The notes under the pieces were generated by a model that searched no databases, was not told the origin of the DNA, and saw only the letters and a list, made by a program, of their open reading frames with translations. The translations under genes were made by a program, and so were the position numbers. A DNA stretch of 64,000 nt from Ahrensia sp. (GTDB lineage Bacteria > Pseudomonadota > Alphaproteobacteria > Rhizobiales > Rhizobiaceae), in NCBI GenBank assembly GCA_028817895.1, contig JAPPOQ010000015.1, positions 62,001 to 126,000 of the forward strand, written 5' to 3'. Below, one piece after another: positions 1-64,000 of this stretch (position 1 is the stretch's first letter; each line of letters opens with the position of its first letter).

Positions 1-111
1 AGCATCGCGTTTCAGGCCGCGATTGACCTTGTTCTGGATGGGGCTGTGCAACCAAGCGGCTACACCGAACCGATTCTGCATCGCAGACGGCTCGAGAAGA
101 AGGCGGGTTAG
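1..111 (+). CDS. C-terminal end of a CDS, possibly malate synthase G (partial)
   Basis: An open frame enters from the left edge and ends at TAG 109-111, giving 36 residues that end in [17 protein letters not shown]. The GYTEPxLHxxR ending resembles the carboxy terminus of malate synthase G, which condenses glyoxylate with acetyl-CoA, but this rests on memory of the family ending and on very little sequence. It converges on ptsN, whose stop lies 20 bases further on. Almost the whole gene is outside the window, so no catalytic residue can be checked. Confidence 0.45.
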
Positions 112-130
112 GGCGCCTCTCCAAAAAATA

Positions 131-595
131 TCAGGCGGCGTTGGCCTTTTCGTCATTGCCCAGAAGGCTGTAGATGATGTCGCGGTCATCGGTCTGACGC
201 AAGGCCGCGAGCGTATCGGCGTTGCGCATGATGCGGGCGATGCGAGACAGCGCCTTGAGGTGGTCAGCACCGCTGCCTTCGGGCGCGATTATTGCGAAGA
301 CGAGGTCCACCGGCTCATCATCCATCGCGTCAAACGGCACCGGTTTGGCGAGCCGCGCAAAAACGCCCGTGATGCGGTCAAGATCCGGAAGTTTCCCATG
401 CGGGATCGCAACGCCATTGCCAATTCCCGTCGAGCCGAGCCGCTCACGTTGCAGCAGCAACTCGAAAATTGTGCGCGGATCGCGACCGGTTTCAGCCGCC
501 GCAACATCGGCGATGTCGCTCAGAAGCTGCTTCTTGGAATTGGACTTCGCATTCGCGATCACGGCGTCACGCGAAATTATGTCAATCAATTGCAT
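131..595 (-). CDS. ptsN: PTS IIA-like nitrogen regulatory protein PtsN (EIIA-Ntr)
   Basis: A 154-residue EIIA domain of the fructose/nitrogen type. The phosphoacceptor histidine is H66 in GVAIPHGKLP, within the conserved stretch GSTGIGNGVAIPH. In proteobacteria this protein ends the nitrogen PTS phosphorelay and tunes K+ uptake, sigma-54-linked functions and the stringent response by protein contacts rather than sugar transport. The frame is open as far as 826, but the ATG at 595 gives the usual family start (MQLIDIIS) and usual length; the longer reading would overlap hpf. It is the last gene of the minus-strand block rpoN-hpf-ptsN, 115 bases after hpf, the standard order in alphaproteobacteria. 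Confidence 0.95.
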   Translation of the reverse strand: MQLIDIISRDAVIANAKSNSKKQLLSDIADVAAAETGRDPRTIFELLLQRERLGSTGIGNGVAIPHGKLPDLDRITGVFARLAKPVPFDAMDDEPVDLVFAIIAPEGSGADHLKALSRIARIMRNADTLAALRQTDDRDIIYSLLGNDEKANAA

Positions 596-710
596 CACTT
601 CCACCCTGAAGCGGGACGCGCCCGCACTCTCTACATTTGCATTGCGCCCATGGTCCGATAAGCGCTTTACAGTATCCGCCTTGTGGCAAACCGAACTGCA
701 GCAGTCCGAA

Positions 711-1289
711 TTAGGCGCTGCCGGCAATTGAGGCCGGATCGACCCAACCAATATTTCCATCGGAACGGCGGTACACCACATTGACCGTGCCATTGGCTGC
801 GTTCTTGAACACGTTGACCGGCTCATCCATCAATTCTAGCTGCATGACCGCCATGGCGACTGTCTGGGTGCGCACGGTGACCGAACTTTCCGCAACGACC
901 AGCGGGGCGAAATCTTCGGCGATTTCCTCATCTTCGTTGGGAGTGGACATCACCGAATAGGCAACATCAAGCCGGTCCTGCGGGTTGTTTCCGGCATGGT
1001 GGTCTTTCAGCTTGCGCTTGTAACGTCGCAAACGCTTTTCGATGCGCTCGGCCGCCTTATCAAAGCTTGCATGCGGATCGGGTTCTCGCGCGCTGGCCTG
1101 CAGGCTGATGCCTGAATCAAGATGCAGCATGCAATCCGCCAGGAAAAACGAGCCCTGTTTCTCCATCGTCACATGGCCGCTGAAACCATGGCCGAAATAT
1201 TTGTCGACGGCTTCGCTGATACGATCTTCGATGCGGGAGCGCAGCGCGTCTCCAATGTCCATATGTTTGCCGGATATGCGCAGCGACAT
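711..1289 (-). CDS. hpf: Ribosome hibernation promoting factor, long form (HPF/RaiA family)
   Basis: A 192-residue protein. Residues 1 to about 105 form the S30AE/YfiA ribosome-binding domain (MSLRISGKHMDIGDALRSRI), with a basic segment near RYKRKLKDHH. Residues about 130-190 are the C-terminal dimerisation domain ending in VVYRRSDGNIGWVDP. The presence of both domains makes this the long form, which can pair 70S ribosomes into 100S dimers on its own during stationary phase. It lies between rpoN and ptsN on the same strand. The ATG at 1289 matches the family start. The 266 bases between hpf and the rpoN stop leave room for a separate promoter, but I could not identify one. Confidence 0.95.
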   Translation of the reverse strand: MSLRISGKHMDIGDALRSRIEDRISEAVDKYFGHGFSGHVTMEKQGSFFLADCMLHLDSGISLQASAREPDPHASFDKAAERIEKRLRRYKRKLKDHHAGNNPQDRLDVAYSVMSTPNEDEEIAEDFAPLVVAESSVTVRTQTVAMAVMQLELMDEPVNVFKNAANGTVNVVYRRSDGNIGWVDPASIAGSA

Positions 1290-1555
1290 AAAGTCATCTC
1301 CAAACTATGGTCGGCACAGCAGCTAGCGAAAGTCTACCCAACAAGCCGCGCTGTCGTAACCCCTTGTGGGAAACAGTTAATGCAGATTGCGATGTGCCAA
1401 AAATATGAGGTTTCGAGACCTGCCGCGCAATCACAGTCGCTCCAGATCCCACATATCAGCTCGGACTGGGCCGGAACTGAACTTCGCCGTGCTTATTTCT
1501 GCACAGTGCCATTGTCAATGAATCATTCGTTTTGATCAGCTGGGATGGTGAGGGT

Positions 1556-3109
1556 TCACGCCGGTTCGCGCAAGCGCGCTCTTTCCTCAGCCTGCTTTTC
1601 ACGCCTGCGCTGGACTGAGGAGGGGATCATCATGGCGTCTCGATATTTTGCCACCGTGCGGCGAGCGATTTTGATCCCAGCAGCTTCAAGCGCTGAAACG
1701 ACTGCATCATCGCTCAAAACGGTCGCTGCGGTTTCGCTGTCGATCATCGACTTGATGCGATCGCGAACCGCTTCGGAGGAGTGCGCATCACCATCTCCGG
1801 TGGATGTGATTGCGGTGGTGAAGAAGTATTTCAGCTCGAACATGCCCCGCGGTGTGAGCATGTATTTTCCGCTTGTGACACGACTGACCGAGGATTCATG
1901 CATGTCGATCTCGTCAGCGATCATCTGAAGGGTAAGGGGTTTCAAGCCTCTGACGCCGTGAACCAGAAATGCATCCTGCTTCTTCACGATTTCGCGGGCG
2001 ACCTTCAGGATAGTGTGCGCACGCTGGTCGAGACTGCGCGTCAGCCAACTTGCGTTTTGCAGACATTCGGTTACGAATTCCCGGTCCTTGCCCTTATCGG
2101 CCTGCTTCGACACTTCAGCCACATAGTTTTGGTCAACCAGCACACGCGGTAAGGTTTCGCTGTTCAATTCGACGCGCCATGATCCGTCCGGCGCTTCGCT
2201 GACCACCACGTCAGGCGAAATGTCGGCAATGTTCTCACTCGCGAAAAGGCTGCCAGGCCGTGGTTCAAGAGCCTGAACTTCCTGCAAAATTTCACTGAGT
2301 TCCTCGACATCAAGACCTGTGAGGAGGCCCAGGCCAACAAAGTCGCGCTTTGCGAGCCGGTGCAGATTGTCGAGAACCAATTGCATCGCCGGGTCAAGCC
2401 GGTTCTTTTCCCTAAGCTGCAATGCCAGACATTCGGACAGGGAGCGCGCTCCAATACCGGTCGGCTCGAAAGTTTGAACGAGTTTGAGCGCTTCATCGAT
2501 CTCTTGAGGTTCGACCGATAGACGTTCGGACAGCTCGTTGAAGTCTTCACGCAAATAGCCTGCATCATCCAGCAAATCGACGAGGCAGGCGGCAAGGGCA
2601 TGCAAACGGGGCGGCGCCGCGGCAATGGCCAGCTGGCTGTGAAGATGGTCGCGCAATGTTAAGCGCTGCGGGGTCAACTCGCCGAGATCGACATCGTCTG
2701 CGCCGCGGCTCGTGCTGGTCGGCAGTCCGGAAGACGAAATGCGAAACTGCTCATCGCGTCTCGGCTCAAATTGGGTGTTGCCCCGCAAAGAGGGATCGTC
2801 CGGGAAGGCGTTTTCGACATCCGTACCGAGCGTTTCGCTTAGCCGTTTCGCGTCGGTTTCAAGACTTGAGTCCAGTTTCAACTCGGCGTTTTCGGCGCGA
2901 GCTTCGAGGCTGGCGTGCTCGGCATCGGGCGCACGCGTCTCACCAACGCTGTGGTCGACTTCGAGAAAGGGATTGGCCTCCAGTTGAGAATCAATGAAGG
3001 CATTCAGTTCGATATTGGACAATGTGAGCAGCTTTATGGACTGGCTCAGCTGTTGCGTCATTACCAGCGATTGCGACTGACGCAGAGCCAGTTTTTGTGC
3101 CAAGGCCAT
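1556..3109 (-). CDS. rpoN: RNA polymerase sigma-54 factor RpoN
   Basis: A 517-residue sigma-54. The N-terminal activator-interacting region is Gln- and Leu-rich (LALRQSQSLVMTQQLSQSIKLL), followed by an acidic linker and the core-binding domain. The C-terminal part has a helix-turn-helix (ESSVSRVTSGKYM) and the RpoN box ARRTVAKYRD, which reads the -24 promoter element; the last position is Asp where Glu is more usual, a conservative change. It directs transcription of nitrogen-assimilation and other enhancer-dependent genes. It sits downstream of lptB (133-base gap) and upstream of hpf and ptsN, the classic rpoN neighbourhood linking sigma-54 with the nitrogen PTS. Confidence 0.97.
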   Translation of the reverse strand: MALAQKLALRQSQSLVMTQQLSQSIKLLTLSNIELNAFIDSQLEANPFLEVDHSVGETRAPDAEHASLEARAENAELKLDSSLETDAKRLSETLGTDVENAFPDDPSLRGNTQFEPRRDEQFRISSSGLPTSTSRGADDVDLGELTPQRLTLRDHLHSQLAIAAAPPRLHALAACLVDLLDDAGYLREDFNELSERLSVEPQEIDEALKLVQTFEPTGIGARSLSECLALQLREKNRLDPAMQLVLDNLHRLAKRDFVGLGLLTGLDVEELSEILQEVQALEPRPGSLFASENIADISPDVVVSEAPDGSWRVELNSETLPRVLVDQNYVAEVSKQADKGKDREFVTECLQNASWLTRSLDQRAHTILKVAREIVKKQDAFLVHGVRGLKPLTLQMIADEIDMHESSVSRVTSGKYMLTPRGMFELKYFFTTAITSTGDGDAHSSEAVRDRIKSMIDSETAATVLSDDAVVSALEAAGIKIARRTVAKYRDAMMIPSSVQRRREKQAEERARLREPA

Positions 3110-3242
3110 TTTGATACCCGTAACTCACTGCTCTTCGCGCCTGATGGCCAAACGAAGGGCGACCCCATCAATGCAGCGCCTGAGTCTGCAATTTGCGTGC
3201 CAATTCTTGACCGCTACAAGGGAACTTACAAGGGCAGAGCCT

Positions 3243-4208
3243 TCAAAGTGTAAACTGATCGCCCAAATAGAGCCGCCGAACGTCAGCATTGTTAACAATG
3301 TCTTGCGGCTTGCCGTGTGTGAGCACCTGACCATTGGCGATGATATAGGCCCGGTCAATCAATCCCAGCGTCTCGCGCACATTGTGGTCGGTGATCAAGA
3401 CACCGATCCCACGCCGGGTCAGGTGGCGCACCAACTCCTGGATGTCTCCGACTGCGATCGGGTCAACCCCGGCGAAGGGTTCGTCGAGCAGCATGAAAGC
3501 CGGGCGTGACGCGAGCGCGCGCGCAATCTCCAACCTGCGCCGTTCGCCGCCGGAAAGGGCGATGGACGGCGACTTTCTCAGATGAGTGATCTTGAATTCG
3601 TCGAGCAGAGAATCGAGTTGCTCTGCCCGCTTCTTCGCATCCGGTTCCACGATTTCAAGAACCGCCTTAATGTTGTTCTCAACTGAAAGTCCACGAAAGA
3701 TGGATGCTTCCTGAGGCAAATAGCCGATGCCAAGCCGGGCGCGCCGATACATCGGCATGGAACTGACATCATGCCCATCAAGAAAGATTTGTCCCGCATC
3801 GGGTCGGATCAGGCCCGTGATCATGTAAAAGCAGGTGGTCTTGCCTGCGCCATTCGGTCCGAGCAGCCCAACGGACTCGCCGCGTCGGACGCCGAGGCTT
3901 GCTCCATTGACGACCAGCCGTTGCTTGAACGACTTTCTCAACCCGGCAACGAGCAGGGTGCCGTCTTTGGAGATTTGCGAACTGGCAGCTGCTTCCTGCG
4001 CGGTTTCTGGCGGCACGGGCGCTTCTTCAGTCGGTGCGAGTTCAGGCGACAGGGCTGGGCTCTGACGCGGGATCGGCGGCACATCATCGCGCTGATCAGC
4101 AGACTGCGCTGTTGGCGCGGTGGGAACGATGCGCGGTTCGGAGGCGGGTAGGGGCTGTTCGTCAGCCTCGCGCGCTCGTCGCTTTTTCGGCCACAGGCGC
4201 ATGGTCAA
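3243..4208 (-). CDS. lptB: LPS export ABC transporter ATP-binding protein LptB with N-terminal extension
   Basis: A 321-residue ABC ATPase that powers extraction of lipopolysaccharide from the inner membrane with LptFG. Walker A is GPNGAGKTT (117-125), the signature LSGGERRRLEI (219-229), Walker B MLLDEPFAGVDP, and the H-switch ITDHNVRE. The first ~80 residues are a Pro/Ala/Glu-rich, probably disordered extension absent from ordinary ~240-residue LptB. An internal start near the ABC domain cannot be excluded, but the upstream start at 4208 lies 30 bases after the lptA stop, as expected in an operon. Encoded between lptA and rpoN. Confidence 0.93.
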   Translation of the reverse strand: MTMRLWPKKRRAREADEQPLPASEPRIVPTAPTAQSADQRDDVPPIPRQSPALSPELAPTEEAPVPPETAQEAAASSQISKDGTLLVAGLRKSFKQRLVVNGASLGVRRGESVGLLGPNGAGKTTCFYMITGLIRPDAGQIFLDGHDVSSMPMYRRARLGIGYLPQEASIFRGLSVENNIKAVLEIVEPDAKKRAEQLDSLLDEFKITHLRKSPSIALSGGERRRLEIARALASRPAFMLLDEPFAGVDPIAVGDIQELVRHLTRRGIGVLITDHNVRETLGLIDRAYIIANGQVLTHGKPQDIVNNADVRRLYLGDQFTL

Positions 4209-4238
4209 GCGTCACCTATCGTTGCCGGGATGTCCGGA

Positions 4239-4763
4239 TCAGTCTGTCGAGCCGGGCTGAAAGACGGTGCTGACACGTCCACCACAGGATTCGATCTTGG
4301 CTACATTGGTTTTAAGGTTGGCAACGAGCTTGCAGCCCTTCGCGATGTTGGGACCCTGACTGACGACCACATTGCCTGTCAGCACGATGTCTTCAGTTGC
4401 AACGATGAAAAGCCCTTCATCCGCAGATGCCGTGTTGTCATCGGATGTAGCGATGACATTGCCGAACAGTTCCAGCTTCTCAATATCGTTCTGCCCACCT
4501 GAGCCGTCTTTCACGTAATGGACCACAAGCTTGTCGGTGGTGATGACGCTGGTCCCCTGTTGCACCTTCACATTGCCGTCGAATTCGGCCTTGGCTTCGC
4601 CGTCGAGCACTTCAAGCCTGTCGGCATCGATCTTGACGGGGTCGTCGCTGTTCCCGCGGAAACCCTCAAAGGCCTGGCCGGACACCTGCGCCAGAGCTGA
4701 GGTGACGAGCAGACAAAATGAAAATGCAGTGGCGACGAGGCCCCGCAGCGAAAAGAGTTTCAT
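4239..4763 (-). CDS. lptA: LPS export periplasmic bridge protein LptA
   Basis: A 174-residue OstA/LptA-domain protein. It begins with a Sec signal peptide (hydrophobic LVATAFSFCLLVTSALA, cleavage probably after residue 25) and continues as a beta-jellyroll repeat region (KIDADRLEVLDGEAKAEFDGNVKVQQGTS is typical of the family). LptA monomers stack head to tail to form the periplasmic bridge that carries LPS from LptBFGC to the outer-membrane LptDE. Its ATG overlaps the last four bases of lptC, so the two are translationally coupled, and lptB follows 30 bases later. Confidence 0.93.
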   Translation of the reverse strand: MKLFSLRGLVATAFSFCLLVTSALAQVSGQAFEGFRGNSDDPVKIDADRLEVLDGEAKAEFDGNVKVQQGTSVITTDKLVVHYVKDGSGGQNDIEKLELFGNVIATSDDNTASADEGLFIVATEDIVLTGNVVVSQGPNIAKGCKLVANLKTNVAKIESCGGRVSTVFQPGSTD

Positions 4764-5440
4764 TGCTGAATGTCCCCGCCATTATTGGAAGTGGCGACCG
4801 TGGATTCGCCGCGTTTGACCGGTTGTGTGATCGTCACCCGAACATTGTTTCGAAAGACGATGCGTTTCCCATTGTTATGCACGTCAACGGCGTCCGCCAG
4901 TATTTTTGAGTTTTCTGACACGACTTTGACCGGCTCGCCGCTCACCATCGAGCCCCCGCGCACATCGATATCGGCTGAAATCATGTCGATGTCCATTCCG
5001 CGTGCGCCGCGAATGGCAATATTTCCGCGCAGCTGCAACGTTTCGGCGTCAGAGTCGTAAGTGCCCTCATCCGCCGCCAAAGTTGCGTAACTGGCGGCAT
5101 CCATCGGCAAATCGGCATCAATCACCTCAAGATCGATGATTTCGGGCTTTGTCAGATCTTGAATGGCGCGGTTGGCTTTCACCTCATAGGGCCGCTTTTG
5201 TGCATCAAACCCCGCCATTTTCGGTGTTTCCATGACCAGCCGGCCATCCTGCAGTGATGCATTGCCGATGGAAAAGTTGCTCATGGGAACAAAAGAAACA
5301 GCGGCGATGGCCACGAAACCTGCGGTCGAGACTAGAGCTGCTGTGGGCAGAGCAAAGCGCATCATGCGCACCATCAGCGAATGACGGCGCGCACGGCGAA
5401 AGTCGCGCGCATCGCGACGATTGGCAACCTGCTCTTGCAT
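4760..5440 (-). CDS. lptC: LPS export protein LptC
   Basis: A 226-residue bitopic inner-membrane protein. The first ~28 residues are basic and cytoplasmic, residues about 29-51 form a single membrane anchor (ALPTAALVSTAGFVAIAAV), and the rest is a periplasmic LptC/OstA-like beta domain. LptC passes LPS from the LptBFG transporter to LptA. It is longer than the 191-residue E. coli protein, which is usual for alphaproteobacteria. It is the first gene of lptC-lptA-lptB, overlapping lptA by four bases; the RNase D-like gene lies 145 bases upstream on the same strand. Confidence 0.9.
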   Translation of the reverse strand: MQEQVANRRDARDFRRARRHSLMVRMMRFALPTAALVSTAGFVAIAAVSFVPMSNFSIGNASLQDGRLVMETPKMAGFDAQKRPYEVKANRAIQDLTKPEIIDLEVIDADLPMDAASYATLAADEGTYDSDAETLQLRGNIAIRGARGMDIDMISADIDVRGGSMVSGEPVKVVSENSKILADAVDVHNNGKRIVFRNNVRVTITQPVKRGESTVATSNNGGDIQQ

Positions 5441-5585
5441 CTGTGATGTCCGGTTCCGCTCGGCTGGGAAGAAACGATCATGGCCTCAATGCCACGAAGT
5501 GGTAACCACAAAATTGCGGTGGTAATGCGACATCGGTGGCGACAAGGCGTGTCGAACCGGGATCTCAAAACTCTTGGCTACGCCG

Positions 5586-6200
5586 TCACGAATGGGAGAA
5601 AATATCTTCCTCTTCCCAACCAGCCAGATCAAGCAGGCAACGGTCCGGCAAAAAGCTGAAGCAGGCGGCGGCGAGGTCTTCGCGCTCTTCACGTTGCAAG
5701 CGGGCATCGAGCGCATAGCGAAGCCGGTGCAAATACAGCACGTCAGAGGCTGCATAGGCCTGTTGCGCGTCGCTCAATTCTTCAGCCGCCCAATCTGATG
5801 ATTGCTGCTGTTTGGACAGATCAATGCCGATCAGTTCTCGGCAAAGGTCTTTCAAACCATGGCGATCCGTATAGGTGCGGGTCAGGCGCGAGGCGATCTT
5901 TGTGCAATAGACATTGCGCGCCAATGCACCGAACGCATGGTGGAGTACGGCGATGTCGAAGCGACCGAAATGAAACAGTTTCACGATCGAATCATCGGCG
6001 AGCAATTTCTCTATGTTTGGGGCGCTCGTCTGGCCTTTGGCGATCTGCACGATGTCTGCGCTTCCATCTCCGGGAGACAGTTGAACCACGCAGAGCCGGT
6101 CGCGATGCGGATTGAGACCCAACGTCTCCGTGTCGATGGCAACGCTTTCGCCATAGGCGTCGAGATTGGGCAGATCGCCCTTGTGCAGTCTGATCGTCAA
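5586..6200 (-). CDS. Short RNase D-like 3'-5' exonuclease
   Basis: A 204-residue DEDDy exonuclease. The metal ligands are D23 and E25 (AIDTETLGL), D82 (HFGRFD) and D153, with Y149 four residues before D153 (YAASD), giving the DEDDy form. It lacks the HRDC domains of full-length RNase D, as in the short alphaproteobacterial version, and is expected to trim RNA 3' ends, for example tRNA precursors. The best start is a TTG at 6200, with GGAG eight bases upstream and a start-to-motif distance that fits the family. It commonly sits beside lptC in this bacterial order. Confidence 0.9.
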   Translation of the reverse strand: MTIRLHKGDLPNLDAYGESVAIDTETLGLNPHRDRLCVVQLSPGDGSADIVQIAKGQTSAPNIEKLLADDSIVKLFHFGRFDIAVLHHAFGALARNVYCTKIASRLTRTYTDRHGLKDLCRELIGIDLSKQQQSSDWAAEELSDAQQAYAASDVLYLHRLRYALDARLQREEREDLAAACFSFLPDRCLLDLAGWEEEDIFSHS

Positions 6201-6284
6201 AATGCCGCTCCGAATCTACCGTTTGCGACCTGATGCCAGAGATGGCGGCAATTGCAAGTCGCCTTCCTGGGGCAGGGTTCTTGT

Positions 6285-7379
6285 TCAGCGCACGCGCTCG
6301 CCATCAGCATCGAAGAACACGGCCTTCGCCAGATTGAAGGCCAGACGCGTGGTCTTGCCGGGCTGCACATCCGCGTCGGCGCGGAGCCGCGCCGTCACTT
6401 CCGTACCACCAAGCTTGGTGATGGCGTAAGTGTCGGAACCGGCTGTCTCGACGACTTCAATAACGCAATCCGCCTCCGCAAGCGTGCCGGTGCTGTCGGC
6501 ACTTTCCGGATCAGTAATTGCTTCGGGGCGCAGACCCATCGTGATGGCCTTGTCGGCGGAAGCGCCGCTCAGGGCCGATGTGTTTGAGACTGCGAAGGAC
6601 AGATCCGCCCCATCACCGGTCACCTTCGCCGTCTTGCCGGACACGCTGACCGGAACCATGTTCATGGAAGGCGACCCCATGAATTCAGCGACGAACATAT
6701 TGGCGGGATTGTCGTAAATCTCGGTTGGCGTGCCGAATTGCTGCAAGATGCCATCTTTCAGCACGGCGATTTTCGAGGCCAGCGTCATCGCCTCGATCTG
6801 ATCATGCGTCACATAGACGATCGTCGTGCCCATGCGCTGGTGCAGCCGCTTGATCTCGGTGCGCATGTCGACACGCAATTTCGCATCCAGGTTGGACAAG
6901 GGTTCGTCAAACAGGAACACCTGCGGATCACGCACCAGCGCGCGACCCATCGCCACGCGCTGCCTCTGTCCACCGGAAAGCTGCCCCGGCTTGCGTTTCA
7001 GCAGATGGCCGATTTGCAGCATGTCGGCGACCTGCGTCACCTTGGCGTCACGCTCGGACTTTGGCAGTCCACGGATTTCCATGCCGAAGGCGATGTTTTT
7101 CTCCACGCTCATATTGGGATAGAGCGCGTAGGACTGGAACACCATCGCGATGTCACGCTTCGACGGATGCAGGCCGACGACCGAACGTTCACCGATGCGT
7201 ATGTCGCCACTGGTGACCGGTTCCAGCCCAGCAATCGTGTTTAACAGGGTGGACTTGCCGCAGCCGGATGGGCCGATGAGCACGAGGAAGCCGCCTTCCT
7301 CGATTTCCAGATCGATGCCTTTGAGGACTTCGACACTGCCAAAGCTCTTGCGCAGATTGTCAATTTTGAGAAACGCCAC
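6285..7379 (-). CDS. Carbohydrate ABC transporter ATP-binding protein (UgpC/MsmK type)
   Basis: A 364-residue CUT1-family ATPase. Walker A is GPSGCGKST (36-44), the signature [14 protein letters not shown], Walker [16 protein letters not shown], and the switch histidine lies in VTHDQIEAMT. The last ~120 residues form the OB/TOBE regulatory domain found in MalK/UgpC proteins. It energises the two permeases encoded just upstream in the same operon (gap to the permease stop is four bases). It is the last gene of the minus-strand unit GMC oxidoreductase - binding protein - permease - permease - ATPase. The substrate cannot be told from the ATPase. Confidence 0.92.
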   Translation of the reverse strand: MAFLKIDNLRKSFGSVEVLKGIDLEIEEGGFLVLIGPSGCGKSTLLNTIAGLEPVTSGDIRIGERSVVGLHPSKRDIAMVFQSYALYPNMSVEKNIAFGMEIRGLPKSERDAKVTQVADMLQIGHLLKRKPGQLSGGQRQRVAMGRALVRDPQVFLFDEPLSNLDAKLRVDMRTEIKRLHQRMGTTIVYVTHDQIEAMTLASKIAVLKDGILQQFGTPTEIYDNPANMFVAEFMGSPSMNMVPVSVSGKTAKVTGDGADLSFAVSNTSALSGASADKAITMGLRPEAITDPESADSTGTLAEADCVIEVVETAGSDTYAITKLGGTEVTARLRADADVQPGKTTRLAFNLAKAVFFDADGERVR

Positions 7380-7383
7380 AACT

Positions 7384-8301
7384 TTACCCCTTCACTGCGC
7401 CGGCCATGAGGCCGCGCACGAAATATCGGCCCGATACGACGTAAACGATGAGCGTCGGCAGGGCTGCCAGAATAGCTCCGGCAAAATGGACATTGTATTC
7501 CTTCACGCCGGTGGAGGAGTTCACCAGATTGTTGAGCGCAACCGTCATGGGAATCGAGTCGAAGTCGGCAAAAGACGCGCCGAACAGAAAGTCGTTCCAC
7601 ACATTGGTGAACTGCCAAATCACGGTGACCACGATGATCGGGCCTGACGATGGCAGCAGGATACGGTTGAAAATCTGGAAAAAGGAGGCGCCGTCAATTT
7701 GGGCCGCGCGCACCAGTTCGGTCGGGAAAGCCTGATAGTAGTTGCGGAAAAACAGCGTCGTGAAGCCAAGCCCGTAAACCACATGCACCAGCACCAGGCC
7801 CCATGTGGTTCCCGCAAGGCCCAATATGCCAAGCACACGGGCCATCGGGATGAGCACGATCTGGAATGGAATGAAGCAAGACAGCAGGATCAGTCCGAAG
7901 ACGATGCCATCGCCTTTGAACCGCCATTTCGTGAGCACGTAACCGTTCAGCGCGCCAAGCAGGGTGGAGATGATGACGGCAGGCACCACCATGAGGATCG
8001 AATTCATGAAATAGGGCTGAAGGCCGGTCGGCTGCACTCCGATCTGCGCTGTCGACCAGGCCGACAGCCATGGCGCGATCGTCCATTCGCTGGGCAGGGA
8101 GAGCATATCGCCCTGCCGGATTTCAGACAGCGGCTTGAGCGAATTGACCAGCATCACCCAAAGCGGCAGCAGGTAGTAAATCGCGAAAATGATCAACAGG
8201 GCGTAGAGAAGGACGCGCCCGATGGAAAAGCGGCGGCCCGTGCCGTCCGCTTCCGGCAGGGACGATCGGTCGAGCGCGGTGCTGGCGTTTGGAGCGCTCA
8301 T
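7384..8301 (-). CDS. Carbohydrate ABC transporter permease (MalG type)
   Basis: A 305-residue inner-membrane permease with about six membrane segments and the cytoplasmic EAA coupling loop (ELVRAAQIDGASFFQIFNRILLP) that docks on the ATPase. The first ~25 residues are polar and precede the first membrane helix. It belongs to the CUT1 MalG/UgpE side of the family and pairs with the MalF-like permease, whose stop codon it overlaps by four bases (8298-8301). CUT1 importers carry oligosaccharides, polyols and glycerol derivatives, so a polyhydroxylated substrate is likely but not proven. Confidence 0.9.
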   Translation of the reverse strand: MSAPNASTALDRSSLPEADGTGRRFSIGRVLLYALLIIFAIYYLLPLWVMLVNSLKPLSEIRQGDMLSLPSEWTIAPWLSAWSTAQIGVQPTGLQPYFMNSILMVVPAVIISTLLGALNGYVLTKWRFKGDGIVFGLILLSCFIPFQIVLIPMARVLGILGLAGTTWGLVLVHVVYGLGFTTLFFRNYYQAFPTELVRAAQIDGASFFQIFNRILLPSSGPIIVVTVIWQFTNVWNDFLFGASFADFDSIPMTVALNNLVNSSTGVKEYNVHFAGAILAALPTLIVYVVSGRYFVRGLMAGAVKG

Positions 8302-9173
8302 GATTTTTTCTCCGAACGCAGTTCAGAATAGAGATATGGCACGATGATCGAAAAGATCATGATCAGCATGATCACAGCAGATGAAGCGCCGATCCCCATC
8401 AGGTTTCGCGTGAATGTGTAGGAATACATGAAGGTTGCGGGCAGTTCGGTCGCCTGACCTGGGCCTCCGCCCGTCAGTGCGATCACAAGGTCATAGGCCT
8501 TGATGGCAAGGTGAGCGAGCACAACGAAAGCCGACAGAAACACCGGACGCATCAGCGGAATGATGATGCGTCGATAGATGGTGAAGCCGGAAGCGCCGTC
8601 CATCTGCGCTGCCCGGATAATTTCACTGTCGACCCCACGTAAACCGGCCAGGAACATGGCCATCACGAAGCCCGATGATTGCCACACCGCGGCGATGACG
8701 ACGGTGTAGATCGCAAAGTTGCGATCCTTGATCCAGTTGAACGCAAAGCTCTCCCAACCCCATTGCTGCATGGTGTGTTCAAGCCCGATGCCGGGGTCTA
8801 GAAACCATTTCCATGCTGTGCCGGTGACGATGAAGGACAGCGCCATGGGATAGAGATAGATGGGTCGCAGCACCCCTTCGGCGCGGATTTTCTGATCAAG
8901 CAGGATGGCGACCAGCAGGCCGAGCGCGGTGCAGATGATGATGTAGAGCGCGCCAAAGACCCACAAATTGTTGAGGGCACGCCACCAATGGGGAAGCTTG
9001 AAGAGCCGTTCGTAATTGTCGAGCCCCACAAAGCCGTAAGAGGGAAGCATGCGGCTGTCGGACACAGACAGATAGCCGGTATAGATGATGAAGCCGTAGA
9101 CGAAGAAAAGAACCAGCAGAAAGCTTGGCGCAAGCACAAGCCTGGGCAGCCAGTCCTGGAGACGTTCACTCAC
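8298..9173 (-). CDS. Carbohydrate ABC transporter permease (MalF type)
   Basis: A 291-residue permease with six predicted membrane helices and the EAA loop EIIRAAQMDGASGFTIYRRIIIP near residue 190. It forms a heterodimer with the next gene product. The start at 9173 lies 70 bases after the binding-protein stop, and that gap contains a perfect eight-base-pair stem-loop (9199-9224). No partner domain or fusion is seen, and the length is normal for the family. Confidence 0.9.
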   Translation of the reverse strand: MSERLQDWLPRLVLAPSFLLVLFFVYGFIIYTGYLSVSDSRMLPSYGFVGLDNYERLFKLPHWWRALNNLWVFGALYIIICTALGLLVAILLDQKIRAEGVLRPIYLYPMALSFIVTGTAWKWFLDPGIGLEHTMQQWGWESFAFNWIKDRNFAIYTVVIAAVWQSSGFVMAMFLAGLRGVDSEIIRAAQMDGASGFTIYRRIIIPLMRPVFLSAFVVLAHLAIKAYDLVIALTGGGPGQATELPATFMYSYTFTRNLMGIGASSAVIMLIMIFSIIVPYLYSELRSEKKS

Positions 9174-9198
9174 CGAATTTCTCCCCCCGGAAGACTGA

Positions 9199-9224
9199 AC
9201 GGGGCGACAATCGCGCCGCCCCGT
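9199..9224 (-). promoter_or_regulatory. Intercistronic stem-loop between binding-protein and permease genes
   Basis: A perfect inverted repeat, ACGGGGCG at 9199-9206 and CGCCCCGT at 9217-9224, with a ten-base loop. It lies between the binding-protein stop and the MalF-like permease start. There is no T-tract, so it is more likely an mRNA-stabilising element or partial terminator than a full terminator. The other two importers in this window have a hairpin at the same place. Confidence 0.6.
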
Positions 9225-9243
9225 CAGCAGAAGTTTGCCGCGT

Positions 9244-10485
9244 TTACTTCACCGCGGCAATGGATGCGGCGAGTTCAGCCGGTGCTTCATCAGTGGAAAT
9301 CTCACCGTTGAAGTGACGCGTTACAACGTCATAGAGCGCATTCTTGACCGCAGCCGGAGCAGCGTGGCCATGCGCCATGGAACCGAACAGCGTTCCGCTG
9401 TCATTGGCAGATGCCAGATCGGCCATACCTTTTTTGCCGCAATCGTCAAAGGCTTCATTCGGCACATCGGTGCGCGCGGGAACGGAACCCTTGACCACAT
9501 TGAAAGCCGACTGGAACTTCGGATCCATGATCGAAGCGGCCATGGCTGCTTGCGCTTCCTGACGCTCTTCACCAACGGCGAACATGGCGAACTGGTCGGA
9601 GTTGAACGTCACGGACCCTTGCGTGCCCGGGAAACGAATGCAGACAAAATCATCGCCAGGCTTCTGACCGGCCTTCAGGAATTCACCCTTTGCCCAGTCG
9701 CCCATCATTTGCATGCCGGCCTTGCCTTCGATGACCATGGCTGATGCGAGGTTCCAGTCACGGCCCGAGAAGTTGTCGTCCACATAGGAGCGCAGCTTTT
9801 CCATGCGCGCGAAGGCCTCCTTCATCTGGTCGCCACCAAGTGCAGCTTCGTCCAGATTGATCATCGCCTTCTGGTAGAAGTCGGTGCCGAGCGAGAGAAC
9901 CACCGCGTCGAAGATGGTGGCGTCCTGCCAGGCCTGACCACCATGGGCCAGCGGCGTGATGCCGTTTTCTTTCATCTTGTCGAGAACCGCGACGAGATCT
10001 TCCCACGTTTCGGGTGCCTTGCCGCCAGTTGCATCAAGTGCACTTTTGCTGATCCAGACCCAGTTTGTGGAATGGACGTTGACGGGAGCGGAAATCCACT
10101 TGCCGTCATGCTTTCCGAAAGCCTGCAAAGCAGCCGGAACGACGCTGTTCCAGCCTTCTTTCTCGGCAACGGCGTTTAGATCGGCGAGCTTGCCTTCCTT
10201 GGCCCAGTCGAGAATGTCGAAACCCAGCATCTGAACGGCTGTAGGCGCGTTGCCGGCTGTGACGCGGGCACGCAGAGCCGTCATGGCAGCTTCACCGCCG
10301 CCGCCCGCAACGGGCATGTCGGCCCAGGCTACGCCCTGACCTTCAAGGTCCTTCTTCAAAACGTCCAGAGCGGCGGCTTCACCGCCGGATGTCCACCAGT
10401 GGAGAACCTCCACCTGCTCTTCGGCGAACGCGCCATGCGAAACGCCTGCGGCCAGAGCCGCGCTCAACATCAATCTGCGAAACAT
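9244..10485 (-). CDS. Sugar-type ABC transporter substrate-binding protein
   Basis: A 413-residue periplasmic cluster-B (CUT1) binding protein. Residues 1-21 form a Sec signal peptide ending in SHGAFA, and the mature protein opens with [15 protein letters not shown], the usual beta strand and Trp-rich sugar platform of glycoside-binding proteins. It should capture the substrate of the 6285-9173 transporter. A strong AAGGGAG ribosome-binding site precedes ATG 10485. The gene is 51 bases downstream of the GMC oxidoreductase and probably shares its transcript. Confidence 0.9.
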
Positions 10486-10536
10486 GATTTTCTCCCTTGG
10501 TTTGGTCCGGTAGTCCCGGCCCTGTTTTCGCTTCTT

Positions 10537-12135
10537 TCAGTAGTTTCCGCGCACCAGATCGCTGGCTTTTTCGCCAATCATGATGGTCGCGGCATTTGTG
10601 TTCGATCCGATCAGGCTTGGCATCACGGATGAATCGCAAATTCTGATACGTTGTAATCCGCGAACCCGCAATTGCGGATCAACAACCGCCATTTCATCAA
10701 TGCCCATCTTGCATGTGCAAGTGGGGTGATATGAGGTGCGCCCGAACTGGCGGGCGTAGTCTTCAAAGTCCTTCTGCGTCTTAACACTCCCGCCGGGAAA
10801 GTGCTCCTGTTTGATGTATTTTTGCAAGGCCGGCTGGTTGAAGATGTCGCGACTTATTTTCACACCCTCAACCGAGGTTTTCAGATCGTCCGGCTCGGCC
10901 AAAAAGTTCGGATCGATGATCGGCGTATCTTCAACCTTTGATGACCTCAGACGAACAGTTCCGCGACTTTTGGGACGAACGGTGTAGGAATTGAGCGTGA
11001 TGCCCGATCCGGACGGAACGGTCGGGACACCGGCTTCCGCGCCCGCTCCGGCGAGAAAGTGAAACTGAAGATCGGGGATCGGCTGGCTCTTATCTGCATA
11101 CCAAAATGCGCCGCCCTCGACGACATTTGACGTCACCGGGCCGGATCGAAACAGCGCATATTGCAGCCCGGCCCAAGCGGCCATGTGCCATTTGTTGTAT
11201 TTGTCGAGACTGTCCGGGCCTTTCAGTTCGGCGACGATGTCGATGCCGAAATGATCGTTCAAATTTTCACCGACGCCCGGCAGATCATGGACCACGTCGA
11301 TGCCGTGCTCCCGAAGATGCGCCGCCGGGCCAATGCCGGACAGCATCATGAGTTTCGGTGTGCCGATCGCACCGGAAGTGACCAGGATCTCGCCATCAAC
11401 CATGGCCGTCGTTACAGTGTCTCCCTCGGCATATTCGACGCCGGTTGCGCGGTCTCCTTCAAAAAGGATACGCAGTGTCAGGCACCCCGTCTTGACGGTG
11501 AGGTTGGGGCGCTTCTTGACCGGGTTGAGATAGCCGACTGCTGCGGAGCAGCGACGCGCATTGCGCGTCGTCGTCTGGTAGGCTCCCGCGCCCTCCTGGA
11601 TTTGTCCATTGAAGTCAGGATTATACGGCATTCCCAATTGCTGGCATGACTGGATGAAGGCGCGGGTAACCGGTTGAGGGTCCGGTATGTTGGACACCCC
11701 AAGCGGTCCATCTGTTCCGTGGTCAGCATCGGCCAGAATGGTGTTGCCTTCTGATATCAGGAAATAGGGCTGAACGTCCTTGAACGACCAACCTTCGCAG
11801 CCCTCTTCCTGCGCCCAGCGGTCGTAATCGGCTGGGTTTCCTCGGGTGAAGACCTCGGCATTGATGGATGAACCGCCTCCTATCACCCTGGCCTGAGCGT
11901 AGGGGATCTCGCGATTGTGGGCATGTTTTTGCGGCGCGGTGGTGAGGCCCCATGTCAGTGGGCCGGTTGTCATTTTGGCAAAGCCGACGGGCATGTGGAT
12001 ATACGGGTTGGTGTCGCGTCCACCCGCTTCAAGAAGAAGCACGCGAACGGCTTCATTTTCGCTCAAGCGATTGGCGAGCACGCAACCCGAAGAGCCCCCG
12101 CCGACAATGATGAAATCATAACCCTGCGCGGCCAC
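10537..12135 (-). CDS. GMC-family FAD-dependent alcohol/choline dehydrogenase
   Basis: A 532-residue glucose-methanol-choline oxidoreductase. The FAD-binding motif VGGGSSG is at residues 11-17 (IIVGGGSSGCVLANRL), GMC signature 1 is ARVIGGGSSINAEVFTRG, signature 2 is GAIGTPKLMMLSGIGP, and the catalytic histidine is in SYHPTCTCKMG. It oxidises a primary or secondary alcohol to an aldehyde or ketone. It resembles choline and long-chain alcohol dehydrogenases, but no betaine aldehyde dehydrogenase or BetI-like gene is near, so a choline role is not supported. It is the first gene of the transporter operon, and a TAACC-N3-TGGTT palindrome lies 34 bases upstream of its start. I infer that it acts on the imported compound. 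Confidence 0.88.
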   Translation of the reverse strand: MAAQGYDFIIVGGGSSGCVLANRLSENEAVRVLLLEAGGRDTNPYIHMPVGFAKMTTGPLTWGLTTAPQKHAHNREIPYAQARVIGGGSSINAEVFTRGNPADYDRWAQEEGCEGWSFKDVQPYFLISEGNTILADADHGTDGPLGVSNIPDPQPVTRAFIQSCQQLGMPYNPDFNGQIQEGAGAYQTTTRNARRCSAAVGYLNPVKKRPNLTVKTGCLTLRILFEGDRATGVEYAEGDTVTTAMVDGEILVTSGAIGTPKLMMLSGIGPAAHLREHGIDVVHDLPGVGENLNDHFGIDIVAELKGPDSLDKYNKWHMAAWAGLQYALFRSGPVTSNVVEGGAFWYADKSQPIPDLQFHFLAGAGAEAGVPTVPSGSGITLNSYTVRPKSRGTVRLRSSKVEDTPIIDPNFLAEPDDLKTSVEGVKISRDIFNQPALQKYIKQEHFPGGSVKTQKDFEDYARQFGRTSYHPTCTCKMGIDEMAVVDPQLRVRGLQRIRICDSSVMPSLIGSNTNAATIMIGEKASDLVRGNY

Positions 12136-12168
12136 CGGTTTTCATTCCACTCAATAGGATTGTCTAAG

Positions 12169-12181
12169 TAACCGGATGGTT
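12169..12181. promoter_or_regulatory. Palindromic operator candidate before the GMC oxidoreductase
   Basis: The 13-mer TAACC GGA TGGTT has inverted arms AACC/GGTT and ends 34 bases from the GMC start codon. A second copy, TAACC AGT TGGTT at 12336-12348, differs only in the three central bases and lies 35 bases from the start of the divergent CoA-transferase gene. The symmetry suggests that one dimeric regulator controls both operons. The regulator is unknown; no regulator gene adjoins this region. Confidence 0.55.
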
Positions 12182-12302
12182 CACTAGAGGATGCGATGTC
12201 GAATGTCGACTCCTGTCACAGCTTGCTCAGTGGGACAATGTGCAGCGGCGCGCCATTTTGACAGCGACTTTGAAGCTGGGTAAGCGCGACGATACAATGC
12301 TC

Positions 12303-12331
12303 TTGCGACCTCGTTGCGCAGTGGGCATATT
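12303..12331 (+). promoter_or_regulatory. Candidate sigma-70 promoter for the CoA-transferase operon
   Basis: A -35-like TTGCGA (12303-12308), a 17-base spacer and a -10-like CATATT (12326-12331) would place the transcription start near 12338, inside the palindrome at 12336-12348, as expected for repression. A second candidate, TTGACA at 12258-12263 with TAAGCG 17 bases later, lies further upstream. Neither can be confirmed from sequence. Confidence 0.35.
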
Positions 12332-12335
12332 CAAG

Positions 12336-12348
12336 TAACCAGTTGGTT
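12336..12348. promoter_or_regulatory. Palindromic operator candidate before the CoA-transferase
   Basis: TAACC AGT TGGTT; with the next base it forms the perfect palindrome TAACCA-GT-TGGTTA (12336-12349). It lies 35 bases upstream of ATG 12383 and overlaps the expected start of the TTGCGA/CATATT promoter. It is the partner of the copy at 12169-12181. Confidence 0.6.
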
Positions 12349-12382
12349 ATTTAAGCCGTCAGCCAGAGGCAAGCGCTAAGCA

Positions 12383-13954
12383 ATGAGCAAAGTTGTCACC
12401 GCGCGTGAAGCGGTCGATTTGATTTCCGATGGCGATGTGGTCGCTGTGAATTCGTCCAGCGGTCTGTGCTGCCCTGATGCTGTTCTTGAAGCATTGGGGG
12501 AACGGTTCGACGAAACCCAGTCGCCGCGCGAGATAACAACCATCCATCCAATTGCAGCTGGAGACTTTTTCGGCACCAAGGGCGTTGATCACATCGCCAA
12601 GCCCGGTCTTCTTGCCCGCATCATTGGCGGGTCTTACCCGTCCGGGCCGACAAAGGCTGAACCACCAAAAATCTGGCAGATGGTCACGGGCAATGCGATC
12701 CCGGCCTATAATGTGCCGTCGGGTATTGTGTTTGACATGCTTCGAGAAGCGGCCTCAAAGCGCCCCGGCGTGCTGACAAAAGTTGGTCTGGGAACCTTTG
12801 TCGATCCCGATCAGGACGGCTGCGCCATGAACGATATGGGTCGTGAAACCCCAATCGTTCGCCACGAGACTTTCGATGGAGACGACTGGCTTTATTTTCC
12901 TGCGATCACGCCCAATGTCGCCATCATTCGCGCAACAACCTCAGATCAGCGCGGGAATCTGAGTTTCGAACATGAGGGTGCGTATCTGGGTGCCATGGAG
13001 ATGGCGCTGGCGGCGCACAACACCGGTGGCAAGGTTATCGCGCAGGTGCGGCGCGTTGCACAGAACGGTTCCATCCGCCCGCATGATGTGCGCGTGCCCG
13101 GCATTCTTGTCGATGCGGTGGTGGAAGCGCCTGACATGCTTCAGACCACGGCGACGCCCTATGACCCTGCTATATCTGGCGAACTCATTCGTCCGCTGGA
13201 CACATTCTCCATTCCCGAATTCGGCGTCGGCAAAGTGATTGCTCGGCGGGTCGCGCAGGAATTGCAGGACGGTTGGGCGGTCAATATCGGCTTTGGCATT
13301 TCGGCCAATGTGCCGCGTATCTTCATTGAAGAGGGCAAGCATGGCGCCGTCACCTGGGTGATCGAACAGGGCGCCGTTGGCGGTGTGCCGCTTCTCGACT
13401 TTAAGTTTGGTTGCGCGGCCAATGCCGAAGCCTTCGTCGCGTCACCGCATCAGTTCAGCTACTTCCAGGCGGCAGGTTTCGACGCCTCATTGCTGTCGTT
13501 TCTGGAGATAGGCGCAGACGGTTCCGTCAATGTATCGCGATTGGCTGCGACACCGCATCGTACCGCTGGTGCTGGCGGATTTGTCGACATAACAACGCGG
13601 GCCAAGCGCATCATTTTTTCAGGCAACTTCAATGCGGGGGCGAAAATGCGCATTGAAGACGGCACATTGCATATCGATCAGGAAGGAAAGATCGCCAAGA
13701 TCGTGCCGCAGGTGGACCAGATCAGTTTCTCCGGTAAACGCGCCATCGAGCAAGGGCAGGACATCACCTATGTGACGGAACGTTGCGTGATGAAGCTGAC
13801 CGCAGATGGCTTGCAGGTTGTCGAAATTGCGCCGGGCATTGATCTCGAACGCGACATCCTCGCGCAGGTGAAAGCGCCGCTGAATGTTGCCGACAACATG
13901 CGTGTGATGGATGAAGCGCTGTTTCGACCGGATCTCATCGGGCTGCTTGCGTGA
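12383..13954 (+). CDS. Acyl-CoA:acetate/3-ketoacid CoA-transferase (YdiF/propionate CoA-transferase type)
   Basis: A 523-residue single-chain family I CoA-transferase in which the alpha and beta halves are fused. The N-terminal half has VTAREAVDLISDGDVVAVN and the CoA-binding region. The catalytic glutamate, which forms the glutamyl-CoA thioester, is probably E328 in VIEQGAVGG. It would move CoA from a donor such as acetyl- or succinyl-CoA to a short-chain or hydroxy acid. Its stop overlaps the start of the enoyl-CoA hydratase gene, so the two should act in sequence on the same CoA ester. It is the first gene of a five-gene plus-strand operon divergent from the GMC/ABC operon. Confidence 0.88.
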   Translation: MSKVVTAREAVDLISDGDVVAVNSSSGLCCPDAVLEALGERFDETQSPREITTIHPIAAGDFFGTKGVDHIAKPGLLARIIGGSYPSGPTKAEPPKIWQMVTGNAIPAYNVPSGIVFDMLREAASKRPGVLTKVGLGTFVDPDQDGCAMNDMGRETPIVRHETFDGDDWLYFPAITPNVAIIRATTSDQRGNLSFEHEGAYLGAMEMALAAHNTGGKVIAQVRRVAQNGSIRPHDVRVPGILVDAVVEAPDMLQTTATPYDPAISGELIRPLDTFSIPEFGVGKVIARRVAQELQDGWAVNIGFGISANVPRIFIEEGKHGAVTWVIEQGAVGGVPLLDFKFGCAANAEAFVASPHQFSYFQAAGFDASLLSFLEIGADGSVNVSRLAATPHRTAGAGGFVDITTRAKRIIFSGNFNAGAKMRIEDGTLHIDQEGKIAKIVPQVDQISFSGKRAIEQGQDITYVTERCVMKLTADGLQVVEIAPGIDLERDILAQVKAPLNVADNMRVMDEALFRPDLIGLLA

Positions 13955-14730
13955 TGGACCTCATTCGCCTCGACAAAACCGGGCCTGTCGCTGAGCTGGC
14001 GATCAACCGGCCACAAAAGCGCAATGCGCTGGACGCGAATATGGTCGATACGCTGCATGAGCATGTCGTCGCGATTGACCGCGACGATGATATTCATGTG
14101 GTGATACTGACCGGAACCGAGGGCAATTTTTGCGCAGGTGGCGATATTGCGGCCTGGAGCGGCGAAAGCCCCGATGCCTTTGGCCAGCATTGGGTGCGCA
14201 ACGGTCACATTGCTTTCGATGCATTGGCGCGGTTGCGACAGCCGGTCATTGCGGCCCTGAATGGCCACACGCTTGGCGGCGGCCTGGAACTGGCGGCTTG
14301 TGCAGATTATCGGATCGCCGAACGCCACATCAAACTTGGGCAGCCGGAAACGGGCCTGGGTATCATTCCCGGCTGGTCCGGCACACAGCGCGCTGTTCAC
14401 AGATTTGGAGCGCAGATCGTGCGTCGGATGGCCGTCTTTGGCGAGGTCTTCACGGCTGAAGAGGCCCTGGCACACGGTTTGGTGGATCATGTCGTGGACG
14501 CCGGAACCAGTTTTGAGGCCGCCCATGAGCTGGCAAAAAGGGTTTTGTCGCGCGCGCCGCTTGCCACCAAGCTCGCCAAAATGATGATCAATTCTGCCGA
14601 TGGCGAAGAGCAGGGCAGGGTGGTTGAGGCTCTTGCAGGTAGTGTCGCAGCGGCTAATGAGGAGTTGCGGGAAGGGTTGCGGGCCTTTCGTGAGAAGCGG
14701 GCTCCAAACTTCTTCGGAGAGACTCAGTGA
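13954..14730 (+). CDS. Enoyl-CoA hydratase/isomerase (crotonase family)
   Basis: A 258-residue crotonase-fold protein. The oxyanion-hole segments are NRPQKRNALDA with CAGGDIAAW, and GHTLGGGLELAACADYRIA. Both acid/base glutamates of true hydratases appear to be present: one in GGLELAACAD and one in LGQPETGLGIIPGWSGTQ. This supports hydration of a double bond in an acyl-CoA rather than a hydrolase or decarboxylase variant. The ATG at 13954 overlaps the CoA-transferase stop (TGATG); a GTG one codon earlier is possible. The stop overlaps the SDR start by four bases, indicating tight coupling. Confidence 0.88.
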   Translation: MDLIRLDKTGPVAELAINRPQKRNALDANMVDTLHEHVVAIDRDDDIHVVILTGTEGNFCAGGDIAAWSGESPDAFGQHWVRNGHIAFDALARLRQPVIAALNGHTLGGGLELAACADYRIAERHIKLGQPETGLGIIPGWSGTQRAVHRFGAQIVRRMAVFGEVFTAEEALAHGLVDHVVDAGTSFEAAHELAKRVLSRAPLATKLAKMMINSADGEEQGRVVEALAGSVAAANEELREGLRAFREKRAPNFFGETQ

Positions 14731-15497
14731 GCGGCCTTGTCGTCCTTGTTACCGGGTCGAGCCGTGGTATCGGCTATGGCGCGGCGCGAGCTCTGGCCGA
14801 ACGTGGATTTGCCGTGGCGCTGAACGGTCCGCAGGACGATGCCGAACTGCGTCAGGCCGTGACCAGCTTGCGCGAAACGGGGGCGACGGTAGTCAGCGCG
14901 CCTTTTGATGTCGCCGATTTGGAGGCGCATGATATGGCGCTGGGACGCATCGAATCCGAGCTCGGACCGCTTACGACGCTCGTCAACAATGCCGGTGTCG
15001 GGGTGATGAAACGCGGTGACCCGCTGGAGGTGAGCGAGGAAAGCTGGGATCGATGCTTCACCGTCAATGCGAAAGCCATGTTCTTTCTGTGTCAGGCTTT
15101 CGCAAGGCGTTTGCTTGAACGCGGACTCAGTCAGGGTCAGTTTCATTCGATCATCAATGTAACCTCATCGAATGCCCGAGCCGTCGCGGTTCCTCGTGCC
15201 GAATATTGCGCGTCCAAAGCGGCGGCAGCCATGGTGAGCCAGGTCTTTGCGGCGCGCCTGGGTGTGGAGGGTGTAGCGGTTTACGATGTTCAGCCGGGGC
15301 TGATCCGCACCGACATGACAGCGCCCGTCATCGAGCAATATCAACAACGGGCCGAGGATGGGTTGACCCTGATGCCACGTGTCGGCACGCCCGATGATAT
15401 GGGCGCCATTATCGCGACGCTCGCCAGCGGCGATCTGCCATACACGACGGGTCAGGTGATTTCCGCCGATGGTGGGCTGTTGGTGCCGCGGTTTTAA
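14727..15497 (+). CDS. Short-chain dehydrogenase/reductase (FabG-like)
   Basis: A 256-residue classical SDR. The cofactor loop is TGSSRGIG (residues ~9-16), NNAG is present (VNNAGVGV), the catalytic Ser lies in NVTSSNA, and the Tyr-Lys pair is YCASK. The ending (ADGGLLVPRF) is normal. It starts at GTG 14727 after GGAGA and overlaps the hydratase gene. After hydration by the preceding enzyme, the 3-hydroxyacyl-CoA product would be a logical substrate for an NAD(P)-linked dehydrogenase, but many SDRs act on sugars and the substrate is not determined. Confidence 0.88.
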   Translation: MSGLVVLVTGSSRGIGYGAARALAERGFAVALNGPQDDAELRQAVTSLRETGATVVSAPFDVADLEAHDMALGRIESELGPLTTLVNNAGVGVMKRGDPLEVSEESWDRCFTVNAKAMFFLCQAFARRLLERGLSQGQFHSIINVTSSNARAVAVPRAEYCASKAAAAMVSQVFAARLGVEGVAVYDVQPGLIRTDMTAPVIEQYQQRAEDGLTLMPRVGTPDDMGAIIATLASGDLPYTTGQVISADGGLLVPRF

Positions 15498-15511
15498 TCT
15501 GGACAGCAACT

Positions 15512-16663
15512 ATGAAAGTTACACTCCCCGATGAGAACGGACATCGCGAAGCCTATCGGTTGAAGGGCACACCGGTTGTTGGCGAGCCACTTGCTGCCAA
15601 CGCCAAGCGCGTCGTGTTTTCCGCCGCTCACGTTGTCTCGGACCCCTTCACCACCTCCGACCCGTCCGGCCCTGCCGTCGTCGACTGGGAAGCGACGATG
15701 ATCTTTCGCCACCACCTGGCCGAACTTGGCCTTGGAATAGCCGAGGCGATGGACACCGCGCAGCGCGGAATGGGTCTCGACTGGGATGGCGCGCTGGAAC
15801 TGATCCGCCGCACCCGGGCAGAGCTTCCCGATGCGCTCGTGTTCAACGGATGCGGCACGGACCATCTCGACCCGACAGAGACGCGCTCGCTTGATGATGT
15901 GCGCCGGGCCTATCTGGAGCAGATCGAGGCCATTCAGGCGCTTGATGGGCGGCTGATCCTCATGGCGAGCCGTGCGTTGGCGCGCGTTGCGCAATCCGCA
16001 GATGACTATATCGCCGTTTATCGTGATGTTCTTTCGGCCTGTGACGAGCCGGTTATCCTGCACTGGCTTGGCGAGATGTTCGATCCTGCGCTCTCCGGCT
16101 ATTGGGGAGCCGATAGCTTCGAGGAAGCACTCGAAACGGCGCTTGCCGTTATCGAAGACAGCCGGAACAAGGTGGACGGCATCAAGATTTCGCTCCTCGA
16201 CAAGGAGAAGGAAATCATCATGCGGAGGCGCTTGCCCGACGGCGTGCGCATGTATACGGGCGACGATTTCAACTATCCCGAACTGATCGCGGGGGATGAG
16301 CAGGGTTTCTCGCATGCCTTGCTCGGCATTTTTGATCCGCTTGCCGCGTCCTGCGCCAAGGCGGTCAATCTCCTGTCCGAAGGTGATGTGGAAGGCTTTC
16401 GCGCGATCCTTGATCCAACGGTGCCGCTCGCCCGGCATTTGTTTCGTGCGCCGACGCAATATTACAAGACGGGTGTGGTATTTCTCGCCTGGCTCAACGG
16501 CTTTCAGTCGCATTTCATCATGCTTGGTGGCGCGCAGGCGATGCGCCCGCTGCCCTATTTTGTCGAGACGTTCAAACTGGCTGATCAGGCTGGCGTGTTG
16601 CGCGACCCCGATCTGGCCTGCCAACGCATGCGGCAATTGTTGGCCGTTTACGGCGCGGTTTGA
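15512..16663 (+). CDS. Dihydrodipicolinate synthase-like aldolase (DUF993 family)
   Basis: A 383-residue protein that I place in the DUF993 branch of the class I aldolase/DHDPS superfamily. K225 in VDGIKISLL sits where the Schiff-base lysine of this superfamily lies (GIK), followed by YTGDDF, which resembles the conserved GDD stretch. It is longer than DHDPS (~290). It is expected to cleave or form a carbon-carbon bond of a 2-oxo acid or keto sugar; the true reaction is unknown. It follows the SDR by 14 bases and ends 17 bases before the TIM-barrel isomerase, a pairing often seen in rhizobial sugar loci. Confidence 0.8.
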   Translation: MKVTLPDENGHREAYRLKGTPVVGEPLAANAKRVVFSAAHVVSDPFTTSDPSGPAVVDWEATMIFRHHLAELGLGIAEAMDTAQRGMGLDWDGALELIRRTRAELPDALVFNGCGTDHLDPTETRSLDDVRRAYLEQIEAIQALDGRLILMASRALARVAQSADDYIAVYRDVLSACDEPVILHWLGEMFDPALSGYWGADSFEEALETALAVIEDSRNKVDGIKISLLDKEKEIIMRRRLPDGVRMYTGDDFNYPELIAGDEQGFSHALLGIFDPLAASCAKAVNLLSEGDVEGFRAILDPTVPLARHLFRAPTQYYKTGVVFLAWLNGFQSHFIMLGGAQAMRPLPYFVETFKLADQAGVLRDPDLACQRMRQLLAVYGAV

Positions 16664-16679
16664 TGCGCGATTTGCCTTG

Positions 16680-17540
16680 ATGCGTGACTTTTCAAACGAC
16701 CATTCCGCCCTCACTCTCAATACGGCAACGCTTGGCCACAATCTGGACGGCTATGGTGCCGGCTGGCCCGTTGAACGCATGATCGACGCCTGCACCGAAC
16801 GCGGGCTTGGCGGTATTGTTTTCTGGCGTCGCGAGATCGGAAATCGAGCTGTCGAAATCGGCGAAAGGGTTCGCGCCAGCGGGATGCAGGTTGTGGGACT
16901 GTGCCGGACGCCCTTTCTGGTGGGACCTCTGGCACCACCCACGCGTCAGCAAGTCATGGATGACTTTCATGCCTCGATTGACATGGCGGCAGGCTTGCAG
17001 GCGCCGGTGCTCACCATTGTCGTTGGAGGCGTGATCGAAGGCTCGCATTCGATGACAGACAGTCTGAAGACTGTGGCAGACATCGTTGCGGAGACTTTGC
17101 CCTATGCCGCAAAGGCCGGTGTCAAGCTCGCGCTTGAGCCGCTTAACCCGGTCTATGGCGGCAACCGGTCCTGTCTGGTGTCGGTTCGGGACGCTGTCGA
17201 TATGTGCGAAGCGATCGACGACGACCATCTGGGTATTGCCGTGGATGTCTATCACGTCTGGTGGGACACGTCGCTGGAGGCGGAACTGAAGCGCACCGGG
17301 CCGAAACGCATTCTTGGCTATCATTTGTGCGACTGGCTCGCAGACACGACCGATGTGCTGCTCGATCGCGGCATGATGGGCGACGGTGTCGCCGACCTGA
17401 AGGCGATCCGAAAAGCTGTCGAGGATGCTGGTTATGTGGGGCCGTGCGAAGTTGAAATCTTCTCCGCCAATGACTGGTGGAAACGCGATCCGGGCAATGT
17501 GCTCGATGTGATGGTGGAGCGTTTTCGCAGCGTTTGCTGA
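16680..17540 (+). CDS. Sugar phosphate isomerase/epimerase (xylose isomerase-like TIM barrel)
   Basis: A 286-residue AP-endonuclease-2-type TIM barrel. The divalent-metal ligands are visible: E153 (LALEPLNP), D189 and H192 (AVDVYHVWWD) and E259 (CEVEIF). Such enzymes isomerise or epimerise ketoses or inosose-like compounds, free or phosphorylated. ATG 16680 was chosen because the frame upstream overlaps the DUF993 gene and family similarity begins at ALTLNTATLGHN. It is the last gene of the operon, and its stop directly adjoins the stop of the convergent Rieske oxygenase gene. Confidence 0.82.
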   Translation: MRDFSNDHSALTLNTATLGHNLDGYGAGWPVERMIDACTERGLGGIVFWRREIGNRAVEIGERVRASGMQVVGLCRTPFLVGPLAPPTRQQVMDDFHASIDMAAGLQAPVLTIVVGGVIEGSHSMTDSLKTVADIVAETLPYAAKAGVKLALEPLNPVYGGNRSCLVSVRDAVDMCEAIDDDHLGIAVDVYHVWWDTSLEAELKRTGPKRILGYHLCDWLADTTDVLLDRGMMGDGVADLKAIRKAVEDAGYVGPCEVEIFSANDWWKRDPGNVLDVMVERFRSVC

Positions 17541-18704
17541 TCAGGCGGGTCCGCTTGCACGCAAATGTTCGTCAACCGTTCGGTTGAACAAATCGAGCGC
17601 GCCCTCATAGCGGCCGAAGGTGAGAACATCATTGACGCCAAGGTCGAGTCCGGCCTGAATTTTCTCACCAAGCTCAAAGTCTTCGGCCAGAGTTTTGACG
17701 GTGAGCGCATGGTTCTTGTCCCAATAACTTTGCTGGTTTTCCGTAAGCGCCTCGTTCTGTTTTGGGCGCAGCGTCACGCAACGAATGCGAGTTTGTGAAA
17801 CGGTTTCGGGGGCGAATTGAATGAGCACGACATGGTCAGACTGCACCAGCCATGCGGAATTTGGAAACAGCGTGTAGAGCACATTTGCATGATCGCGAAT
17901 GCGCCATTGTTTGCGCGGTATCTCAACGAGATCATCGACGCTGGTGCGGGCCAGAATGGACCGAATATGCGGCCCGAAAGCGCGATAGGTGGACAGGTTG
18001 TCATGGAACAGCGCGCCGATGGTTTTCGCATGTGCGACGCGGAAGTGATAGGATTCAAGCCCGCCTTCGACGACGATTTTCCAATTGCAATTCCACACGC
18101 GCTCATGGACGGCATGAACGGTTAAATCGCCCATCTGAAGCCAGTTCAGATCATCTGCCAGTTCGGCGATATGGTTTGAGAGCGCCTCATCGTCGTTCCC
18201 GTCGCCATCCAATCGGACCCACAGCCAACCTTGGGATTCCTTCAGCGCAATGCGCTTCAAGCCGTAGTCACCCTTGTCGAGATCGGGGAAGCCCTGATCC
18301 TTGTGCGGTATCGCGATCAGCCGTCCCGTATTGTCCCAGGTCCAGGCATGATAGGGGCAACTGAAACGGTGCTTGCAGCCCTCTTCGGCCTCGACCAGCC
18401 GCGCGCCGCGGTGGCGGCACACATTGAAGAAGGCATGGGCCTCGCCGCTGCGGTCGCGCGTGAGCAGGATCGGCGCTCCGCAGATGTCGCGGCTCAAAAA
18501 CCCGCCATCTTCGACCAGTTCGCTGGAATGTGCGATCAGAAGCGGTTGTTTGCGAAAGATCTGCGCACGCTCATCGGAAAAGCGCTGCTCGTCCAGATAG
18601 CGGTTGACGGGCGAATGCGTCACGGTCTCGTCGAGATAGGCGGACCGCTCGCGGCGCAGCCCCAAAATCTCATCGAGCAGTTCGACTTGCGTTTCGTGAT
18701 CCAC
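17541..18704 (-). CDS. Rieske [2Fe-2S] ring-hydroxylating-type oxygenase alpha subunit
   Basis: A 387-residue oxygenase. The Rieske ligands are CRH and CPYH (C-x-H-x17-C-x2-H), followed by the catalytic domain with the 2-His facial triad in LESYHFRVAH and a likely Asp ligand in LGVNDVLTFG. The residue that bridges electron transfer to the mononuclear iron is Glu (LESYH) rather than the usual Asp, as in the carnitine oxygenase CntA group, which acts on quaternary amines. No ferredoxin or reductase gene is adjacent, so electrons must come from a partner encoded elsewhere. The start is a GTG without a clear ribosome-binding site. It is divergent from the LacI regulator and convergent with the isomerase gene. 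Confidence 0.87.
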   Translation of the reverse strand: MDHETQVELLDEILGLRRERSAYLDETVTHSPVNRYLDEQRFSDERAQIFRKQPLLIAHSSELVEDGGFLSRDICGAPILLTRDRSGEAHAFFNVCRHRGARLVEAEEGCKHRFSCPYHAWTWDNTGRLIAIPHKDQGFPDLDKGDYGLKRIALKESQGWLWVRLDGDGNDDEALSNHIAELADDLNWLQMGDLTVHAVHERVWNCNWKIVVEGGLESYHFRVAHAKTIGALFHDNLSTYRAFGPHIRSILARTSVDDLVEIPRKQWRIRDHANVLYTLFPNSAWLVQSDHVVLIQFAPETVSQTRIRCVTLRPKQNEALTENQQSYWDKNHALTVKTLAEDFELGEKIQAGLDLGVNDVLTFGRYEGALDLFNRTVDEHLRASGPA

Positions 18705-18892
18705 CGTTTCGACCCGATCAAATCATACGACTTGCGACGGACTATGTTGCCATCGATTGAGCAGCGCAACTGCCGGATGCAAGCTGAGAACAGCTGCCGC
18801 AATTTGCTCGCCTTTGGCTGATCTGGTAGCTCAACCTAATCGCTTGGGCAGAGTGACGAACATGGATTGAAAGACCGGGGAGATGAGAGGCC

Positions 18893-19927
18893 GTGTCGGA
18901 CTTGAAGAAAATCCGCAATATGGAAGAGTTCGCCGCGGTCAGCGGCATTTCACGCCCCACCGTTTCCAAGTTCTTTCATGACCCGGCCAGTGTGAGGCCA
19001 TCCACCCGCCACCGGATCGAAGAAGCGCTGGACCGCTACGACTATCGGCCCAACATTTATGCGGTCAATCAGAACCGCCAACTCACCAAGACAATCGGCG
19101 TGGTGGTGCCTTATCTGGCCGATCCGTTTTTTGCCGAGATCGCTCGCAAGATCGAGGGGCGCTGCATCGAGGCAGGGTTTTCGCCTTCGCTGTTCAGTTC
19201 ACACGGTCAGGTCGAACTGGAAGTGGAGATACTGGATACTCTACGTTCCATGAAACCGGCTGGCGTTTTGCTGGCGCCACTGGGACGCTCGTCAGACAAG
19301 AACGCTATCGAGCGCTTTTGCAAGGATGTGCCGACCGTTTTGTTCGACAGCAACATTGCGGGCATGGGGGAAGCCTTTGTCGGCTCCGACAATTTCAGCT
19401 TCGTGTCTCAAAGTGTCGAATATCTGTGCCGAACCGGTGAACCACCCTGTTTTTTCGAGATGCGCGATCCCGCCAATCCGAATGCGCACCGGCGTCGCAC
19501 GGCTTACATCGATACGATGGAGGCGCTCTGTCATGTGCCCATCGTGGTTAAGATCGACGGGAAGGGCTGGAACTTCGAGGAGATCGGCTATCAGGGCGCG
19601 CTTGAGGCGTTGAGCGAACGCAAGCTCGTCACCGATACCGTTTTGTGCAGCAATGATCGTTTGGCGATAGGCTTCCTGGCAGCCTGCTACGAAAAGGGCA
19701 TCCGTGTCGGAAAAGGCGATGGATGCGCTTTGCGCGTGGCCGGTCATGATGACCATCCTTTCTCGCGCTTCACCTGTCCGTCGCTGACGACGGTGGCCCA
19801 CAATTATGATCTGGTCTCCAGCCAGGGCGTGAAAACGGTCATTCGCCTGATGGAGAGCGGCGGGCGCTTCGGCAAGCGCACGGAGGCCGTCTTCCCGGCC
19901 AATCTGGTGTTGCGCCACTCGGCTTGA
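18893..19927 (+). CDS. LacI-family transcriptional regulator
   Basis: A 344-residue regulator. The N-terminal helix-turn-helix reads EEFAAVSGISRPTVSKFF, followed by the hinge helix region (RHRIEEALDRYDYRPN) and a periplasmic-binding-protein-like effector domain from about residue 60 (IGVVVPYLADPFF). It starts at GTG 18893 after GGGAGATGAGAGG. It stands directly upstream of the polyol operon and divergent from the Rieske oxygenase gene, so polyol-responsive repression of smoEFGK is the simplest role. A matching inverted repeat lies at 19970-19993. Confidence 0.92.
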   Translation: MSDLKKIRNMEEFAAVSGISRPTVSKFFHDPASVRPSTRHRIEEALDRYDYRPNIYAVNQNRQLTKTIGVVVPYLADPFFAEIARKIEGRCIEAGFSPSLFSSHGQVELEVEILDTLRSMKPAGVLLAPLGRSSDKNAIERFCKDVPTVLFDSNIAGMGEAFVGSDNFSFVSQSVEYLCRTGEPPCFFEMRDPANPNAHRRRTAYIDTMEALCHVPIVVKIDGKGWNFEEIGYQGALEALSERKLVTDTVLCSNDRLAIGFLAACYEKGIRVGKGDGCALRVAGHDDHPFSRFTCPSLTTVAHNYDLVSSQGVKTVIRLMESGGRFGKRTEAVFPANLVLRHSA

Positions 19928-19969
19928 CACGGTGGCCAAATTCGGTGTCGCGCAACAGGTTTTGCACAC

Positions 19970-19993
19970 GAAACTTTGCGCGCGTAAAATTTC
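19970..19993. promoter_or_regulatory. Candidate LacI-type operator upstream of the polyol operon
   Basis: The inverted repeat GAAACTTT (19970-19977) - eight GC-rich bases - AAAATTTC (19986-19993) has one mismatch between its arms, and the CpG-rich centre is typical of LacI-family sites. It ends one base before the -35 element at 19995, and the LacI gene is the immediate upstream neighbour. Confidence 0.5.
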
Positions 19994-19994
19994 C

Positions 19995-20023
19995 TTGACG
20001 CCGCTTTTGCCTTCGGGCTAGCT
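19995..20023 (+). promoter_or_regulatory. Candidate promoter of the smo operon
   Basis: TTGACG (19995-20000), a 17-base spacer and CTAGCT (20018-20023), about 46 bases before the start codon of the binding-protein gene. The -35 box is near consensus; the -10 box is weak, as would suit an activated or regulated promoter. Confidence 0.45.
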
Positions 20024-20068
20024 TGAGGAAGCTTCAATCGCGAAGCCTGAAACACCTCTGGGAGGAAA

Positions 20069-21388
20069 TTGATGAAATATTTCGCTCGCGCCGTACTGGG
20101 TGCGGCGGTTGTGTCGCTTATGGCGTCCACCGCGCATGCAGACGGTCACGCCAAGACGCTCACCATTGCAACTGTGAACAATGGCGACATGATCCGCATG
20201 CAGGGTCTCACTGACGATTTCACTGAAAAGACCGGCCACAAGGTCGAGTGGGTGACGTTGGAAGAAAACGTGCTGCGTCAGCGCGTTACCACCGATATCA
20301 CCACCAAAGGCGGTGCTTTCGACATCATGACCATCGGTATGTATGAAGCGCCGATCTGGGGCAAGAACGGTTGGCTGGTCCCGCTCAACAATCTGTCGGC
20401 TGAATACGATGTTGACGACATTCTGCCCGCCATGCGCGGTGGCTTGTCCTATGACGGAACGTTGTTCGCGGCTCCGTTCTATGGCGAGTCCTCCATGATC
20501 ATGTACCGCACCGATCTGATGGAAAAGGCCGGGATGGAAATGCCCGATGCCCCGACCTGGGATTTCGTGCGCAAGGCTGCCGCCGCGATGACTGATCGTG
20601 ACAACGACATCAACGGCATTTGCCTGCGCGGCAAGGCCGGTTGGGGCGAGGGCGGTGCCTTCATCACGGCCATGTCGAATTCATTCGGCGCTCGTTGGTT
20701 CGATGAAGAGTGGAACGCACAGTTCGACACGGAAGAGTGGAAGAACACGCTGACTTTCTTCAAAGGCATGATGGATGAGTCCGGTCCGGCCGGATATGCG
20801 ACCAACGGCTTCAACGAAAACCTGTCGCTGTTCCAGCAGGGCAAATGCGGCATGTGGATTGACGCCACGGTTGCTGCGTCCTTTGTGACCAACCCGAAAG
20901 ACTCGACCGTCGCTGACAGTGTTGGCTTCGCGCTGGCCCCAGATACGGGCCTTGGCAAACGTTCCAACTGGCTGTGGGCTTGGGCGCTGGCTATTCCTGC
21001 CGGTTCTCAGAAGGTCGATGCCGCTACGCAGTTTATCGAATGGGCAACGTCAAAGGGCTACATCGAACTCGTCGCCTCGAAAGAAGGCTGGGCCAACGTG
21101 CCTCCGGGTGCGCGCACCTCGCTTTATGAGAATCCGAACTACAAGGATATCCCGTTTGCGAAGATGACGCTGGATTCGATCCTGTCGGCCGACCCGAACG
21201 ATTCGACCGTCAAGCCGAGCCCCTATGTTGGTATTCAGTTCGCCGCAATTCCGGAGTTCGCTGGCATCGCAACTGAAGTGAGCCAGGAGTTTTCGGCTGC
21301 TTATGCAGGTCAGCAGACCATCGAAGAGGCGCTGGCGAAGGCTCAGGCCATCACCAACGACGCGATGGAAGCTGCCGGCTACAAGTAA
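20069..21388 (+). CDS. smoE: Polyol (sorbitol/mannitol) ABC transporter substrate-binding protein
   Basis: A 439-residue periplasmic binding protein with a Sec signal peptide (MMKYFARAVLGAAVV to about TAHA, residue 24). The mature part has the CUT1 binding-protein fold (KTLTIATVNNGDMIRMQGL). The symbol follows the gene order smoE-F-G-K-S-mtlK known from Rhodobacter, which is reproduced here. It has a strong GGGAGGAAATTG ribosome-binding site. It is followed by a stem-loop before the first permease gene, consistent with excess binding-protein synthesis. Confidence 0.85.
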   Translation: MMKYFARAVLGAAVVSLMASTAHADGHAKTLTIATVNNGDMIRMQGLTDDFTEKTGHKVEWVTLEENVLRQRVTTDITTKGGAFDIMTIGMYEAPIWGKNGWLVPLNNLSAEYDVDDILPAMRGGLSYDGTLFAAPFYGESSMIMYRTDLMEKAGMEMPDAPTWDFVRKAAAAMTDRDNDINGICLRGKAGWGEGGAFITAMSNSFGARWFDEEWNAQFDTEEWKNTLTFFKGMMDESGPAGYATNGFNENLSLFQQGKCGMWIDATVAASFVTNPKDSTVADSVGFALAPDTGLGKRSNWLWAWALAIPAGSQKVDAATQFIEWATSKGYIELVASKEGWANVPPGARTSLYENPNYKDIPFAKMTLDSILSADPNDSTVKPSPYVGIQFAAIPEFAGIATEVSQEFSAAYAGQQTIEEALAKAQAITNDAMEAAGYK

Positions 21389-21412
21389 GCCGGGGCTCTG
21401 ACAACACGTTTT

Positions 21413-21435
21413 GGGGGGCGGTCTCGCCGCCCTCC
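21413..21435 (+). promoter_or_regulatory. Intercistronic stem-loop after smoE
   Basis: GGGCGG (21416-21421) pairs with CCGCCC (21427-21432) around a five-base loop, and the stem extends outward by two G-C pairs and one G-T pair to 21413-21435. It lies between the binding-protein stop (21388) and the permease start (21500). There is no T-tract. Confidence 0.6.
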
Positions 21436-21499
21436 ATCACCGAACCTTTGACTGTTCGAATCGCGATGGGCGCTGTCCCGTCGATAGGGGGGATATGTC

Positions 21500-22378
21500 A
21501 TGGCGACCCAGCAATCCCGATCCGCCGCACGGCTCATGATGGCTCCCGCCGTCGTCCTGCTCCTCGGCTGGATGCTGGTGCCGCTGATCATGACGCTTTA
21601 CTTCTCGTTCAAGAAATATCTGCCCTTGCGGGGAGACTCGCTTGAAAACGGCCTCCAATGGGTCGGATTTCAAAACTACATACGCTTTGTCAGTTCTTCC
21701 TCCTTCTGGCCCTCGGTACAGACCACGCTGATCATCGTTGGCGGTGTGCTGGTCATAACCGTGGTGCTGGGCGTCTTGCTGGCCCTGTTGCTTGACCAGC
21801 CAATGTGGGGTCAGGGTGTTGTGCGCATTCTCGTCATCGCGCCGTTTTTCGTTATGCCGACCGTTTCCGGCCTCGTGTGGAAGAATATGTTCATGGACCC
21901 CATCAACGGGATCCTCGCCCATACCTGGCGGTTTTTCGGGGCGGAACCGCTGCAATGGCTCAGCCAGCACAGTCTGGAATCGATTGTTCTGATCGTCTCG
22001 TGGCAATGGCTGCCTTTTGCCACGCTCATTCTGTTGACGGCCATTCAGTCGCTGGACAGCGAACAGCTTGAAGCAGCCGAGATGGATGGCGCCTCCAGCC
22101 TGAAGCGATTCTGGTTCATCATCCTGCCGCATCTGTCGCGCGCCATCACGATCGTGATCCTGATCCAGACGATCTTTTTGCTGTCGGTCTTCGCTGAAAT
22201 ATTCGTCACCACCGCGGGTGCCTTTGGCACCAAAACCCTCACCTATCTGATCTTCCAGCGCGTGCTTGAAAGCCAGAATGTGGGGCTGGGCTCGGCGGGC
22301 GGTGTCTATGCGATCATCCTGGCCAATATCGTTGCGATCTTCTTGATGCGCATCGTCGGCAAAAATCTGGACGCGTGA
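21500..22378 (+). CDS. smoF: Polyol ABC transporter permease (SmoF type)
   Basis: A 292-residue CUT1 permease with about six membrane helices (first at LMMAPAVVLLLGWMLVPLIM) and an EAA loop at EQLEAAEMDGASSLKRFWFIILP. It pairs with the next gene product to form the channel for sorbitol/mannitol-type polyols. It ends 10 bases before smoG. The assignment to polyols rests on the downstream smoS and mtlK genes. Confidence 0.85.
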   Translation: MATQQSRSAARLMMAPAVVLLLGWMLVPLIMTLYFSFKKYLPLRGDSLENGLQWVGFQNYIRFVSSSSFWPSVQTTLIIVGGVLVITVVLGVLLALLLDQPMWGQGVVRILVIAPFFVMPTVSGLVWKNMFMDPINGILAHTWRFFGAEPLQWLSQHSLESIVLIVSWQWLPFATLILLTAIQSLDSEQLEAAEMDGASSLKRFWFIILPHLSRAITIVILIQTIFLLSVFAEIFVTTAGAFGTKTLTYLIFQRVLESQNVGLGSAGGVYAIILANIVAIFLMRIVGKNLDA

Positions 22379-22388
22379 GGAGAGAACC

Positions 22389-23219
22389 ATGGCCCGCGCC
22401 GTCACGACACAACGCAAAACGCTCAACACAGTCATCGCATGGGGGATCGGTCTGCTGATCTTCTTCCCGATCCTCTGGACCATTCTGACCAGCTTCAAGA
22501 CGGAAGGGCAGGCCATCGCGGACCCGCCGCTCTTTCTGTTTTTCGACTGGACACTGGAGAATTACGCTGTCGTACAGGAACGCTCTGACTATATGCGCTT
22601 CCTGTGGAATTCTGTGATCATTGCCGGCGGGTCCACGCTGCTTGGCATCATCATCGCTGTACCGGCGGCCTGGTCCATGGCTTTCGTACCATCGAAACGC
22701 ACCAAGGACATTCTGCTTTGGATGTTGTCGACCAAAATGCTGCCTGCGGTCGGCGTTCTCTACCCGATCTATCTGTTGTTCATCAGCCTTGGGCTGCTGG
22801 ACACGCGCATCGGCCTGACCATCGTTTTGATGCTGATCAACCTGCCGATCATCGTGTGGATGCTGTACACCTATTTTAAGGAAATACCGGGCGAAATTCT
22901 TGAGGCTGCACGCATGGATGGCGCGAGCCTGAAGGAAGAAATCCTCTACGTGCTCACGCCCATGGCCATCCCGGGCATCGCCTCAACGGTGCTGCTCAAC
23001 ATCATTTTGGCGTGGAACGAGGCGTTCTGGACGCTCAATCTAACCGCCGCCAATGCAGCGCCGCTCACCGCTTTCATTGCGAGCTATTCCAGCCCGGAAG
23101 GCCTGTTCTTCGCAAAATTGTCGGCAGCATCGACCATGGCCATCGCGCCAATCCTCATTCTGGGCTGGTTCAGCCAGAAGCAGCTTGTGCGCGGCCTCAC
23201 CTTCGGCGCGGTCAAATAG
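22389..23219 (+). CDS. smoG: Polyol ABC transporter permease (SmoG type)
   Basis: A 276-residue CUT1 permease of the MalG side. Six membrane segments are predicted, with the EAA loop at EILEAARMDGASLKEEILYVLTP. It has the usual carboxy end RGLTFGAVK. A GAGGAGAG ribosome-binding site precedes ATG 22389. The ATPase gene follows 12 bases later, so the transporter genes form one transcript. Confidence 0.85.
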   Translation: MARAVTTQRKTLNTVIAWGIGLLIFFPILWTILTSFKTEGQAIADPPLFLFFDWTLENYAVVQERSDYMRFLWNSVIIAGGSTLLGIIIAVPAAWSMAFVPSKRTKDILLWMLSTKMLPAVGVLYPIYLLFISLGLLDTRIGLTIVLMLINLPIIVWMLYTYFKEIPGEILEAARMDGASLKEEILYVLTPMAIPGIASTVLLNIILAWNEAFWTLNLTAANAAPLTAFIASYSSPEGLFFAKLSAASTMAIAPILILGWFSQKQLVRGLTFGAVK

Positions 23220-23231
23220 GGAGCAGAAGCT

Positions 23232-24236
23232 ATGGGACAAATCACGCTCCAGCAGGTTCAAAAGAGTTTCGGTGACACCGAAGTCATTCCGCCACTTGAT
23301 CTGACCATTGAGGATGGTGAGTTCGTAGTGTTCGTTGGCCCGTCGGGTTGCGGCAAGTCGACCCTGCTGCGTCTCATCGCCGGATTGGAGGATGTGACGG
23401 CGGGTACCATTCTCATCGATGGTAAGGATGCGACCAACATTCCACCCGCCAAGCGCGGTCTGGCCATGGTATTCCAGTCATACGCTCTTTATCCGCATAT
23501 GAGCGTGCGCAAGAATATCGCTTTCCCAATGCGCATGGCGAAGCTCGACAAGGCCGAGCAGGACAGACGTATCGAACAGGCCGCCGCGGCGCTCAACCTG
23601 ACAGACTATCTCGACCGCAGACCGGGCCAGCTTTCGGGCGGACAAAGGCAGCGTGTTGCCATTGGACGCGCGATCGTGCGCGAACCGGAAGCCTTTTTGT
23701 TCGATGAACCCCTGTCCAACCTCGATGCCGCCTTGCGTGTTGGCATGCGGCTGGAAATCAGCGAGTTGCACAACCGGCTGGCGACCACGATGATTTATGT
23801 GACCCATGATCAGGTCGAGGCCATGACGATGGCTGACAAGATCGTGGTGTTGCAGTCAGGCATAATCGAGCAGGTCGGCTCACCGCTGGAGCTTTACAAG
23901 ACGCCGCGCAACCGCTTCGTGGCGGGCTTTATCGGTTCTCCAAAGATGAACTTTGTCGAAGGCGATGAAGCGGTCAAACATGACGCTCATGCCATTGGCA
24001 TTCGGCCGGAACACATCGATGTCTCTCCCAAGGGCGGAACATGGTCAGGCACTGTTGGGGTGGCTGAACATCTTGGGTCCGATACTTTTTTCCACATTCA
24101 CGAGACTGGACTGGCCGAAACCTTGACGGTTCGCGCGCCGGGCGATGTGCAGTTCAAACATGGCGACACGATCCATCTGACGCCGCGCGCCGACCAAATC
24201 CACCGATTCGACGCATCGGGGCTGCGCATCTCGTGA
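23232..24236 (+). CDS. smoK: Polyol ABC transporter ATP-binding protein (SmoK type)
   Basis: A 334-residue MalK/UgpC-like ATPase. Walker [10 protein letters not shown] is at 36-44, the signature is [14 protein letters not shown], Walker B is [15 protein letters not shown], and [10 protein letters not shown] holds the switch histidine. The C-terminal OB domain is shorter than in the paralogue at 6285-7379. Its stop overlaps the GTG start of smoS (GTGA), so transport and the first oxidation step are translationally coupled. Confidence 0.88.
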
Positions 24237-25006
24237 AACGACTTGACGGAAAAACCGCTCTGATCACCGGTGCTGCCCGCGGCATCGGCAAGGCGTTTGC
24301 ACAGGCGTATATCCGCGAGGGTGCTCGCGTTGCGATCGGTGATATTGATCTTGAGCGCGCGAGTGCGACCACGAGCGAGTTGGGCGATCCGGCCGTCGCA
24401 GTTGAAATGGACGTGACCGATCAGGCCAGTATTGAAGAGGCCGTGACTAACACTTTGCGCAAATTCGGGCGCATCGACATTCTGATCAACAACGCTGCCC
24501 TGTTCACAGCAGCGCCGATCACGGACATTGAGCGGTCGGATTTTGACACTGTTTTTGCTGTGAATGTCGCTGGCACGCTGTTCACCATGCAGGCCGTGGC
24601 GCGTCACATGATAGAGCGGGGCGGCGGTGGAAAAATCATAAACATGGCGTCCCAGGCCGGGCGGCGCGGAGAACCGCTTGTTGCTGTTTACTGTGCCACC
24701 AAGGCAGCAGTGATTTCGCTCACCCAGTCAGCCGGTCTGAACCTCATTCAGCATGGCATCAATGTAAACGCCATCTCGCCGGGTGTGGTCGATGGGGAGC
24801 ATTGGGACGGAGTCGATGCATTTTTTGCAAAGCTGGAAGACAAGGCGCCTGGGCAGAAGAAGCGCGAAGTGGGCGCTGGCGTGCCCTATGGCCGCATGGC
24901 GACGGTGGATGATCTGACGGGCATGGCGGTGTTTCTTGCATCCGCCGAGGCGGACTACATCGTGGCGCAAACCTACAATGTGGATGGCGGGCAATGGATG
25001 AGCTGA
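24233..25006 (+). CDS. smoS: SDR-family sorbitol dehydrogenase (L-iditol 2-dehydrogenase)
   Basis: A 257-residue classical [11 protein letters not shown] cofactor loop, NNAA ([10 protein letters not shown]), Ser in NMASQAG and the YCATK Tyr-Lys pair. The product matches the sorbitol dehydrogenase SmoS, which oxidises D-glucitol to D-fructose with NAD; the segment [12 protein letters not shown] is characteristic of this group. It starts at GTG 24233 within the smoK stop and overlaps mtlK by 13 bases. No kinase gene follows, so fructose would be phosphorylated by an enzyme encoded elsewhere. Confidence 0.85.
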
Positions 25007-26490
25007 TCCCTTTGCGAAACGATACGCTCGATCAGCTGCCGGATACGCTGCGCAAGCCTTCCTATGATCGTTCCAGACTGACAGCAGGCATCGTTCACAT
25101 CGGCCTTGGCAATTTTCACAGAGCCCATCAGGCTTGGTATCTGCACCGTCTCATGGATATGGGTTTGGCGCATGATTGGGCCATCATCGGAGCGGGAGTT
25201 CGCCCCGCTGACGCTGTACAGAGAGCACGCCTTCTCTCGCAGGATTGTCTCACCACGCTCATCGAACTTGATCCGGCAGAAAATTCGGCTGAAATCGCCG
25301 GCGCGATGATAGATTTTCTGCCAGTTGAAGAGGGCAATCGCGCGCTGATAGCAAGAATGGCTCAAGCGGACATTCGCATCGTATCGCTAACCGTGACCGA
25401 AGGCGGCTACTACATCGATCCGGCGACTGGTGGTTTTGATGCAGCCCACCCGGATATTCTTCATGATGCGGCCCACCCTGACGAGCCGCGGACCGCTTTC
25501 GGAGCGATGGTTGCGGCTCTGCGCCGGCGCCGGGATGCGGGGCTAGGCCCCTTCACCGGACTGTGCTGCGACAATTTGCAGGGCAATGGTACCATCCTGC
25601 ACCAGACCGTGGCGAGCCTTGCTCGCCTGTCGGACCCAGATCTGGCGGACTGGATCAACGCGCAATGCAGTTTCCCCAATTCGATGGTTGACTGTATCGT
25701 GCCAGCGACCGGTCCCAAGGAATTGTCGCTTGTGCGATCTTTCGGTGTCGATGATGCCTCACCCGTCACGCATGAAAACTTCCGCCAATGGGTGATCGAA
25801 GACGATTTTTGCGCGGGGCGACCGGCCTGGGAGCGGGCTGGTGCCACAATATCCGACATCGTGCATGATTATGAAGTCATGAAACTGCGCATTCTCAATG
25901 GCGGCCATCAGTTGATTTCGGTTCCCGGCGATCTCCTGGGTATCGACACCATTGCCAATGCCATGGCGCATGACGGTATTCGAAACTTCCTTTGCTCGAC
26001 CGTGGTGAACAGCATCGCGCCAAGCGTCAAGCCAGTGCCGGGCATGCAGCCGCTCGACTATCTCGACCTAATCGACAGACGATTTTCCAATCGGGAGATT
26101 CACGACACGATCAGACGCGTGGCCTTTGATGGGTCGAGCCGCCAGCCGGGCTTTATCGTCCCCTCAATCCGGGATGCTTTGGCTTCCGATCTGCCGATTG
26201 ACGGCCTCGCGATGATGAGCGCGATGTGGATGCGCTATTGCCTCGGTCGGCGAGAGGATGGCTCCGAGATCGAGCCCAATGATCCGAACTGGTTAGAGCT
26301 GTATAGAGCCGCCGAGAAGTCTGTCGACAACCCCAAATTGTGGCTGGAGCAACGCCAATACTATGGTGATCTGGCCGACAGTGAGCGCTTTGCCGACGCG
26401 TTTGTGAACGCCGCTAACCTCTTGGCAGACAAAGGCGTGCAGGAAGTGCTGTCGGGCGAAACAGCTTCGGTTTCGCGATTGGCGGGGTGA
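24994..26490 (+). CDS. mtlK: Mannitol 2-dehydrogenase (long-chain polyol dehydrogenase)
   Basis: A 498-residue polyol-specific long-chain dehydrogenase. The N-terminal nucleotide-binding motif is GLGNFHRAHQ, and the catalytic Lys-Asn-His set is in MKLRILNGGHQLIS. It oxidises D-mannitol to D-fructose with NAD, and related enzymes act on D-arabinitol or fructuronate. It is the last gene of the polyol operon. With smoS the cell can funnel both sorbitol and mannitol to fructose. It converges on tRNA-Leu, 73 bases downstream. Confidence 0.88.
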   Translation: MDELIPLRNDTLDQLPDTLRKPSYDRSRLTAGIVHIGLGNFHRAHQAWYLHRLMDMGLAHDWAIIGAGVRPADAVQRARLLSQDCLTTLIELDPAENSAEIAGAMIDFLPVEEGNRALIARMAQADIRIVSLTVTEGGYYIDPATGGFDAAHPDILHDAAHPDEPRTAFGAMVAALRRRRDAGLGPFTGLCCDNLQGNGTILHQTVASLARLSDPDLADWINAQCSFPNSMVDCIVPATGPKELSLVRSFGVDDASPVTHENFRQWVIEDDFCAGRPAWERAGATISDIVHDYEVMKLRILNGGHQLISVPGDLLGIDTIANAMAHDGIRNFLCSTVVNSIAPSVKPVPGMQPLDYLDLIDRRFSNREIHDTIRRVAFDGSSRQPGFIVPSIRDALASDLPIDGLAMMSAMWMRYCLGRREDGSEIEPNDPNWLELYRAAEKSVDNPKLWLEQRQYYGDLADSERFADAFVNAANLLADKGVQEVLSGETASVSRLAG

Positions 26491-26563
26491 TTGATGCTCG
26501 CCGTCACAACTTGCGACGGCAAGTCGAACTCGTCCGTTCTCGGGAAACTGCGTCGATGATAAA

Positions 26564-26650
26564 TGGTGCCCAGGAGAGGACTCGAACCTCCACTTCCATA
26601 CGGAAACTAGCACCTGAAGCTAGCGCGTCTACCAGTTCCGCCACCTGGGC
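26564..26650 (-). tRNA. tRNA-Leu (anticodon CAG)
   Basis: Read on the minus strand, the acceptor strands GCCCAGG (26644-26650) and CCTGGGC (26568-26574) pair fully, the anticodon loop is TTCAGGT with anticodon CAG at 26614-26616, and there is a long class II variable arm (TTCC/GGAA) and a GGTTCGAGTCC T-loop. The CCA end is encoded (26564-26566). It reads CUG codons, which are frequent in this GC-rich genome. Confidence 0.97.
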
Positions 26651-26665
26651 ATAAGGGGCTGCGGG

Positions 26666-26694
26666 GGTGTAGGGCGACTGGCTTGTGGTGTCAA
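26666..26694 (-). promoter_or_regulatory. Promoter of tRNA-Leu
   Basis: On the minus strand a perfect -35 TTGACA (26689-26694), a 17-base spacer and a -10 TACACC (26666-26671) place the start about 10 bases before the mature tRNA 5' end. A GC-rich stretch follows the -10 box, as in stringently controlled stable-RNA promoters. Confidence 0.6.
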
Positions 26695-26795
26695 TTGAAA
26701 CATCCACCAAAAGCCACCTTTCGCCGTTTCAATGATGCGGCTAAAACGGAGTGCATAGCGGCGGCGTGTTCGCCGATACGAGCAGGAATGCAGGC

Positions 26796-27779
26796 ATGAC
26801 TATTCCCGTTGCGGAATCGAAGAATACGAAAGTTGTCACCGTCTTTGGCGGCAACGGCTTTGTGGGGCGCTATGTGGTGCGCCTATTGGCCGCCAACGGG
26901 CACCGCGTTCGCGTGGCCTGTCGGCGTCCGGACCTTGCCGGGCATCTGCAACCTTTGGGAAATGTCGGGCAGATTCAGCTGGTTCAGGCCAATCTGCGCT
27001 ACCGCTGGTCGATTGATCGCGCCGTGGAGGGCGCCGATGCGGTGGTCAATCTGGTCGCCATTTTGGCCGAAAGCGGACGCCAGACCTTCGACAGCATTCA
27101 GGCCAAGGGGGCGGGAGAGGTCGCGCAGGCTGCGGCATCCGTCGGGGCACCCTTGGTCCATGTCTCCGCCATCGGTGCCGATGAGAACGGCAGTTCCGCA
27201 TACGCCCGCACAAAGGCGGAAGGAGAGCGTCTGGTTCGAGAGGCCGTGCCTGATGCAACGATTGTGCGACCGTCGATCATCTTTGGCCCCGAAGACGATT
27301 TCTTCAACCGGTTTGCAGCTATGTCACGTGTCGCGCCCGCATTGCCTCTGATTGGTGGCGGGTTGACGAAGTTTCAGCCGATTTATGTGGGCGATGTCGC
27401 TGCGGCCATCGTCAAGGCCGTGGAAGGGCAGGTCGAACCGGGCAAGATATGGGAACTCGGCGGGCCAGAGGTTTTGACTTTCCGCCAATGCATGGAACGC
27501 ATGTTGGAGGTGATCGGCCGCAAAAAAGCGCTGGTCAACCTTCCTTTTCCCCTTGCTTCGGCCATTGGCGGTTTGGCGCAATTCGTTCCCGGCGCTCCTT
27601 TGACGCCCGATCAGGTCGAGTTGCTCAAGACGGACAATGTAGTCAGCCCGAATGCGGTTTCGGAGGGGCGCACACTCACCGATATGGGCATCACAGGCAC
27701 CGGTCTTGCGCCTGTGTTGCCTCACTATCTCGTGAGGTTTCGCAAACATGGTCAGTTTGAAGCCAATCGGGGTTTGTGA
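26796..27779 (+). CDS. Complex I NDUFA9-subunit-like NAD(P)-binding protein
   Basis: A 327-residue atypical SDR (NAD-dependent epimerase fold). The Rossmann motif is FGGNGFVGRYVVRLL near residue 13, and the core has HVSAIGADENGSSAYARTKAEGE with Tyr-x3-Lys (YARTK). Proteins of this group in alphaproteobacteria resemble the accessory subunit NDUFA9 of mitochondrial complex I and may aid quinone or lipid-related assembly steps; activity is undefined. ATG 26796 (after CAGGAATGCAGGC) is preferred over the ATG at 26751, which adds 15 residues without family similarity. Confidence 0.85.
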   Translation: MTIPVAESKNTKVVTVFGGNGFVGRYVVRLLAANGHRVRVACRRPDLAGHLQPLGNVGQIQLVQANLRYRWSIDRAVEGADAVVNLVAILAESGRQTFDSIQAKGAGEVAQAAASVGAPLVHVSAIGADENGSSAYARTKAEGERLVREAVPDATIVRPSIIFGPEDDFFNRFAAMSRVAPALPLIGGGLTKFQPIYVGDVAAAIVKAVEGQVEPGKIWELGGPEVLTFRQCMERMLEVIGRKKALVNLPFPLASAIGGLAQFVPGAPLTPDQVELLKTDNVVSPNAVSEGRTLTDMGITGTGLAPVLPHYLVRFRKHGQFEANRGL

Positions 27780-27943
27780 GCAGCGCGACTTGTGAGACAA
27801 AGCCCGAGGGCGAGGGTTTGAATCTTCGCAGCTCCGGGCAGCCTCTTTTCCTTAATTGAAGCTGTAGCTGTCGGTTAAACCTTGTGATGATAAGCACTGC
27901 TCGCGGGTCGTGTTCGCCCGCATGTTCCAGTTGAGGGCCCCTG

Positions 27944-30028
27944 ATGACACGCAAATTGCTTTTAGTCGCGCTTGCTTCGTCCATGTTTGTCTGGTCGCCG
28001 GTTATTCCTCAACCGACTGAAGCGCGTACCTTGTTTGAAACGCTGTTTCCGCGGGCTGCCGAACGCCGCAAACAACGCGTCATTCGACAAAGGCAGCGCC
28101 TTGAGAGGCGCAAAGCGGCCGAGAGACGTGCGCGTCAGCGACGGCTTGCACGCACCACCAGAGCGCCGAAGGTCAAGAAGGTCATTTTCAAGCCTTATCA
28201 ACCCGCGGGTCTTGCCGCGCTGAAACTGGTGGGCCTTCAGGCTGCCTTCGAGAAGCGGGAGCATGAGATCGCAGCACAACAGGCGCTGGAAGCGACAACT
28301 GCACAGGCTTTGGACAACAATTTCGCGGCGGATGCCGACGCCGATTCCTATGTCTTGGCGGCCTATGGCACGTCTGCGGTGTCATCGGATGACCAGAAGA
28401 CCGTATCGCTTGAGTCTGAGACACCAGGCACACTGTCCATTGAGCCAACCCACTCCGTTGGTCGTCCCCTTGATCAACCGGCCCTTCGCCTTTCCGCTGG
28501 TGCGTCTCATCTCAATGCCATCAAATTGCGGGCGCGACCGGATCTGGCCAAGGCGCTGGTCGCTCACTACCGCAGTGAGCCGCAATTCATCTGGATTGAA
28601 CCTGACGGCACTGTAAACGCCAGGGGGCAGGACGTGCTCGACGCGCTGTCTGAGGCGGAAGCATACGGCTTGCAGGCGTCAGACTATCTTGTGCCCAGCG
28701 AGAGTGGTGACCCGTTGCGTTCAGCGATGCATCGGGAGTTTGCCATAACGCTTGCGGCCTTGCGTTATATGAGCGATGCGCGCCATGGGATTGCCGATCC
28801 GAACAAGATCAGCATCTACCATGATTTCAAGGGGCTGAAGGCCAACCACGCGCGAAACATGGCCCGCCTGGCTGCTTCGCAGACACCTGGGGACGTGATG
28901 CTGGCGGCCCATCCCAAGGGCCCATCCTTCGATGCGCTGAAACGCGAACTCGCTCAGCTGCGCGAAGGAGCGGCCAATCAACCAGTGCCAATTCGCATTC
29001 GCAAGGGAACATTCATCAAACCGGGCATCCAGCACGACGAAGTGCCCAATATCGTCGAAGCGATAAAGCGAAAGGCTTCCACCGAACTTCTCGAAAGACA
29101 TGCCGAAGTTCTTGCGCAAGATCATATGATTGGCGAGTATTCGCCGCAACTCGTCGAACTCGTGCGCGATTTTCAGCGTGAGAACCGCCTTGGGGCAGAT
29201 GGTATTGTGGGAAAGCGCACAATCGCAAAGCTGGTGGACGAACAACCGCAGAACCGGATCGAAAAGGTGCTGCTGGCTATGGAGCGGTTGCGTTGGCACC
29301 CGGATCGTCTGGCCACCACGCGGGTTTTCATCAATCAACCCGCCTATCGCGCTTACTATTTCCGCAACGGTGTGCAGAAAGTCGCCATGAATACCGTGGT
29401 TGGCAAGCCGTCCAACCAAACCAACTTCTTTTATGACGAGATCGAATATGTGGAGTTCAATCCCTATTGGGGCATTCCGCGTTCGATACTGGTCAATGAA
29501 ATGCTCCCCAAGTTGAGATCGAATCCGGCTTATTTCGACAACCTTGGATACGAAGTGAGCAATGGCCGCCGCCGCATCGCATCGGCAAGCGTGGACTGGT
29601 GGAGCGTCGGTGCTGACTTCCCGTTTGATGTGCGCCAGCCCCCGGGAAAGAAGAATGCCTTGGGTGAATTGAAAATCATGTTTCCCAACAAGCATTCCAT
29701 CTACATGCATGATACGCCTGCCAAGCGATTGTTTTCCCATGATAAACGAGCCTACAGCCATGGATGTGTGCGTCTGGCCGATCCGCGCCTTATGGCCGCT
29801 GCGGTTCTCGGAACAAGCGTCGATGATATTGGTTCGCGGATTGCCGACGGTCAGAACAAGCAACAGACTCTGGCCAGCCGTGTGCCCGTTTACGTCTCCT
29901 ACTATACGGCCTGGCCGGACAAGGCGGGCAATGTGCAGTATTTCAGTGACATATACGGGCGTGATAATGCTCTCTCCAAGGCTCTGGCCAAAGAGCGGCA
30001 GGCCCGCGCCGAAGCTTCTGGAGCTTGA
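27944..30028 (+). CDS. L,D-transpeptidase family protein (YcbB/LdtD-like) with peptidoglycan-binding domain
   Basis: A 694-residue envelope enzyme. Residues 1-27 are a signal peptide; residues ~35-85 are a strongly basic Arg-rich stretch; a scaffold domain follows. A PG_binding_1 domain is at about 400-432 (VRDFQRENRLGADGIVGKRTI), and the YkuD catalytic domain lies towards the end with SHGCVRL, where C608 is the nucleophile and H606 its neighbour. It should make 3-3 cross-links in peptidoglycan or attach proteins to it, as YcbB does. It is a monocistronic gene with 164 bases upstream and none of its neighbours is functionally linked. Confidence 0.9.
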   Translation: MTRKLLLVALASSMFVWSPVIPQPTEARTLFETLFPRAAERRKQRVIRQRQRLERRKAAERRARQRRLARTTRAPKVKKVIFKPYQPAGLAALKLVGLQAAFEKREHEIAAQQALEATTAQALDNNFAADADADSYVLAAYGTSAVSSDDQKTVSLESETPGTLSIEPTHSVGRPLDQPALRLSAGASHLNAIKLRARPDLAKALVAHYRSEPQFIWIEPDGTVNARGQDVLDALSEAEAYGLQASDYLVPSESGDPLRSAMHREFAITLAALRYMSDARHGIADPNKISIYHDFKGLKANHARNMARLAASQTPGDVMLAAHPKGPSFDALKRELAQLREGAANQPVPIRIRKGTFIKPGIQHDEVPNIVEAIKRKASTELLERHAEVLAQDHMIGEYSPQLVELVRDFQRENRLGADGIVGKRTIAKLVDEQPQNRIEKVLLAMERLRWHPDRLATTRVFINQPAYRAYYFRNGVQKVAMNTVVGKPSNQTNFFYDEIEYVEFNPYWGIPRSILVNEMLPKLRSNPAYFDNLGYEVSNGRRRIASASVDWWSVGADFPFDVRQPPGKKNALGELKIMFPNKHSIYMHDTPAKRLFSHDKRAYSHGCVRLADPRLMAAAVLGTSVDDIGSRIADGQNKQQTLASRVPVYVSYYTAWPDKAGNVQYFSDIYGRDNALSKALAKERQARAEASGA

Positions 30029-30194
30029 GGCTCACCCTTTCCGGCGCGTTTGTTATGATCTTGCTCGATCAATCTGCGTGACGATGCAGCAGATTACTTG
30101 ACCGGACAACCAATTGATATTCAACAAATTGTTGTAACGAATACTTACGTCTTGGTAACAAAACTCTGGCAGCTTGTTGTCACCGCAGCCCATA

Positions 30195-32303
30195 ATGCGT
30201 GAACGGTGGATGACCTTCAAAGCGATCGACGCCTATCTGCAGGGCGCCAATTTCTGGGTTTGGGAAACGGACGCCGATCTGCGGGTCGCGTTTCTCAGCC
30301 AGAATTTCGAATCATTAACCGGTCTCGATCGCACGGACTATCTCGGTCAAACGATTTGGGATCTCGACAAGCTGGGCGCGAAGGACAGCGAGACCGATAT
30401 GCGCGCGCGCATGCTCGAAGCGCATGAACCCTATGACAGCTATAGATGGCAGTTTCTCAGACCGAATGGGGACACCATTTGGCTGGAATCTGCCGGAACG
30501 CCCATTTTCGACGATCACGGAGAATTTGGTGGCTATCGCGGAAACACCCGCGAAGTTGCTGACGAGATTCAGCAGGCTCTGGATATGCGGGAGAGCGCAC
30601 GACAGAATCGCATTCAACACAAGTTGCTTGCTCAGATCGGCAGCATTTCGGGAATTGGCGCCTGGACGCTGGCACCGGACAAATCGACCGTTGAGTGGTC
30701 GGACGAAACCTATGACATCTACGAAATTCCGCGCGGAACGGAGATCACCCTGGAGCGCGGTCTGAGCAGCTATTGCGATGGGGCTCGAGAGACCATCAGT
30801 CAAACCATTGCGGATGTGCTGAGGAACGGTGGACGGTTCGATGTGACGCTGCCCTTCAAGACGGAGAAGGGTCGCCGTCGCTGGGTTCGCTCCATGGGCT
30901 TCATCGACGGTGCCGGAACACCAGAGGAGCGGGTCTACGGAACGTTTCAAGACGTGACGGAGGAAAGAGAGCGTCAGATGCGCGTGGAAACCATTGCCAT
31001 GCGTGATTCGCTGACCAACGTGAACAATCGCCATTCGTTCAACTTTGAGCTGGATGATCGGCTTTCGGCTGCCAAATCAAACCGTGAGCGTGTCATTCTT
31101 TGCTTTGCAGACCTGGATCGCTTCAAGCAGATCAATGATGTTTACGGGCATGCAGTTGGCGATGAGATTTTGTGCCACGTCGCGGATTACTTCGCAGCCT
31201 GCGTCGAGCCCGATGGATTTGTTGGCCGCATCGGCGGTGACGAGTTTGCCCTGATTTTCACAGTTGCAGACGATGACTGCGAACCGGTTGCCTTTGTCAA
31301 CGAGCGAGTTCCGCGCTTCGTCCACACTTTTGAGACCTCGGTTGGACCGGTTGAAGCCCGACTTTGCATGGGGGTTGCCTCGGCGGAAGGTGGTGAGGAC
31401 GATACCGTAAAAATCATGCGCGATGCTGATTTCGCCATGCACGCTGCCAAGTCAGGCGGAGGCGGTTTTGCAAGAGCCTTCGACACGAGGCTCGCTGACA
31501 CACTTCACAGACGTGTCAAGTTGGTTCAGGAGTTTCAAAGAGGGCTGCGTGACCACTCCGTAGTTCCGTTCTACCAGCCCATCGTTTCGCTGGAGACTGG
31601 CGAAATCTCCGGTCTGGAGGCACTTGCCCGCTGGCATCATCCGGCGCGCGGTTTGATCGCACCGCATATGTATATGGAGATTTTCGACGACAATCGCATC
31701 TGTCTTGAACTGGGCGAGTTGATGTTGAACGCCATCTGCCAGGACATGAAGCGCTGGTCGAACAGCGGAACCGAATTTGGCCGCGTCGGTTACAACGCAA
31801 CCGCGGTTGAGGTAAAGCGGCCCGGTTTTGCTCTCAATGTGCTCGCAACGCTGTCCAAACATGGGCTTCGACCGGATCAGTTGGTGGTTGAAGTCACCGA
31901 AACGACCATGTTCGCTGACATTGACATGGCTGCGCACAACCAGTTGAGCGAACTGCGCGAGGCAGGAGTGTCAATCGCGCTGGACGACTTTGGAACCGGC
32001 TACTCCTCTCTGACGCATCTGAAAGACCTGCCGTTCAACATTTTGAAGATCGACAAGACTTTCGTGAAGGACGTGATGTCTTCCGAAGCCGACAAGTCGA
32101 TCATCAAATCGCTCATCGAACTTGGGCGTGATCTTGGATATATCACGGTGGCAGAGGGTGTTGAGGTGCAAGCGGAGCGCGATTTCCTGCGTGACGCGGG
32201 ATGCGAGCGGGGTCAGGGCTTCTTTTTTGACCGCCCCATGTCTTTCCGAGACGCCAGCGAACGGCTCGATCGCGTGATTGAGGTGTTGGCGCAGACCGCG
32301 TGA
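30195..32303 (+). CDS. PAS-PAS-GGDEF-EAL cyclic di-GMP signalling protein
   Basis: About 702 residues, soluble. Two PAS-type sensor domains occupy the first ~270 residues (WVWETDADLRVAFLSQNFE opens the first). The GGDEF domain has the intact motif RIGGDEF (GGDEF at 347-351), and the EAL domain has GLEALARW (EAL at 475-477) plus DDFGTGYSSL and KIDKTF. Both motifs being intact, it could both make and degrade c-di-GMP. The RxxD inhibitory site five residues before GGDEF is absent. The start is uncertain: ATG 30195, ATG 30210 or TTG 30174, none with a good ribosome-binding site. A CAACAA-A-TTGTTG palindrome lies at 30122-30134. Confidence 0.9.
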   Translation: MRERWMTFKAIDAYLQGANFWVWETDADLRVAFLSQNFESLTGLDRTDYLGQTIWDLDKLGAKDSETDMRARMLEAHEPYDSYRWQFLRPNGDTIWLESAGTPIFDDHGEFGGYRGNTREVADEIQQALDMRESARQNRIQHKLLAQIGSISGIGAWTLAPDKSTVEWSDETYDIYEIPRGTEITLERGLSSYCDGARETISQTIADVLRNGGRFDVTLPFKTEKGRRRWVRSMGFIDGAGTPEERVYGTFQDVTEERERQMRVETIAMRDSLTNVNNRHSFNFELDDRLSAAKSNRERVILCFADLDRFKQINDVYGHAVGDEILCHVADYFAACVEPDGFVGRIGGDEFALIFTVADDDCEPVAFVNERVPRFVHTFETSVGPVEARLCMGVASAEGGEDDTVKIMRDADFAMHAAKSGGGGFARAFDTRLADTLHRRVKLVQEFQRGLRDHSVVPFYQPIVSLETGEISGLEALARWHHPARGLIAPHMYMEIFDDNRICLELGELMLNAICQDMKRWSNSGTEFGRVGYNATAVEVKRPGFALNVLATLSKHGLRPDQLVVEVTETTMFADIDMAAHNQLSELREAGVSIALDDFGTGYSSLTHLKDLPFNILKIDKTFVKDVMSSEADKSIIKSLIELGRDLGYITVAEGVEVQAERDFLRDAGCERGQGFFFDRPMSFRDASERLDRVIEVLAQTA

Positions 32304-32404
32304 TGCGTCATTGTTGATCCTTTCCCTGCTGGACTTGACAGTGCGCCAGCGGCTCTGATTGTGGGAGCCTTCGGTCCTCTCCAATCGAGGTGAGGTTTAC
32401 TCTA

Positions 32405-33598
32405 ATGGTGCCCTGCCATTCGCCCAGCCTGCTGGCTATTCCCGGTCCTTCCGTCATTCCTGAAAGGGTTTTGCGGGCGATGCATCGCGCTTCGCCAAAT
32501 ATTTATCATGGCGAGCTTATCGAGATGGTGGACACGCTCTGGCCGGATTTGAAAGCGGTTGCGCGCACCAAGCATAGTCTCGCCCTATATATCGCCAACG
32601 GCCACGGTGCGTGGGAAGCAGCTTTGGCCAACACTGTGGGTCCTGGCGACGCCATTCTCGTTCTTGTTACTGGTCGCTTCGGCCAAGGCTGGGCTGATAT
32701 GGCGCGGCGCATGGGTGTTGAGGTGGAAACCATCGATTTTGGCAAGCGCAGCGATGCCGATCCGCAAAGGCTTGAAGAGCGTCTGCGTCAGGACGGTGCG
32801 GGTACGATCAAGGCCGTGCTTACAGTGCAAACCGATACGGCCTCATCTGTAATCAATGATGTCGTGGCTCTGCGCAAAGCCATTGATGCCGCCGGCCACG
32901 ATGCGTTGTTCATGGTGGATTGCATTGCCTCCTTGGCGTGCGATCGCTTTGAGATGGACGATTGGGGCGTCGATGTGATGGTCAGTGCCTGTCAGAAAGG
33001 GTTGATGACACCTGCAGGCATGGCTTTTGTGTGGTTCAACGACCGCGCGGCCACGGCGCGAGAGCGGGTTTCGCCGAGCCAGTATTGGGACTGGCGGGAC
33101 CGTTCACAGGCTCAGATCTTCTACCAGAAATTTGCAGGCACAGCGCCAACCCATCATCTTTACGGTTTGCGAGAAGCGCTTGACATGCTGATCAAGGAAG
33201 AAGGCATGGAAGTGTGCTGGGCACGCCATGGTCGCATCGCCAAGGCTGTCTGGGCCGCAGTGGATGCTTGGGGAGAGGATTGCATGCATCACAACATCAC
33301 CGATCCCACCAAGCGGTCTGCAGCCGTATCCGCCATCACGACTGCGCCCGGTGTGGCTGGCAAATTGCGCGCTTGGTGCGAAGCGGAAGCCGGACTGACA
33401 TTGGGAATCGGACTTGGCATGGCAGAACCGGATGCGCCGGACTATGCAAACTATTTTCGCATCGGCCATATGGGGCACCAGCATCCGCCAATGACGCTTG
33501 GTGTGTTGGCGACGATCGATCTGGCCTTGAAGGCCCAGGGCATTGGCCATGGTAACGGAGCGGTGGAGGCCGCGGCCACCGTTCTCGCCGAGTTCTGA
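32405..33598 (+). CDS. Class V aminotransferase, serine/alanine-glyoxylate type
   Basis: A 397-residue PLP enzyme of fold type I. The N-terminal segment LLAIPGPSVIPERVLRAM is typical of alanine-glyoxylate and serine-glyoxylate aminotransferases, and the PLP lysine is in VSACQKGLMTPAG. It would transfer an amino group to glyoxylate, giving glycine. ATG 32405 is preferred over an in-frame GTG at 32390 because the strong GAGGTGAGG ribosome-binding site fits only the ATG. A TTGACA box at 32335-32340 may be part of its promoter. Exact amino donor is not determinable. Confidence 0.87.
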   Translation: MVPCHSPSLLAIPGPSVIPERVLRAMHRASPNIYHGELIEMVDTLWPDLKAVARTKHSLALYIANGHGAWEAALANTVGPGDAILVLVTGRFGQGWADMARRMGVEVETIDFGKRSDADPQRLEERLRQDGAGTIKAVLTVQTDTASSVINDVVALRKAIDAAGHDALFMVDCIASLACDRFEMDDWGVDVMVSACQKGLMTPAGMAFVWFNDRAATARERVSPSQYWDWRDRSQAQIFYQKFAGTAPTHHLYGLREALDMLIKEEGMEVCWARHGRIAKAVWAAVDAWGEDCMHHNITDPTKRSAAVSAITTAPGVAGKLRAWCEAEAGLTLGIGLGMAEPDAPDYANYFRIGHMGHQHPPMTLGVLATIDLALKAQGIGHGNGAVEAAATVLAEF

Positions 33599-33671
33599 CA
33601 ACAGTTGTTGGCAGCCTCGTATCTTCGGCATAGCGGTTCAATTTGAGTGCCATTCGGCCTAGATACGAACC

Positions 33672-36143
33672 ATGAACATGACCGCATCGAATCAACCGTC
33701 AATTTCGCAGCGTGCGGCGGCTGGGCATGCCGCGCTGGCGCCTGACGCGTCTTCCCTTCCTTATCTGGAGGGACTCAATCCAGAGCAGCAGGACGCCGTT
33801 TTGACGACGCAAGGCCCGCTGCTGGTGCTGGCCGGGGCGGGAACGGGCAAGACCCGTGTTTTAACCACCCGCATCGCCCATATTCTGGCGTCACGCCTGG
33901 CCTGGCCATCTGAAATTCTGGCGGTCACCTTCACCAACAAGGCGGCGCGAGAGATGAAAACGCGTATTGCCGATATGGTGGGCGATGTTGTTGAAGGTAT
34001 GCCATGGCTTGGCACGTTTCACTCTATCTGCGTGAAAATGCTGCGTCGCCATGCCGAATTGGTTGGGCTGAAATCGAACTTCACGATTCTTGATACCGAT
34101 GACCAAATCCGTCTGCTGAAACAGCTGATCCAGGCAGAAAATATTGACGACAAACGGTGGCCCGCGCGACAATTGGCGGCGTTGATCGACGGCTGGAAGA
34201 ATAAGGCACAGGGACCGGAGGATATTTCGGAAGGCGAGGCGCGCGCCTTTGGAAATGGGCGCGGACGAGAGCTTTATCGGGCCTATCAGCAACGGTTGAA
34301 AACGCTCAATGCCTGCGATTTCGGCGATCTTCTGGTCGAATGCATCCGCTTGCTGCGTGAAAACGCTGATGTGCTGGCGGACTATCACCGCAAGTTCAAA
34401 TACATTCTGGTTGACGAGTATCAGGACACGAATGTCGCGCAATATTTGTGGTTGCGTCTGCTGGCCCAGCCCAGCCGGGCGCGCGAAGACGCCACGGCGG
34501 CGACAGAACAGGCTGGGCAGGTCGCTCCAAACATTTGCTGTGTGGGCGATGATGATCAGTCAATCTATGGCTGGCGCGGCGCCGAGGTTGAAAACATCTT
34601 GCGTTTCGATAAGGACTTCCGCGATGCGAAGGTCATCCGGCTGGAACGAAACTATCGGTCGACGAGCCATATCCTTGCTGCGGCATCCAAGCTGATCACG
34701 AATAATGAGGGGCGCCTCGGCAAGACGCTGTTTACAGAGGCTGCCGGCTCCGATGAGGCGCTCGTCAAGGTTGCAGCTGGATGGGACTCAGAAGAGGAAG
34801 CGCGCGCCATCGGTGAAGAGATCGAGGCCCTGCAAAGCAAGGGGCATGCGCTCAACGAGATCGCAATTCTCATGAGGGCCTCCTTTCAGATGCGGGAGTT
34901 TGAGGATCGCTTCGTTTCGCTGGGTCTGAATTATCGCGTTGTTGGCGGGCCGCGCTTTTATGAGCGTATGGAGATCCGCGATGCGATGGCTTATTTCCGT
35001 GTGGTGTGTCAGCCGGCGGATGATCTGGCCTTCGAACGGATCGTCAACACGCCCAAACGCGGGCTTGGCGAAGCAACAATCAGGCTCATTCGTGAGCATG
35101 CCAGACGGCGCAATATTCCTATGCTGGCGGCTGTCAATGAACTGGTTGAGACCGAAGAACTCAAGCCGAAACAGCGTTCCACGCTCAAAACACTGGCCCT
35201 GAACTTTGCCCGCTGGGCCAACCTCATTGAAACCCAAAAGCACACCGATCTGGCGGAGATGGTTCTCGATGAATCCGGTTACACCGAGTTCTGGCAAAAT
35301 GATCGAAGCGCGGAAGCGCCGGGTCGGTTGGAGAATTTGAAAGAGCTGATCCGCTCAATAGACGAGTTTGAGAGTCTGCGCGGCTTTCTCGAGCATGTCT
35401 CGCTGGTGATGGACAGCGACAACAATCCCGATCTTGATGCGGTGAATCTGATGACCTTGCACTCCGCCAAGGGGCTGGAGTTCGACACGGTCTTTCTTCC
35501 CGGATGGGAGGAAGGGCTATTTCCACATCAGCGCAGTCTTGACGAGGGCGGACGCGAGGGGCTGGAGGAAGAGCGTCGGCTCGCCTATGTCGGCATCACG
35601 CGCGCCAAGAAGGCGTGCCACATCTGGTTCGTTTCCAATCGGCGCATTCACGGCCAGTGGCAGGCATCGATTCCCTCGCGCTTTATCGATGAGCTTCCGT
35701 CCGACCATGTGGAGGTGGTTGAGCCCTCGTCCAACTATGGTGGATACGGCATTGGCAGCATGGGCGGTGGGTTTGGCCGCACCAACCCCTACGGCTTCAG
35801 CCGGTTCGATACGATGGGGTCGGGACAGTTTGCACAATCGGGCTATTCGTCGCCAGGCTGGCGCAGGGCGCAAGCCAATGAGACGGATGAGACCGCCAGC
35901 AATTGGGGCAATCGTTCGGGGCACAAGACCACTTATTCAGGTGGTCCACGCACCATTGACGGGGAGCTCGTTGCGAAGTCCGTCATCGGCGCGGATGAAA
36001 GCCGTTTCGGCCTCGGTGAGCGGGTCTTTCACATGAAGTTCGGCTATGGTGCCATCATCGCGATCGATGGCAACAAACTCACCATCGATTTCGAGAAGGC
36101 AGGGGAGAAGCGGGTCCTCGACAGTTTTGTCGAGGCCTACTGA
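33672..36143 (+). CDS. uvrD: ATP-dependent DNA helicase UvrD/PcrA
   Basis: An 823-residue superfamily 1 3'-5' helicase. Motif I is AGAGTGKT (54-61), motif Ia follows in VTFTNKAAREMK, motif II is VDEYQDTN (D248, E249), motif III is DDQSIYGWRGAE, and motifs V/VI are MTLHSAKGLEFD and YVGITRAKK. It unwinds DNA during nucleotide-excision and mismatch repair. The ~30-residue N-terminal tail and a Gly-rich C-terminal linker (YGGYGIGSMGGGFG) are family-typical variable parts, and the end carries a Tudor-like domain (GERVFHMKFGYGAII). A near-match to an alphaproteobacterial LexA box lies upstream but is too weak to call. Confidence 0.95.
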   Translation: MNMTASNQPSISQRAAAGHAALAPDASSLPYLEGLNPEQQDAVLTTQGPLLVLAGAGTGKTRVLTTRIAHILASRLAWPSEILAVTFTNKAAREMKTRIADMVGDVVEGMPWLGTFHSICVKMLRRHAELVGLKSNFTILDTDDQIRLLKQLIQAENIDDKRWPARQLAALIDGWKNKAQGPEDISEGEARAFGNGRGRELYRAYQQRLKTLNACDFGDLLVECIRLLRENADVLADYHRKFKYILVDEYQDTNVAQYLWLRLLAQPSRAREDATAATEQAGQVAPNICCVGDDDQSIYGWRGAEVENILRFDKDFRDAKVIRLERNYRSTSHILAAASKLITNNEGRLGKTLFTEAAGSDEALVKVAAGWDSEEEARAIGEEIEALQSKGHALNEIAILMRASFQMREFEDRFVSLGLNYRVVGGPRFYERMEIRDAMAYFRVVCQPADDLAFERIVNTPKRGLGEATIRLIREHARRRNIPMLAAVNELVETEELKPKQRSTLKTLALNFARWANLIETQKHTDLAEMVLDESGYTEFWQNDRSAEAPGRLENLKELIRSIDEFESLRGFLEHVSLVMDSDNNPDLDAVNLMTLHSAKGLEFDTVFLPGWEEGLFPHQRSLDEGGREGLEEERRLAYVGITRAKKACHIWFVSNRRIHGQWQASIPSRFIDELPSDHVEVVEPSSNYGGYGIGSMGGGFGRTNPYGFSRFDTMGSGQFAQSGYSSPGWRRAQANETDETASNWGNRSGHKTTYSGGPRTIDGELVAKSVIGADESRFGLGERVFHMKFGYGAIIAIDGNKLTIDFEKAGEKRVLDSFVEAY

Positions 36144-36271
36144 CCAGTGTCAAGACGGAGTAGCCAGGCTGATGCATAGAGGCATGCGCATGGCCGGAAT
36201 TCAGGCTGGTCACCGGAGCTCAGATGTCAGACGGTCGCATAACCCGGTATCCGTTGGACCGAGGTACATAG

Positions 36272-37162
36272 TTACTCCGTTTCTCCCTTTGGAACAACTT
36301 CATGATACAACTGCACGATGCCAGTGATGTTGTCCTTCGCGTAGCCTGCGCCCGCCGCCTTTTGGTAAGTCTCGCCAGTTGCCTCGGTTAACGGCATCTG
36401 CGCGCCAACCGTCTCCGCTGAAGATTTGGCAAGACCGAAATCCTTGGCCACGAGGTCTATCGGAAACGCCGGCATCCATTGGCCAGCAAGCATCGCTCCG
36501 GCCGACAGTTTTGCAGCCAGACTGCAAACCGGGGTTGAGCCAATGATCTCCATGGCTCTTTCAGGGTCGATGTCGCTCTTTGCAGCGAACCCAATCAGTT
36601 CTCCCATCATCGCCAATTGTGATCCAAACAAAGCATTGACCATCAACTTCACAGTTGCGCCGCTCCCAACATCACCGGCGTGATGAACAGCTCCGCCCAT
36701 GCTGTCGAGAATCGGATGAGCCGAGCTGAGATGCTCATCCGTCCCTCCAACCATGAAGATAAGTTTGCCCGCTTCCGCCTGAGGACGCGAACCGGCAAGC
36801 GGCGCGTCTAGGAAGGCGGCTCCGGCTCCAGCTACCTTGTCTGCAAGCTTGCGCACCCATTGCGGCGTCAGGGTCGAGCATTCGATTGCAACGGCACTGT
36901 CGGAAAGTCCGCCGATGGCACCGGTTTCAGCGTCGCACCAGACTGATCGCGAAGCGTCGTCGTCGCGGACCATGGCAATAACGAAGTCTGCACCCACAGC
37001 GGCCTGCCGTGGCGTTTCAGCTGCAATCGCGCCTGCCTCAACAAGGGGTTCAGTTGCGTTGGGGTTGCGGTTCCATACTGTCACTCGGTGGCCAGCATCG
37101 ATTAGACGTTTGGCCATGCGCGAACCCATCGCGCCCAAACCCAAAAAAGCAATGTTCGTCAT
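36272..37162 (-). CDS. NAD(P)-dependent beta-hydroxyacid dehydrogenase (3-hydroxyisobutyrate dehydrogenase-like)
   Basis: A 296-residue protein of the 3-HIBADH/GarR family. The N-terminal dinucleotide motif is FLGLGAMGSRMAKRL, followed by TVWNRNP, where the Asn-Arg pair suggests NADP. The substrate segment DAPLAGSRPQAEAG and the helix with GSGATVKLMVNALF contain the conserved catalytic Lys (VKLMVN). It reduces or oxidises a short beta-hydroxy acid or semialdehyde. It is convergent with uvrD and lies 27 bases downstream of the azoreductase remnant on the same strand, which suggests co-transcription under the divergent LysR regulator. Confidence 0.85.
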   Translation of the reverse strand: MTNIAFLGLGAMGSRMAKRLIDAGHRVTVWNRNPNATEPLVEAGAIAAETPRQAAVGADFVIAMVRDDDASRSVWCDAETGAIGGLSDSAVAIECSTLTPQWVRKLADKVAGAGAAFLDAPLAGSRPQAEAGKLIFMVGGTDEHLSSAHPILDSMGGAVHHAGDVGSGATVKLMVNALFGSQLAMMGELIGFAAKSDIDPERAMEIIGSTPVCSLAAKLSAGAMLAGQWMPAFPIDLVAKDFGLAKSSAETVGAQMPLTEATGETYQKAAGAGYAKDNITGIVQLYHEVVPKGETE

Positions 37163-37189
37163 TGTCTCGTTCCTCTTGTAGACAGTTGG

Positions 37190-37498
37190 TCATGCGGCCG
37201 TTTCGTGTCCAAGCAGCCTTTGGATTTGCCCTCGCCCGTTTTTGAGTGCTGTCGCTTTCATCTCGGCGATGATGCCGTCGGAAAGTGCAGTAACCGCCCT
37301 GAAATCCTCAGTGTGAGTCTCCGAGTCGCTGAAAAATCCCTCTACCTTTTTGCTGGCAATATGGGGCACCGGGTCGATGGCGAGATCGCGAATTGCGGCG
37401 GTGTCGGGCCCCAACAACATTTGGAGCTCGCAGCCGATCAGCCGCGTGTAGGAGCCAATTTTTCGGCTCGAGCCGTCAATATGCAAAAGATGCGTCAT
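37190..37498 (-). pseudogene. Half-length FMN-dependent NADH-azoreductase remnant
   Basis: A 102-residue frame whose start MTHLLHIDGSSRKIGSYTRL and DLAIDPVPHI match the N-terminal flavodoxin-like part of AzoR/AcpD (about 200 residues). At about residue 82 the similarity stops, and the last ~20 residues (NGRGQIQRLL) look like the C-terminal helix of the same family. The segment with the FMN-binding MYNFxxP loop is missing. The simplest reading is an internal in-frame deletion that leaves a non-functional stub. It is divergent from a LysR gene 94 bases away, as intact azoreductase genes often are. A short functional protein cannot be ruled out. Confidence 0.6.
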
Positions 37499-37592
37499 TC
37501 CGAAAGTCTCCGTATTCCGGTCTCAGCATGCGACGTCGATTTGTGCACTAAAAGATTGAAGTCTCCATTTCTCTCGTGCAAAATGCGCATTA

Positions 37593-38492
37593 ATGGATAT
37601 CACTGGCATAACTCTGTTCTCGCAGGTGGCGCGGCTGGGAAGTTTTGCGGCCGCGGCCAAAGCAAACGATGTCGACCCGTCGCGCGTGTCACGGGCTATC
37701 GCTGCCTTGGAAGCGCGTTTGGGGGTTCGCCTTTTTGAGCGCACTACCCGTAGTCTGACCTTGACTGAAGCAGGTGAGGTGTATTTGAGCCAGGCCGGGC
37801 CGCTGGCGGAAGAGCTTCTGGATGTTTCAGATCAGGTTCGTGGTCTGAGAGCCAAGCCAACAGGCACACTCCGGCTCACAGCATCGGTGGCATTTGGTCA
37901 GGAATGCATCGTGCCGCTATTGGCCGAATTGACGACTCAGTATCCTGAGCTTGATGTAGAATGTCTGTTCACTGACACGAATGTGGACTTGATATCCGAT
38001 CGGATCGATCTGGCTGTGCGCCTTGCTCCGACCGTTTCCGGTGATCTCGTCGTGACGAAGCTGATGGACACGGCCTACAAAGTCGTGGCCAGTCCCGCAT
38101 ATCTCGAAAGGACTGCACTTCTGATACAGCCCAGCGATCTTCAATCCCACAATTGCATTTTGTTCAACCTGCCGGAGTATCGTAACGCTTGGTCTTTCCA
38201 GGGATCGGACGGAACACAAACGACACTGCCGATTGTCGGATCGATTGTGTTGTCGCCTGCCGGCGCAGTCCGTGACGCCTGTGTCGCCGGTCTTGGGCCG
38301 GCCCTGCTGGCGGATTGGCTCGTTGACAAGGCAATCGAAGCCGGGACACTCGTTGATTGCTTTCCGCTTTGGAAAGTCACGGCCACCACATTTGAAACGG
38401 CAGCTTGGCTGGTTTACCCGAGTCGGCGGTATCTACCCATAAAGACGCGTGTCGTTATCGATTTCTTCAAAAAGAAATTTCGGTGCCTTTGA
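37593..38492 (+). CDS. LysR-family transcriptional regulator
   Basis: A 299-residue LTTR. The winged helix-turn-helix occupies residues 1-60 (FAAAAKANDVDPSRVSRAIAALEARLGVRLFERTTRSLTLTEAG), and the effector-binding domain follows from about residue 88. The DPSRVSRAI recognition helix is of the CrgA/AaeR-like group, which often controls quinone or aldehyde detoxification genes. It is divergent from the azoreductase remnant and the 3-HIBADH-like gene and probably controls both and itself. ATG 37593 fits the family start (MDITGITLFSQVARLGSF). Confidence 0.9.
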   Translation: MDITGITLFSQVARLGSFAAAAKANDVDPSRVSRAIAALEARLGVRLFERTTRSLTLTEAGEVYLSQAGPLAEELLDVSDQVRGLRAKPTGTLRLTASVAFGQECIVPLLAELTTQYPELDVECLFTDTNVDLISDRIDLAVRLAPTVSGDLVVTKLMDTAYKVVASPAYLERTALLIQPSDLQSHNCILFNLPEYRNAWSFQGSDGTQTTLPIVGSIVLSPAGAVRDACVAGLGPALLADWLVDKAIEAGTLVDCFPLWKVTATTFETAAWLVYPSRRYLPIKTRVVIDFFKKKFRCL

Positions 38493-38653
38493 GACAGCAA
38501 CTGTGGGCCCATTGTGTCTGATCGGGGCAGAAACGCCGCAAACCAAAGCTCATTTATCGACCTCTGACGAGCCCGATTTATGTGTTGTTGAGTGGTCGGC
38601 TCTTTTGCCAATTGGGCAACCGGCACGCACTGGCGGGCAACCACATAGCTCCG

Positions 38654-39553
38654 TCATTTGCGGTTGAACTGGATCTCGAAGCCTGGGATGCGCTCGAGAT
38701 CAGGCTGCAGAAGATGTCTCTGTTGTTCGCGCTGGTGTTCAATAAGTGCTTGCTGACGCGCTTTGTCGTGCTGTGATCTTTGGCGGCGATCAGCGCGAGG
38801 TGTGTTCCTCCGGTTCACGTGGTTTGCCCGAGTGTCCTGCGGCGCGTCGCGGAGCTGCCGTTGCTGACGGTTGGGACGGCGGGGTTCTCCTGGCAACGCC
38901 TGCTGCCTGCGCACATTCGCGCGCCGGTTGTCGTGTCGCTGCACATTGCCGTGCCAGTCATTGTATCGCTGTCTGTTACCTCGCCAGTTGCGGTGTTGGG
39001 CTGTGCCGTCGTAGCGACGGTTCCGCTGGCGAGCAAGACTGTCCTGAACGAGTGGCTGCTGAACTGTGGGTTGGCGAAACCGATTCTGACGCCGGGATTC
39101 TTCGCTGTCGCGATAGATCGGGGCGGGACGGTCAGAGGAGTAGCGGCGGATTCGACCGTCATAGCGCAAGTTGCGACGGTCAATGCGTTGTTGCCTGCGT
39201 TCGGCTTGTTGGCGACGCCTCAGATCTTGTCTTTGGGCGCGATTGAGGCGTTCGGCTCGTCTCCGGTTCTGGTCGTGTCTTCGATCGGCGCGCCGATTCG
39301 GTCTCGCCAAACCGACATATTCCTGTGCGATGAAGCCTTGGGCGCGTCCGAGATCGACGGCACACCACCCATCGCGGCAGGAATAGACGGTCAATGCAGT
39401 GCCACCGGAAAGTACGCCGAGACTGGAAAAATCGGTACCGGGACCTGTTCTCAGATTGACATGCGTGGTGGTGAAGCCCGGCTCTTCCGCGAAGCTGCTC
39501 ACCGCTGAAGCCATGGCCGCGAGAAGGGCAAAGAGAAGCGTGGTCGGTCGCAT
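38654..39553 (-). CDS. SH3-domain exported protein with Arg/Gln-rich tail
   Basis: A 299-residue protein. Residues 1-22 form a Sec signal peptide (LLFALLAAMASAVSSFAE), and residues ~27-82 are a bacterial SH3 domain (VNLRTGPGTDFSSLGVL, then GWCAVDLGRAQGFI with a probable disulphide between the Cys residues of YSCRDGWC). From about residue 88 to 280 it is an extreme low-complexity region of Arg, Gln, Asn and Asp, with RR and QQ pairs, probably disordered and strongly basic. A role in binding peptidoglycan or nucleic acid in the envelope is possible; function is unknown. A high-GC open frame on the opposite strand is a compositional shadow. Confidence 0.8.
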   Translation of the reverse strand: MRPTTLLFALLAAMASAVSSFAEEPGFTTTHVNLRTGPGTDFSSLGVLSGGTALTVYSCRDGWCAVDLGRAQGFIAQEYVGLARPNRRADRRHDQNRRRAERLNRAQRQDLRRRQQAERRQQRIDRRNLRYDGRIRRYSSDRPAPIYRDSEESRRQNRFRQPTVQQPLVQDSLARQRNRRYDGTAQHRNWRGNRQRYNDWHGNVQRHDNRRANVRRQQALPGEPRRPNRQQRQLRDAPQDTRANHVNRRNTPRADRRQRSQHDKARQQALIEHQREQQRHLLQPDLERIPGFEIQFNRK

Positions 39554-39746
39554 GGTTGAACTCCCGGGTTTCGAGGAATCACATCATCAATTGCCTGCAC
39601 CATAGGCGGTTTCGACTGAACGATACGTGAATGCATCGTTAACCCGCCTGACAGGTTTGCCATTTGAACAGGCTCGGCATTGCAGCTTGACACTGAGCCG
39701 ATAGCGCGGGCAACTCGTCTCATCGACCATCAAACGTTCCGCAATT

Positions 39747-40307
39747 ATGGCTTTGACAACTCCTCCAATCTGCGATTTTGGCTGGAAGGCTCCTGATTTT
39801 TCTCTACCGACACCAAGCGGCGAGGTGCACTCACGCGACAGTCTGATGGGGGAAGGCGGGTTGCTGCTCATGTTCATCTGCAACCACTGTCCCTATGTGG
39901 TGGCGGTGATTGAGCGCTTGGTCGAGGACGCGGTCATTCTGCAAAATGCCGGGATCGGAGTTGCCGCCGTCATGCCCAATGATGTGGTCAATTACCCCGC
40001 CGATTCGCCTGCCAATATGGAAAAATTCGCCGCGCATTACGGTTTCAGCTTTCCCTATCTATACGACGAAACCCAGCAGGTTGCGCGTGACTATGGTGCG
40101 CAGTGCACGCCGGACTTTTTCGGCTTTAATGCGCGGGGCGAGTTACAATATCGTGGCAGGATTGACGAATATCGCCCCGGTGCAACGCAGCAGCAGATCG
40201 CGCAGCGCGTGCCGGAACTGAGAAACGCCATGCTCACAATCGTAGAAACCGGGCAGGGGCCGCGTGAGCAGTTTCCCTCCGCTGGCTGTTCGATTAAGTG
40301 GAAATAG
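39747..40307 (+). CDS. Thioredoxin-fold peroxiredoxin-like protein (AhpC/TSA family)
   Basis: A 186-residue cytoplasmic redoxin without signal peptide. The active site is FICNHCPYVVAVIERL, a CxxC (CNHC) in the thioredoxin position, followed by the cis-Pro region (CTPDFFGF). This family of ~185-residue proteins with the CNHCPYV motif is widespread in bacteria and is thought to act as a thiol oxidoreductase. It stands alone, divergent from the SH3 protein gene. Its stop is only two bases from the stop of the convergent ABC ATPase gene. Confidence 0.87.
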   Translation: MALTTPPICDFGWKAPDFSLPTPSGEVHSRDSLMGEGGLLLMFICNHCPYVVAVIERLVEDAVILQNAGIGVAAVMPNDVVNYPADSPANMEKFAAHYGFSFPYLYDETQQVARDYGAQCTPDFFGFNARGELQYRGRIDEYRPGATQQQIAQRVPELRNAMLTIVETGQGPREQFPSAGCSIKWK

Positions 40308-40309
40308 GC

Positions 40310-41317
40310 TCAGGCCACATCGACGCGATGACAGGCCGCGCGGTGGCCACTTTCGCCTTGTCCCCTTCGCTTCACTTCAAGAGCCGGTTCGCTTCGTGAG
40401 CAAATGTCCTGCGCGATGGGGCAGCGATTGGCGAAGCGGCAACCCTTCGGAGGATCGATGGGATCAGGCGGATCGCCGGGAATGAGGATGCGCTTTTGCG
40501 CCTCTCGCCTCTCTTTGTCGACGCTCGGAACAGCAGACAGAAGTGCCTTTGTGTAGGGATGCTGGGGCGCGTTGAACAAATCAAGCCGCGACGCGTGCTC
40601 TACGATCTTGCCCATATACATGACGGCGACCTCGTCACACATATGCTGCACCACGCCCAGATCGTGGCTGATGAACAAATATGACAGGCCAAGATCAGAC
40701 TGTAAGTCCCGCAACAGATTGAGGATTTGCGCCTGCACGGCGACATCAAGCGCGGAGACAGGTTCGTCGCAGATGATCAAGGCGGGCTGCGTTGCAAGTG
40801 CGCGGGCTATGCCGATGCGCTGGCGCTGACCGCCGGAAAACTGGTGAGGGAAGAGGCGCATTTGTTCCGGGCGCAGGCCCACCGCCTTGAACAATTTCTG
40901 CACGACCTCATCGCGCTTCTCGGCCGGAATGGTCTGAAGAGAATCCAGAGGTTCTCGAACAATCTTTTCGGCCCGAAGACGAGGGTTCAGGCTCGAATAT
41001 GGGTCCTGAAAGATGAACTGCACCTTGGCGCGCGCTTTGCGCAACTCAACATCGGAGGCGGCGAGAAAGTCCTGCCCATCCAGCACGACCTTGCCGGAAT
41101 GAGCGGGCACCAACCGGGCGCAGGCGAGCGCGGCGGTTGTTTTGCCAGAGCCCGACTCGCCGACGATAGCCAGCGTCTGCCCGCGCTTGAGCTGAAACGA
41201 GATGTCGTCAACCGCGTAGAGATAGGCCTTGCCGCCAAACATGCCGCCGCGCTTGACAGGGAAGCGCACGGTAAGGTTCTCGACCTGCAAAAATGGTTTT
41301 GCGTCGTCAGCCATCAC
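40310..41317 (-). CDS. Peptide/nickel-type ABC transporter ATP-binding protein (DppF type)
   Basis: A 335-residue ATPase with Walker A GESGSGKTT, signature FSGGQRQRIGIARAL, Walker B LIICDEPVSALDV, and the oligopeptide/dipeptide C-terminal domain with the CRFANRCPIAQDIC cysteine cluster expected to hold an Fe-S cluster. It overlaps the preceding DppD-like gene by four bases. It is the last gene of the five-gene importer operon running from 45822 to 40310. Confidence 0.9.
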   Translation of the reverse strand: MMADDAKPFLQVENLTVRFPVKRGGMFGGKAYLYAVDDISFQLKRGQTLAIVGESGSGKTTAALACARLVPAHSGKVVLDGQDFLAASDVELRKARAKVQFIFQDPYSSLNPRLRAEKIVREPLDSLQTIPAEKRDEVVQKLFKAVGLRPEQMRLFPHQFSGGQRQRIGIARALATQPALIICDEPVSALDVAVQAQILNLLRDLQSDLGLSYLFISHDLGVVQHMCDEVAVMYMGKIVEHASRLDLFNAPQHPYTKALLSAVPSVDKERREAQKRILIPGDPPDPIDPPKGCRFANRCPIAQDICSRSEPALEVKRRGQGESGHRAACHRVDVA

Positions 41318-42297
41318 ACGGCCTCTGCGTGCCAGCAGGCGGATGCGTGGCCTGCTTCAAATTTTTGCTCTTGCGGGCGTTGGTCGAGGCATTTTTGCGA
41401 CCGTAACCCACAACGGCTGGCGAACAGGCAGCGGTTGGCCCCGAATTCGGCAAGACCGGGAACGATGCCGCCGATCTCCACCAATCGTTCGCGTTCTTCC
41501 GTCAGTTCCGCATGAAGATGGGGAACGCAAGCGATAAGCCCCTTGGTGTAGGGGTGACGGGCATGAGCGATTATCGGTTCAACCGGTCCGTCCTCAGCCT
41601 TTCGACCCGCATACATGACGATCATGCGTTCCGCCATTTCCGCGACGGCGCCCATATCATGGGTGATCAGGATGATGGCCGTACCCGTTTGCTTTCGCAG
41701 ATCGCGCAGCAGATCGAAAATCTGCGCTTGAACCGTCACATCGAGCGCTGTTGTCGGCTCATCGGCAATCAGGATTTTCGGCTCGCAGGCAAGCGCGATG
41801 GCGATCATAACACGCTGGCGTTGGCCGCCTGACATCTGGAACGGATAGTCATTGATACGCGCCGCAGGGTTGGGAATGCGCACGGCATCCAACAGTTCCA
41901 CCGCCTTTGCATGCGCGGCTTTGGCGCCGAGATTTTGGTGTCGGCGCAGCACTTCCGAGATTTGTTCGCCGATCGTGTAAACCGGGTTCAGCGACGTCAT
42001 CGGCTCCTGAAAGATCATCGAGATCTCATTGCCGCGAATCTCGCGCATTCTTTTGTCTGAAGCTTTGGCGAGGTCTTCGCCGTCAAAGCGTATGGATCCG
42101 GCGGCGATGCGGCCCACCTTGTCCGGCAAAAGGCCCATAATGGCGAGTGCCGTCATGGATTTGCCGCAGCCCGATTCTCCGACAAAGGAGAGCGTTTCGC
42201 CCGCTTCCAAAGAAAAGGAGACATCATCGATCACCGGTGCGATGTTGCCGCGCAGCGTGAGTTCGACGCGCAGATTTTCAACCTCAAGCAGCGCCAT
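41314..42297 (-). CDS. Peptide/nickel-type ABC transporter ATP-binding protein (DppD type)
   Basis: A 327-residue ATPase: Walker [10 protein letters not shown], signature [15 protein letters not shown], Walker [14 protein letters not shown], and a C-terminal oligopeptide domain with the cysteines of [14 protein letters not shown]. It works as a heterodimer with the DppF-type subunit. The start base overlaps the stop of the permease gene at 42297. The substrate class of such systems includes di- and oligopeptides, opines, nickel chelates and glycosides. Confidence 0.9.
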
Positions 42298-43196
42298 CAG
42301 CGTTGTCTCAGCTTGGGGTTGAGCGCGTCGTTGAGGCCATCCCCGACCAGCGAGATGGCGAGCACCGACACGAAAATCGCGACGCCGGGAATGGTCACCG
42401 TATAGGCGGCGTCGAGAATATATTGCCGGTTGGAACCGATGATCTGTCCCCAGCTGACGACGTTGGGGTCGGTCAATCCCAGGAAAGACAAGCCCGCTTC
42501 GAAAAGGATCGCCGTGCCGACCATCAGGGCGGCCTGCACGATGATCGGCGGCGCGGCGTTCGGCAGGATGACGCCGAAAATCAGTTTCATATTGGACGTG
42601 CCGGACGCGCGTGAAGCGGTGACATATTCCAGCTCACGGATGCGCAGAAATTCCGATCGCGTGATGCGTGCAACGGCTGGCCAGGATACGAGACCGATCG
42701 CCAGTGTGATCATGGGAAGCGAAGCGCCGAACAGGGCAACGATGACCATGGAAAACAAAAGCGTCGGCAGAACCTGAAAGAACTCGGTGAAGCGCATCAG
42801 CACTTCCTCCACCCAACCGCGAAAGAATCCGGCCAGCGCGCCAATGGTGACGCCGATGAATACAGTGATCAACGCAGCCGACAATCCAATGACGATGGAC
42901 ACACGCGCGCCATGAATCAGCATGGCAACGAGATCGCGGCCCAGATAATCCGTGCCGAGCAAGTAACCCTCCTGAGCGGGAGGTGTGAAGGGTGCCCACA
43001 CCATCGCAAACGGGTCTGTCGGATAGAGAAACGGGCCGACAATGGCGGCGATGATGATGATGAGCAGCACGATCAGCCCTGCAACGGCGGCCTTGTTGCG
43101 GGCAAACATCTCTGCGGCCTCGGCGAGCGGATGGCGCGCTTTGACAACCGGCTCTTCCGGCAGGGCAACTTCGGATTGTGCAGTCTGGTCGCTCAT
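42297..43196 (-). CDS. Peptide/nickel-type ABC transporter permease (DppC type)
   Basis: A 299-residue permease with an N-terminal OppC-type segment (HPLAEAAEMFARNKAAVAG) leading into the first membrane helix, a DLLGTDYLGRDL-like motif (LGTDYLGRDLVAMLI) diagnostic of DppC proteins, and about six membrane segments with the EAA-like loop EYVTASRASGTSNMKLIFGVILP. It overlaps the DppB-type gene by four bases. Confidence 0.9.
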   Translation of the reverse strand: MSDQTAQSEVALPEEPVVKARHPLAEAAEMFARNKAAVAGLIVLLIIIIAAIVGPFLYPTDPFAMVWAPFTPPAQEGYLLGTDYLGRDLVAMLIHGARVSIVIGLSAALITVFIGVTIGALAGFFRGWVEEVLMRFTEFFQVLPTLLFSMVIVALFGASLPMITLAIGLVSWPAVARITRSEFLRIRELEYVTASRASGTSNMKLIFGVILPNAAPPIIVQAALMVGTAILFEAGLSFLGLTDPNVVSWGQIIGSNRQYILDAAYTVTIPGVAIFVSVLAISLVGDGLNDALNPKLRQR

Positions 43197-44170
43197 GCCC
43201 GGCCTCGCAATCTTGGATCGATGAGGCGCAACACGAAATCGGTCAGCAAGTTGCCGATGATCACAACCAGCGCGGAGAAAAACAAAATGCCGAGGATCGT
43301 TGGTGTATCGCGTGCGATGATGGATTGCAGGGCGAGCGAGCCCAAACCGGGCCAGGAGAACACGGTTTCAACCAGCACCGCGCCCGAAACGACAGCGGAG
43401 AATTGCAGGCCCGCTAAGGTAACCACCGGCGAGAGCGAGTTCTTCAAGGCGTGTTTGTAGGTGATCTCAAACTCTGACAGGCCCTTGGCCTTTGCCGTGC
43501 GCACATAATCTGACCCGAGCACCTCGATCATGGAGGCCCGGCAGAGGCGCGAGTAAAGCGCAAAGAAAATGGTCGAGAGCGTCACCACGGGCAAAACGAG
43601 ATGGTGCGCAACATCAAGCGCCCGGATGAACCAGCCGCCTTCCACGGTGACATCGCTCATGCCCGCAACGGGAAAGAGCGGGATTTTCAGCGAAAATGCG
43701 ATCAGCAACAGAATCCCCGTCCAGAAAACGGGCGCAGCATAGCCGAACAGGGCAAGCAGCGTGACGAAATGGCTCGTGATGCCGTTCGGGTTCTTGGCCG
43801 AGATAACGCCGAGCACAACGCCGATGATCAGTGCGACGATTTGGGCCGTAAACACCAGCAGCAGCGTTGCAGGAAGTTTTTCGAAAATCAGCGTGGTGAC
43901 GGGCTGATTGTAGAAATAGGAGTAGCCGAGATCGAAGGTGAGAACGCGCGAAATGTAGCTTCCCAACTGCACGAGAAAAGGTTGGTCGAGCCCGTAGTCG
44001 GAGCGGATTTGCGCCATGGTATCGGCGTCCGCTCCACCCATGGATTGCGAGATCGTGTCGGCAATATCACCCGGCGCGAGATGCAGCATGGTGAAGTTGA
44101 GCACCAGCACCGCAACCAGAAGCAGGATCGCGTACAAAATGCGCTGCGCGACGGGTATGAGGATCGTCAT
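43193..44170 (-). CDS. Peptide/nickel-type ABC transporter permease (DppB type)
   Basis: A 325-residue permease with six predicted membrane helices. It has the DppB start (MTILIPVAQRILYAILLLVAV) and the DYVRTAKAKGLSEFEITYKHALKNSL EAA loop. The frame is open to 44227, but those 19 extra residues run into the intercistronic stem-loop, so ATG 44170 is preferred. It follows the binding-protein gene by 77 bases. Confidence 0.9.
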   Translation of the reverse strand: MTILIPVAQRILYAILLLVAVLVLNFTMLHLAPGDIADTISQSMGGADADTMAQIRSDYGLDQPFLVQLGSYISRVLTFDLGYSYFYNQPVTTLIFEKLPATLLLVFTAQIVALIIGVVLGVISAKNPNGITSHFVTLLALFGYAAPVFWTGILLLIAFSLKIPLFPVAGMSDVTVEGGWFIRALDVAHHLVLPVVTLSTIFFALYSRLCRASMIEVLGSDYVRTAKAKGLSEFEITYKHALKNSLSPVVTLAGLQFSAVVSGAVLVETVFSWPGLGSLALQSIIARDTPTILGILFFSALVVIIGNLLTDFVLRLIDPRLRGRA

Positions 44171-44194
44171 GGACCGGCTGTTCCAACCAAAAGC

Positions 44195-44225
44195 GGCATC
44201 CCTCCACAAAGCGGGGAGGGATGCC
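44195..44225 (-). promoter_or_regulatory. Intercistronic stem-loop after the peptide-binding-protein gene
   Basis: A perfect 11-base-pair inverted repeat: GGCATCCCTCC (44195-44205) and GGAGGGATGCC (44215-44225) around a nine-base loop, between the binding-protein stop (44248) and the permease start (44170). It has no T-tract. It is the strongest of three such elements in this window. Confidence 0.7.
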
Positions 44226-44247
44226 AAAAGCGCATGGAATGAGCGCC

Positions 44248-45822
44248 TTACTCAGACTTCAGATAGACCTTATCCATTGGTGAAGACGACGCCCAGATGC
44301 CGAGCGGCGGGTTGCCAACCTTGTCGTTGTAGACCGTGTGATAGGGCAGGGTGTTGAGCCAGTAGACCGGTAGTTCTTCGGCCACGATCTGCTGGAACTC
44401 CTTGTAAAGCGCAGCCCGCTTTTCCGAATCCGGTTCACGGCCTGCCGCTTCCATCAACTCATCAACGCGGGAGTTCTCATATTGCTGGGTGTTGGACCAG
44501 ATCACGCCCTTTTTGATGTTGTCGGATGAATAGGTGCGGTGGACGCCGATCACCGGGTCACCCCAGTTGAAGACCGTGTCGATGGTCATATCGAACTCGT
44601 GATTGGAGATAGTCTTGGCCCAGGTCGGGAAGTCGGCCGAGGCGCGCACTTCGACCTCGATGCCGACCTGTTTCAGCGCCTGCTTTACATATTCCGCCTG
44701 CGGCTTCACCGAAGGCCAGCCGAAATTGATCGATGTGTCGAAACGCTTGCCGTCTTTCATGGGGAAGCCGGCCTCGTCGAGCAGCGCATTGGCCTTGTCG
44801 AGATCGACCTCATAGCCCGGCAGGGTCTGGTCGGCGAGCGGCGATCCGGGATGGATCGGCCCTTTCGCTTCCTGCGCGTTGCCCAGCATGATGGCGTTCA
44901 GGATGAAGTTTTTGTCGATCGCATAGGCGATGGCCTGGCGAACGCGCTTGTCAGCGAGCGGACCGGCCTTGGTGTTGAAAGCCAGCCAGTCAAGCGCGCC
45001 GATAGCGGCATAGCCTTCCGGCGTAGCGGTCACGCCGTCGGCCTTCTTCAAGCGCTCAATGTTGCGCACCGTGTTTTCGAAGGTCGACATATGCAATTCG
45101 CCATTTTCAAGAGCGATGGCGCGGGCCGATGGGTCCTTGATGATGCGCATCACGATACGATCAAGATGCGGCAGGCCTTCCATGAAATAGTCCGGATTGC
45201 GCTCAAGGATCACATGCTCGTCGCGCTTAAATTCAACGAGGCGGAACGGACCTGAACCCACGACATTTTCAGAGTTCTGCGGATGCGTTTTTGGGTCCTG
45301 CCCATCGCCGTAAACATGCTTCGGAATGATCGGCATGAGCTGCGACGACATGGCCAGAAGCAGCGCCGGGTGCGGCTTGGAAAGCTTCAGAACAGCCGTA
45401 TTTGCGTCAGGCGTTTCAACGCTCTGCACTGGCGCGAACATCGACTTGAAGGGATGATTTTCCTGAATGGTTTTGACCGAGAAGGCCACATCTTCCGAGG
45501 TGATCGGCTGACCATCATGGAATTTAGCGCCTTCCACGAGCTTGAGTGTCACCGAAAGTCCGTCTTCCGACACTTCCCAGGATTTCGCCAGGTAAGGCCG
45601 CGGTGTCCAGTCTTCGTCATAACGCAGGGGGGCTGCGAAAAGCTGCGCACCCGGTGCACCGGTCACAACACCGGATTGAACGGCAGGATTGAGATGACGC
45701 GGTGTCTGGGCGAGGCCGGTGATCAGCGTTCCGCCCTTTTGAGGTTCCGAGGCAAAGCTGCCTGTCCCGACCACGGAAATGAGCGCCGTGGCTACCGCAA
45801 GCGATTTGATGAAGTGTTTCAT
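44248..45822 (-). CDS. Peptide/nickel-type ABC transporter substrate-binding protein (DppA type)
   Basis: A 524-residue family 5 (SBP_bac_5) periplasmic protein. Residues 1-24 are a signal peptide (MKHFIKSLAVATALISVV to GSFA). The mature part begins EPQKGGTLITGLAQTPRHLNPAV, the classic start of the family. It has AAAGGGAG upstream of ATG 45822. The gene is divergent from the amidohydrolase-CobW pair 122 bases away, which suggests that the importer feeds an amide- or ester-containing substrate to that enzyme. Confidence 0.9.
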   Translation of the reverse strand: MKHFIKSLAVATALISVVGTGSFASEPQKGGTLITGLAQTPRHLNPAVQSGVVTGAPGAQLFAAPLRYDEDWTPRPYLAKSWEVSEDGLSVTLKLVEGAKFHDGQPITSEDVAFSVKTIQENHPFKSMFAPVQSVETPDANTAVLKLSKPHPALLLAMSSQLMPIIPKHVYGDGQDPKTHPQNSENVVGSGPFRLVEFKRDEHVILERNPDYFMEGLPHLDRIVMRIIKDPSARAIALENGELHMSTFENTVRNIERLKKADGVTATPEGYAAIGALDWLAFNTKAGPLADKRVRQAIAYAIDKNFILNAIMLGNAQEAKGPIHPGSPLADQTLPGYEVDLDKANALLDEAGFPMKDGKRFDTSINFGWPSVKPQAEYVKQALKQVGIEVEVRASADFPTWAKTISNHEFDMTIDTVFNWGDPVIGVHRTYSSDNIKKGVIWSNTQQYENSRVDELMEAAGREPDSEKRAALYKEFQQIVAEELPVYWLNTLPYHTVYNDKVGNPPLGIWASSSPMDKVYLKSE

Positions 45823-45944
45823 AAGAGGTCTCCCTTTCTCTTTGTCAGGGACACTGACGTAAATTTATCCACTTGCCAAGCACCCATCGGAACGGCGACA
45901 CCTTGGTGCAAACAGACTGCCGGAAACGCGTTGGGAGGCGCTTC

Positions 45945-47582
45945 ATGATCACGATCTACAGGGCAAAAACCATCATCACCATGAATCCGGCAAATGCGGA
46001 AGCGACCCATGTTGCGGTTCGCGATGGGCGTATTCTTGGGGCTGGATCGCTGGAAGATCTGGCCGGATGGGGAGAGCACACAGTCGATGAGCGTTTTGCC
46101 GACAAGGTGCTCATGCCGGGGCTCGTTGAAGGCCACGCTCACACGATGGAAGGCACGTTGTGGCGCCACACCTATTGCGGCTTCTTCGACCGCACAGACC
46201 CGGATGGTAAGCAGTGGGATGGTCTGAAAAGTATTGATGCGGTTCTGGAGCGGTTGCGCGAAGCGGAAGCCAAACTGGAAACCGCGGACGAGCCTCTGCC
46301 TGGCTGGCAGTTGGACCCGATCTATTTCGATAATGAACGGGTTACACGCGAGCAACTCGACAGCGTATCGCGCGATCGCCCGATCGGCGTGCTGCACGCT
46401 TCAGGTCACATTATGAATGTGAACACCAAGGCGCTGGAGCTTGGTGGCCTGTTCAAGACGGGCCTCAACCATCCCGGCATTCCGCTTGGGCCGGATGGCT
46501 ACCCAACCGGCGAGCTGAAGGGGCCGGATGTCATGACGCCGATTGGCATTCATGTCGGTTTTGATCGTGACATGCTGGCTTGCGACGAAAAGGGTCTGCG
46601 CGACTTTGCCCGGCTTTGCGTGCGCGCCGGAGTAACCACGGTTGCCGATTTGGCTGCAAGGCTGAACGAAGATGCCGTCACCATGATGCTCAAGGTGACG
46701 GGAGAGAAGGACTATCCCGTCTGCGTCGTGCCGCTGCGGTTCTTTCATGGGCTGACGCCGCAGGAACTCGTTGACCATGCCTCTGAGCTCAAAGAACGGC
46801 GCACGCAGCGGCTGCATCTGGGCAAAATCAAGGTCGTGGCCGACGGGTCCATTCAGGGCTTTTCTGCGCGGTTGAAGGAACCCGGTTACTATAATGGCGC
46901 GCCCAACGGGCTTTGGTACGTGGCGCCGGAGCAGTTGCAGGAGATTTATGAGCGTGCGCTTGAGCGCGGTCTGCATGTCCACACCCACACAAATGGCGAT
47001 CAGGCGACTGAGTTGGTTCTCGATCTCATGGAAAAGGTCCTGCCCAAGCACTATCAAGCGGATCATCGCTTCACCTTGCAGCATTGCCAACTTGCGGACG
47101 CGGCTCAATTCAGGCGCATGGCGAAGCTTGGAATGTGCGTGAACCTGTTCGCCAACCACCACTTTTATTGGGGTGATGAGCATTACAATCTCACCGTCGG
47201 GCCCGAACGGGCGACGCGAATGAATGCCTGCCGCACGGCTTTGAACGAGGGTATTCCAATGGCCATTCATTCGGATGCACCGATCACGCCGTTGGGCCCG
47301 TTGTTCACCGCCTGGTGCGCTGTTAATCGGCTGACCGCATCGGGCCGTGTTCAAGGCGAGTACGAGCGCATCGATGTCGAGGATGCGCTCTACGCCATCA
47401 CGCTCGGTGCGGCCTATACGTTGAAACTGGATGGAGAAATTGGGTCAATCGAAGCGGGCAAACGCGCCGATTTTGCCGTGCTGGAGGACGATCCGCGCAA
47501 TATTGGCAGCGACAGGCTGAAAGATGTGCGCGTTTGGGGCACGGTTCAGGGCGGGCGCATTTTCGAAGCGGCTGCGCAATGA
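45945..47582 (+). CDS. YtcJ-like amidohydrolase
   Basis: A 545-residue metal-dependent hydrolase of the amidohydrolase superfamily (amidohydro_3/YtcJ group). The N-terminal beta-sandwich is followed by the metal-binding pair H64-x-H66 (EGHAHTMEGT). Further likely ligands lie in HTHTNGDQAT and HSDAPITPLGPL. There is no signal peptide. It should hydrolyse an amide or imine C-N bond of a small molecule in the cytoplasm. ATG 45945 is chosen for its GGGAGG ribosome-binding site and for family length. Its stop overlaps the start of the CobW-type gene (ATGA), a strong sign of a joint function. Confidence 0.85.
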   Translation: MITIYRAKTIITMNPANAEATHVAVRDGRILGAGSLEDLAGWGEHTVDERFADKVLMPGLVEGHAHTMEGTLWRHTYCGFFDRTDPDGKQWDGLKSIDAVLERLREAEAKLETADEPLPGWQLDPIYFDNERVTREQLDSVSRDRPIGVLHASGHIMNVNTKALELGGLFKTGLNHPGIPLGPDGYPTGELKGPDVMTPIGIHVGFDRDMLACDEKGLRDFARLCVRAGVTTVADLAARLNEDAVTMMLKVTGEKDYPVCVVPLRFFHGLTPQELVDHASELKERRTQRLHLGKIKVVADGSIQGFSARLKEPGYYNGAPNGLWYVAPEQLQEIYERALERGLHVHTHTNGDQATELVLDLMEKVLPKHYQADHRFTLQHCQLADAAQFRRMAKLGMCVNLFANHHFYWGDEHYNLTVGPERATRMNACRTALNEGIPMAIHSDAPITPLGPLFTAWCAVNRLTASGRVQGEYERIDVEDALYAITLGAAYTLKLDGEIGSIEAGKRADFAVLEDDPRNIGSDRLKDVRVWGTVQGGRIFEAAAQ

Positions 47583-48502
47583 CGAGACTGCCGGTTACGG
47601 TAATTGGCGGATATCTGGGCTCGGGCAAGACGACGCTGGTCAATCACTTGCTGCGCAATGCGGATGGCAAGCGGCTGGCCGTTCTGGTCAACGAGTTTGG
47701 GGAATTGCCTATCGATGAGGATTTAATCATCGGCAAGGAAGGTGACGTGATCGCGCTGGCCGGTGGCTGCGTTTGCTGTTCCTATGGCGACGACCTGACG
47801 GGTGCGCTCATCGAACTTGCAGCGTCAGACGATCCGCCGGATCTCGTGCTTTTGGAAGCGAGCGGGGTGGCGATGCCGGGCGCCATTGCCGGGGTGCTTG
47901 GGCTTTTTGATCAGTTCGAACTTACCGGAATCGTCGTGCTCGCCGATGCTCAGACGATCTGCAAGCGGTTGGACGATGCCTATGTGGGCGACACGATTCG
48001 CAGGCAAGTCCGAGACGCTGATTTGGTCCTATTGACGAAGGTCGATCTGGCAAGCGAAGCGCAGACAAGCAATGCGGCCAAACGGCTCGCCGAATTCGCC
48101 CGCGATGCGCAATTGCTTTCGGTTGCAAATGGCGAGGTGGACCTGTCGATCATCACATCGAAAATGGCTGTGAATTGGGAGCACGGTGCGCCTCTGGTAC
48201 CAAAGCACGATGCCAATATTTTCGTTTCCCGAAGCATGATTTTGCCGGATGCGGTGACGAGCGAGGCCCTGAAAAATTGGTTGGAGGCGCATGCAGGAAC
48301 GCTGGTTCGGGCCAAGGGGTTCGCGCGCTCAAAAAGCGGCGGCATGAAGAGTGTCCAACTGTCCGGTGATCAGGTGACTGTGGCTGATGTCGACGATCAG
48401 CCCAAGGCGGCCTTGGCATTGATCGGTCTGCGCGATGGTTCGGCTGAGACATGGTTGGGTGCCGACGCTGTTGAATTGCTGGCCTCAATCGAAGCGGCCT
48501 GA
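47579..48502 (+). CDS. CobW/COG0523-family GTPase, probable metallochaperone
   Basis: A 307-residue G3E GTPase. Walker A is GYLGSGKTT (11-19), the switch I metal motif is GGCVCC (C64, C66, C67, CxCC), and VNEFGE and a late TKVD (LLTKVDLA) complete the nucleotide site. A CobW C-terminal domain appears short, ending near 307. COG0523 proteins deliver zinc, cobalt or other metals to specific client enzymes. Overlap with the amidohydrolase gene makes that metalloenzyme the likely client. No Zur-box-like sequence could be identified with confidence. Confidence 0.88.
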   Translation: MTRLPVTVIGGYLGSGKTTLVNHLLRNADGKRLAVLVNEFGELPIDEDLIIGKEGDVIALAGGCVCCSYGDDLTGALIELAASDDPPDLVLLEASGVAMPGAIAGVLGLFDQFELTGIVVLADAQTICKRLDDAYVGDTIRRQVRDADLVLLTKVDLASEAQTSNAAKRLAEFARDAQLLSVANGEVDLSIITSKMAVNWEHGAPLVPKHDANIFVSRSMILPDAVTSEALKNWLEAHAGTLVRAKGFARSKSGGMKSVQLSGDQVTVADVDDQPKAALALIGLRDGSAETWLGADAVELLASIEAA

Positions 48503-48627
48503 CGATGATTGCAAAATATCTGCACAAAACTGCTGACGCGCTTGATCGGGGTGCGATCCGAACCGTGCACGGCGTCGGCTTTCAGCTTAACCGATGCGAA
48601 GGGCGGCTGTGATCGTTCCTGAATGAC

Positions 48628-49716
48628 TCAGATGGCAGGCTGCTGTTGCGTTGCGCAGTGAATGCCGCCACCGATTTCGCCAAGCGCATCGACATTGAGT
48701 GTGACTATTTCACGCCCGGGGTAATGACGTTTCACTGCGTCCTGAGCAAGGCGGTCCGTTCGCCGGTCCCCGAACTCAGCCATGATCACGGCACCGTTGC
48801 AGACATAGTAATTCGCATAGGAGGCGACGAAATCATCGCTGCGGACGCGACGTTTGTTGGGCTCCGCTACAATGTCGATTTCAAGCCCGGCGGAACGCAG
48901 TCGCGAAAACGTCTCAAGCGCCGCAGAGTGAAATGGATCACGCTGGTCTTGTCGCTCCGGCAGGTTGATGAAGACGCGGCCAGACCCCGTGAAGCGCGCC
49001 AGACTGTCAATGTGGTAGTCGGTGATGTCATGGCCGCTCAGTCCCGGCGACCAGATCATGGTGCGCGCGCCATAGGCTTGCAGCAGTCTGCGCTCGGTCT
49101 CTTCGCGCGACATGCCGGGATTGCGATTGGCGTTCACCCATGAACTTTCATGCGCCATCAGCAGGCCATGGCCATCGCTTTCCACGCCCCCGCCTTCGCC
49201 GGTCAGACCGCTATCGATGATCGATACGCCCAGGCGCTTAGCTATACGACGAGCGACGAGTCCATCATGGCGATGAACCTGCCGATTGCCCCATCCGTTG
49301 AATTGAATGTGGCTGACCACAAGTTCGCCCTTTGTGGTCTTTGCAAAGAGCGGTCCGGAATCGCGACACCACAGATCTTCCGTTGGAATGTCCCAAAGCG
49401 CGATGGTCTGCGACAACAACCGTCTGGCTTTCGCGTGATGCTCCTTTGCCGCCAGCATCACGACAGGTTCGAACTCGGCAATCGCATTGGCGACATCAGC
49501 GATCGTCTCCTGCAAGTGCTGCAAAAACCAACGATCCGAGTGAACGCGGCGACTGACCGGCCACTGCATGAAAGTGCGTTCATGCGGCGCGTCTTCCGAC
49601 GGTATGGAGAGAGACGTTTGATCGTTCGACATTGCGATGTGTTTTGTCTGCAAGCTTGCAAAACCGGCGGCACCAGCAGCCAGAACGGCGCGGCGGGTTG
49701 GCCTGATCCTACTCAA
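48628..49716 (-). CDS. Agmatine deiminase-family protein with Tat-type signal
   Basis: A 362-residue peptidyl-arginine-deiminase-fold protein. The family motifs include FMQWP near residue 49, LWCRDSGP and GEGGGVESDGHG, and the nucleophilic Cys is C354 in GGGIHC near the C-terminus. The first ~30 residues read RPTRRAVLAAGAAGFASL, a twin-arginine-like signal, so the protein is probably exported, unlike ordinary cytoplasmic agmatine deiminase. It would hydrolyse agmatine to N-carbamoylputrescine plus ammonia. It overlaps the DUF1194 gene by eight bases and is convergent with the CobW-type gene. Confidence 0.87.
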   Translation of the reverse strand: MSRIRPTRRAVLAAGAAGFASLQTKHIAMSNDQTSLSIPSEDAPHERTFMQWPVSRRVHSDRWFLQHLQETIADVANAIAEFEPVVMLAAKEHHAKARRLLSQTIALWDIPTEDLWCRDSGPLFAKTTKGELVVSHIQFNGWGNRQVHRHDGLVARRIAKRLGVSIIDSGLTGEGGGVESDGHGLLMAHESSWVNANRNPGMSREETERRLLQAYGARTMIWSPGLSGHDITDYHIDSLARFTGSGRVFINLPERQDQRDPFHSAALETFSRLRSAGLEIDIVAEPNKRRVRSDDFVASYANYYVCNGAVIMAEFGDRRTDRLAQDAVKRHYPGREIVTLNVDALGEIGGGIHCATQQQPAI

Positions 49717-50434
49717 GGCTCGCCAGTTCGAGCAGGAATTTGCGTTTCATCGTTTCGCCGAATGTCAGATAGGTTTCAGCAGACTCGACGAATGATCCCA
49801 CGCCGCCCGCGACCTGCGACTTAAAATAGTTCACCAGACCTCCCTCTGGATGGGTGTGGGTGAAAGCGTGGGCGGCGGCAATTCGATCAACAATGGCCAG
49901 AACATTGATCACAACGCCTCGGCGCACGGCCTCATCGCGGACCTGCGTGATTTCGGCCCCAATATTGCTGGTGCCGTCAGACGATATGTCGATCACCCGC
50001 CGCGCCGCGCGCATCGGTGCCCGGTCAAACTGCGCAAGGCAATATTGCACCGCTTCGCCAGTCGATGTGTTACGCACATGGGCGTCGATCCAGGGTGGCG
50101 ACGAGGAGCGACGGATCCTTTCCGCAAACTCCTGCGCAGCCTCAGCGCCATCAATAACAAACCAATCCACGCCCAGAAATTGCTGATCCTGTTTTGCCCA
50201 TTCGACATAGGCGACGCCGATGCGCCCATGCAGCCCGCTTTCGATCAGAGCGACGACTTCGGCGTCCTCGATCGCGGCAGCGTGCCCTTTGCGTTGCAGG
50301 TCATACTCCATGACGGTTACGCTTTCTGAAACATCAGCAGCCAGACATAACAGCATATCGACTTCCTGCGCGGCGCGAGCGCTGTGCGACATCAGGCAGG
50401 CAAGGATCACAGCAGTGAGCATATGAGAGATCAT
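49709..50434 (-). CDS. Secreted DUF1194 (von Willebrand factor A-like) protein
   Basis: A 241-residue protein with a signal peptide (MISHMLTAVILACLMSHSARA) followed by a VWA-like fold: the MIDAS-type motif AADVSESV, then VRNTSTGEAV and a later IDISSDGTSN. Such domains bind a divalent metal and a protein ligand. DUF1194 proteins are common in Rhizobiales and uncharacterised. ATG 50434 is preferred to an upstream start at 50464 because the signal peptide then begins correctly. It is directly coupled to the agmatine-deiminase-family gene downstream, so both may act in the periplasm. Confidence 0.82.
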   Translation of the reverse strand: MISHMLTAVILACLMSHSARAAQEVDMLLCLAADVSESVTVMEYDLQRKGHAAAIEDAEVVALIESGLHGRIGVAYVEWAKQDQQFLGVDWFVIDGAEAAQEFAERIRRSSSPPWIDAHVRNTSTGEAVQYCLAQFDRAPMRAARRVIDISSDGTSNIGAEITQVRDEAVRRGVVINVLAIVDRIAAAHAFTHTHPEGGLVNYFKSQVAGGVGSFVESAETYLTFGETMKRKFLLELASLE

Positions 50435-50650
50435 GGAACATTCCCGATCATGCGGTTGCTGCATACCATGCTGCCATCACCGGCTGATATGCGCAAACTC
50501 TTACAGCGCTGTGATCAGTTTCGGTCGAATGAACCCGGTAACGCGTCTATCATCGTCATTGTGGGGCGTGTCCCCGCAATCCGATTTTCTGGATGCCGGG
50601 CACAGGGCCCGGTATGAAGCGTGTTTTCGTACGTTGAGGGTCCCAGAGGA

Positions 50651-51923
50651 TCAGTTGGTTCGGCCTTGTGCCGTTGCGTCACGCTTTCGTTCCAAGAAGC
50701 GTTTCTCCGAGGCGTTGCTGGAAAGGGCTATGGCCTTCTCGTAGCAAGAGAGTGCGTCATTCACTCTATTGGAGCGGGCCAGCAGGTCCGCACGGGCGGC
50801 GAAATAGGGCTGGTAGCGCTCCAACGCTCCGTCTTCGTTCACCACATCCAGCATAGCCAGTCCGGCTTCGACGCTAACCGCATGTGAAGCCGCCACCGCC
50901 CAGTTTACCTTCACCACCGCCGTCGGGCTGATCTCTGCAAGCAGCCGGTAGAGCGCATGAATTTGTGGCCAATCGGTTGCCGCCCAGTCTTTGGCCTGCG
51001 CGTGAACTGCGCTGATGGCTGCCTGGAGTTGATAGGCGCCGATGCGACCCTTGGGCAAGACATCCTCAAGAAGCGCAGCGCCCTCCGCGATGCGCGTTTG
51101 ATCCCATCGCGCGCGGTTTTGATGTTCCAGTGCAACCATGTTGCCGTCGTCGTCCATTCGGGTCAGCCGCCGGGAATCATGCAGCAGCATGAGCGCCAGA
51201 AGACCGCCAATTTCCGGTTCGTCCGGCATGAGAGAGCGCAGCATACGCGCCAGTCTGATCGCCTCATCGCTCAGGCTGATGCGGGTCGGCATGTCGCCAC
51301 TGTGTGGGGCATAGCCCTCGTTGAAAATCAGATAGATGACGCCGAGGACAGAAGACAGCCTTTCAGGCAGGTCAGCGGCATCGGGAATGCGATAAGGAAT
51401 GCCTGCGGCCGCGATCTTCTTCTTTGCCCTTGTCAGGCGTGCTGCCATTGCCTCGGTTTTGTCGAGAAAGGCGGTGGCAATTTCCTGCGTGGTCAATCCA
51501 CCCAATGTGCGCAGTGTGAGCGCGATGCGGGATTTTTTCTTCAAGCGCGGGATGGCAGCAGGTGAAGATCATCTCCAGACGCTTGTCGATCATCAGTTCC
51601 GAGGGAGCGTCATCCTGAGACTGATGTTCAAGATCGAGCAGGTAAGAGAGTTCAGCCTGTTTGGATGCGAAAGTGGCGTCGCGTCGCAATCGGTCAATCG
51701 CCTTTCTGCGCGCAGTGGTGATGAGCCATGCAGCCGGACTTTTTGGCAGGCCATTACGGTGCCAATGGTCCATTGCCGAGATCACGGCTTCCTGAAGACA
51801 GTCCTCCGCAAGCTGAATGTCGCCGAGTGTCTTGACGAGCGATGCAAGAATGCGCCCCCACTCTTCGCGAACCGTCTGTTCGATGGTCCTTTCAGGCGAG
51901 AATGGGGGCAGCACGATGGGCAA
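50651..51923 (-). pseudogene. ECF42-type RNA polymerase sigma factor, split by a frameshift at an A6 run
   Basis: Two minus-strand frames together make one sigma factor of about 420 residues. The upstream part (51923 to about 51540) contains sigma region 2 (LAEDCLQEAVISAMDHW, then PAAWLITTARRKAIDRLRRD) and ends at CCHPALEEK. The downstream part (to 50651) starts with SRIALTLRTLGGLTTQEIA, region 4, and continues through the long TPR-like C-terminal domain of this group. They join at GAAGAAAAAATC (A6 at 51533-51538); one A fewer restores the frame. This is either a real mutation, a sequencing error or slippage at the A run. The start is a TTG at 51923 or a GTG at 51914. Upstream genes encode a MAPEG protein and the DGPF/YciI protein usual for ECF42. 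Confidence 0.75.
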
Positions 51924-51934
51924 AGATGTTCCGC

Positions 51935-52378
51935 TTAGAACAGCAACCAGAATGCCGTAGCGAAGGCGAGCATGACATTCATCATGAAGGCGCCGACATA
52001 GCTGATTGTGCGCAGGCCGCCGCCAACTTTGCCCACGCCGCTGTAGTAAATCGCCCAATAGGCGAGGCGGATGCCGACGTGGAGAATGACGAGCCAGTTC
52101 ACCAGCGCCGCACTGACGCCTGCAATGATGGCAAGGCCCGTTGTGGCAAGCATGACAGGCAGATTTTCCGTGGAATTGCCATAGGTGCGCAAGATGCGAA
52201 AACTGCGCAGGCCGTGATCACCCTTAAGCGGCATACCCGCCACTTGCTCGCCACCGGCCAATCCAAGAACACCGGCAAGGAAGCCCTGTGTGAGCACTGC
52301 GAGGCAAAGGATAATCAGTGCCGCCAAGGCTGGTTGATATGCCGCAAGTTGCGGCACCGAAAGCAAAATGGGGTCCAT
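51935..52378 (-). CDS. MAPEG-family membrane protein
   Basis: A 147-residue inner-membrane protein with four hydrophobic helices (ALAALIILCLAVLTQGFL, then PVMLATTGLAIIAGV and others). It belongs to the MAPEG group (eicosanoid and glutathione metabolism-type proteins), where small bacterial members are mostly uncharacterised; the motif RTYGNSTENLPV resembles the glutathione-contact region. ATG 52378 follows GGAGGAGG at good spacing, which settles the start. It lies between the DGPF protein gene and the sigma factor gene and is likely co-transcribed with both. Confidence 0.8.
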   Translation of the reverse strand: MDPILLSVPQLAAYQPALAALIILCLAVLTQGFLAGVLGLAGGEQVAGMPLKGDHGLRSFRILRTYGNSTENLPVMLATTGLAIIAGVSAALVNWLVILHVGIRLAYWAIYYSGVGKVGGGLRTISYVGAFMMNVMLAFATAFWLLF

Positions 52379-52424
52379 GAGATTTTCCTCCTCCATGAGT
52401 TGAAGCGTTGGCGAAGTGTGCCGA

Positions 52425-52775
52425 TCACTCGTAGACTTCGATGGGCCGCACCTCGATGCGACCATCCTTGGCGGTCGGAATCATAGCTGCATATTTCAAC
52501 GCTTCGTCGAGATCGTTGCATTCGAGCAGGTAATAGCCGCCAAGCTGCTCCTTTGTTTCGGCGAACGGGCCGTCCGTGGTTTCCACCTTGCCGTCTCGAA
52601 CCTTAAGCGTGGTCGCGGTTGCCACGGGTTGAAGCGCATCACCGGCGACGAATTTTCCGGCTTCGCGCACGGTTTGAGTGAACTCCACATAGGCCTGCAT
52701 AAATGGGCCGAATTCTTCCGTGCCCGGCTGGGGGCCTGCACCTTCGGCGGAATAGATGAGAAGCATATATTGCAT
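52425..52775 (-). CDS. YciI/DGPF-domain protein, partner of ECF42 sigma
   Basis: A 116-residue YCII-related protein. It begins MQYMLLIYSAEG and carries the hallmark DGPFAETKEQLGGYYLLE and a C-terminal IEVRPIEVYE. Genes for such DGPF proteins accompany ECF42 sigma factors in many actinobacteria and proteobacteria, where the sigma typically controls them. ATG 52775 (after AAGGAAAGG) matches the family start; the frame extends 28 residues further upstream without similarity. The next gene is the MAPEG protein, 46 bases downstream. Confidence 0.87.
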   Translation of the reverse strand: MQYMLLIYSAEGAGPQPGTEEFGPFMQAYVEFTQTVREAGKFVAGDALQPVATATTLKVRDGKVETTDGPFAETKEQLGGYYLLECNDLDEALKYAAMIPTAKDGRIEVRPIEVYE

Positions 52776-52867
52776 GGGTTTGAACCTTTCCTTCACCAGA
52801 GACGACATGCCTCCGTGCCCTCCAGACGAATGGGGTTGCGCGAAATCGACAACGGTCAAAGACTTCT

Positions 52868-54499
52868 TTACCGATGCTCTTCCACGCTGATATCGACCAG
52901 CGCCTTGTTGTAGACCCGCAGCGCAGCAACCTGCGAAACCTGGCCGATGATGACGGATTCATCACGCGCATCGATCACGTGCAATCGTGCATGCCCGCCC
53001 TGGTCAAAAATCTGTAACGCCACTTCAAGCGTGGTATCAGGCGCCAGCACGGGAGAGTCGTCTTCGGTGGAACGTTTTGGCTCCTCGCCCTCAGCCAGTG
53101 GCACCATAATGTCAGCGACGCGTGTGTTGCGCGCGGCAAATCCGTGCGGACCGTCGCGTATGCGCAGACCGCGGGTCTCCAACTGCCACTGAAAGTAGGA
53201 CCGACCATGGATTGCCTGGTTTATGCCGACCGCGATGGACACGGTGAGCAACAAAGCGATGGAGAGCGCGTAACCACCGGTCAATTCAAACACGATGACG
53301 AGCGTTGAAATGGGAGCGCCGATGACAGCGGCTCCCACCGCGCCCATACCCAAAATGGCGTAGAGTCCGCCGGACGATGCAAGCTCCGGGAACAGGCCAG
53401 CTGCGATCAAGCCAAACGCCCCGCCGGTCATCGCGCCGATATAGAGCGATGGCGAAAACACGCCGCCGCCAAATCTTGATGCCAGTGTGATGGAGGTTGC
53501 CGCTGTTTTGAACACGATCAGCGCGAGCATCAGTCCCAGCGTGTATTGCGAGTTTAGCGCCATGTCGGTCGCTTCATAGCCGACACCCAGAACCTGCGGG
53601 AACACGATACCGATCGCGCCGATCATCAGGCCACCTACTGCCGGGCGCAACCAGAGCGGCATGGTCACATAGCGCGCAACATAATCCGTGCCGATCAGGG
53701 CAAACTGGAACAGCACCGCAGCCGCGCCGCAGGTGAGGCCGAGCAGCGCGAAGGCGGGCAATTCAAGGTAAGAGGTGATCTGATAATCTGGGATGGTGAA
53801 GGCCGCATCATCGCCGAACCGCATGCGTGACAGGATGGTGCCGATCACCGATGAAATCACAATGGGGATGAAGGATCGTTTGGAATAATGGCCCAGAATG
53901 ACTTCATGCGCAAAGAGCACACCGGCAATCGGCGCGTTAAACGATGCCGAAACTGCTGCTGCGACCCCGCAGCCAAGCAGGGTTTTCTTGCCCCAGGCGG
54001 GCAGACGCAGCTTCTCGCCAATCGATGTTGAGATGGTCGCGCCCAGATGAACGATGGGGCCTTCGCGGCCAGCACTTGCTCCAACGCCCAGGGAAAGCGC
54101 CGAGATGAGGGCCGACATCAAGCCCTCTTTCATTTCAATATTGCGGCCGCCGCGCGCTTTCGCCTCCATGACATCTGCAACGCCACCTGTCCTGCGGCTT
54201 GCTATGAAGCGCGTCAGCAACCACCCGACAACCAGCCCGCCGATTGCTGGGGTCAACAGAACGATCAGCCAATGCGTATTGGCTGCTGCGGTCGCAACAT
54301 TCTCGGTGGTTATACCAAGCCACAAAAAGTGTGTGAGGAGGATTGCTTCTCGAAATATGATCGCGGCGATCGCAACGGCGATTCCCGTCAGCATCGCAAG
54401 CAGCCAAAGGAGCGGCTCCCTCGACTGCAAAAAAGCCGCGGCATTTGGCCTTATCCAGGTCGTCAGAACCTCCGGCAACTGCCGAATGATCTCGCGCAC
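52868..54499 (-). CDS. ClC-family chloride channel/antiporter with CBS domains
   Basis: A 543-residue integral membrane protein with about 10-12 helices and a C-terminal pair of CBS-type regions from about residue 440. The ClC signatures are GREGPIVHLG, whose Glu is the gating glutamate, and GGGVFSPSLYIGAMTGGAFG. A second Glu lies in LFAHEVILGHY, in the region of the internal proton glutamate of Cl-/H+ exchangers, so antiport is possible but undecided. The CBS pair suggests nucleotide regulation. Monocistronic, separated by 40 bases from the thioesterase gene upstream. Confidence 0.9.
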   Translation of the reverse strand: MREIIRQLPEVLTTWIRPNAAAFLQSREPLLWLLAMLTGIAVAIAAIIFREAILLTHFLWLGITTENVATAAANTHWLIVLLTPAIGGLVVGWLLTRFIASRRTGGVADVMEAKARGGRNIEMKEGLMSALISALSLGVGASAGREGPIVHLGATISTSIGEKLRLPAWGKKTLLGCGVAAAVSASFNAPIAGVLFAHEVILGHYSKRSFIPIVISSVIGTILSRMRFGDDAAFTIPDYQITSYLELPAFALLGLTCGAAAVLFQFALIGTDYVARYVTMPLWLRPAVGGLMIGAIGIVFPQVLGVGYEATDMALNSQYTLGLMLALIVFKTAATSITLASRFGGGVFSPSLYIGAMTGGAFGLIAAGLFPELASSGGLYAILGMGAVGAAVIGAPISTLVIVFELTGGYALSIALLLTVSIAVGINQAIHGRSYFQWQLETRGLRIRDGPHGFAARNTRVADIMVPLAEGEEPKRSTEDDSPVLAPDTTLEVALQIFDQGGHARLHVIDARDESVIIGQVSQVAALRVYNKALVDISVEEHR

Positions 54500-54539
54500 G
54501 ACCTGATCCCTCCGCTGCGTCGCCTATATCGAGTTCACT

Positions 54540-55028
54540 CTACGCCGCTTTCTTGCGAATTTCGATACGCCTTCCCGTTTCTTCCGGCATTGGCAACAGC
54601 ACATGTTGCTGCGCGATCGCGTCGATCTTGCTTTGAACGTCTTCAGGAAAGGGAGTGACCTTCGGGCCGGTCATGTCGACATGCAATGTGAGTGTTTCGC
54701 TGGTGGCGGACAGCCATCCATCCTCATGGCGCAGTTCCTGGAACGCATGCAGACGCTTCTCGTCATGGTCGACGATTCGGTAGCTTGAACGCACTTTGTC
54801 TCTCAGATGTATTTCTCGCAGATAACGTACGTGGATCTCGGCAGTGTAGATCGTCAGCTGGCGGGTCTTGGCGTAGTCCGGTCCCATGCCGAACTGCTCA
54901 AACGCGGCATCGCAGCCGCGGTCGAACAGGACATTGTAATAGGCCATGTTGAGATGCCCATTATAGTCGATCCATTCCGGCTCCAGCTGCATCAGCGGCG
55001 ACCAGATTTGTCCGTCCTGTTCAATCAT
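54540..55028 (-). CDS. Hot-dog fold acyl-CoA thioesterase (betainyl-CoA thioesterase-like)
   Basis: A 162-residue 4HBT-type thioesterase. The conserved segment WIDYNGHLNMAYYNVLFDRG contains the active-site Asp/Asn positions and resembles the carnitine-degradation betainyl-CoA thioesterase (CdhB-type), followed by EIHVRYLREIHLRDKV. It cleaves an acyl-CoA to acid plus CoA. Upstream of the ClC gene on the same strand and divergent from the D-lactate-dehydrogenase-like gene. The exact acyl group is not determinable. Confidence 0.82.
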   Translation of the reverse strand: MIEQDGQIWSPLMQLEPEWIDYNGHLNMAYYNVLFDRGCDAAFEQFGMGPDYAKTRQLTIYTAEIHVRYLREIHLRDKVRSSYRIVDHDEKRLHAFQELRHEDGWLSATSETLTLHVDMTGPKVTPFPEDVQSKIDAIAQQHVLLPMPEETGRRIEIRKKAA

Positions 55029-55138
55029 TGCTTTCCCCGCCTCATCTCTTTCCCAAGGCCAACCGACACCTTATTGTGACTATTGCGGCGTTGCGCCAAG
55101 CACAACAGCGCAGAGTCGATCTTTTGGGAGCAGATTGC

Positions 55139-56554
55139 ATGGCTTTGGCCGATCTTGAGCGGGTGGAAAAGAATGTTGACGGCATCCAGACCGCGATTTC
55201 CATTCTCAAGCAGCGGTTTGGTGAACGGCTGAGCACCGGCCAGTCACTGCGCGAGCAGCACGCGCACACCACCACCTACATCCCTTCGCAATTGCCGGAT
55301 GCGGTGATTTTTGCCCAATTAACTCAAGACGTTGCCGATATTGTCACCATTTGTGCCCAACACAAGGTGCCGGTTATCCCATTTGGAACCGGGACGTCGC
55401 TGGAAGGCGGCGTGAACGCACCTGCCGGCGGCATATGCATCGATTTGATGCAGATGAACGAGATCCTCGCCGTCAATGAAGAGGACCTCGATGTCACCCT
55501 ACAGCCGGGGGTGACGCGCGAAGAGTTGAACATCGAATTGCGAGACAAGGGTCTGTTTTTCCCCATTGATCCGGGTGCCAATGCCAGCCTTGGCGGCATG
55601 GCAGCTACCCGTGCTTCCGGCACCAATGCGGTGCGATACGGCACGATGCGTGACAATGTGGTCAATGTGACAGCCGTGCTGCCGGATGGCTCAATCGTGA
55701 AGACCGGTGCGCGGGCGCGCAAGTCCTCATCGGGATACGACCTCACCCGCCTGCTGGTGGGGTCCGAAGGCACGCTCGGGGTCATCACCGAATTGACGTT
55801 GAAGCTGCACGGCATTCCCGAACAAATATCCGCCGGAGCCTGCCAGTTTGAAACGGTCGAGGACGCGTGCAACACCACCATCCTCGCCATGCAATCCGGT
55901 TTGCCCATGGCGCGGATTGAGCTTGCCGATGCGCTGATGACGCAGATGATGAACGCCTATTCCGGGCTGGATTATGCTGCCAAGCCGACCCTGTTTATCG
56001 AGTTCCACGGAACGAAGCGTGGTGTTGCCGAACAAACCGAGCTATTCGGCGACATCGCAGCCGAGTTTGGCGGTTCGGACGTTCTTTGGGTCGACAGCAC
56101 GGAAGCCCGGTCCAAACTTTGGAAGGCGCGGCATGATGCCTATCCGGCCATGCTGGCATGGCGACCGGGCTGCAAGGGAATTGCGACCGATGCCTGTGTG
56201 CCGATTTCTCGATTGGCTGATTGCGTTGCGGAAACCGTTCGCGATTGCGAGGAACGGGGACTGGTCGCGCCGATCATCGGTCACGTGGGTGACGGAAACT
56301 TCCATGTCTCACCGCTTATCATGATGGATGATACCGATGAGGTTGCCAGAGCCGAAGAGATGATTGAAAGGCTCAACCTGCGTACGCTTGCCATGGAGGG
56401 CACATGCACCGGCGAACACGGCATCGGGCAGGGCAAGCGTCGGTATTTGAAGCTTGAACATGGTGTGGGCGCCGATGTCATGGCCGCCATAAAGCGGTCT
56501 ATCGATCCCGATAACCTCATGAACCCGGGCAAGGTCGTTACGGTGCATTCATGA
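55139..56554 (+). CDS. FAD-linked D-lactate dehydrogenase/glycolate oxidase-type protein
   Basis: A 471-residue flavoprotein of the GlcD/DLD type. The N-terminal FAD domain has VPVIPFGTGTSLEGGVNAP and DPGANASLGGMAATRASGTNAVRYG; LLVGSEGTLGVITELTL and the end GTCTGEHGIGQGKRRYLKLEHG mark the FAD-oxidase C-terminal domain. It oxidises a 2-hydroxy acid, with D-lactate the most likely, to the 2-oxo acid, donating to a cytochrome or quinone. ATG 55139 follows GGGAG; the frame is open further upstream, to 55028, and a mitochondrial-like longer start is possible. The AsmA gene overlaps its stop. Confidence 0.87.
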   Translation: MALADLERVEKNVDGIQTAISILKQRFGERLSTGQSLREQHAHTTTYIPSQLPDAVIFAQLTQDVADIVTICAQHKVPVIPFGTGTSLEGGVNAPAGGICIDLMQMNEILAVNEEDLDVTLQPGVTREELNIELRDKGLFFPIDPGANASLGGMAATRASGTNAVRYGTMRDNVVNVTAVLPDGSIVKTGARARKSSSGYDLTRLLVGSEGTLGVITELTLKLHGIPEQISAGACQFETVEDACNTTILAMQSGLPMARIELADALMTQMMNAYSGLDYAAKPTLFIEFHGTKRGVAEQTELFGDIAAEFGGSDVLWVDSTEARSKLWKARHDAYPAMLAWRPGCKGIATDACVPISRLADCVAETVRDCEERGLVAPIIGHVGDGNFHVSPLIMMDDTDEVARAEEMIERLNLRTLAMEGTCTGEHGIGQGKRRYLKLEHGVGADVMAAIKRSIDPDNLMNPGKVVTVHS

Positions 56555-59500
56555 GGCTCTTTGTTGCCATTGGCAGTGTGATTGTGCTGGCGCTTTTGGC
56601 TGCGCTTGTGGTGCCACCATTTTTTGATTGGGATCGCTTTCGTACCGCTTTCGAGACGGAAGCCAGCCGGGTTTTGGGTCAACCGGTTCGTGTTGGCGGC
56701 GGGACATCGGCGCGTCTGCTGCCGCTTCCCTCCGTCACATTCTTCGATATTCGCGTGGGTGGGGAAGAAGAACCCATGCTCACCGCCCAAAGTGTGCATG
56801 TGAATGTCGAACTTGCGCCGCTGATGAAAGGCGAGGTGGTTATCGTCGATATGACGCTCGACGAGCCCCGGTTCGATATCCGCGTAGCGCGGGATGGTAC
56901 GACCAATTGGTCGATCAGATCGCAAGAGCTGAGCGCGATGGTGTCGCCCGATGATGTGGCGATTGAGAACATCGCATTCTCGCAAGGTTTGGTGCGCGTT
57001 CGGGACGAGCGTTACCGCCGTGAAATCCTGTTGCGCGACCTCTCGGCATCGGCAAGCGCACGCACCCTTGCCGGGCCGTGGAGAGCCGACGCACAATTCA
57101 CCTATCTGGGACAACCGTTCCGCCTGTCCGGTTCTACGGGTCGTTTGCAGCCAACCGGATCGATCACGGTCAATGCGAAGCTGGAGCCGCAAAACCTTCC
57201 CTATGATATCGGCTTTGAGGGTCCCGTTCGGGTCAGTGACGGTGTTCCCTCAGCACATGGGCTGGTAAGCGTTAAGCCGATCTCGTCGCGATCGGATGCA
57301 GACCGACTCGCCTTTCCCCGACCGGATCGTGACGCGGCGCTGCCCGTTCGCTTTGATGGCGACGCGCAGCTTGGCACGGCTGGTGCAACAATCTCGGCGT
57401 TTCGAGCCGAAGTCGGGGCTGGGGATGATCCCTACACGCTGGTTGGTTCCGGTCAGGCGATTTTCGGCGAGCACCTCTCCTTCAAGGCAATCGTTGAAGG
57501 CCAGCAGATCAATGTCGAGAGACTGGCCAGTGCTGAGCAGGCTGAACCGAGTTCGGATGCGACGGGAATCAGCCTGCCCCAAAGGCTCAACACAATTGCG
57601 GGGTTGCTACGCCGCATTCCACAGTTTCAGGCCGATGGCAGCGTCGATCTCACACTGCCTGCCGTCATTGCCGGTGATACGGTCATTCGCGACATCAGGC
57701 TGAATATGCGACCGCTGGCCAGCCGAAATGGCTGGCAGATCGGTGGACTGAACGCGCAATTGCCGGGGCGAACGGAACTGGTCGCCGATGGAGAACTCAC
57801 GCTGGGTGAAGATCCTGCGTGGAATGGTGACCTGCTTGTTGCCTCCCGACAGCCTTCCGGTCTGGCAAGGTGGCTGTCGCCCAACGTGTCCCCCGCGATT
57901 CGTGAAATGAACGGCGCCGGTTTTTCGGCCTCCGCACGTATTCGAGCCGGGGAGACGGTTCTGGACAATCTCGAACTGGTGCTGGATGGGGCGCAACTGC
58001 GCGGCACTTTCAGACGATCAGTGCCCACAGATGCGCCGGCCAAACTTGCAGCCCAACTCGCGGGTGACCGCGCCGATTTTGACCAGCTTGCCGCGATATT
58101 TGGGCTGCTGATTGGGGCAGACACTCGCAACCAGGATATGTTGTCGGTGCTGGCTGCTGACCAGGATATTGACCTGACACTGGATGTCGGGGAGCTTGAA
58201 ATGGCCGGTCTGGCCGCCCGCGGTGTCATCGGCGCCTTGTCGGCCAGACGAGGTTCGCTGTCGCTCACCGATCTGCGCATTGATGATTTCGAAGGTGTAA
58301 CGATCGACGGCCAGGTGGAACTGACCGAGCTTTCAGACGACCTGCCATCCGGCGCCATGAAGTTGAGCTTTGAAGCGCAGAACCCGTTGCCAGCCCTTCA
58401 AATTGCTGCTCGCAGAAGCGGGTTGTTTTCTGTCCCCCAGCATTTTCTGACCGACCCGCAACTCTTGGCAGCATCACAAATTGTGGTGGAGGCAAGTCCG
58501 ACAGGCGGCGGGCTGCAATGGCGTGTTCAAGGCGTATCAGGCGGCAGTACGATTGATTGGAAGCACAGCAGCAAAAGCGTGTCTCCACGTCTGACCGAAC
58601 ATGGCATCGACTCAACGCTGGTGGTGGTCAATGACAACGCATCGACCCTCTTGCGACAGCTTGGATTGGCGGTGACGCAGGGAGACTTTGGCGGGAGAGC
58701 GGCCTTTCGTGGTGCGGTGGAGGGTGTGCTGGCTGAAGGCGCCGACGTGCAGGGGGCTTTGACCCTGACGTCTGGCTTTGTCAGCGCCGCCGGCACGCTG
58801 AACGATGCGCTCCAGGGCAAATTGCGCGTGCGCTCCGAGATCGATGACCTCGACCCGTTCATTCTGCTTTCCGGTCTTGTAGTCCCCGGTTTCGGGGAAG
58901 GCATGTCGGCGGACCTTTCGGGCATGTTGAGTCTGGAAGCGCAGCAGATCGCCTTCACCGATCTTGATGGACATGCGGGCGACAGCGAGTTTTCAGGCGA
59001 GCTGTCGCTTCCGATTGCAGCTGGCCCCAGACCGAAGATTCGCGGGGCGCTTCAGCTTGGCGTCCTTTCATCAGACAGACTTTTTGACACCGTGTTCTCA
59101 TCGGGAGATCAGCGCAATCTGCGTCTCCTGTCTGGTCTTGATGCAGACGTGCAGCTGACCGCGCAGAGGGTGGAGCTTCCGTTGGCCTGGTCAAGTGTTG
59201 CGGGAGATGCCGCTCAGGCACGGGCAAGGTTGCTGGTTCTGGACGGCGACTTTGTGTTTGAAGATATTGATGCACGCTGGGCCGACGGGCGCGTGACCGG
59301 CCGTTCGTCTTTTGGACAGACCAACATGGCCAGCACGCTGGGCGGGCAGATCACACTGACCTCCGCGGACGCCGCGCTGGTTGGCGCTCTGGCAGGCCCG
59401 CCCGACTGGTTGTCCGGCAGGCTTTCGCTTTCGGGCAACTTCCAGAGTTCGGGTGAAACGCGTGATGGATTGATCAGGGGACTGACCGGCAGCGGCGCTC

Positions 59501-60324
59501 TTACTCTGACGCAAGGATCGGTCCGCGGCATTGACCAATGGGCGTTGCAGGACATTCTCAAGGACGCGGATACTGTCGAAGATGATGTGTTGCGTGACGC
59601 GGCTGATGAAATCGTGCGCGAGAATGTGCTGGGTGGACGGTTCACGTTTGCCGAAGCGCAAGCCTCGATCGCTGTGGCATCGGGCGTCGTGAGAGCTTCC
59701 AATGTGCGCCTGACGAACGACAAGGCGCATATCGACGCCAATATGTCTCTGAATCTGGTTGACGGGCGCGCCGAAATTGAAGCCGGTCTGACTTACGAAG
59801 CCGGGCGTGAAGCTGTGGTGGCCGCTTCACCGGAAGCGACGCTGCGTGTCATTGGTCCATCGAACAACCGGCTCATCGATGTCGATACAGTTGCCTTCAG
59901 CACATTTCTTGGGCTGCGACTGAGCGAGCGAAAGCAGCGCGAATTTGAAGCTCAGAAGGCTTCCGTTCTTGAAAAACAGAGGCTAGCGCGCACGGCCCGG
60001 CTCTACGAGTTGAAGGCCGAACAACGCCGCATTGCAGAAGAAGAGCGTTTGCGTATCGAGAAACTACGCGAGGAAGAGCAGGAACGTCAGCGACTTGAAC
60101 AGATCAGGCGCGCCCGCGAAGCGTTGGAGCAGGCGCGGATCGAACGCGAATTGGAGGAAGCGGAACGGCGGGCCGAAGCCGAAGCCGCAGCAGAAGCCGG
60201 TCGACGTGCGCAACGCCAGGAGCAGATTGAACTGCTGCGCCGACGCGCCGAGCAAGAGGCGGAACGACGCCGCACTGCCGATGAAGCGGAGCTTTTGGAT
60301 TTTCGCTCACTCGATGGCGGTTAG
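56551..60324 (+). CDS. AsmA-family protein with long charged coiled-coil tail
   Basis: A 1257-residue protein. An N-terminal membrane anchor (LFVAIGSVIVLALLAALVVPPFF) leads into the AsmA domain, a repeating beta-rich periplasmic region related to lipid-transport proteins such as TamB and YhdP, which bridge the inner and outer membranes. From about residue 1130 to the end lies a highly charged segment of Glu, Arg, Gln and Ala with heptad-like spacing, a predicted coiled coil unusual for AsmA. It overlaps the flavoprotein stop by four bases (ATGA). A role in phospholipid transport to the outer membrane is inferred from family relatives. Confidence 0.85.
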   Translation: MRLFVAIGSVIVLALLAALVVPPFFDWDRFRTAFETEASRVLGQPVRVGGGTSARLLPLPSVTFFDIRVGGEEEPMLTAQSVHVNVELAPLMKGEVVIVDMTLDEPRFDIRVARDGTTNWSIRSQELSAMVSPDDVAIENIAFSQGLVRVRDERYRREILLRDLSASASARTLAGPWRADAQFTYLGQPFRLSGSTGRLQPTGSITVNAKLEPQNLPYDIGFEGPVRVSDGVPSAHGLVSVKPISSRSDADRLAFPRPDRDAALPVRFDGDAQLGTAGATISAFRAEVGAGDDPYTLVGSGQAIFGEHLSFKAIVEGQQINVERLASAEQAEPSSDATGISLPQRLNTIAGLLRRIPQFQADGSVDLTLPAVIAGDTVIRDIRLNMRPLASRNGWQIGGLNAQLPGRTELVADGELTLGEDPAWNGDLLVASRQPSGLARWLSPNVSPAIREMNGAGFSASARIRAGETVLDNLELVLDGAQLRGTFRRSVPTDAPAKLAAQLAGDRADFDQLAAIFGLLIGADTRNQDMLSVLAADQDIDLTLDVGELEMAGLAARGVIGALSARRGSLSLTDLRIDDFEGVTIDGQVELTELSDDLPSGAMKLSFEAQNPLPALQIAARRSGLFSVPQHFLTDPQLLAASQIVVEASPTGGGLQWRVQGVSGGSTIDWKHSSKSVSPRLTEHGIDSTLVVVNDNASTLLRQLGLAVTQGDFGGRAAFRGAVEGVLAEGADVQGALTLTSGFVSAAGTLNDALQGKLRVRSEIDDLDPFILLSGLVVPGFGEGMSADLSGMLSLEAQQIAFTDLDGHAGDSEFSGELSLPIAAGPRPKIRGALQLGVLSSDRLFDTVFSSGDQRNLRLLSGLDADVQLTAQRVELPLAWSSVAGDAAQARARLLVLDGDFVFEDIDARWADGRVTGRSSFGQTNMASTLGGQITLTSADAALVGALAGPPDWLSGRLSLSGNFQSSGETRDGLIRGLTGSGALTLTQGSVRGIDQWALQDILKDADTVEDDVLRDAADEIVRENVLGGRFTFAEAQASIAVASGVVRASNVRLTNDKAHIDANMSLNLVDGRAEIEAGLTYEAGREAVVAASPEATLRVIGPSNNRLIDVDTVAFSTFLGLRLSERKQREFEAQKASVLEKQRLARTARLYELKAEQRRIAEEERLRIEKLREEEQERQRLEQIRRAREALEQARIERELEEAERRAEAEAAAEAGRRAQRQEQIELLRRRAEQEAERRRTADEAELLDFRSLDGG

Positions 60325-60349
60325 AGGGCATTTTGTCAGCGCTTTTGCA

Positions 60350-60592
60350 TTATTCCGGCTGTTGGCTTCTGCCCAAGCCGGCGGTCTCGCGCAGATGCCT
60401 GAGCACATGAAGGCGAAGGGTTGACGACAGGTTCTCGCCCGGCTGGCGCTTCGCGTCAATTCGCGTGACCAAGGCTGCCAGACTGCTGCCATTGGCTTTG
60501 GCGATGGTCCGCAACTCCTGCCAGAACTCATCTTCCAGGGAAAATGAAGTGCGATGTCCGCGGATCGATACGGAATGCTTGCGCAGCGGCAC
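60350..60592 (-). CDS. Ribbon-helix-helix (RHH_4) domain protein
   Basis: An 80-residue protein of the RHH_4 group common in Rhizobiales. The strand-helix-helix pattern is seen in HRTSFSLEDEFWQELRTIAKANGSSLAALVTRIDA. It probably binds DNA as a dimer, but no target is apparent. It starts at GTG 60592, 11 bases after the sspB stop, so it is co-transcribed with sspB, the arrangement found in many alphaproteobacteria. Confidence 0.82.
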   Translation of the reverse strand: MPLRKHSVSIRGHRTSFSLEDEFWQELRTIAKANGSSLAALVTRIDAKRQPGENLSSTLRLHVLRHLRETAGLGRSQQPE

Positions 60593-60603
60593 AGCTTTAC
60601 CGG

Positions 60604-61146
60604 CTATTTCTTGCGAAAGGCATCCAGTGACACGACTTCGGCAGTGCTCGCATCGGCTTGGTCATCTTCTGTGCCATCGCCTTCCTGAGCGACCTCATCC
60701 TGCGATGGTGCGGGCAAAGCTCCCATTTTGGTTTGTTCAATCGCCTCCACATTGGCGGCAACCGACCCGCCCTGTTCATCCACTTCGAATTGCAGGCCGA
60801 ATTGCACCGAGGGGTCGAAAAACCCGGTCACAGCGGCGAAGGGAATGAGCAGGCTCTCTGGAATATTGTCGAAGGAAAGGCCGATGGAGAAGCCATTATC
60901 ATTGGCTTCGAGATCCCAAAACTGGTGTTGCACCACTATCGTCATTTCCAAGGGGTATTTTTCTTTCATCCGCGTGGACAGGCGAACCCCCTGAAATGTG
61001 GTGTCAAAGGTGATGTAGAAATGGTGGTCTCCGGGAAGACCGGTCCGAGCCACCTCCTGCAGCACTTTGCGCACGACACCGCGCAGCGCCTCCTGCGCCA
61101 GCACGTCGTAGCGAATAAGGTCTTCCACTTCGGTATCGTCACTCAT
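60604..61146 (-). CDS. sspB: ClpXP adaptor SspB (alphaproteobacterial type)
   Basis: A 180-residue SspB-alpha protein. The tag-binding fold is in residues ~10-115 (EALRGVVRKVLQEVARTGLPGDHHFYITFDT, then GLSFDNIPESLLIPFAAVTGF), followed by a disordered acidic linker and a C-terminal ClpX-binding tail (VVSLDAFRKK). It tethers ssrA-tagged proteins to ClpX for degradation. It is preceded about 190 bases upstream by ssrA on the same strand, so the tag and its adaptor are neighbours in the genome. Other substrates, such as anti-sigma factors, may also be delivered. Confidence 0.93.
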   Translation of the reverse strand: MSDDTEVEDLIRYDVLAQEALRGVVRKVLQEVARTGLPGDHHFYITFDTTFQGVRLSTRMKEKYPLEMTIVVQHQFWDLEANDNGFSIGLSFDNIPESLLIPFAAVTGFFDPSVQFGLQFEVDEQGGSVAANVEAIEQTKMGALPAPSQDEVAQEGDGTEDDQADASTAEVVSLDAFRKK

Positions 61147-61392
61147 GGCTTTGCAGCATCAATCTCCACCCATGCAAGCCAACTATACGCATCTGAGTGC
61201 AAAAGGCACCCGCACTTTGAAAAAAGGCTGACACTTTTCGAAAATCTCATGGATCACGCCCATGCAACACGATTTGGCGATATTCGGGCAAGAGTGAGGA
61301 GGGGCGAGAGTGGAGGCTTCTGTTGCCAGGTGCCTCCGGACCCCGCCTGACAGTGCGAACCGTCAGGAGTTCAGTTGAAACAGTCGCACCGC

Positions 61393-61431
61393 TTAAGCGG
61401 CGAGACGTGCTTCCGCATAGTTGTCGTTTGC
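61393..61431 (-). other. tmRNA tag reading frame (ANDNYAEARLAA)
   Basis: The 12-codon tag starts with the resume codon GCA and ends at TAA. The Ala-Asn-Asp-Asn start and Leu-Ala-Ala end are the standard signals for SspB and ClpX recognition; the middle residues YAEAR match the alphaproteobacterial type. Confidence 0.95.
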
Positions 61432-61516
61432 AACTACTAAGATGGCCCGATGTCGGTGGATACCATGCCGAGCGAAAACGCGGTCTTTACACCCTCGTCG
61501 ATCCTGTTTCGCCCCC

Positions 61517-61564
61517 GCCACACCGTTTCCAGGAAGTCTCAAACAGCCTAAGCCCGAAACAGTC
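61517..61564 (-). other. Intervening sequence removed from the tmRNA precursor
   Basis: The 48 bases between the CCA end of the acceptor piece and the 5' end of the coding piece. In permuted tmRNA this loop is excised by processing enzymes to create the two mature RNAs. Boundaries follow from the fully paired acceptor stem. Confidence 0.8.
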
Positions 61565-61652
61565 TGGTGGAGGCGCCGGGTACCGCCCCCGGGTCCGAAT
61601 GGCTTATTACAAAGGTCATTTATCGCCATAGCCGAATTGCTCCGGCAATCAG

Positions 61653-61682
61653 AATATAGGGACGATGGAGGGAATTGGGAAG
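61653..61682 (-). promoter_or_regulatory. Candidate promoter of ssrA
   Basis: On the minus strand, CTTCCC (61677-61682), an 18-base spacer and a good -10 TATATT (61653-61658) put the start near 61646, just before the acceptor piece. The -35 box is weak. Confidence 0.4.
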
Positions 61683-61868
61683 ACGTTGGGCAACAAACGG
61701 CGGAGCAGCATCGGTTCCAAGAAAGAGACGACAGCTGAGAGGGCGCGGAGCGAATGGCGACCTCACCAACAGTTGAGGCGACTTGACCAGTAGGCGGGCG
61801 ACGACGCCTTTTCAGCGGCGTATTGAGTGCTCATTTTCCAGCCAATGCAATTTCAGGGAGTTTCGTTC

Positions 61869-62348
61869 ATGATCAACCGCCGTAATCTTCTTCTTGTGTC
61901 AACTGCCGTCCCGGCGCTTGCTCTTGTCACCGCGACCTTTATGCCGATGGACGATGCGTGGGCGGGGCAGGCCATCTTCACGGGAAGCACCGATGGCATT
62001 GCCATCAATGGTTATGATCCGGTCGCCTATTTCAAGCAGAATGCACCAGTGGAAGGCTCGGCAGACTACACAACGCTTTATAAGGGCGTAACGTGGCGGT
62101 TCTCATCGGCGGAAAATCGCGATCTGTTTATCGCTGACCCGGAAAAATATGAGCCCCAATATGGCGGCTACTGCGCCTATGCCGTTGCCAAAAATCAGCT
62201 TGCGAAGACGGAGCCGGACGCTTTCTCGATTGTTGATGGAAAGCTCTATCTGAATTTTGACAAGCCGGTGCGCAGCATCTGGGAAGCCGAAAAAGGCTCC
62301 TTCATCGTGCAGGGCGATGCCAATTGGCCCGATCTGAATCCTGGCTGA
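61869..62348 (+). CDS. YHS-domain exported protein
   Basis: A 159-residue protein with a Sec signal peptide (residues 1-32, LLLVSTAVPALALVTATFM to DAWAGQ). The YHS-type segment is GYDPVAYFKQNAPVEGSADYTTLYKGVTWRFSSAENRDLF, followed by EKYEPQYGGYCAYAVAKN; the YGGYCAYAV cysteine is the conserved one. YHS proteins are thought to bind metal or haem-type ligands, but the function here is unknown. ATG 61869 follows GGGAG. It is convergent with the DUF2853 gene. Confidence 0.85.
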   Translation: MINRRNLLLVSTAVPALALVTATFMPMDDAWAGQAIFTGSTDGIAINGYDPVAYFKQNAPVEGSADYTTLYKGVTWRFSSAENRDLFIADPEKYEPQYGGYCAYAVAKNQLAKTEPDAFSIVDGKLYLNFDKPVRSIWEAEKGSFIVQGDANWPDLNPG

Positions 62349-62396
62349 GCACATAATCAAAGGGCATGGGCTTTCAACCACGCACGAGGCATACAC

Positions 62397-62416
62397 GATG
62401 GGCCTTGTGGCCCGTC
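62397..62416. terminator. Candidate bidirectional terminator between convergent genes
   Basis: GATGGGCC (62397-62404), a TTGT loop and GGCCCGTC (62409-62416) form an eight-pair stem with one wobble pair between the YHS gene (plus) and the DUF2853 gene (minus). No clear T-tract follows on either side, so efficiency is uncertain. Confidence 0.4.
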
Positions 62417-62474
62417 ATCACGACAAACGCGATCAGGTGCTTGTCAGCGCGCGGTGCTGCTGATGGCCCTGCAC

Positions 62475-62816
62475 CTAACTGTAAACGCTGGCCTTTTTGA
62501 AGTGCTTGACCAGCAGATAGTAGAAGACCGCACGAAACTTCGAGCGATTTGAGCGGCCATACTGCTCGACGCAGGCGTCAAGACCTTCATCAAGCTTTGG
62601 ACCGTCAGCCAGACCGAGCTTCTTGATAAGAAAGTTCTTCTTGATGCGTTCCATCTCTTCCTTGTCGCCCGCCGAAACTTTCTCGGCATCCGCCTTGTAG
62701 ATTGTTGGGCCGCACCCTTTGGTCACGGCGCGCATCAAAGCCGCATCGGGCTCCGTGCCAATCTTCTTTTTGTGGTCGTCGATATATTTGGCGACTTTCT
62801 CGTCAAGCTTGCTCAT
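62475..62816 (-). CDS. DUF2853 family protein
   Basis: A 113-residue soluble helical protein beginning MSKLDEKVAKYIDDHKKKIG, with the family-typical ALMRAVTKGCGPTIYKADAEKVS and a basic C-terminus (FRAVFYYLLVKHFKKASVYS). No catalytic motif is known, and the function is unknown. The start at ATG 62816 follows AAGGA; the frame extends 12 residues upstream without similarity. Confidence 0.85.
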   Translation of the reverse strand: MSKLDEKVAKYIDDHKKKIGTEPDAALMRAVTKGCGPTIYKADAEKVSAGDKEEMERIKKNFLIKKLGLADGPKLDEGLDACVEQYGRSNRSKFRAVFYYLLVKHFKKASVYS

Positions 62817-63000
62817 TCCTTGATCCTGTTTCGCTTTGTCTGTTTGGCACAATTCGATGAAACGCAGGGCACTGGCGCAAAGGGGTAAAGGGCAAGGCGG
62901 GCAGCGTCCAGCGTAAACTTGTGGACATCCACGGCTTTGCCGCGCTGCGGATCGTGAAATGCTTCATTTTGCCCTGTGATTCCACAATCCGGCGCAGCTC

Positions 63001-63795
63001 ATGCAGCAATATCTCGACCTTCTGAAACGGGTGCTGGAGACCGGAGTTGACCGCGGCGACCGGACGGGCACGGGCACGCGCTCCATCTTTGGTCATCAGA
63101 TACGCTTTGATCTGGAGGCGGGATTTCCCGTGCTGACGACCAAAAAGCTGCATCTGAAATCAATTATCCACGAATTGCTTTGGTTTCTTCAGGGGTCTTC
63201 CAACATCGCCTATTTGAAACGAAACGGTGTTTCGATCTGGGATGAATGGGCCGACGATCAGGGCGAACTTGGCCCGGTTTACGGGGTTCAGTGGCGTTCG
63301 TGGCCAACTGCCAATGGCGGTTCGCTCGATCAGATTGAGGCGCTGTTGCATCAGATCAAAACCAATCCGAATTCGCGACGGCTCATCGTGTCTGCCTGGA
63401 ACCCGGCTTTGGTGGACGACATGGCATTGCCGCCATGCCACTGTCTGTTCCAGTTCCATGTTGCTGAGGGCAAGCTCTCCTGCCAGTTGTATCAGCGCTC
63501 CGGTGACATATTCCTGGGCGTCCCCTTTAACATCGCTTCCTATGCCCTGCTAACGATGATGATCGCGCAGGTCTGCGAGCTGCAACCGGGCGAATTCGTG
63601 CACACGCTGGGAGACGCGCATCTGTATCACAATCACTTTGAGCAGGCGCGCGAACAGCTGGCACGCCAGCCGGGGACGTTGCCGACACTTCATATGGACC
63701 CATCTGTGGACGATCTCTTTGCCTTCCGCTTCGAGCATTTTGAACTGCGCGGCTACGAGCCGCAGCCGCATATCAAGGCCCCGGTTGCGGTGTGA
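63001..63795 (+). CDS. thyA: Thymidylate synthase ThyA
   Basis: A 264-residue thymidylate synthase, normal length. The nucleophile is C146 in [11 protein letters not shown], the phosphate-binding Arg residues are in [12 protein letters not shown] and [11 protein letters not shown], and [20 protein letters not shown] is the folate/dUMP segment. It methylates dUMP to dTMP with 5,10-methylene-tetrahydrofolate, giving dihydrofolate. It overlaps folA by four bases, so the enzyme that recycles its dihydrofolate product is made from the same message. Confidence 0.97.
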
Positions 63796-64000
63796 CTACG
63801 CCTCTCTCAATCGTTGTTGCTGCGGCGGATAATGATGTCATCGGAGCGGATGGCGATATGCCGTGGCGGTTGTCGACGGACCTGAAGCGCTTCAAGCGGC
63901 TGACCTTGGGTAAGCCTATGATCATGGGCCGCAAGACGTTTGAGGCAATCGGAAAGCCCTTGCCCGGTCGTGTTTCAATCGTTGTGACACGTGACCGAGG
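63792..64000 (+). CDS. folA: Dihydrofolate reductase FolA (partial, cut by window end)
   Basis: The first 69 codons of a DHFR. It starts at GTG 63792 within the thyA stop codon (GTGTGA). The family motifs are [23 protein letters not shown], including the active-site DMPWRL loop, then [13 protein letters not shown], and [11 protein letters not shown]. It reduces the dihydrofolate produced by ThyA. The rest lies beyond the right edge. Confidence 0.95.

What the first reader, a model, noticed from the sequence alone, without database searches (positions are those of the whole stretch)
6285..18704. Uncharacterised divergent catabolic locus joining a sugar importer to CoA-ester chemistry, an aldolase and a Rieske oxygenase
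Seen: GMC alcohol oxidoreductase plus a five-component CUT1 importer on one side; a CoA-transferase, enoyl-CoA hydratase, SDR, DUF993 aldolase and xylose-isomerase-like TIM barrel on the other, all overlapping or within 17 bases; and a Rieske oxygenase converging. Known: each family has separate roles. Inference: they degrade one polyhydroxylated or methylated compound by oxidation, CoA activation, hydration, oxidation and C-C cleavage. No sugar kinase is present. The set does not match a pathway I can name and is my best candidate for an undescribed system.
Basis: partly seen in the sequence, partly recalled or inferred. Interest (0 to 1): 0.75.

Follow-up and report, generated by a model that had tools for sequence, protein, structure and literature searches.

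The report
Undescribed sugar-like catabolic regulon with DUF993
These genes are part of a real, widely shared and probably jointly controlled set for using a still unknown sugar-like compound through coenzyme-A chemistry and a protein family of unknown function (DUF993); the neighbouring Rieske oxygenase is probably a bystander.

Summary
The genes are as described, except that the importer has four genes and the Rieske gene does not belong. GMC, CoA-transferase, enoyl-CoA hydratase, SDR, DUF993 and an isomerase-like gene recur together: of 35 fetched loci with DUF993 at 65% identity or more, SDR is in 33, the isomerase-like gene in 33, CoA-transferase in 26, GMC in 25, hydratase in 19, Rieske in 0. 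The 247-bp divergent gap holds two copies of a palindrome found 47 times in 31 of 96 related loci; 300 permuted controls average 0.3, at most 4. In this genome the four sites with up to two mismatches all border this gene set and lead to a TetR regulator, acyl-CoA dehydrogenase, aldo/keto reductases, alcohol dehydrogenase, MaoC hydratase, a second GMC and further sugar importers on other contigs. So the window holds part of a split regulon. Importer similarity suggests a glucose-like substrate; most likely it is oxidised to an acid, activated with CoA and cleaved, giving a C3 unit that enters as glycerate. Substrate and step order are inferred. DUF993 has a DHDPS-like fold; my searches found no described function.

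The parts
6285..7379 (-). ABC importer ATPase (UgpC/MalK type)
   Evidence: Pfam ABC_tran, OB_MalK; NCBIfam UgpC subfamily 459 bits, cut-off 432
7384..8301 (-). CUT1 importer permease
   Evidence: Pfam BPD_transp_1
8298..9173 (-). CUT1 importer permease
   Evidence: Pfam BPD_transp_1
9244..10485 (-). Solute-binding protein, glucose-type subgroup
   Evidence: Pfam SBP_bac_1; PDB 4r2b E 2.3e-194, 2b3b 'glucose-binding protein' E 2.4e-37
10537..12135 (-). GMC oxidoreductase, choline-dehydrogenase-like but below the choline dehydrogenase cut-offs
   Evidence: relative in 25 of 35 near loci
12166..12185 (.). Operator copy on the GMC side, 30 bp before the GMC start codon
   Evidence: 3 mismatches to AAGTAACCNNNTGGTTACTT
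12333..12352 (.). Operator copy on the CoA-transferase side, 30 bp before its start codon
   Evidence: 1 mismatch
12383..13954 (+). Family I CoA-transferase (YdiF/FadX-like, fused)
   Evidence: Glu328 conserved in 31 aligned
13951..14730 (+). Enoyl-CoA hydratase
   Evidence: Glu113 and Glu133 conserved in 17 aligned
14727..15497 (+). SDR dehydrogenase (PRK12745 type)
   Evidence: NCBIfam 332.5 bits, cut-off 250
15512..16663 (+). DUF993 protein, DHDPS-like TIM barrel
   Evidence: Pfam PF06187 E 1.1e-178; model and fold search
16680..17540 (+). Xylose-isomerase-like TIM barrel (AP_endonuc_2)
   Evidence: PDB 3ju2 (SMc04130), 3qc0; relative in 33 of 35 near loci

Best explanation
The two divergent operons are part of one TetR-controlled catabolic regulon for a glucose-like sugar or polyol. 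Shown by sequence: the conserved gene set, the shared palindrome, and further genes under it in the same genome (C1: MaoC hydratase, aldo/keto reductase, alcohol dehydrogenase, RbsABC-type importer, TetR, second GMC, cupin; C19: acyl-CoA dehydrogenase followed by a CUT1-type binding protein and permeases, and a second aldo/keto reductase). Inferred mechanism: the compound enters unphosphorylated; a CH2OH is oxidised by GMC, alcohol and aldehyde dehydrogenases to a carboxylate; the CoA-transferase makes the CoA ester; acyl-CoA dehydrogenase and the hydratases introduce, hydrate or eliminate across a double bond; the SDR makes a ketone; DUF993 breaks a C-C bond through a Schiff base on Lys225; the isomerase-like protein and the aldo/keto reductases help turn the C3 piece into glycerate, which relatives phosphorylate with an operon-encoded glycerate kinase. 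The TetR protein represses these promoters until an intermediate binds it. The Rieske gene is not part of it.
For: Co-occurrence in 35 near loci and annotated fuller operons. Operator: 47 sites in 31 of 96 loci, 300 permuted half-sites mean 0.3, maximum 4. Own genome: four sites with up to 2 mismatches, reversed-pattern control 0, all bordering this gene set. TetR relative (56% identical over residues 19-222 of the Caballeronia protein) between two of the sites. Same-genus genome with the set contiguous. Conserved catalytic residues in transferase, hydratase and isomerase-like protein. DHDPS-like fold with invariant Lys225. Binding protein of glucose type. LacI-type operons that join this importer type, CoA-transferase, hydratase, aldehyde dehydrogenase, GMC, SDR, DUF993 and glycerate kinase.
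Against: No substrate, step order or activity is shown. The operator is not universal: S. meliloti pSymA loci (L111, L112) have no site with up to 3 mismatches and a LysR neighbour, LacI-type loci have none, Gfo-type loci few (Gfo_a 7 of 40). The GMC-side copy in the window has 3 mismatches, a level at which the reversed control also gives hits (1 and 4 strand hits against 5 and 4). No aldehyde dehydrogenase or glycerate kinase was found in the stretches examined in this genome; I did not search for them elsewhere in it. Binding-protein relatives at 70-77% also sit beside AGE epimerases, so the importer may simply carry a hexose. DUF993 lacks the usual Tyr and has no detectable profile match to DHDPS.
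Confidence: 0.55

Rival explanations
1. Same regulon, other step order: DUF993 and the isomerase-like protein split the sugar-like compound first, and CoA-transferase, acyl-CoA dehydrogenase, hydratase and SDR then beta-oxidise the short acid that is released.
For: DUF993 and the isomerase-like gene occur without CoA enzymes in Gfo/Idh-type loci, so their substrate need not be a CoA ester; the CoA-transferase resembles short-chain acid enzymes.
Against: Alcohol and aldehyde dehydrogenases travel with the CoA genes, which fits making an acid before CoA transfer; no thiolase is listed in the annotated operons.
Confidence: 0.25
2. Two functionally separate operons share a gap: a glucose importer with a GMC oxidase, and an acid-degrading CoA operon.
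For: The window-type binding protein is at 50% identity or more in only 4 of 96 DUF993 loci; relatives occur alone, with AGE epimerase or, at 53%, with glucokinase.
Against: GMC is in 25 of 35 near loci; window-type importers sit inside DUF993/CoA operons in Microvirga, Peteryoungia and Rhizobium; both operons carry an operator copy.
Confidence: 0.12
3. The Rieske oxygenase starts the pathway by demethylating or hydroxylating the substrate.
For: It ends one base after the operon on the other strand; similarity to glycine betaine and carnitine monooxygenases over part of its length.
Against: No relative in 96 related loci; best relatives 36% identical; opposite strand and no operator copy before it.
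Confidence: 0.05

Closest known systems
S. meliloti chromosomal DUF993 group (SMc04130, SMc04132; structures 3ju2 and 4dnh) and the annotated S. meliloti Ak57 locus
   Same: DUF993 and isomerase-like protein encoded near each other; sugar-type ABC importer and TetR neighbour in Ak57
   Different: The Ak57 locus has Gfo/Idh dehydrogenases and a mandelate-racemase-like gene instead of the CoA enzymes; function also unassigned in anything I found
S. meliloti 1021 pSymA locus, about 767.8-775.8 kb and beyond (L111)
   Same: GMC, CoA-transferase, hydratase, DUF993, isomerase-like gene at up to 75% identity; adds acyl-CoA dehydrogenase, aldo/keto reductases, glycerate kinase, ETF and RbsABC-type importer
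   Different: LysR neighbour, no operator site with up to 3 mismatches, no window-type importer in the stretch
Cyclohexanecarboxylate-CoA oxidation (acyl-CoA dehydrogenase, hydratase, SDR; recalled)
   Same: Same order of enzyme types on an acyl-CoA
   Different: Sugar importers, GMC and DUF993 instead of ligase and ring hydrolase; its acyl-CoA dehydrogenase models score below cut-off (303 against 650 and 215 against 575)
Oxidative deoxyribonate catabolism (recalled)
   Same: Acid oxidised to a 3-keto acid, cleaved, C3 unit ending as glycerate
   Different: That route uses a beta-keto acid cleavage enzyme; none is in the window locus, DUF993 is there instead
Glucose ABC importers of Pseudomonas type (5dvf, 8hqq; glucose ligand recalled)
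   Same: Gene order and full-length binding-protein similarity
   Different: Tied here to GMC and CoA genes, no glucokinase in the locus; ligand untested

Membership tests
DHDPS / N-acetylneuraminate lyase superfamily (DUF993 protein) | TIM-barrel fold of the family | tested here: met
   Model pLDDT 91; after 4dnh the listed matches are DHDPS-type structures, query TM 0.55-0.65
DHDPS / N-acetylneuraminate lyase superfamily (DUF993 protein) | Schiff-base lysine on the sixth barrel strand | tested here: met
   Lys225 invariant in 41 aligned, in strand 221-227; position of the DHDPS lysine recalled; activity untested
DHDPS / N-acetylneuraminate lyase superfamily (DUF993 protein) | Tyr on the fifth strand | tested here: not met
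   His184 invariant there in 41 aligned
DHDPS / N-acetylneuraminate lyase superfamily (DUF993 protein) | Detectable sequence-profile similarity | tested here: not met
   PF00701 finds two other genes in this genome, not this one; hhalign finds no match, with a shallow two-sequence DHDPS profile
Choline dehydrogenase BetA (GMC) | Curated model cut-off | tested here: not met
   497.6 bits against 732.1; PRK02106 576.4 against 605
CUT1 glucose importer | Binding protein, two permeases, ATPase, full-length similarity to glucose-type binding proteins | tested here: met
CUT1 glucose importer | Binds glucose | not testable with these tools
   No ligand data; pocket residues not examined with coordinates
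Beta-oxidation module | Hydratase with both catalytic glutamates | tested here: met
   Glu113 and Glu133 conserved in 17 aligned; roles recalled
Beta-oxidation module | Thiolase in the operon | tested here: not met
   None in the window locus nor listed in annotated relatives
TetR-controlled regulon | Shared palindrome at the promoters and a cognate regulator gene in the genome | tested here: met
   binding itself not testable here
Beta-keto acid cleavage (deoxyribonate-type) pathway | DUF849 cleavage enzyme in the locus | tested here: not met
   No such Pfam match among the genes of the locus
Rieske oxygenase as pathway member | Conserved linkage to the gene set | tested here: not met
   0 of 96 loci

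The most novel reading that the evidence does not exclude
A CoA-ester route into a sugar ring: a glucose-like compound that cannot be used through its anomeric carbon (for example a 1,5-anhydrohexitol) is oxidised at C6 and turned into a CoA ester so that the hydratase can eliminate across the ring; the ring opens to a 2-keto-3-deoxy hexonate, which DUF993 cleaves to pyruvate and glyceraldehyde, and the latter goes on as glycerate. DUF993 would be a new type of lyase, and the regulon a CoA-dependent sugar-ring pathway of a kind I do not know to be described.
Probability: 0.12. Interest if true: 0.82.

Novelty: new variant of a known kind. Interest (0 to 1): 0.55.

Why it matters
A family with a solved structure but no function that I could find (DUF993; in 36 of 398 sampled genomes of the phylum) gets a defined setting: a conserved enzyme set, a predicted operator and a candidate regulator gene, with a related locus on pSymA of the laboratory strain S. 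meliloti 1021. The substrate question becomes directly testable. If sugar-like compounds are catabolised as CoA esters here, that would be an uncommon logic beside the usual phosphorylation routes.

Tried and rejected
Loose palindrome AACCNNNTGGTT: at background in this genome (23 strand hits, control 25); only the extended form separates. In 121 family genomes the 2-mismatch form is not diagnostic by itself: hits in 18 genomes, with reversed-pattern control hits in many. Rieske as member: rejected. Sorbitol/mannitol-type locus 18893-26490 as part of the unit: its LacI and mannitol dehydrogenase have no relative at 50% in the 96 loci, and it carries L-iditol and mannitol dehydrogenase signatures. 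A carnitine/betaine route (acyl-CoA dehydrogenase, hydratase and ETF recall it): set aside because the importers are sugar types. Recurrent unlabelled genes in 50 CoA-type loci: none in 4 or more loci at 150 aa, at most 5 loci at 120 aa, that cluster looking like a counter-frame artefact. hhalign of DUF993 with DHDPS: no match. Structure library pdb_via: not available. Literature by locus tag, PDB code, Pfam number and product names: nothing on function (one search gave only a listing off the point); pSymA tags were guessed from position, so a miss there means little. Step order and substrate were not settled.
Full report
What is there. ORF and family scans confirm two divergent operons. Minus strand: GMC oxidoreductase (10537-12135), solute-binding protein, two permeases, ATPase (down to 6285). 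Plus strand: CoA-transferase, enoyl-CoA hydratase, SDR, DUF993 and a xylose-isomerase-like protein (12383-17540), overlapping or at most 16 bp apart. The importer has four genes, not five. The isomerase-like ORF probably starts at 16680, not 16296. The Rieske gene (17541-18704) converges on the operon; the next locus (18893-26490) is a separate sorbitol/mannitol-type set.

Conservation. In the 35 of 96 loci whose DUF993 is at least 65% identical to the window's, relatives at 50% identity or more were found for SDR in 33, the isomerase-like gene in 33, CoA-transferase in 26, GMC in 25, hydratase in 19, window-type binding protein in 1, Rieske in 0. In the 61 others: GMC 9, CoA-transferase 3, binding protein 3, hydratase 2, SDR 1, isomerase-like 0, Rieske 0. 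Several loci are cut by contig ends, and more distant forms of these genes exist in the second group; some loci carry a MaoC hydratase instead of the enoyl-CoA hydratase. Fuller operons add alcohol and aldehyde dehydrogenase, two aldo/keto reductases, acyl-CoA dehydrogenase, ETF, glycerate kinase or a Dabb protein, and RbsABC- or CUT1-type importers.

Three settings of DUF993. (A) CoA type, as here. (B) Gfo/Idh dehydrogenase, DUF993 and isomerase-like gene, often with a TetR neighbour and other transporters, without CoA enzymes in the annotated examples. (C) LacI-controlled operons with Gfo/Idh, CoA-transferase, hydratase, aldehyde dehydrogenase, a window-type importer, GMC genes, SDR, DUF993 and glycerate kinase, without a listed isomerase-like gene (Microvirga and Peteryoungia; in Rhizobium SL42 the incomplete plasmid gene table shows no CoA-transferase). 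On a quick tree of 87 DUF993 proteins, A (47 rows, in which L064, L096 and L100 look like type C) and B (31 rows) need 2 changes between them; with the 9 remaining rows counted, A needs 6 and B 4 changes, shuffled means 28.9 and 25.6.

Regulation. The 247-bp divergent gap holds two palindromes, 12166-12185 and 12333-12352, each 30 bp before a start codon. The symmetric 20-mer AAGTAACCANNTGGTTACTT with up to 3 mismatches occurs 47 times in 31 of 96 loci; 300 permuted half-sites give mean 0.3, maximum 4. With up to 4 mismatches it lies near the start of acyl-CoA dehydrogenase in 25 of 35, aldo/keto reductase 2 in 14 of 19, aldo/keto reductase 1 in 10 of 19, CoA-transferase in 12 of 31 and its distant form in 6 of 10, TetR_C in 8 of 16, RbsB in 2 of 6, Gfo_a in 7 of 40, TetR_S in 2 of 29, GMC in 2 of 33, ALDH in 1 of 17, hydratase 0 of 14, SDR 0 of 32, DUF993 0 of 84, isomerase-like 0 of 67. 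Support in type B is therefore weak; the type-C loci checked have none, and the S. meliloti pSymA loci L111 and L112 have none with up to 3 mismatches. The loci are related to one another, so sites are not independent events.

The rest of the regulon. In the window's own genome the pattern with up to 2 mismatches gives four sites on both strands, reversed-pattern control none; with 3 mismatches the GMC-side window copy is added and the control gives 1 and 4 strand hits against 5 and 4. Two further sites are on contig C1 (560, 10921) and one on C19 (99735). Around them: a MaoC-like hydratase, aldo/keto reductase 1, IolM-like alcohol dehydrogenase, RbsABC-type importer, a TetR protein 56% identical to the Caballeronia one, a second GMC (about 51% identical to the window's), a cupin; and acyl-CoA dehydrogenase, followed by a CUT1-type binding protein, two permease-like genes and a SnoaL-like gene, divergent from aldo/keto reductase 2. 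The site at C1:10921 also lies before a hydantoinase-like operon that may be unrelated. A same-genus genome (G513, the reverse complement of record JABSRX010000154) has aldehyde dehydrogenase, GMC, CoA-transferase, hydratases, acyl-CoA dehydrogenase, SDR, DUF993 and isomerase-like gene on one 11.4-kb contig. So this genome carries a split version. DUF993 is in 3 of 15 genus genomes, one of them (G512) in a type-B setting.

Enzymes. The CoA-transferase keeps Glu328, the hydratase Glu113 and Glu133, the isomerase-like protein Glu153, Asp189, His215 and Glu259 (roles recalled). The DUF993 model (pLDDT 91) matches 4dnh, S. meliloti SMc04132, at 59% identity and then DHDPS structures at 12-17%. Lys225 on the sixth barrel strand and the GDD after the seventh fit a Schiff-base lyase; invariant His184 stands where DHDPS has Tyr, and profile comparison with two DHDPS proteins of this genome finds nothing. 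I therefore call it DHDPS-like by fold, not a family member. The binding protein aligns over its whole length with glucose-type binding proteins (that 4r2b, 5dvf and 8hqq bind glucose is recalled), but relatives also sit beside AGE epimerases or alone and, at 53%, beside glucokinase.

Mechanism. Most likely: import, oxidation of CH2OH to an acid, CoA transfer, desaturation, hydration or elimination, oxidation, C-C cleavage by DUF993, C3 unit to glycerate. Gene set and operator are shown by sequence; every catalytic step, the order, the regulator's action and the substrate are inferred. The main rival reverses the order.

Literature. Searches by DUF993, Pfam and PDB numbers, S. meliloti tags and product names found no function (open-licence PMC only). 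I read passages only: of PMC12542648, where SMc04132, SMc04133, SMc04135, SMc04138 and SMc04139 stand in a table in the section on PhaR and gene expression, and of PMC11387232, where SMc04134 is a transcription factor in a predicted network. Other pathway comparisons are recalled.

Noticed in passing
window 18893-26490: Separate polyol locus: LacI regulator, CUT1 importer, L-iditol 2-dehydrogenase-type SDR (above its curated cut-off) and mannitol-dehydrogenase-type gene.
   Followed up: partly
window 17541-18704: Orphan Rieske oxygenase without a near relative: best 36% identity in 121 family genomes and in plasmids.
   Followed up: yes
window 131-6200: Housekeeping block: PTS EIIA, ribosome hibernation factor, RpoN, LptB/A/C-like genes, RNase-D-like exonuclease, so the accessory locus sits beside core chromosome genes.
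   Followed up: no
window 61302-61660: ARAGORN reports a tmRNA marked with an asterisk, tag ANDNYAEARLAA.
   Followed up: no
L143:11211-16793: Hydantoinase A/B-like pair, aminotransferase and arylmalonate-decarboxylase-like gene next to an operator site at C1:10921; relation to the regulon unclear.
   Followed up: no
L144:4040-5092: SnoaL-like gene with two matched stretches downstream of the acyl-CoA dehydrogenase and importer genes.
   Followed up: no
L126:11998-13185: A distant DUF993 (45% identity) stands beside a type I polyketide synthase gene on a Streptomyces plasmid.
   Followed up: no
L044:950-15955: A contig filed under the actinobacterium Enemella evansiae carries the CoA-type set at 75-89% identity to alphaproteobacterial references: contamination or recent transfer.
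   Followed up: no
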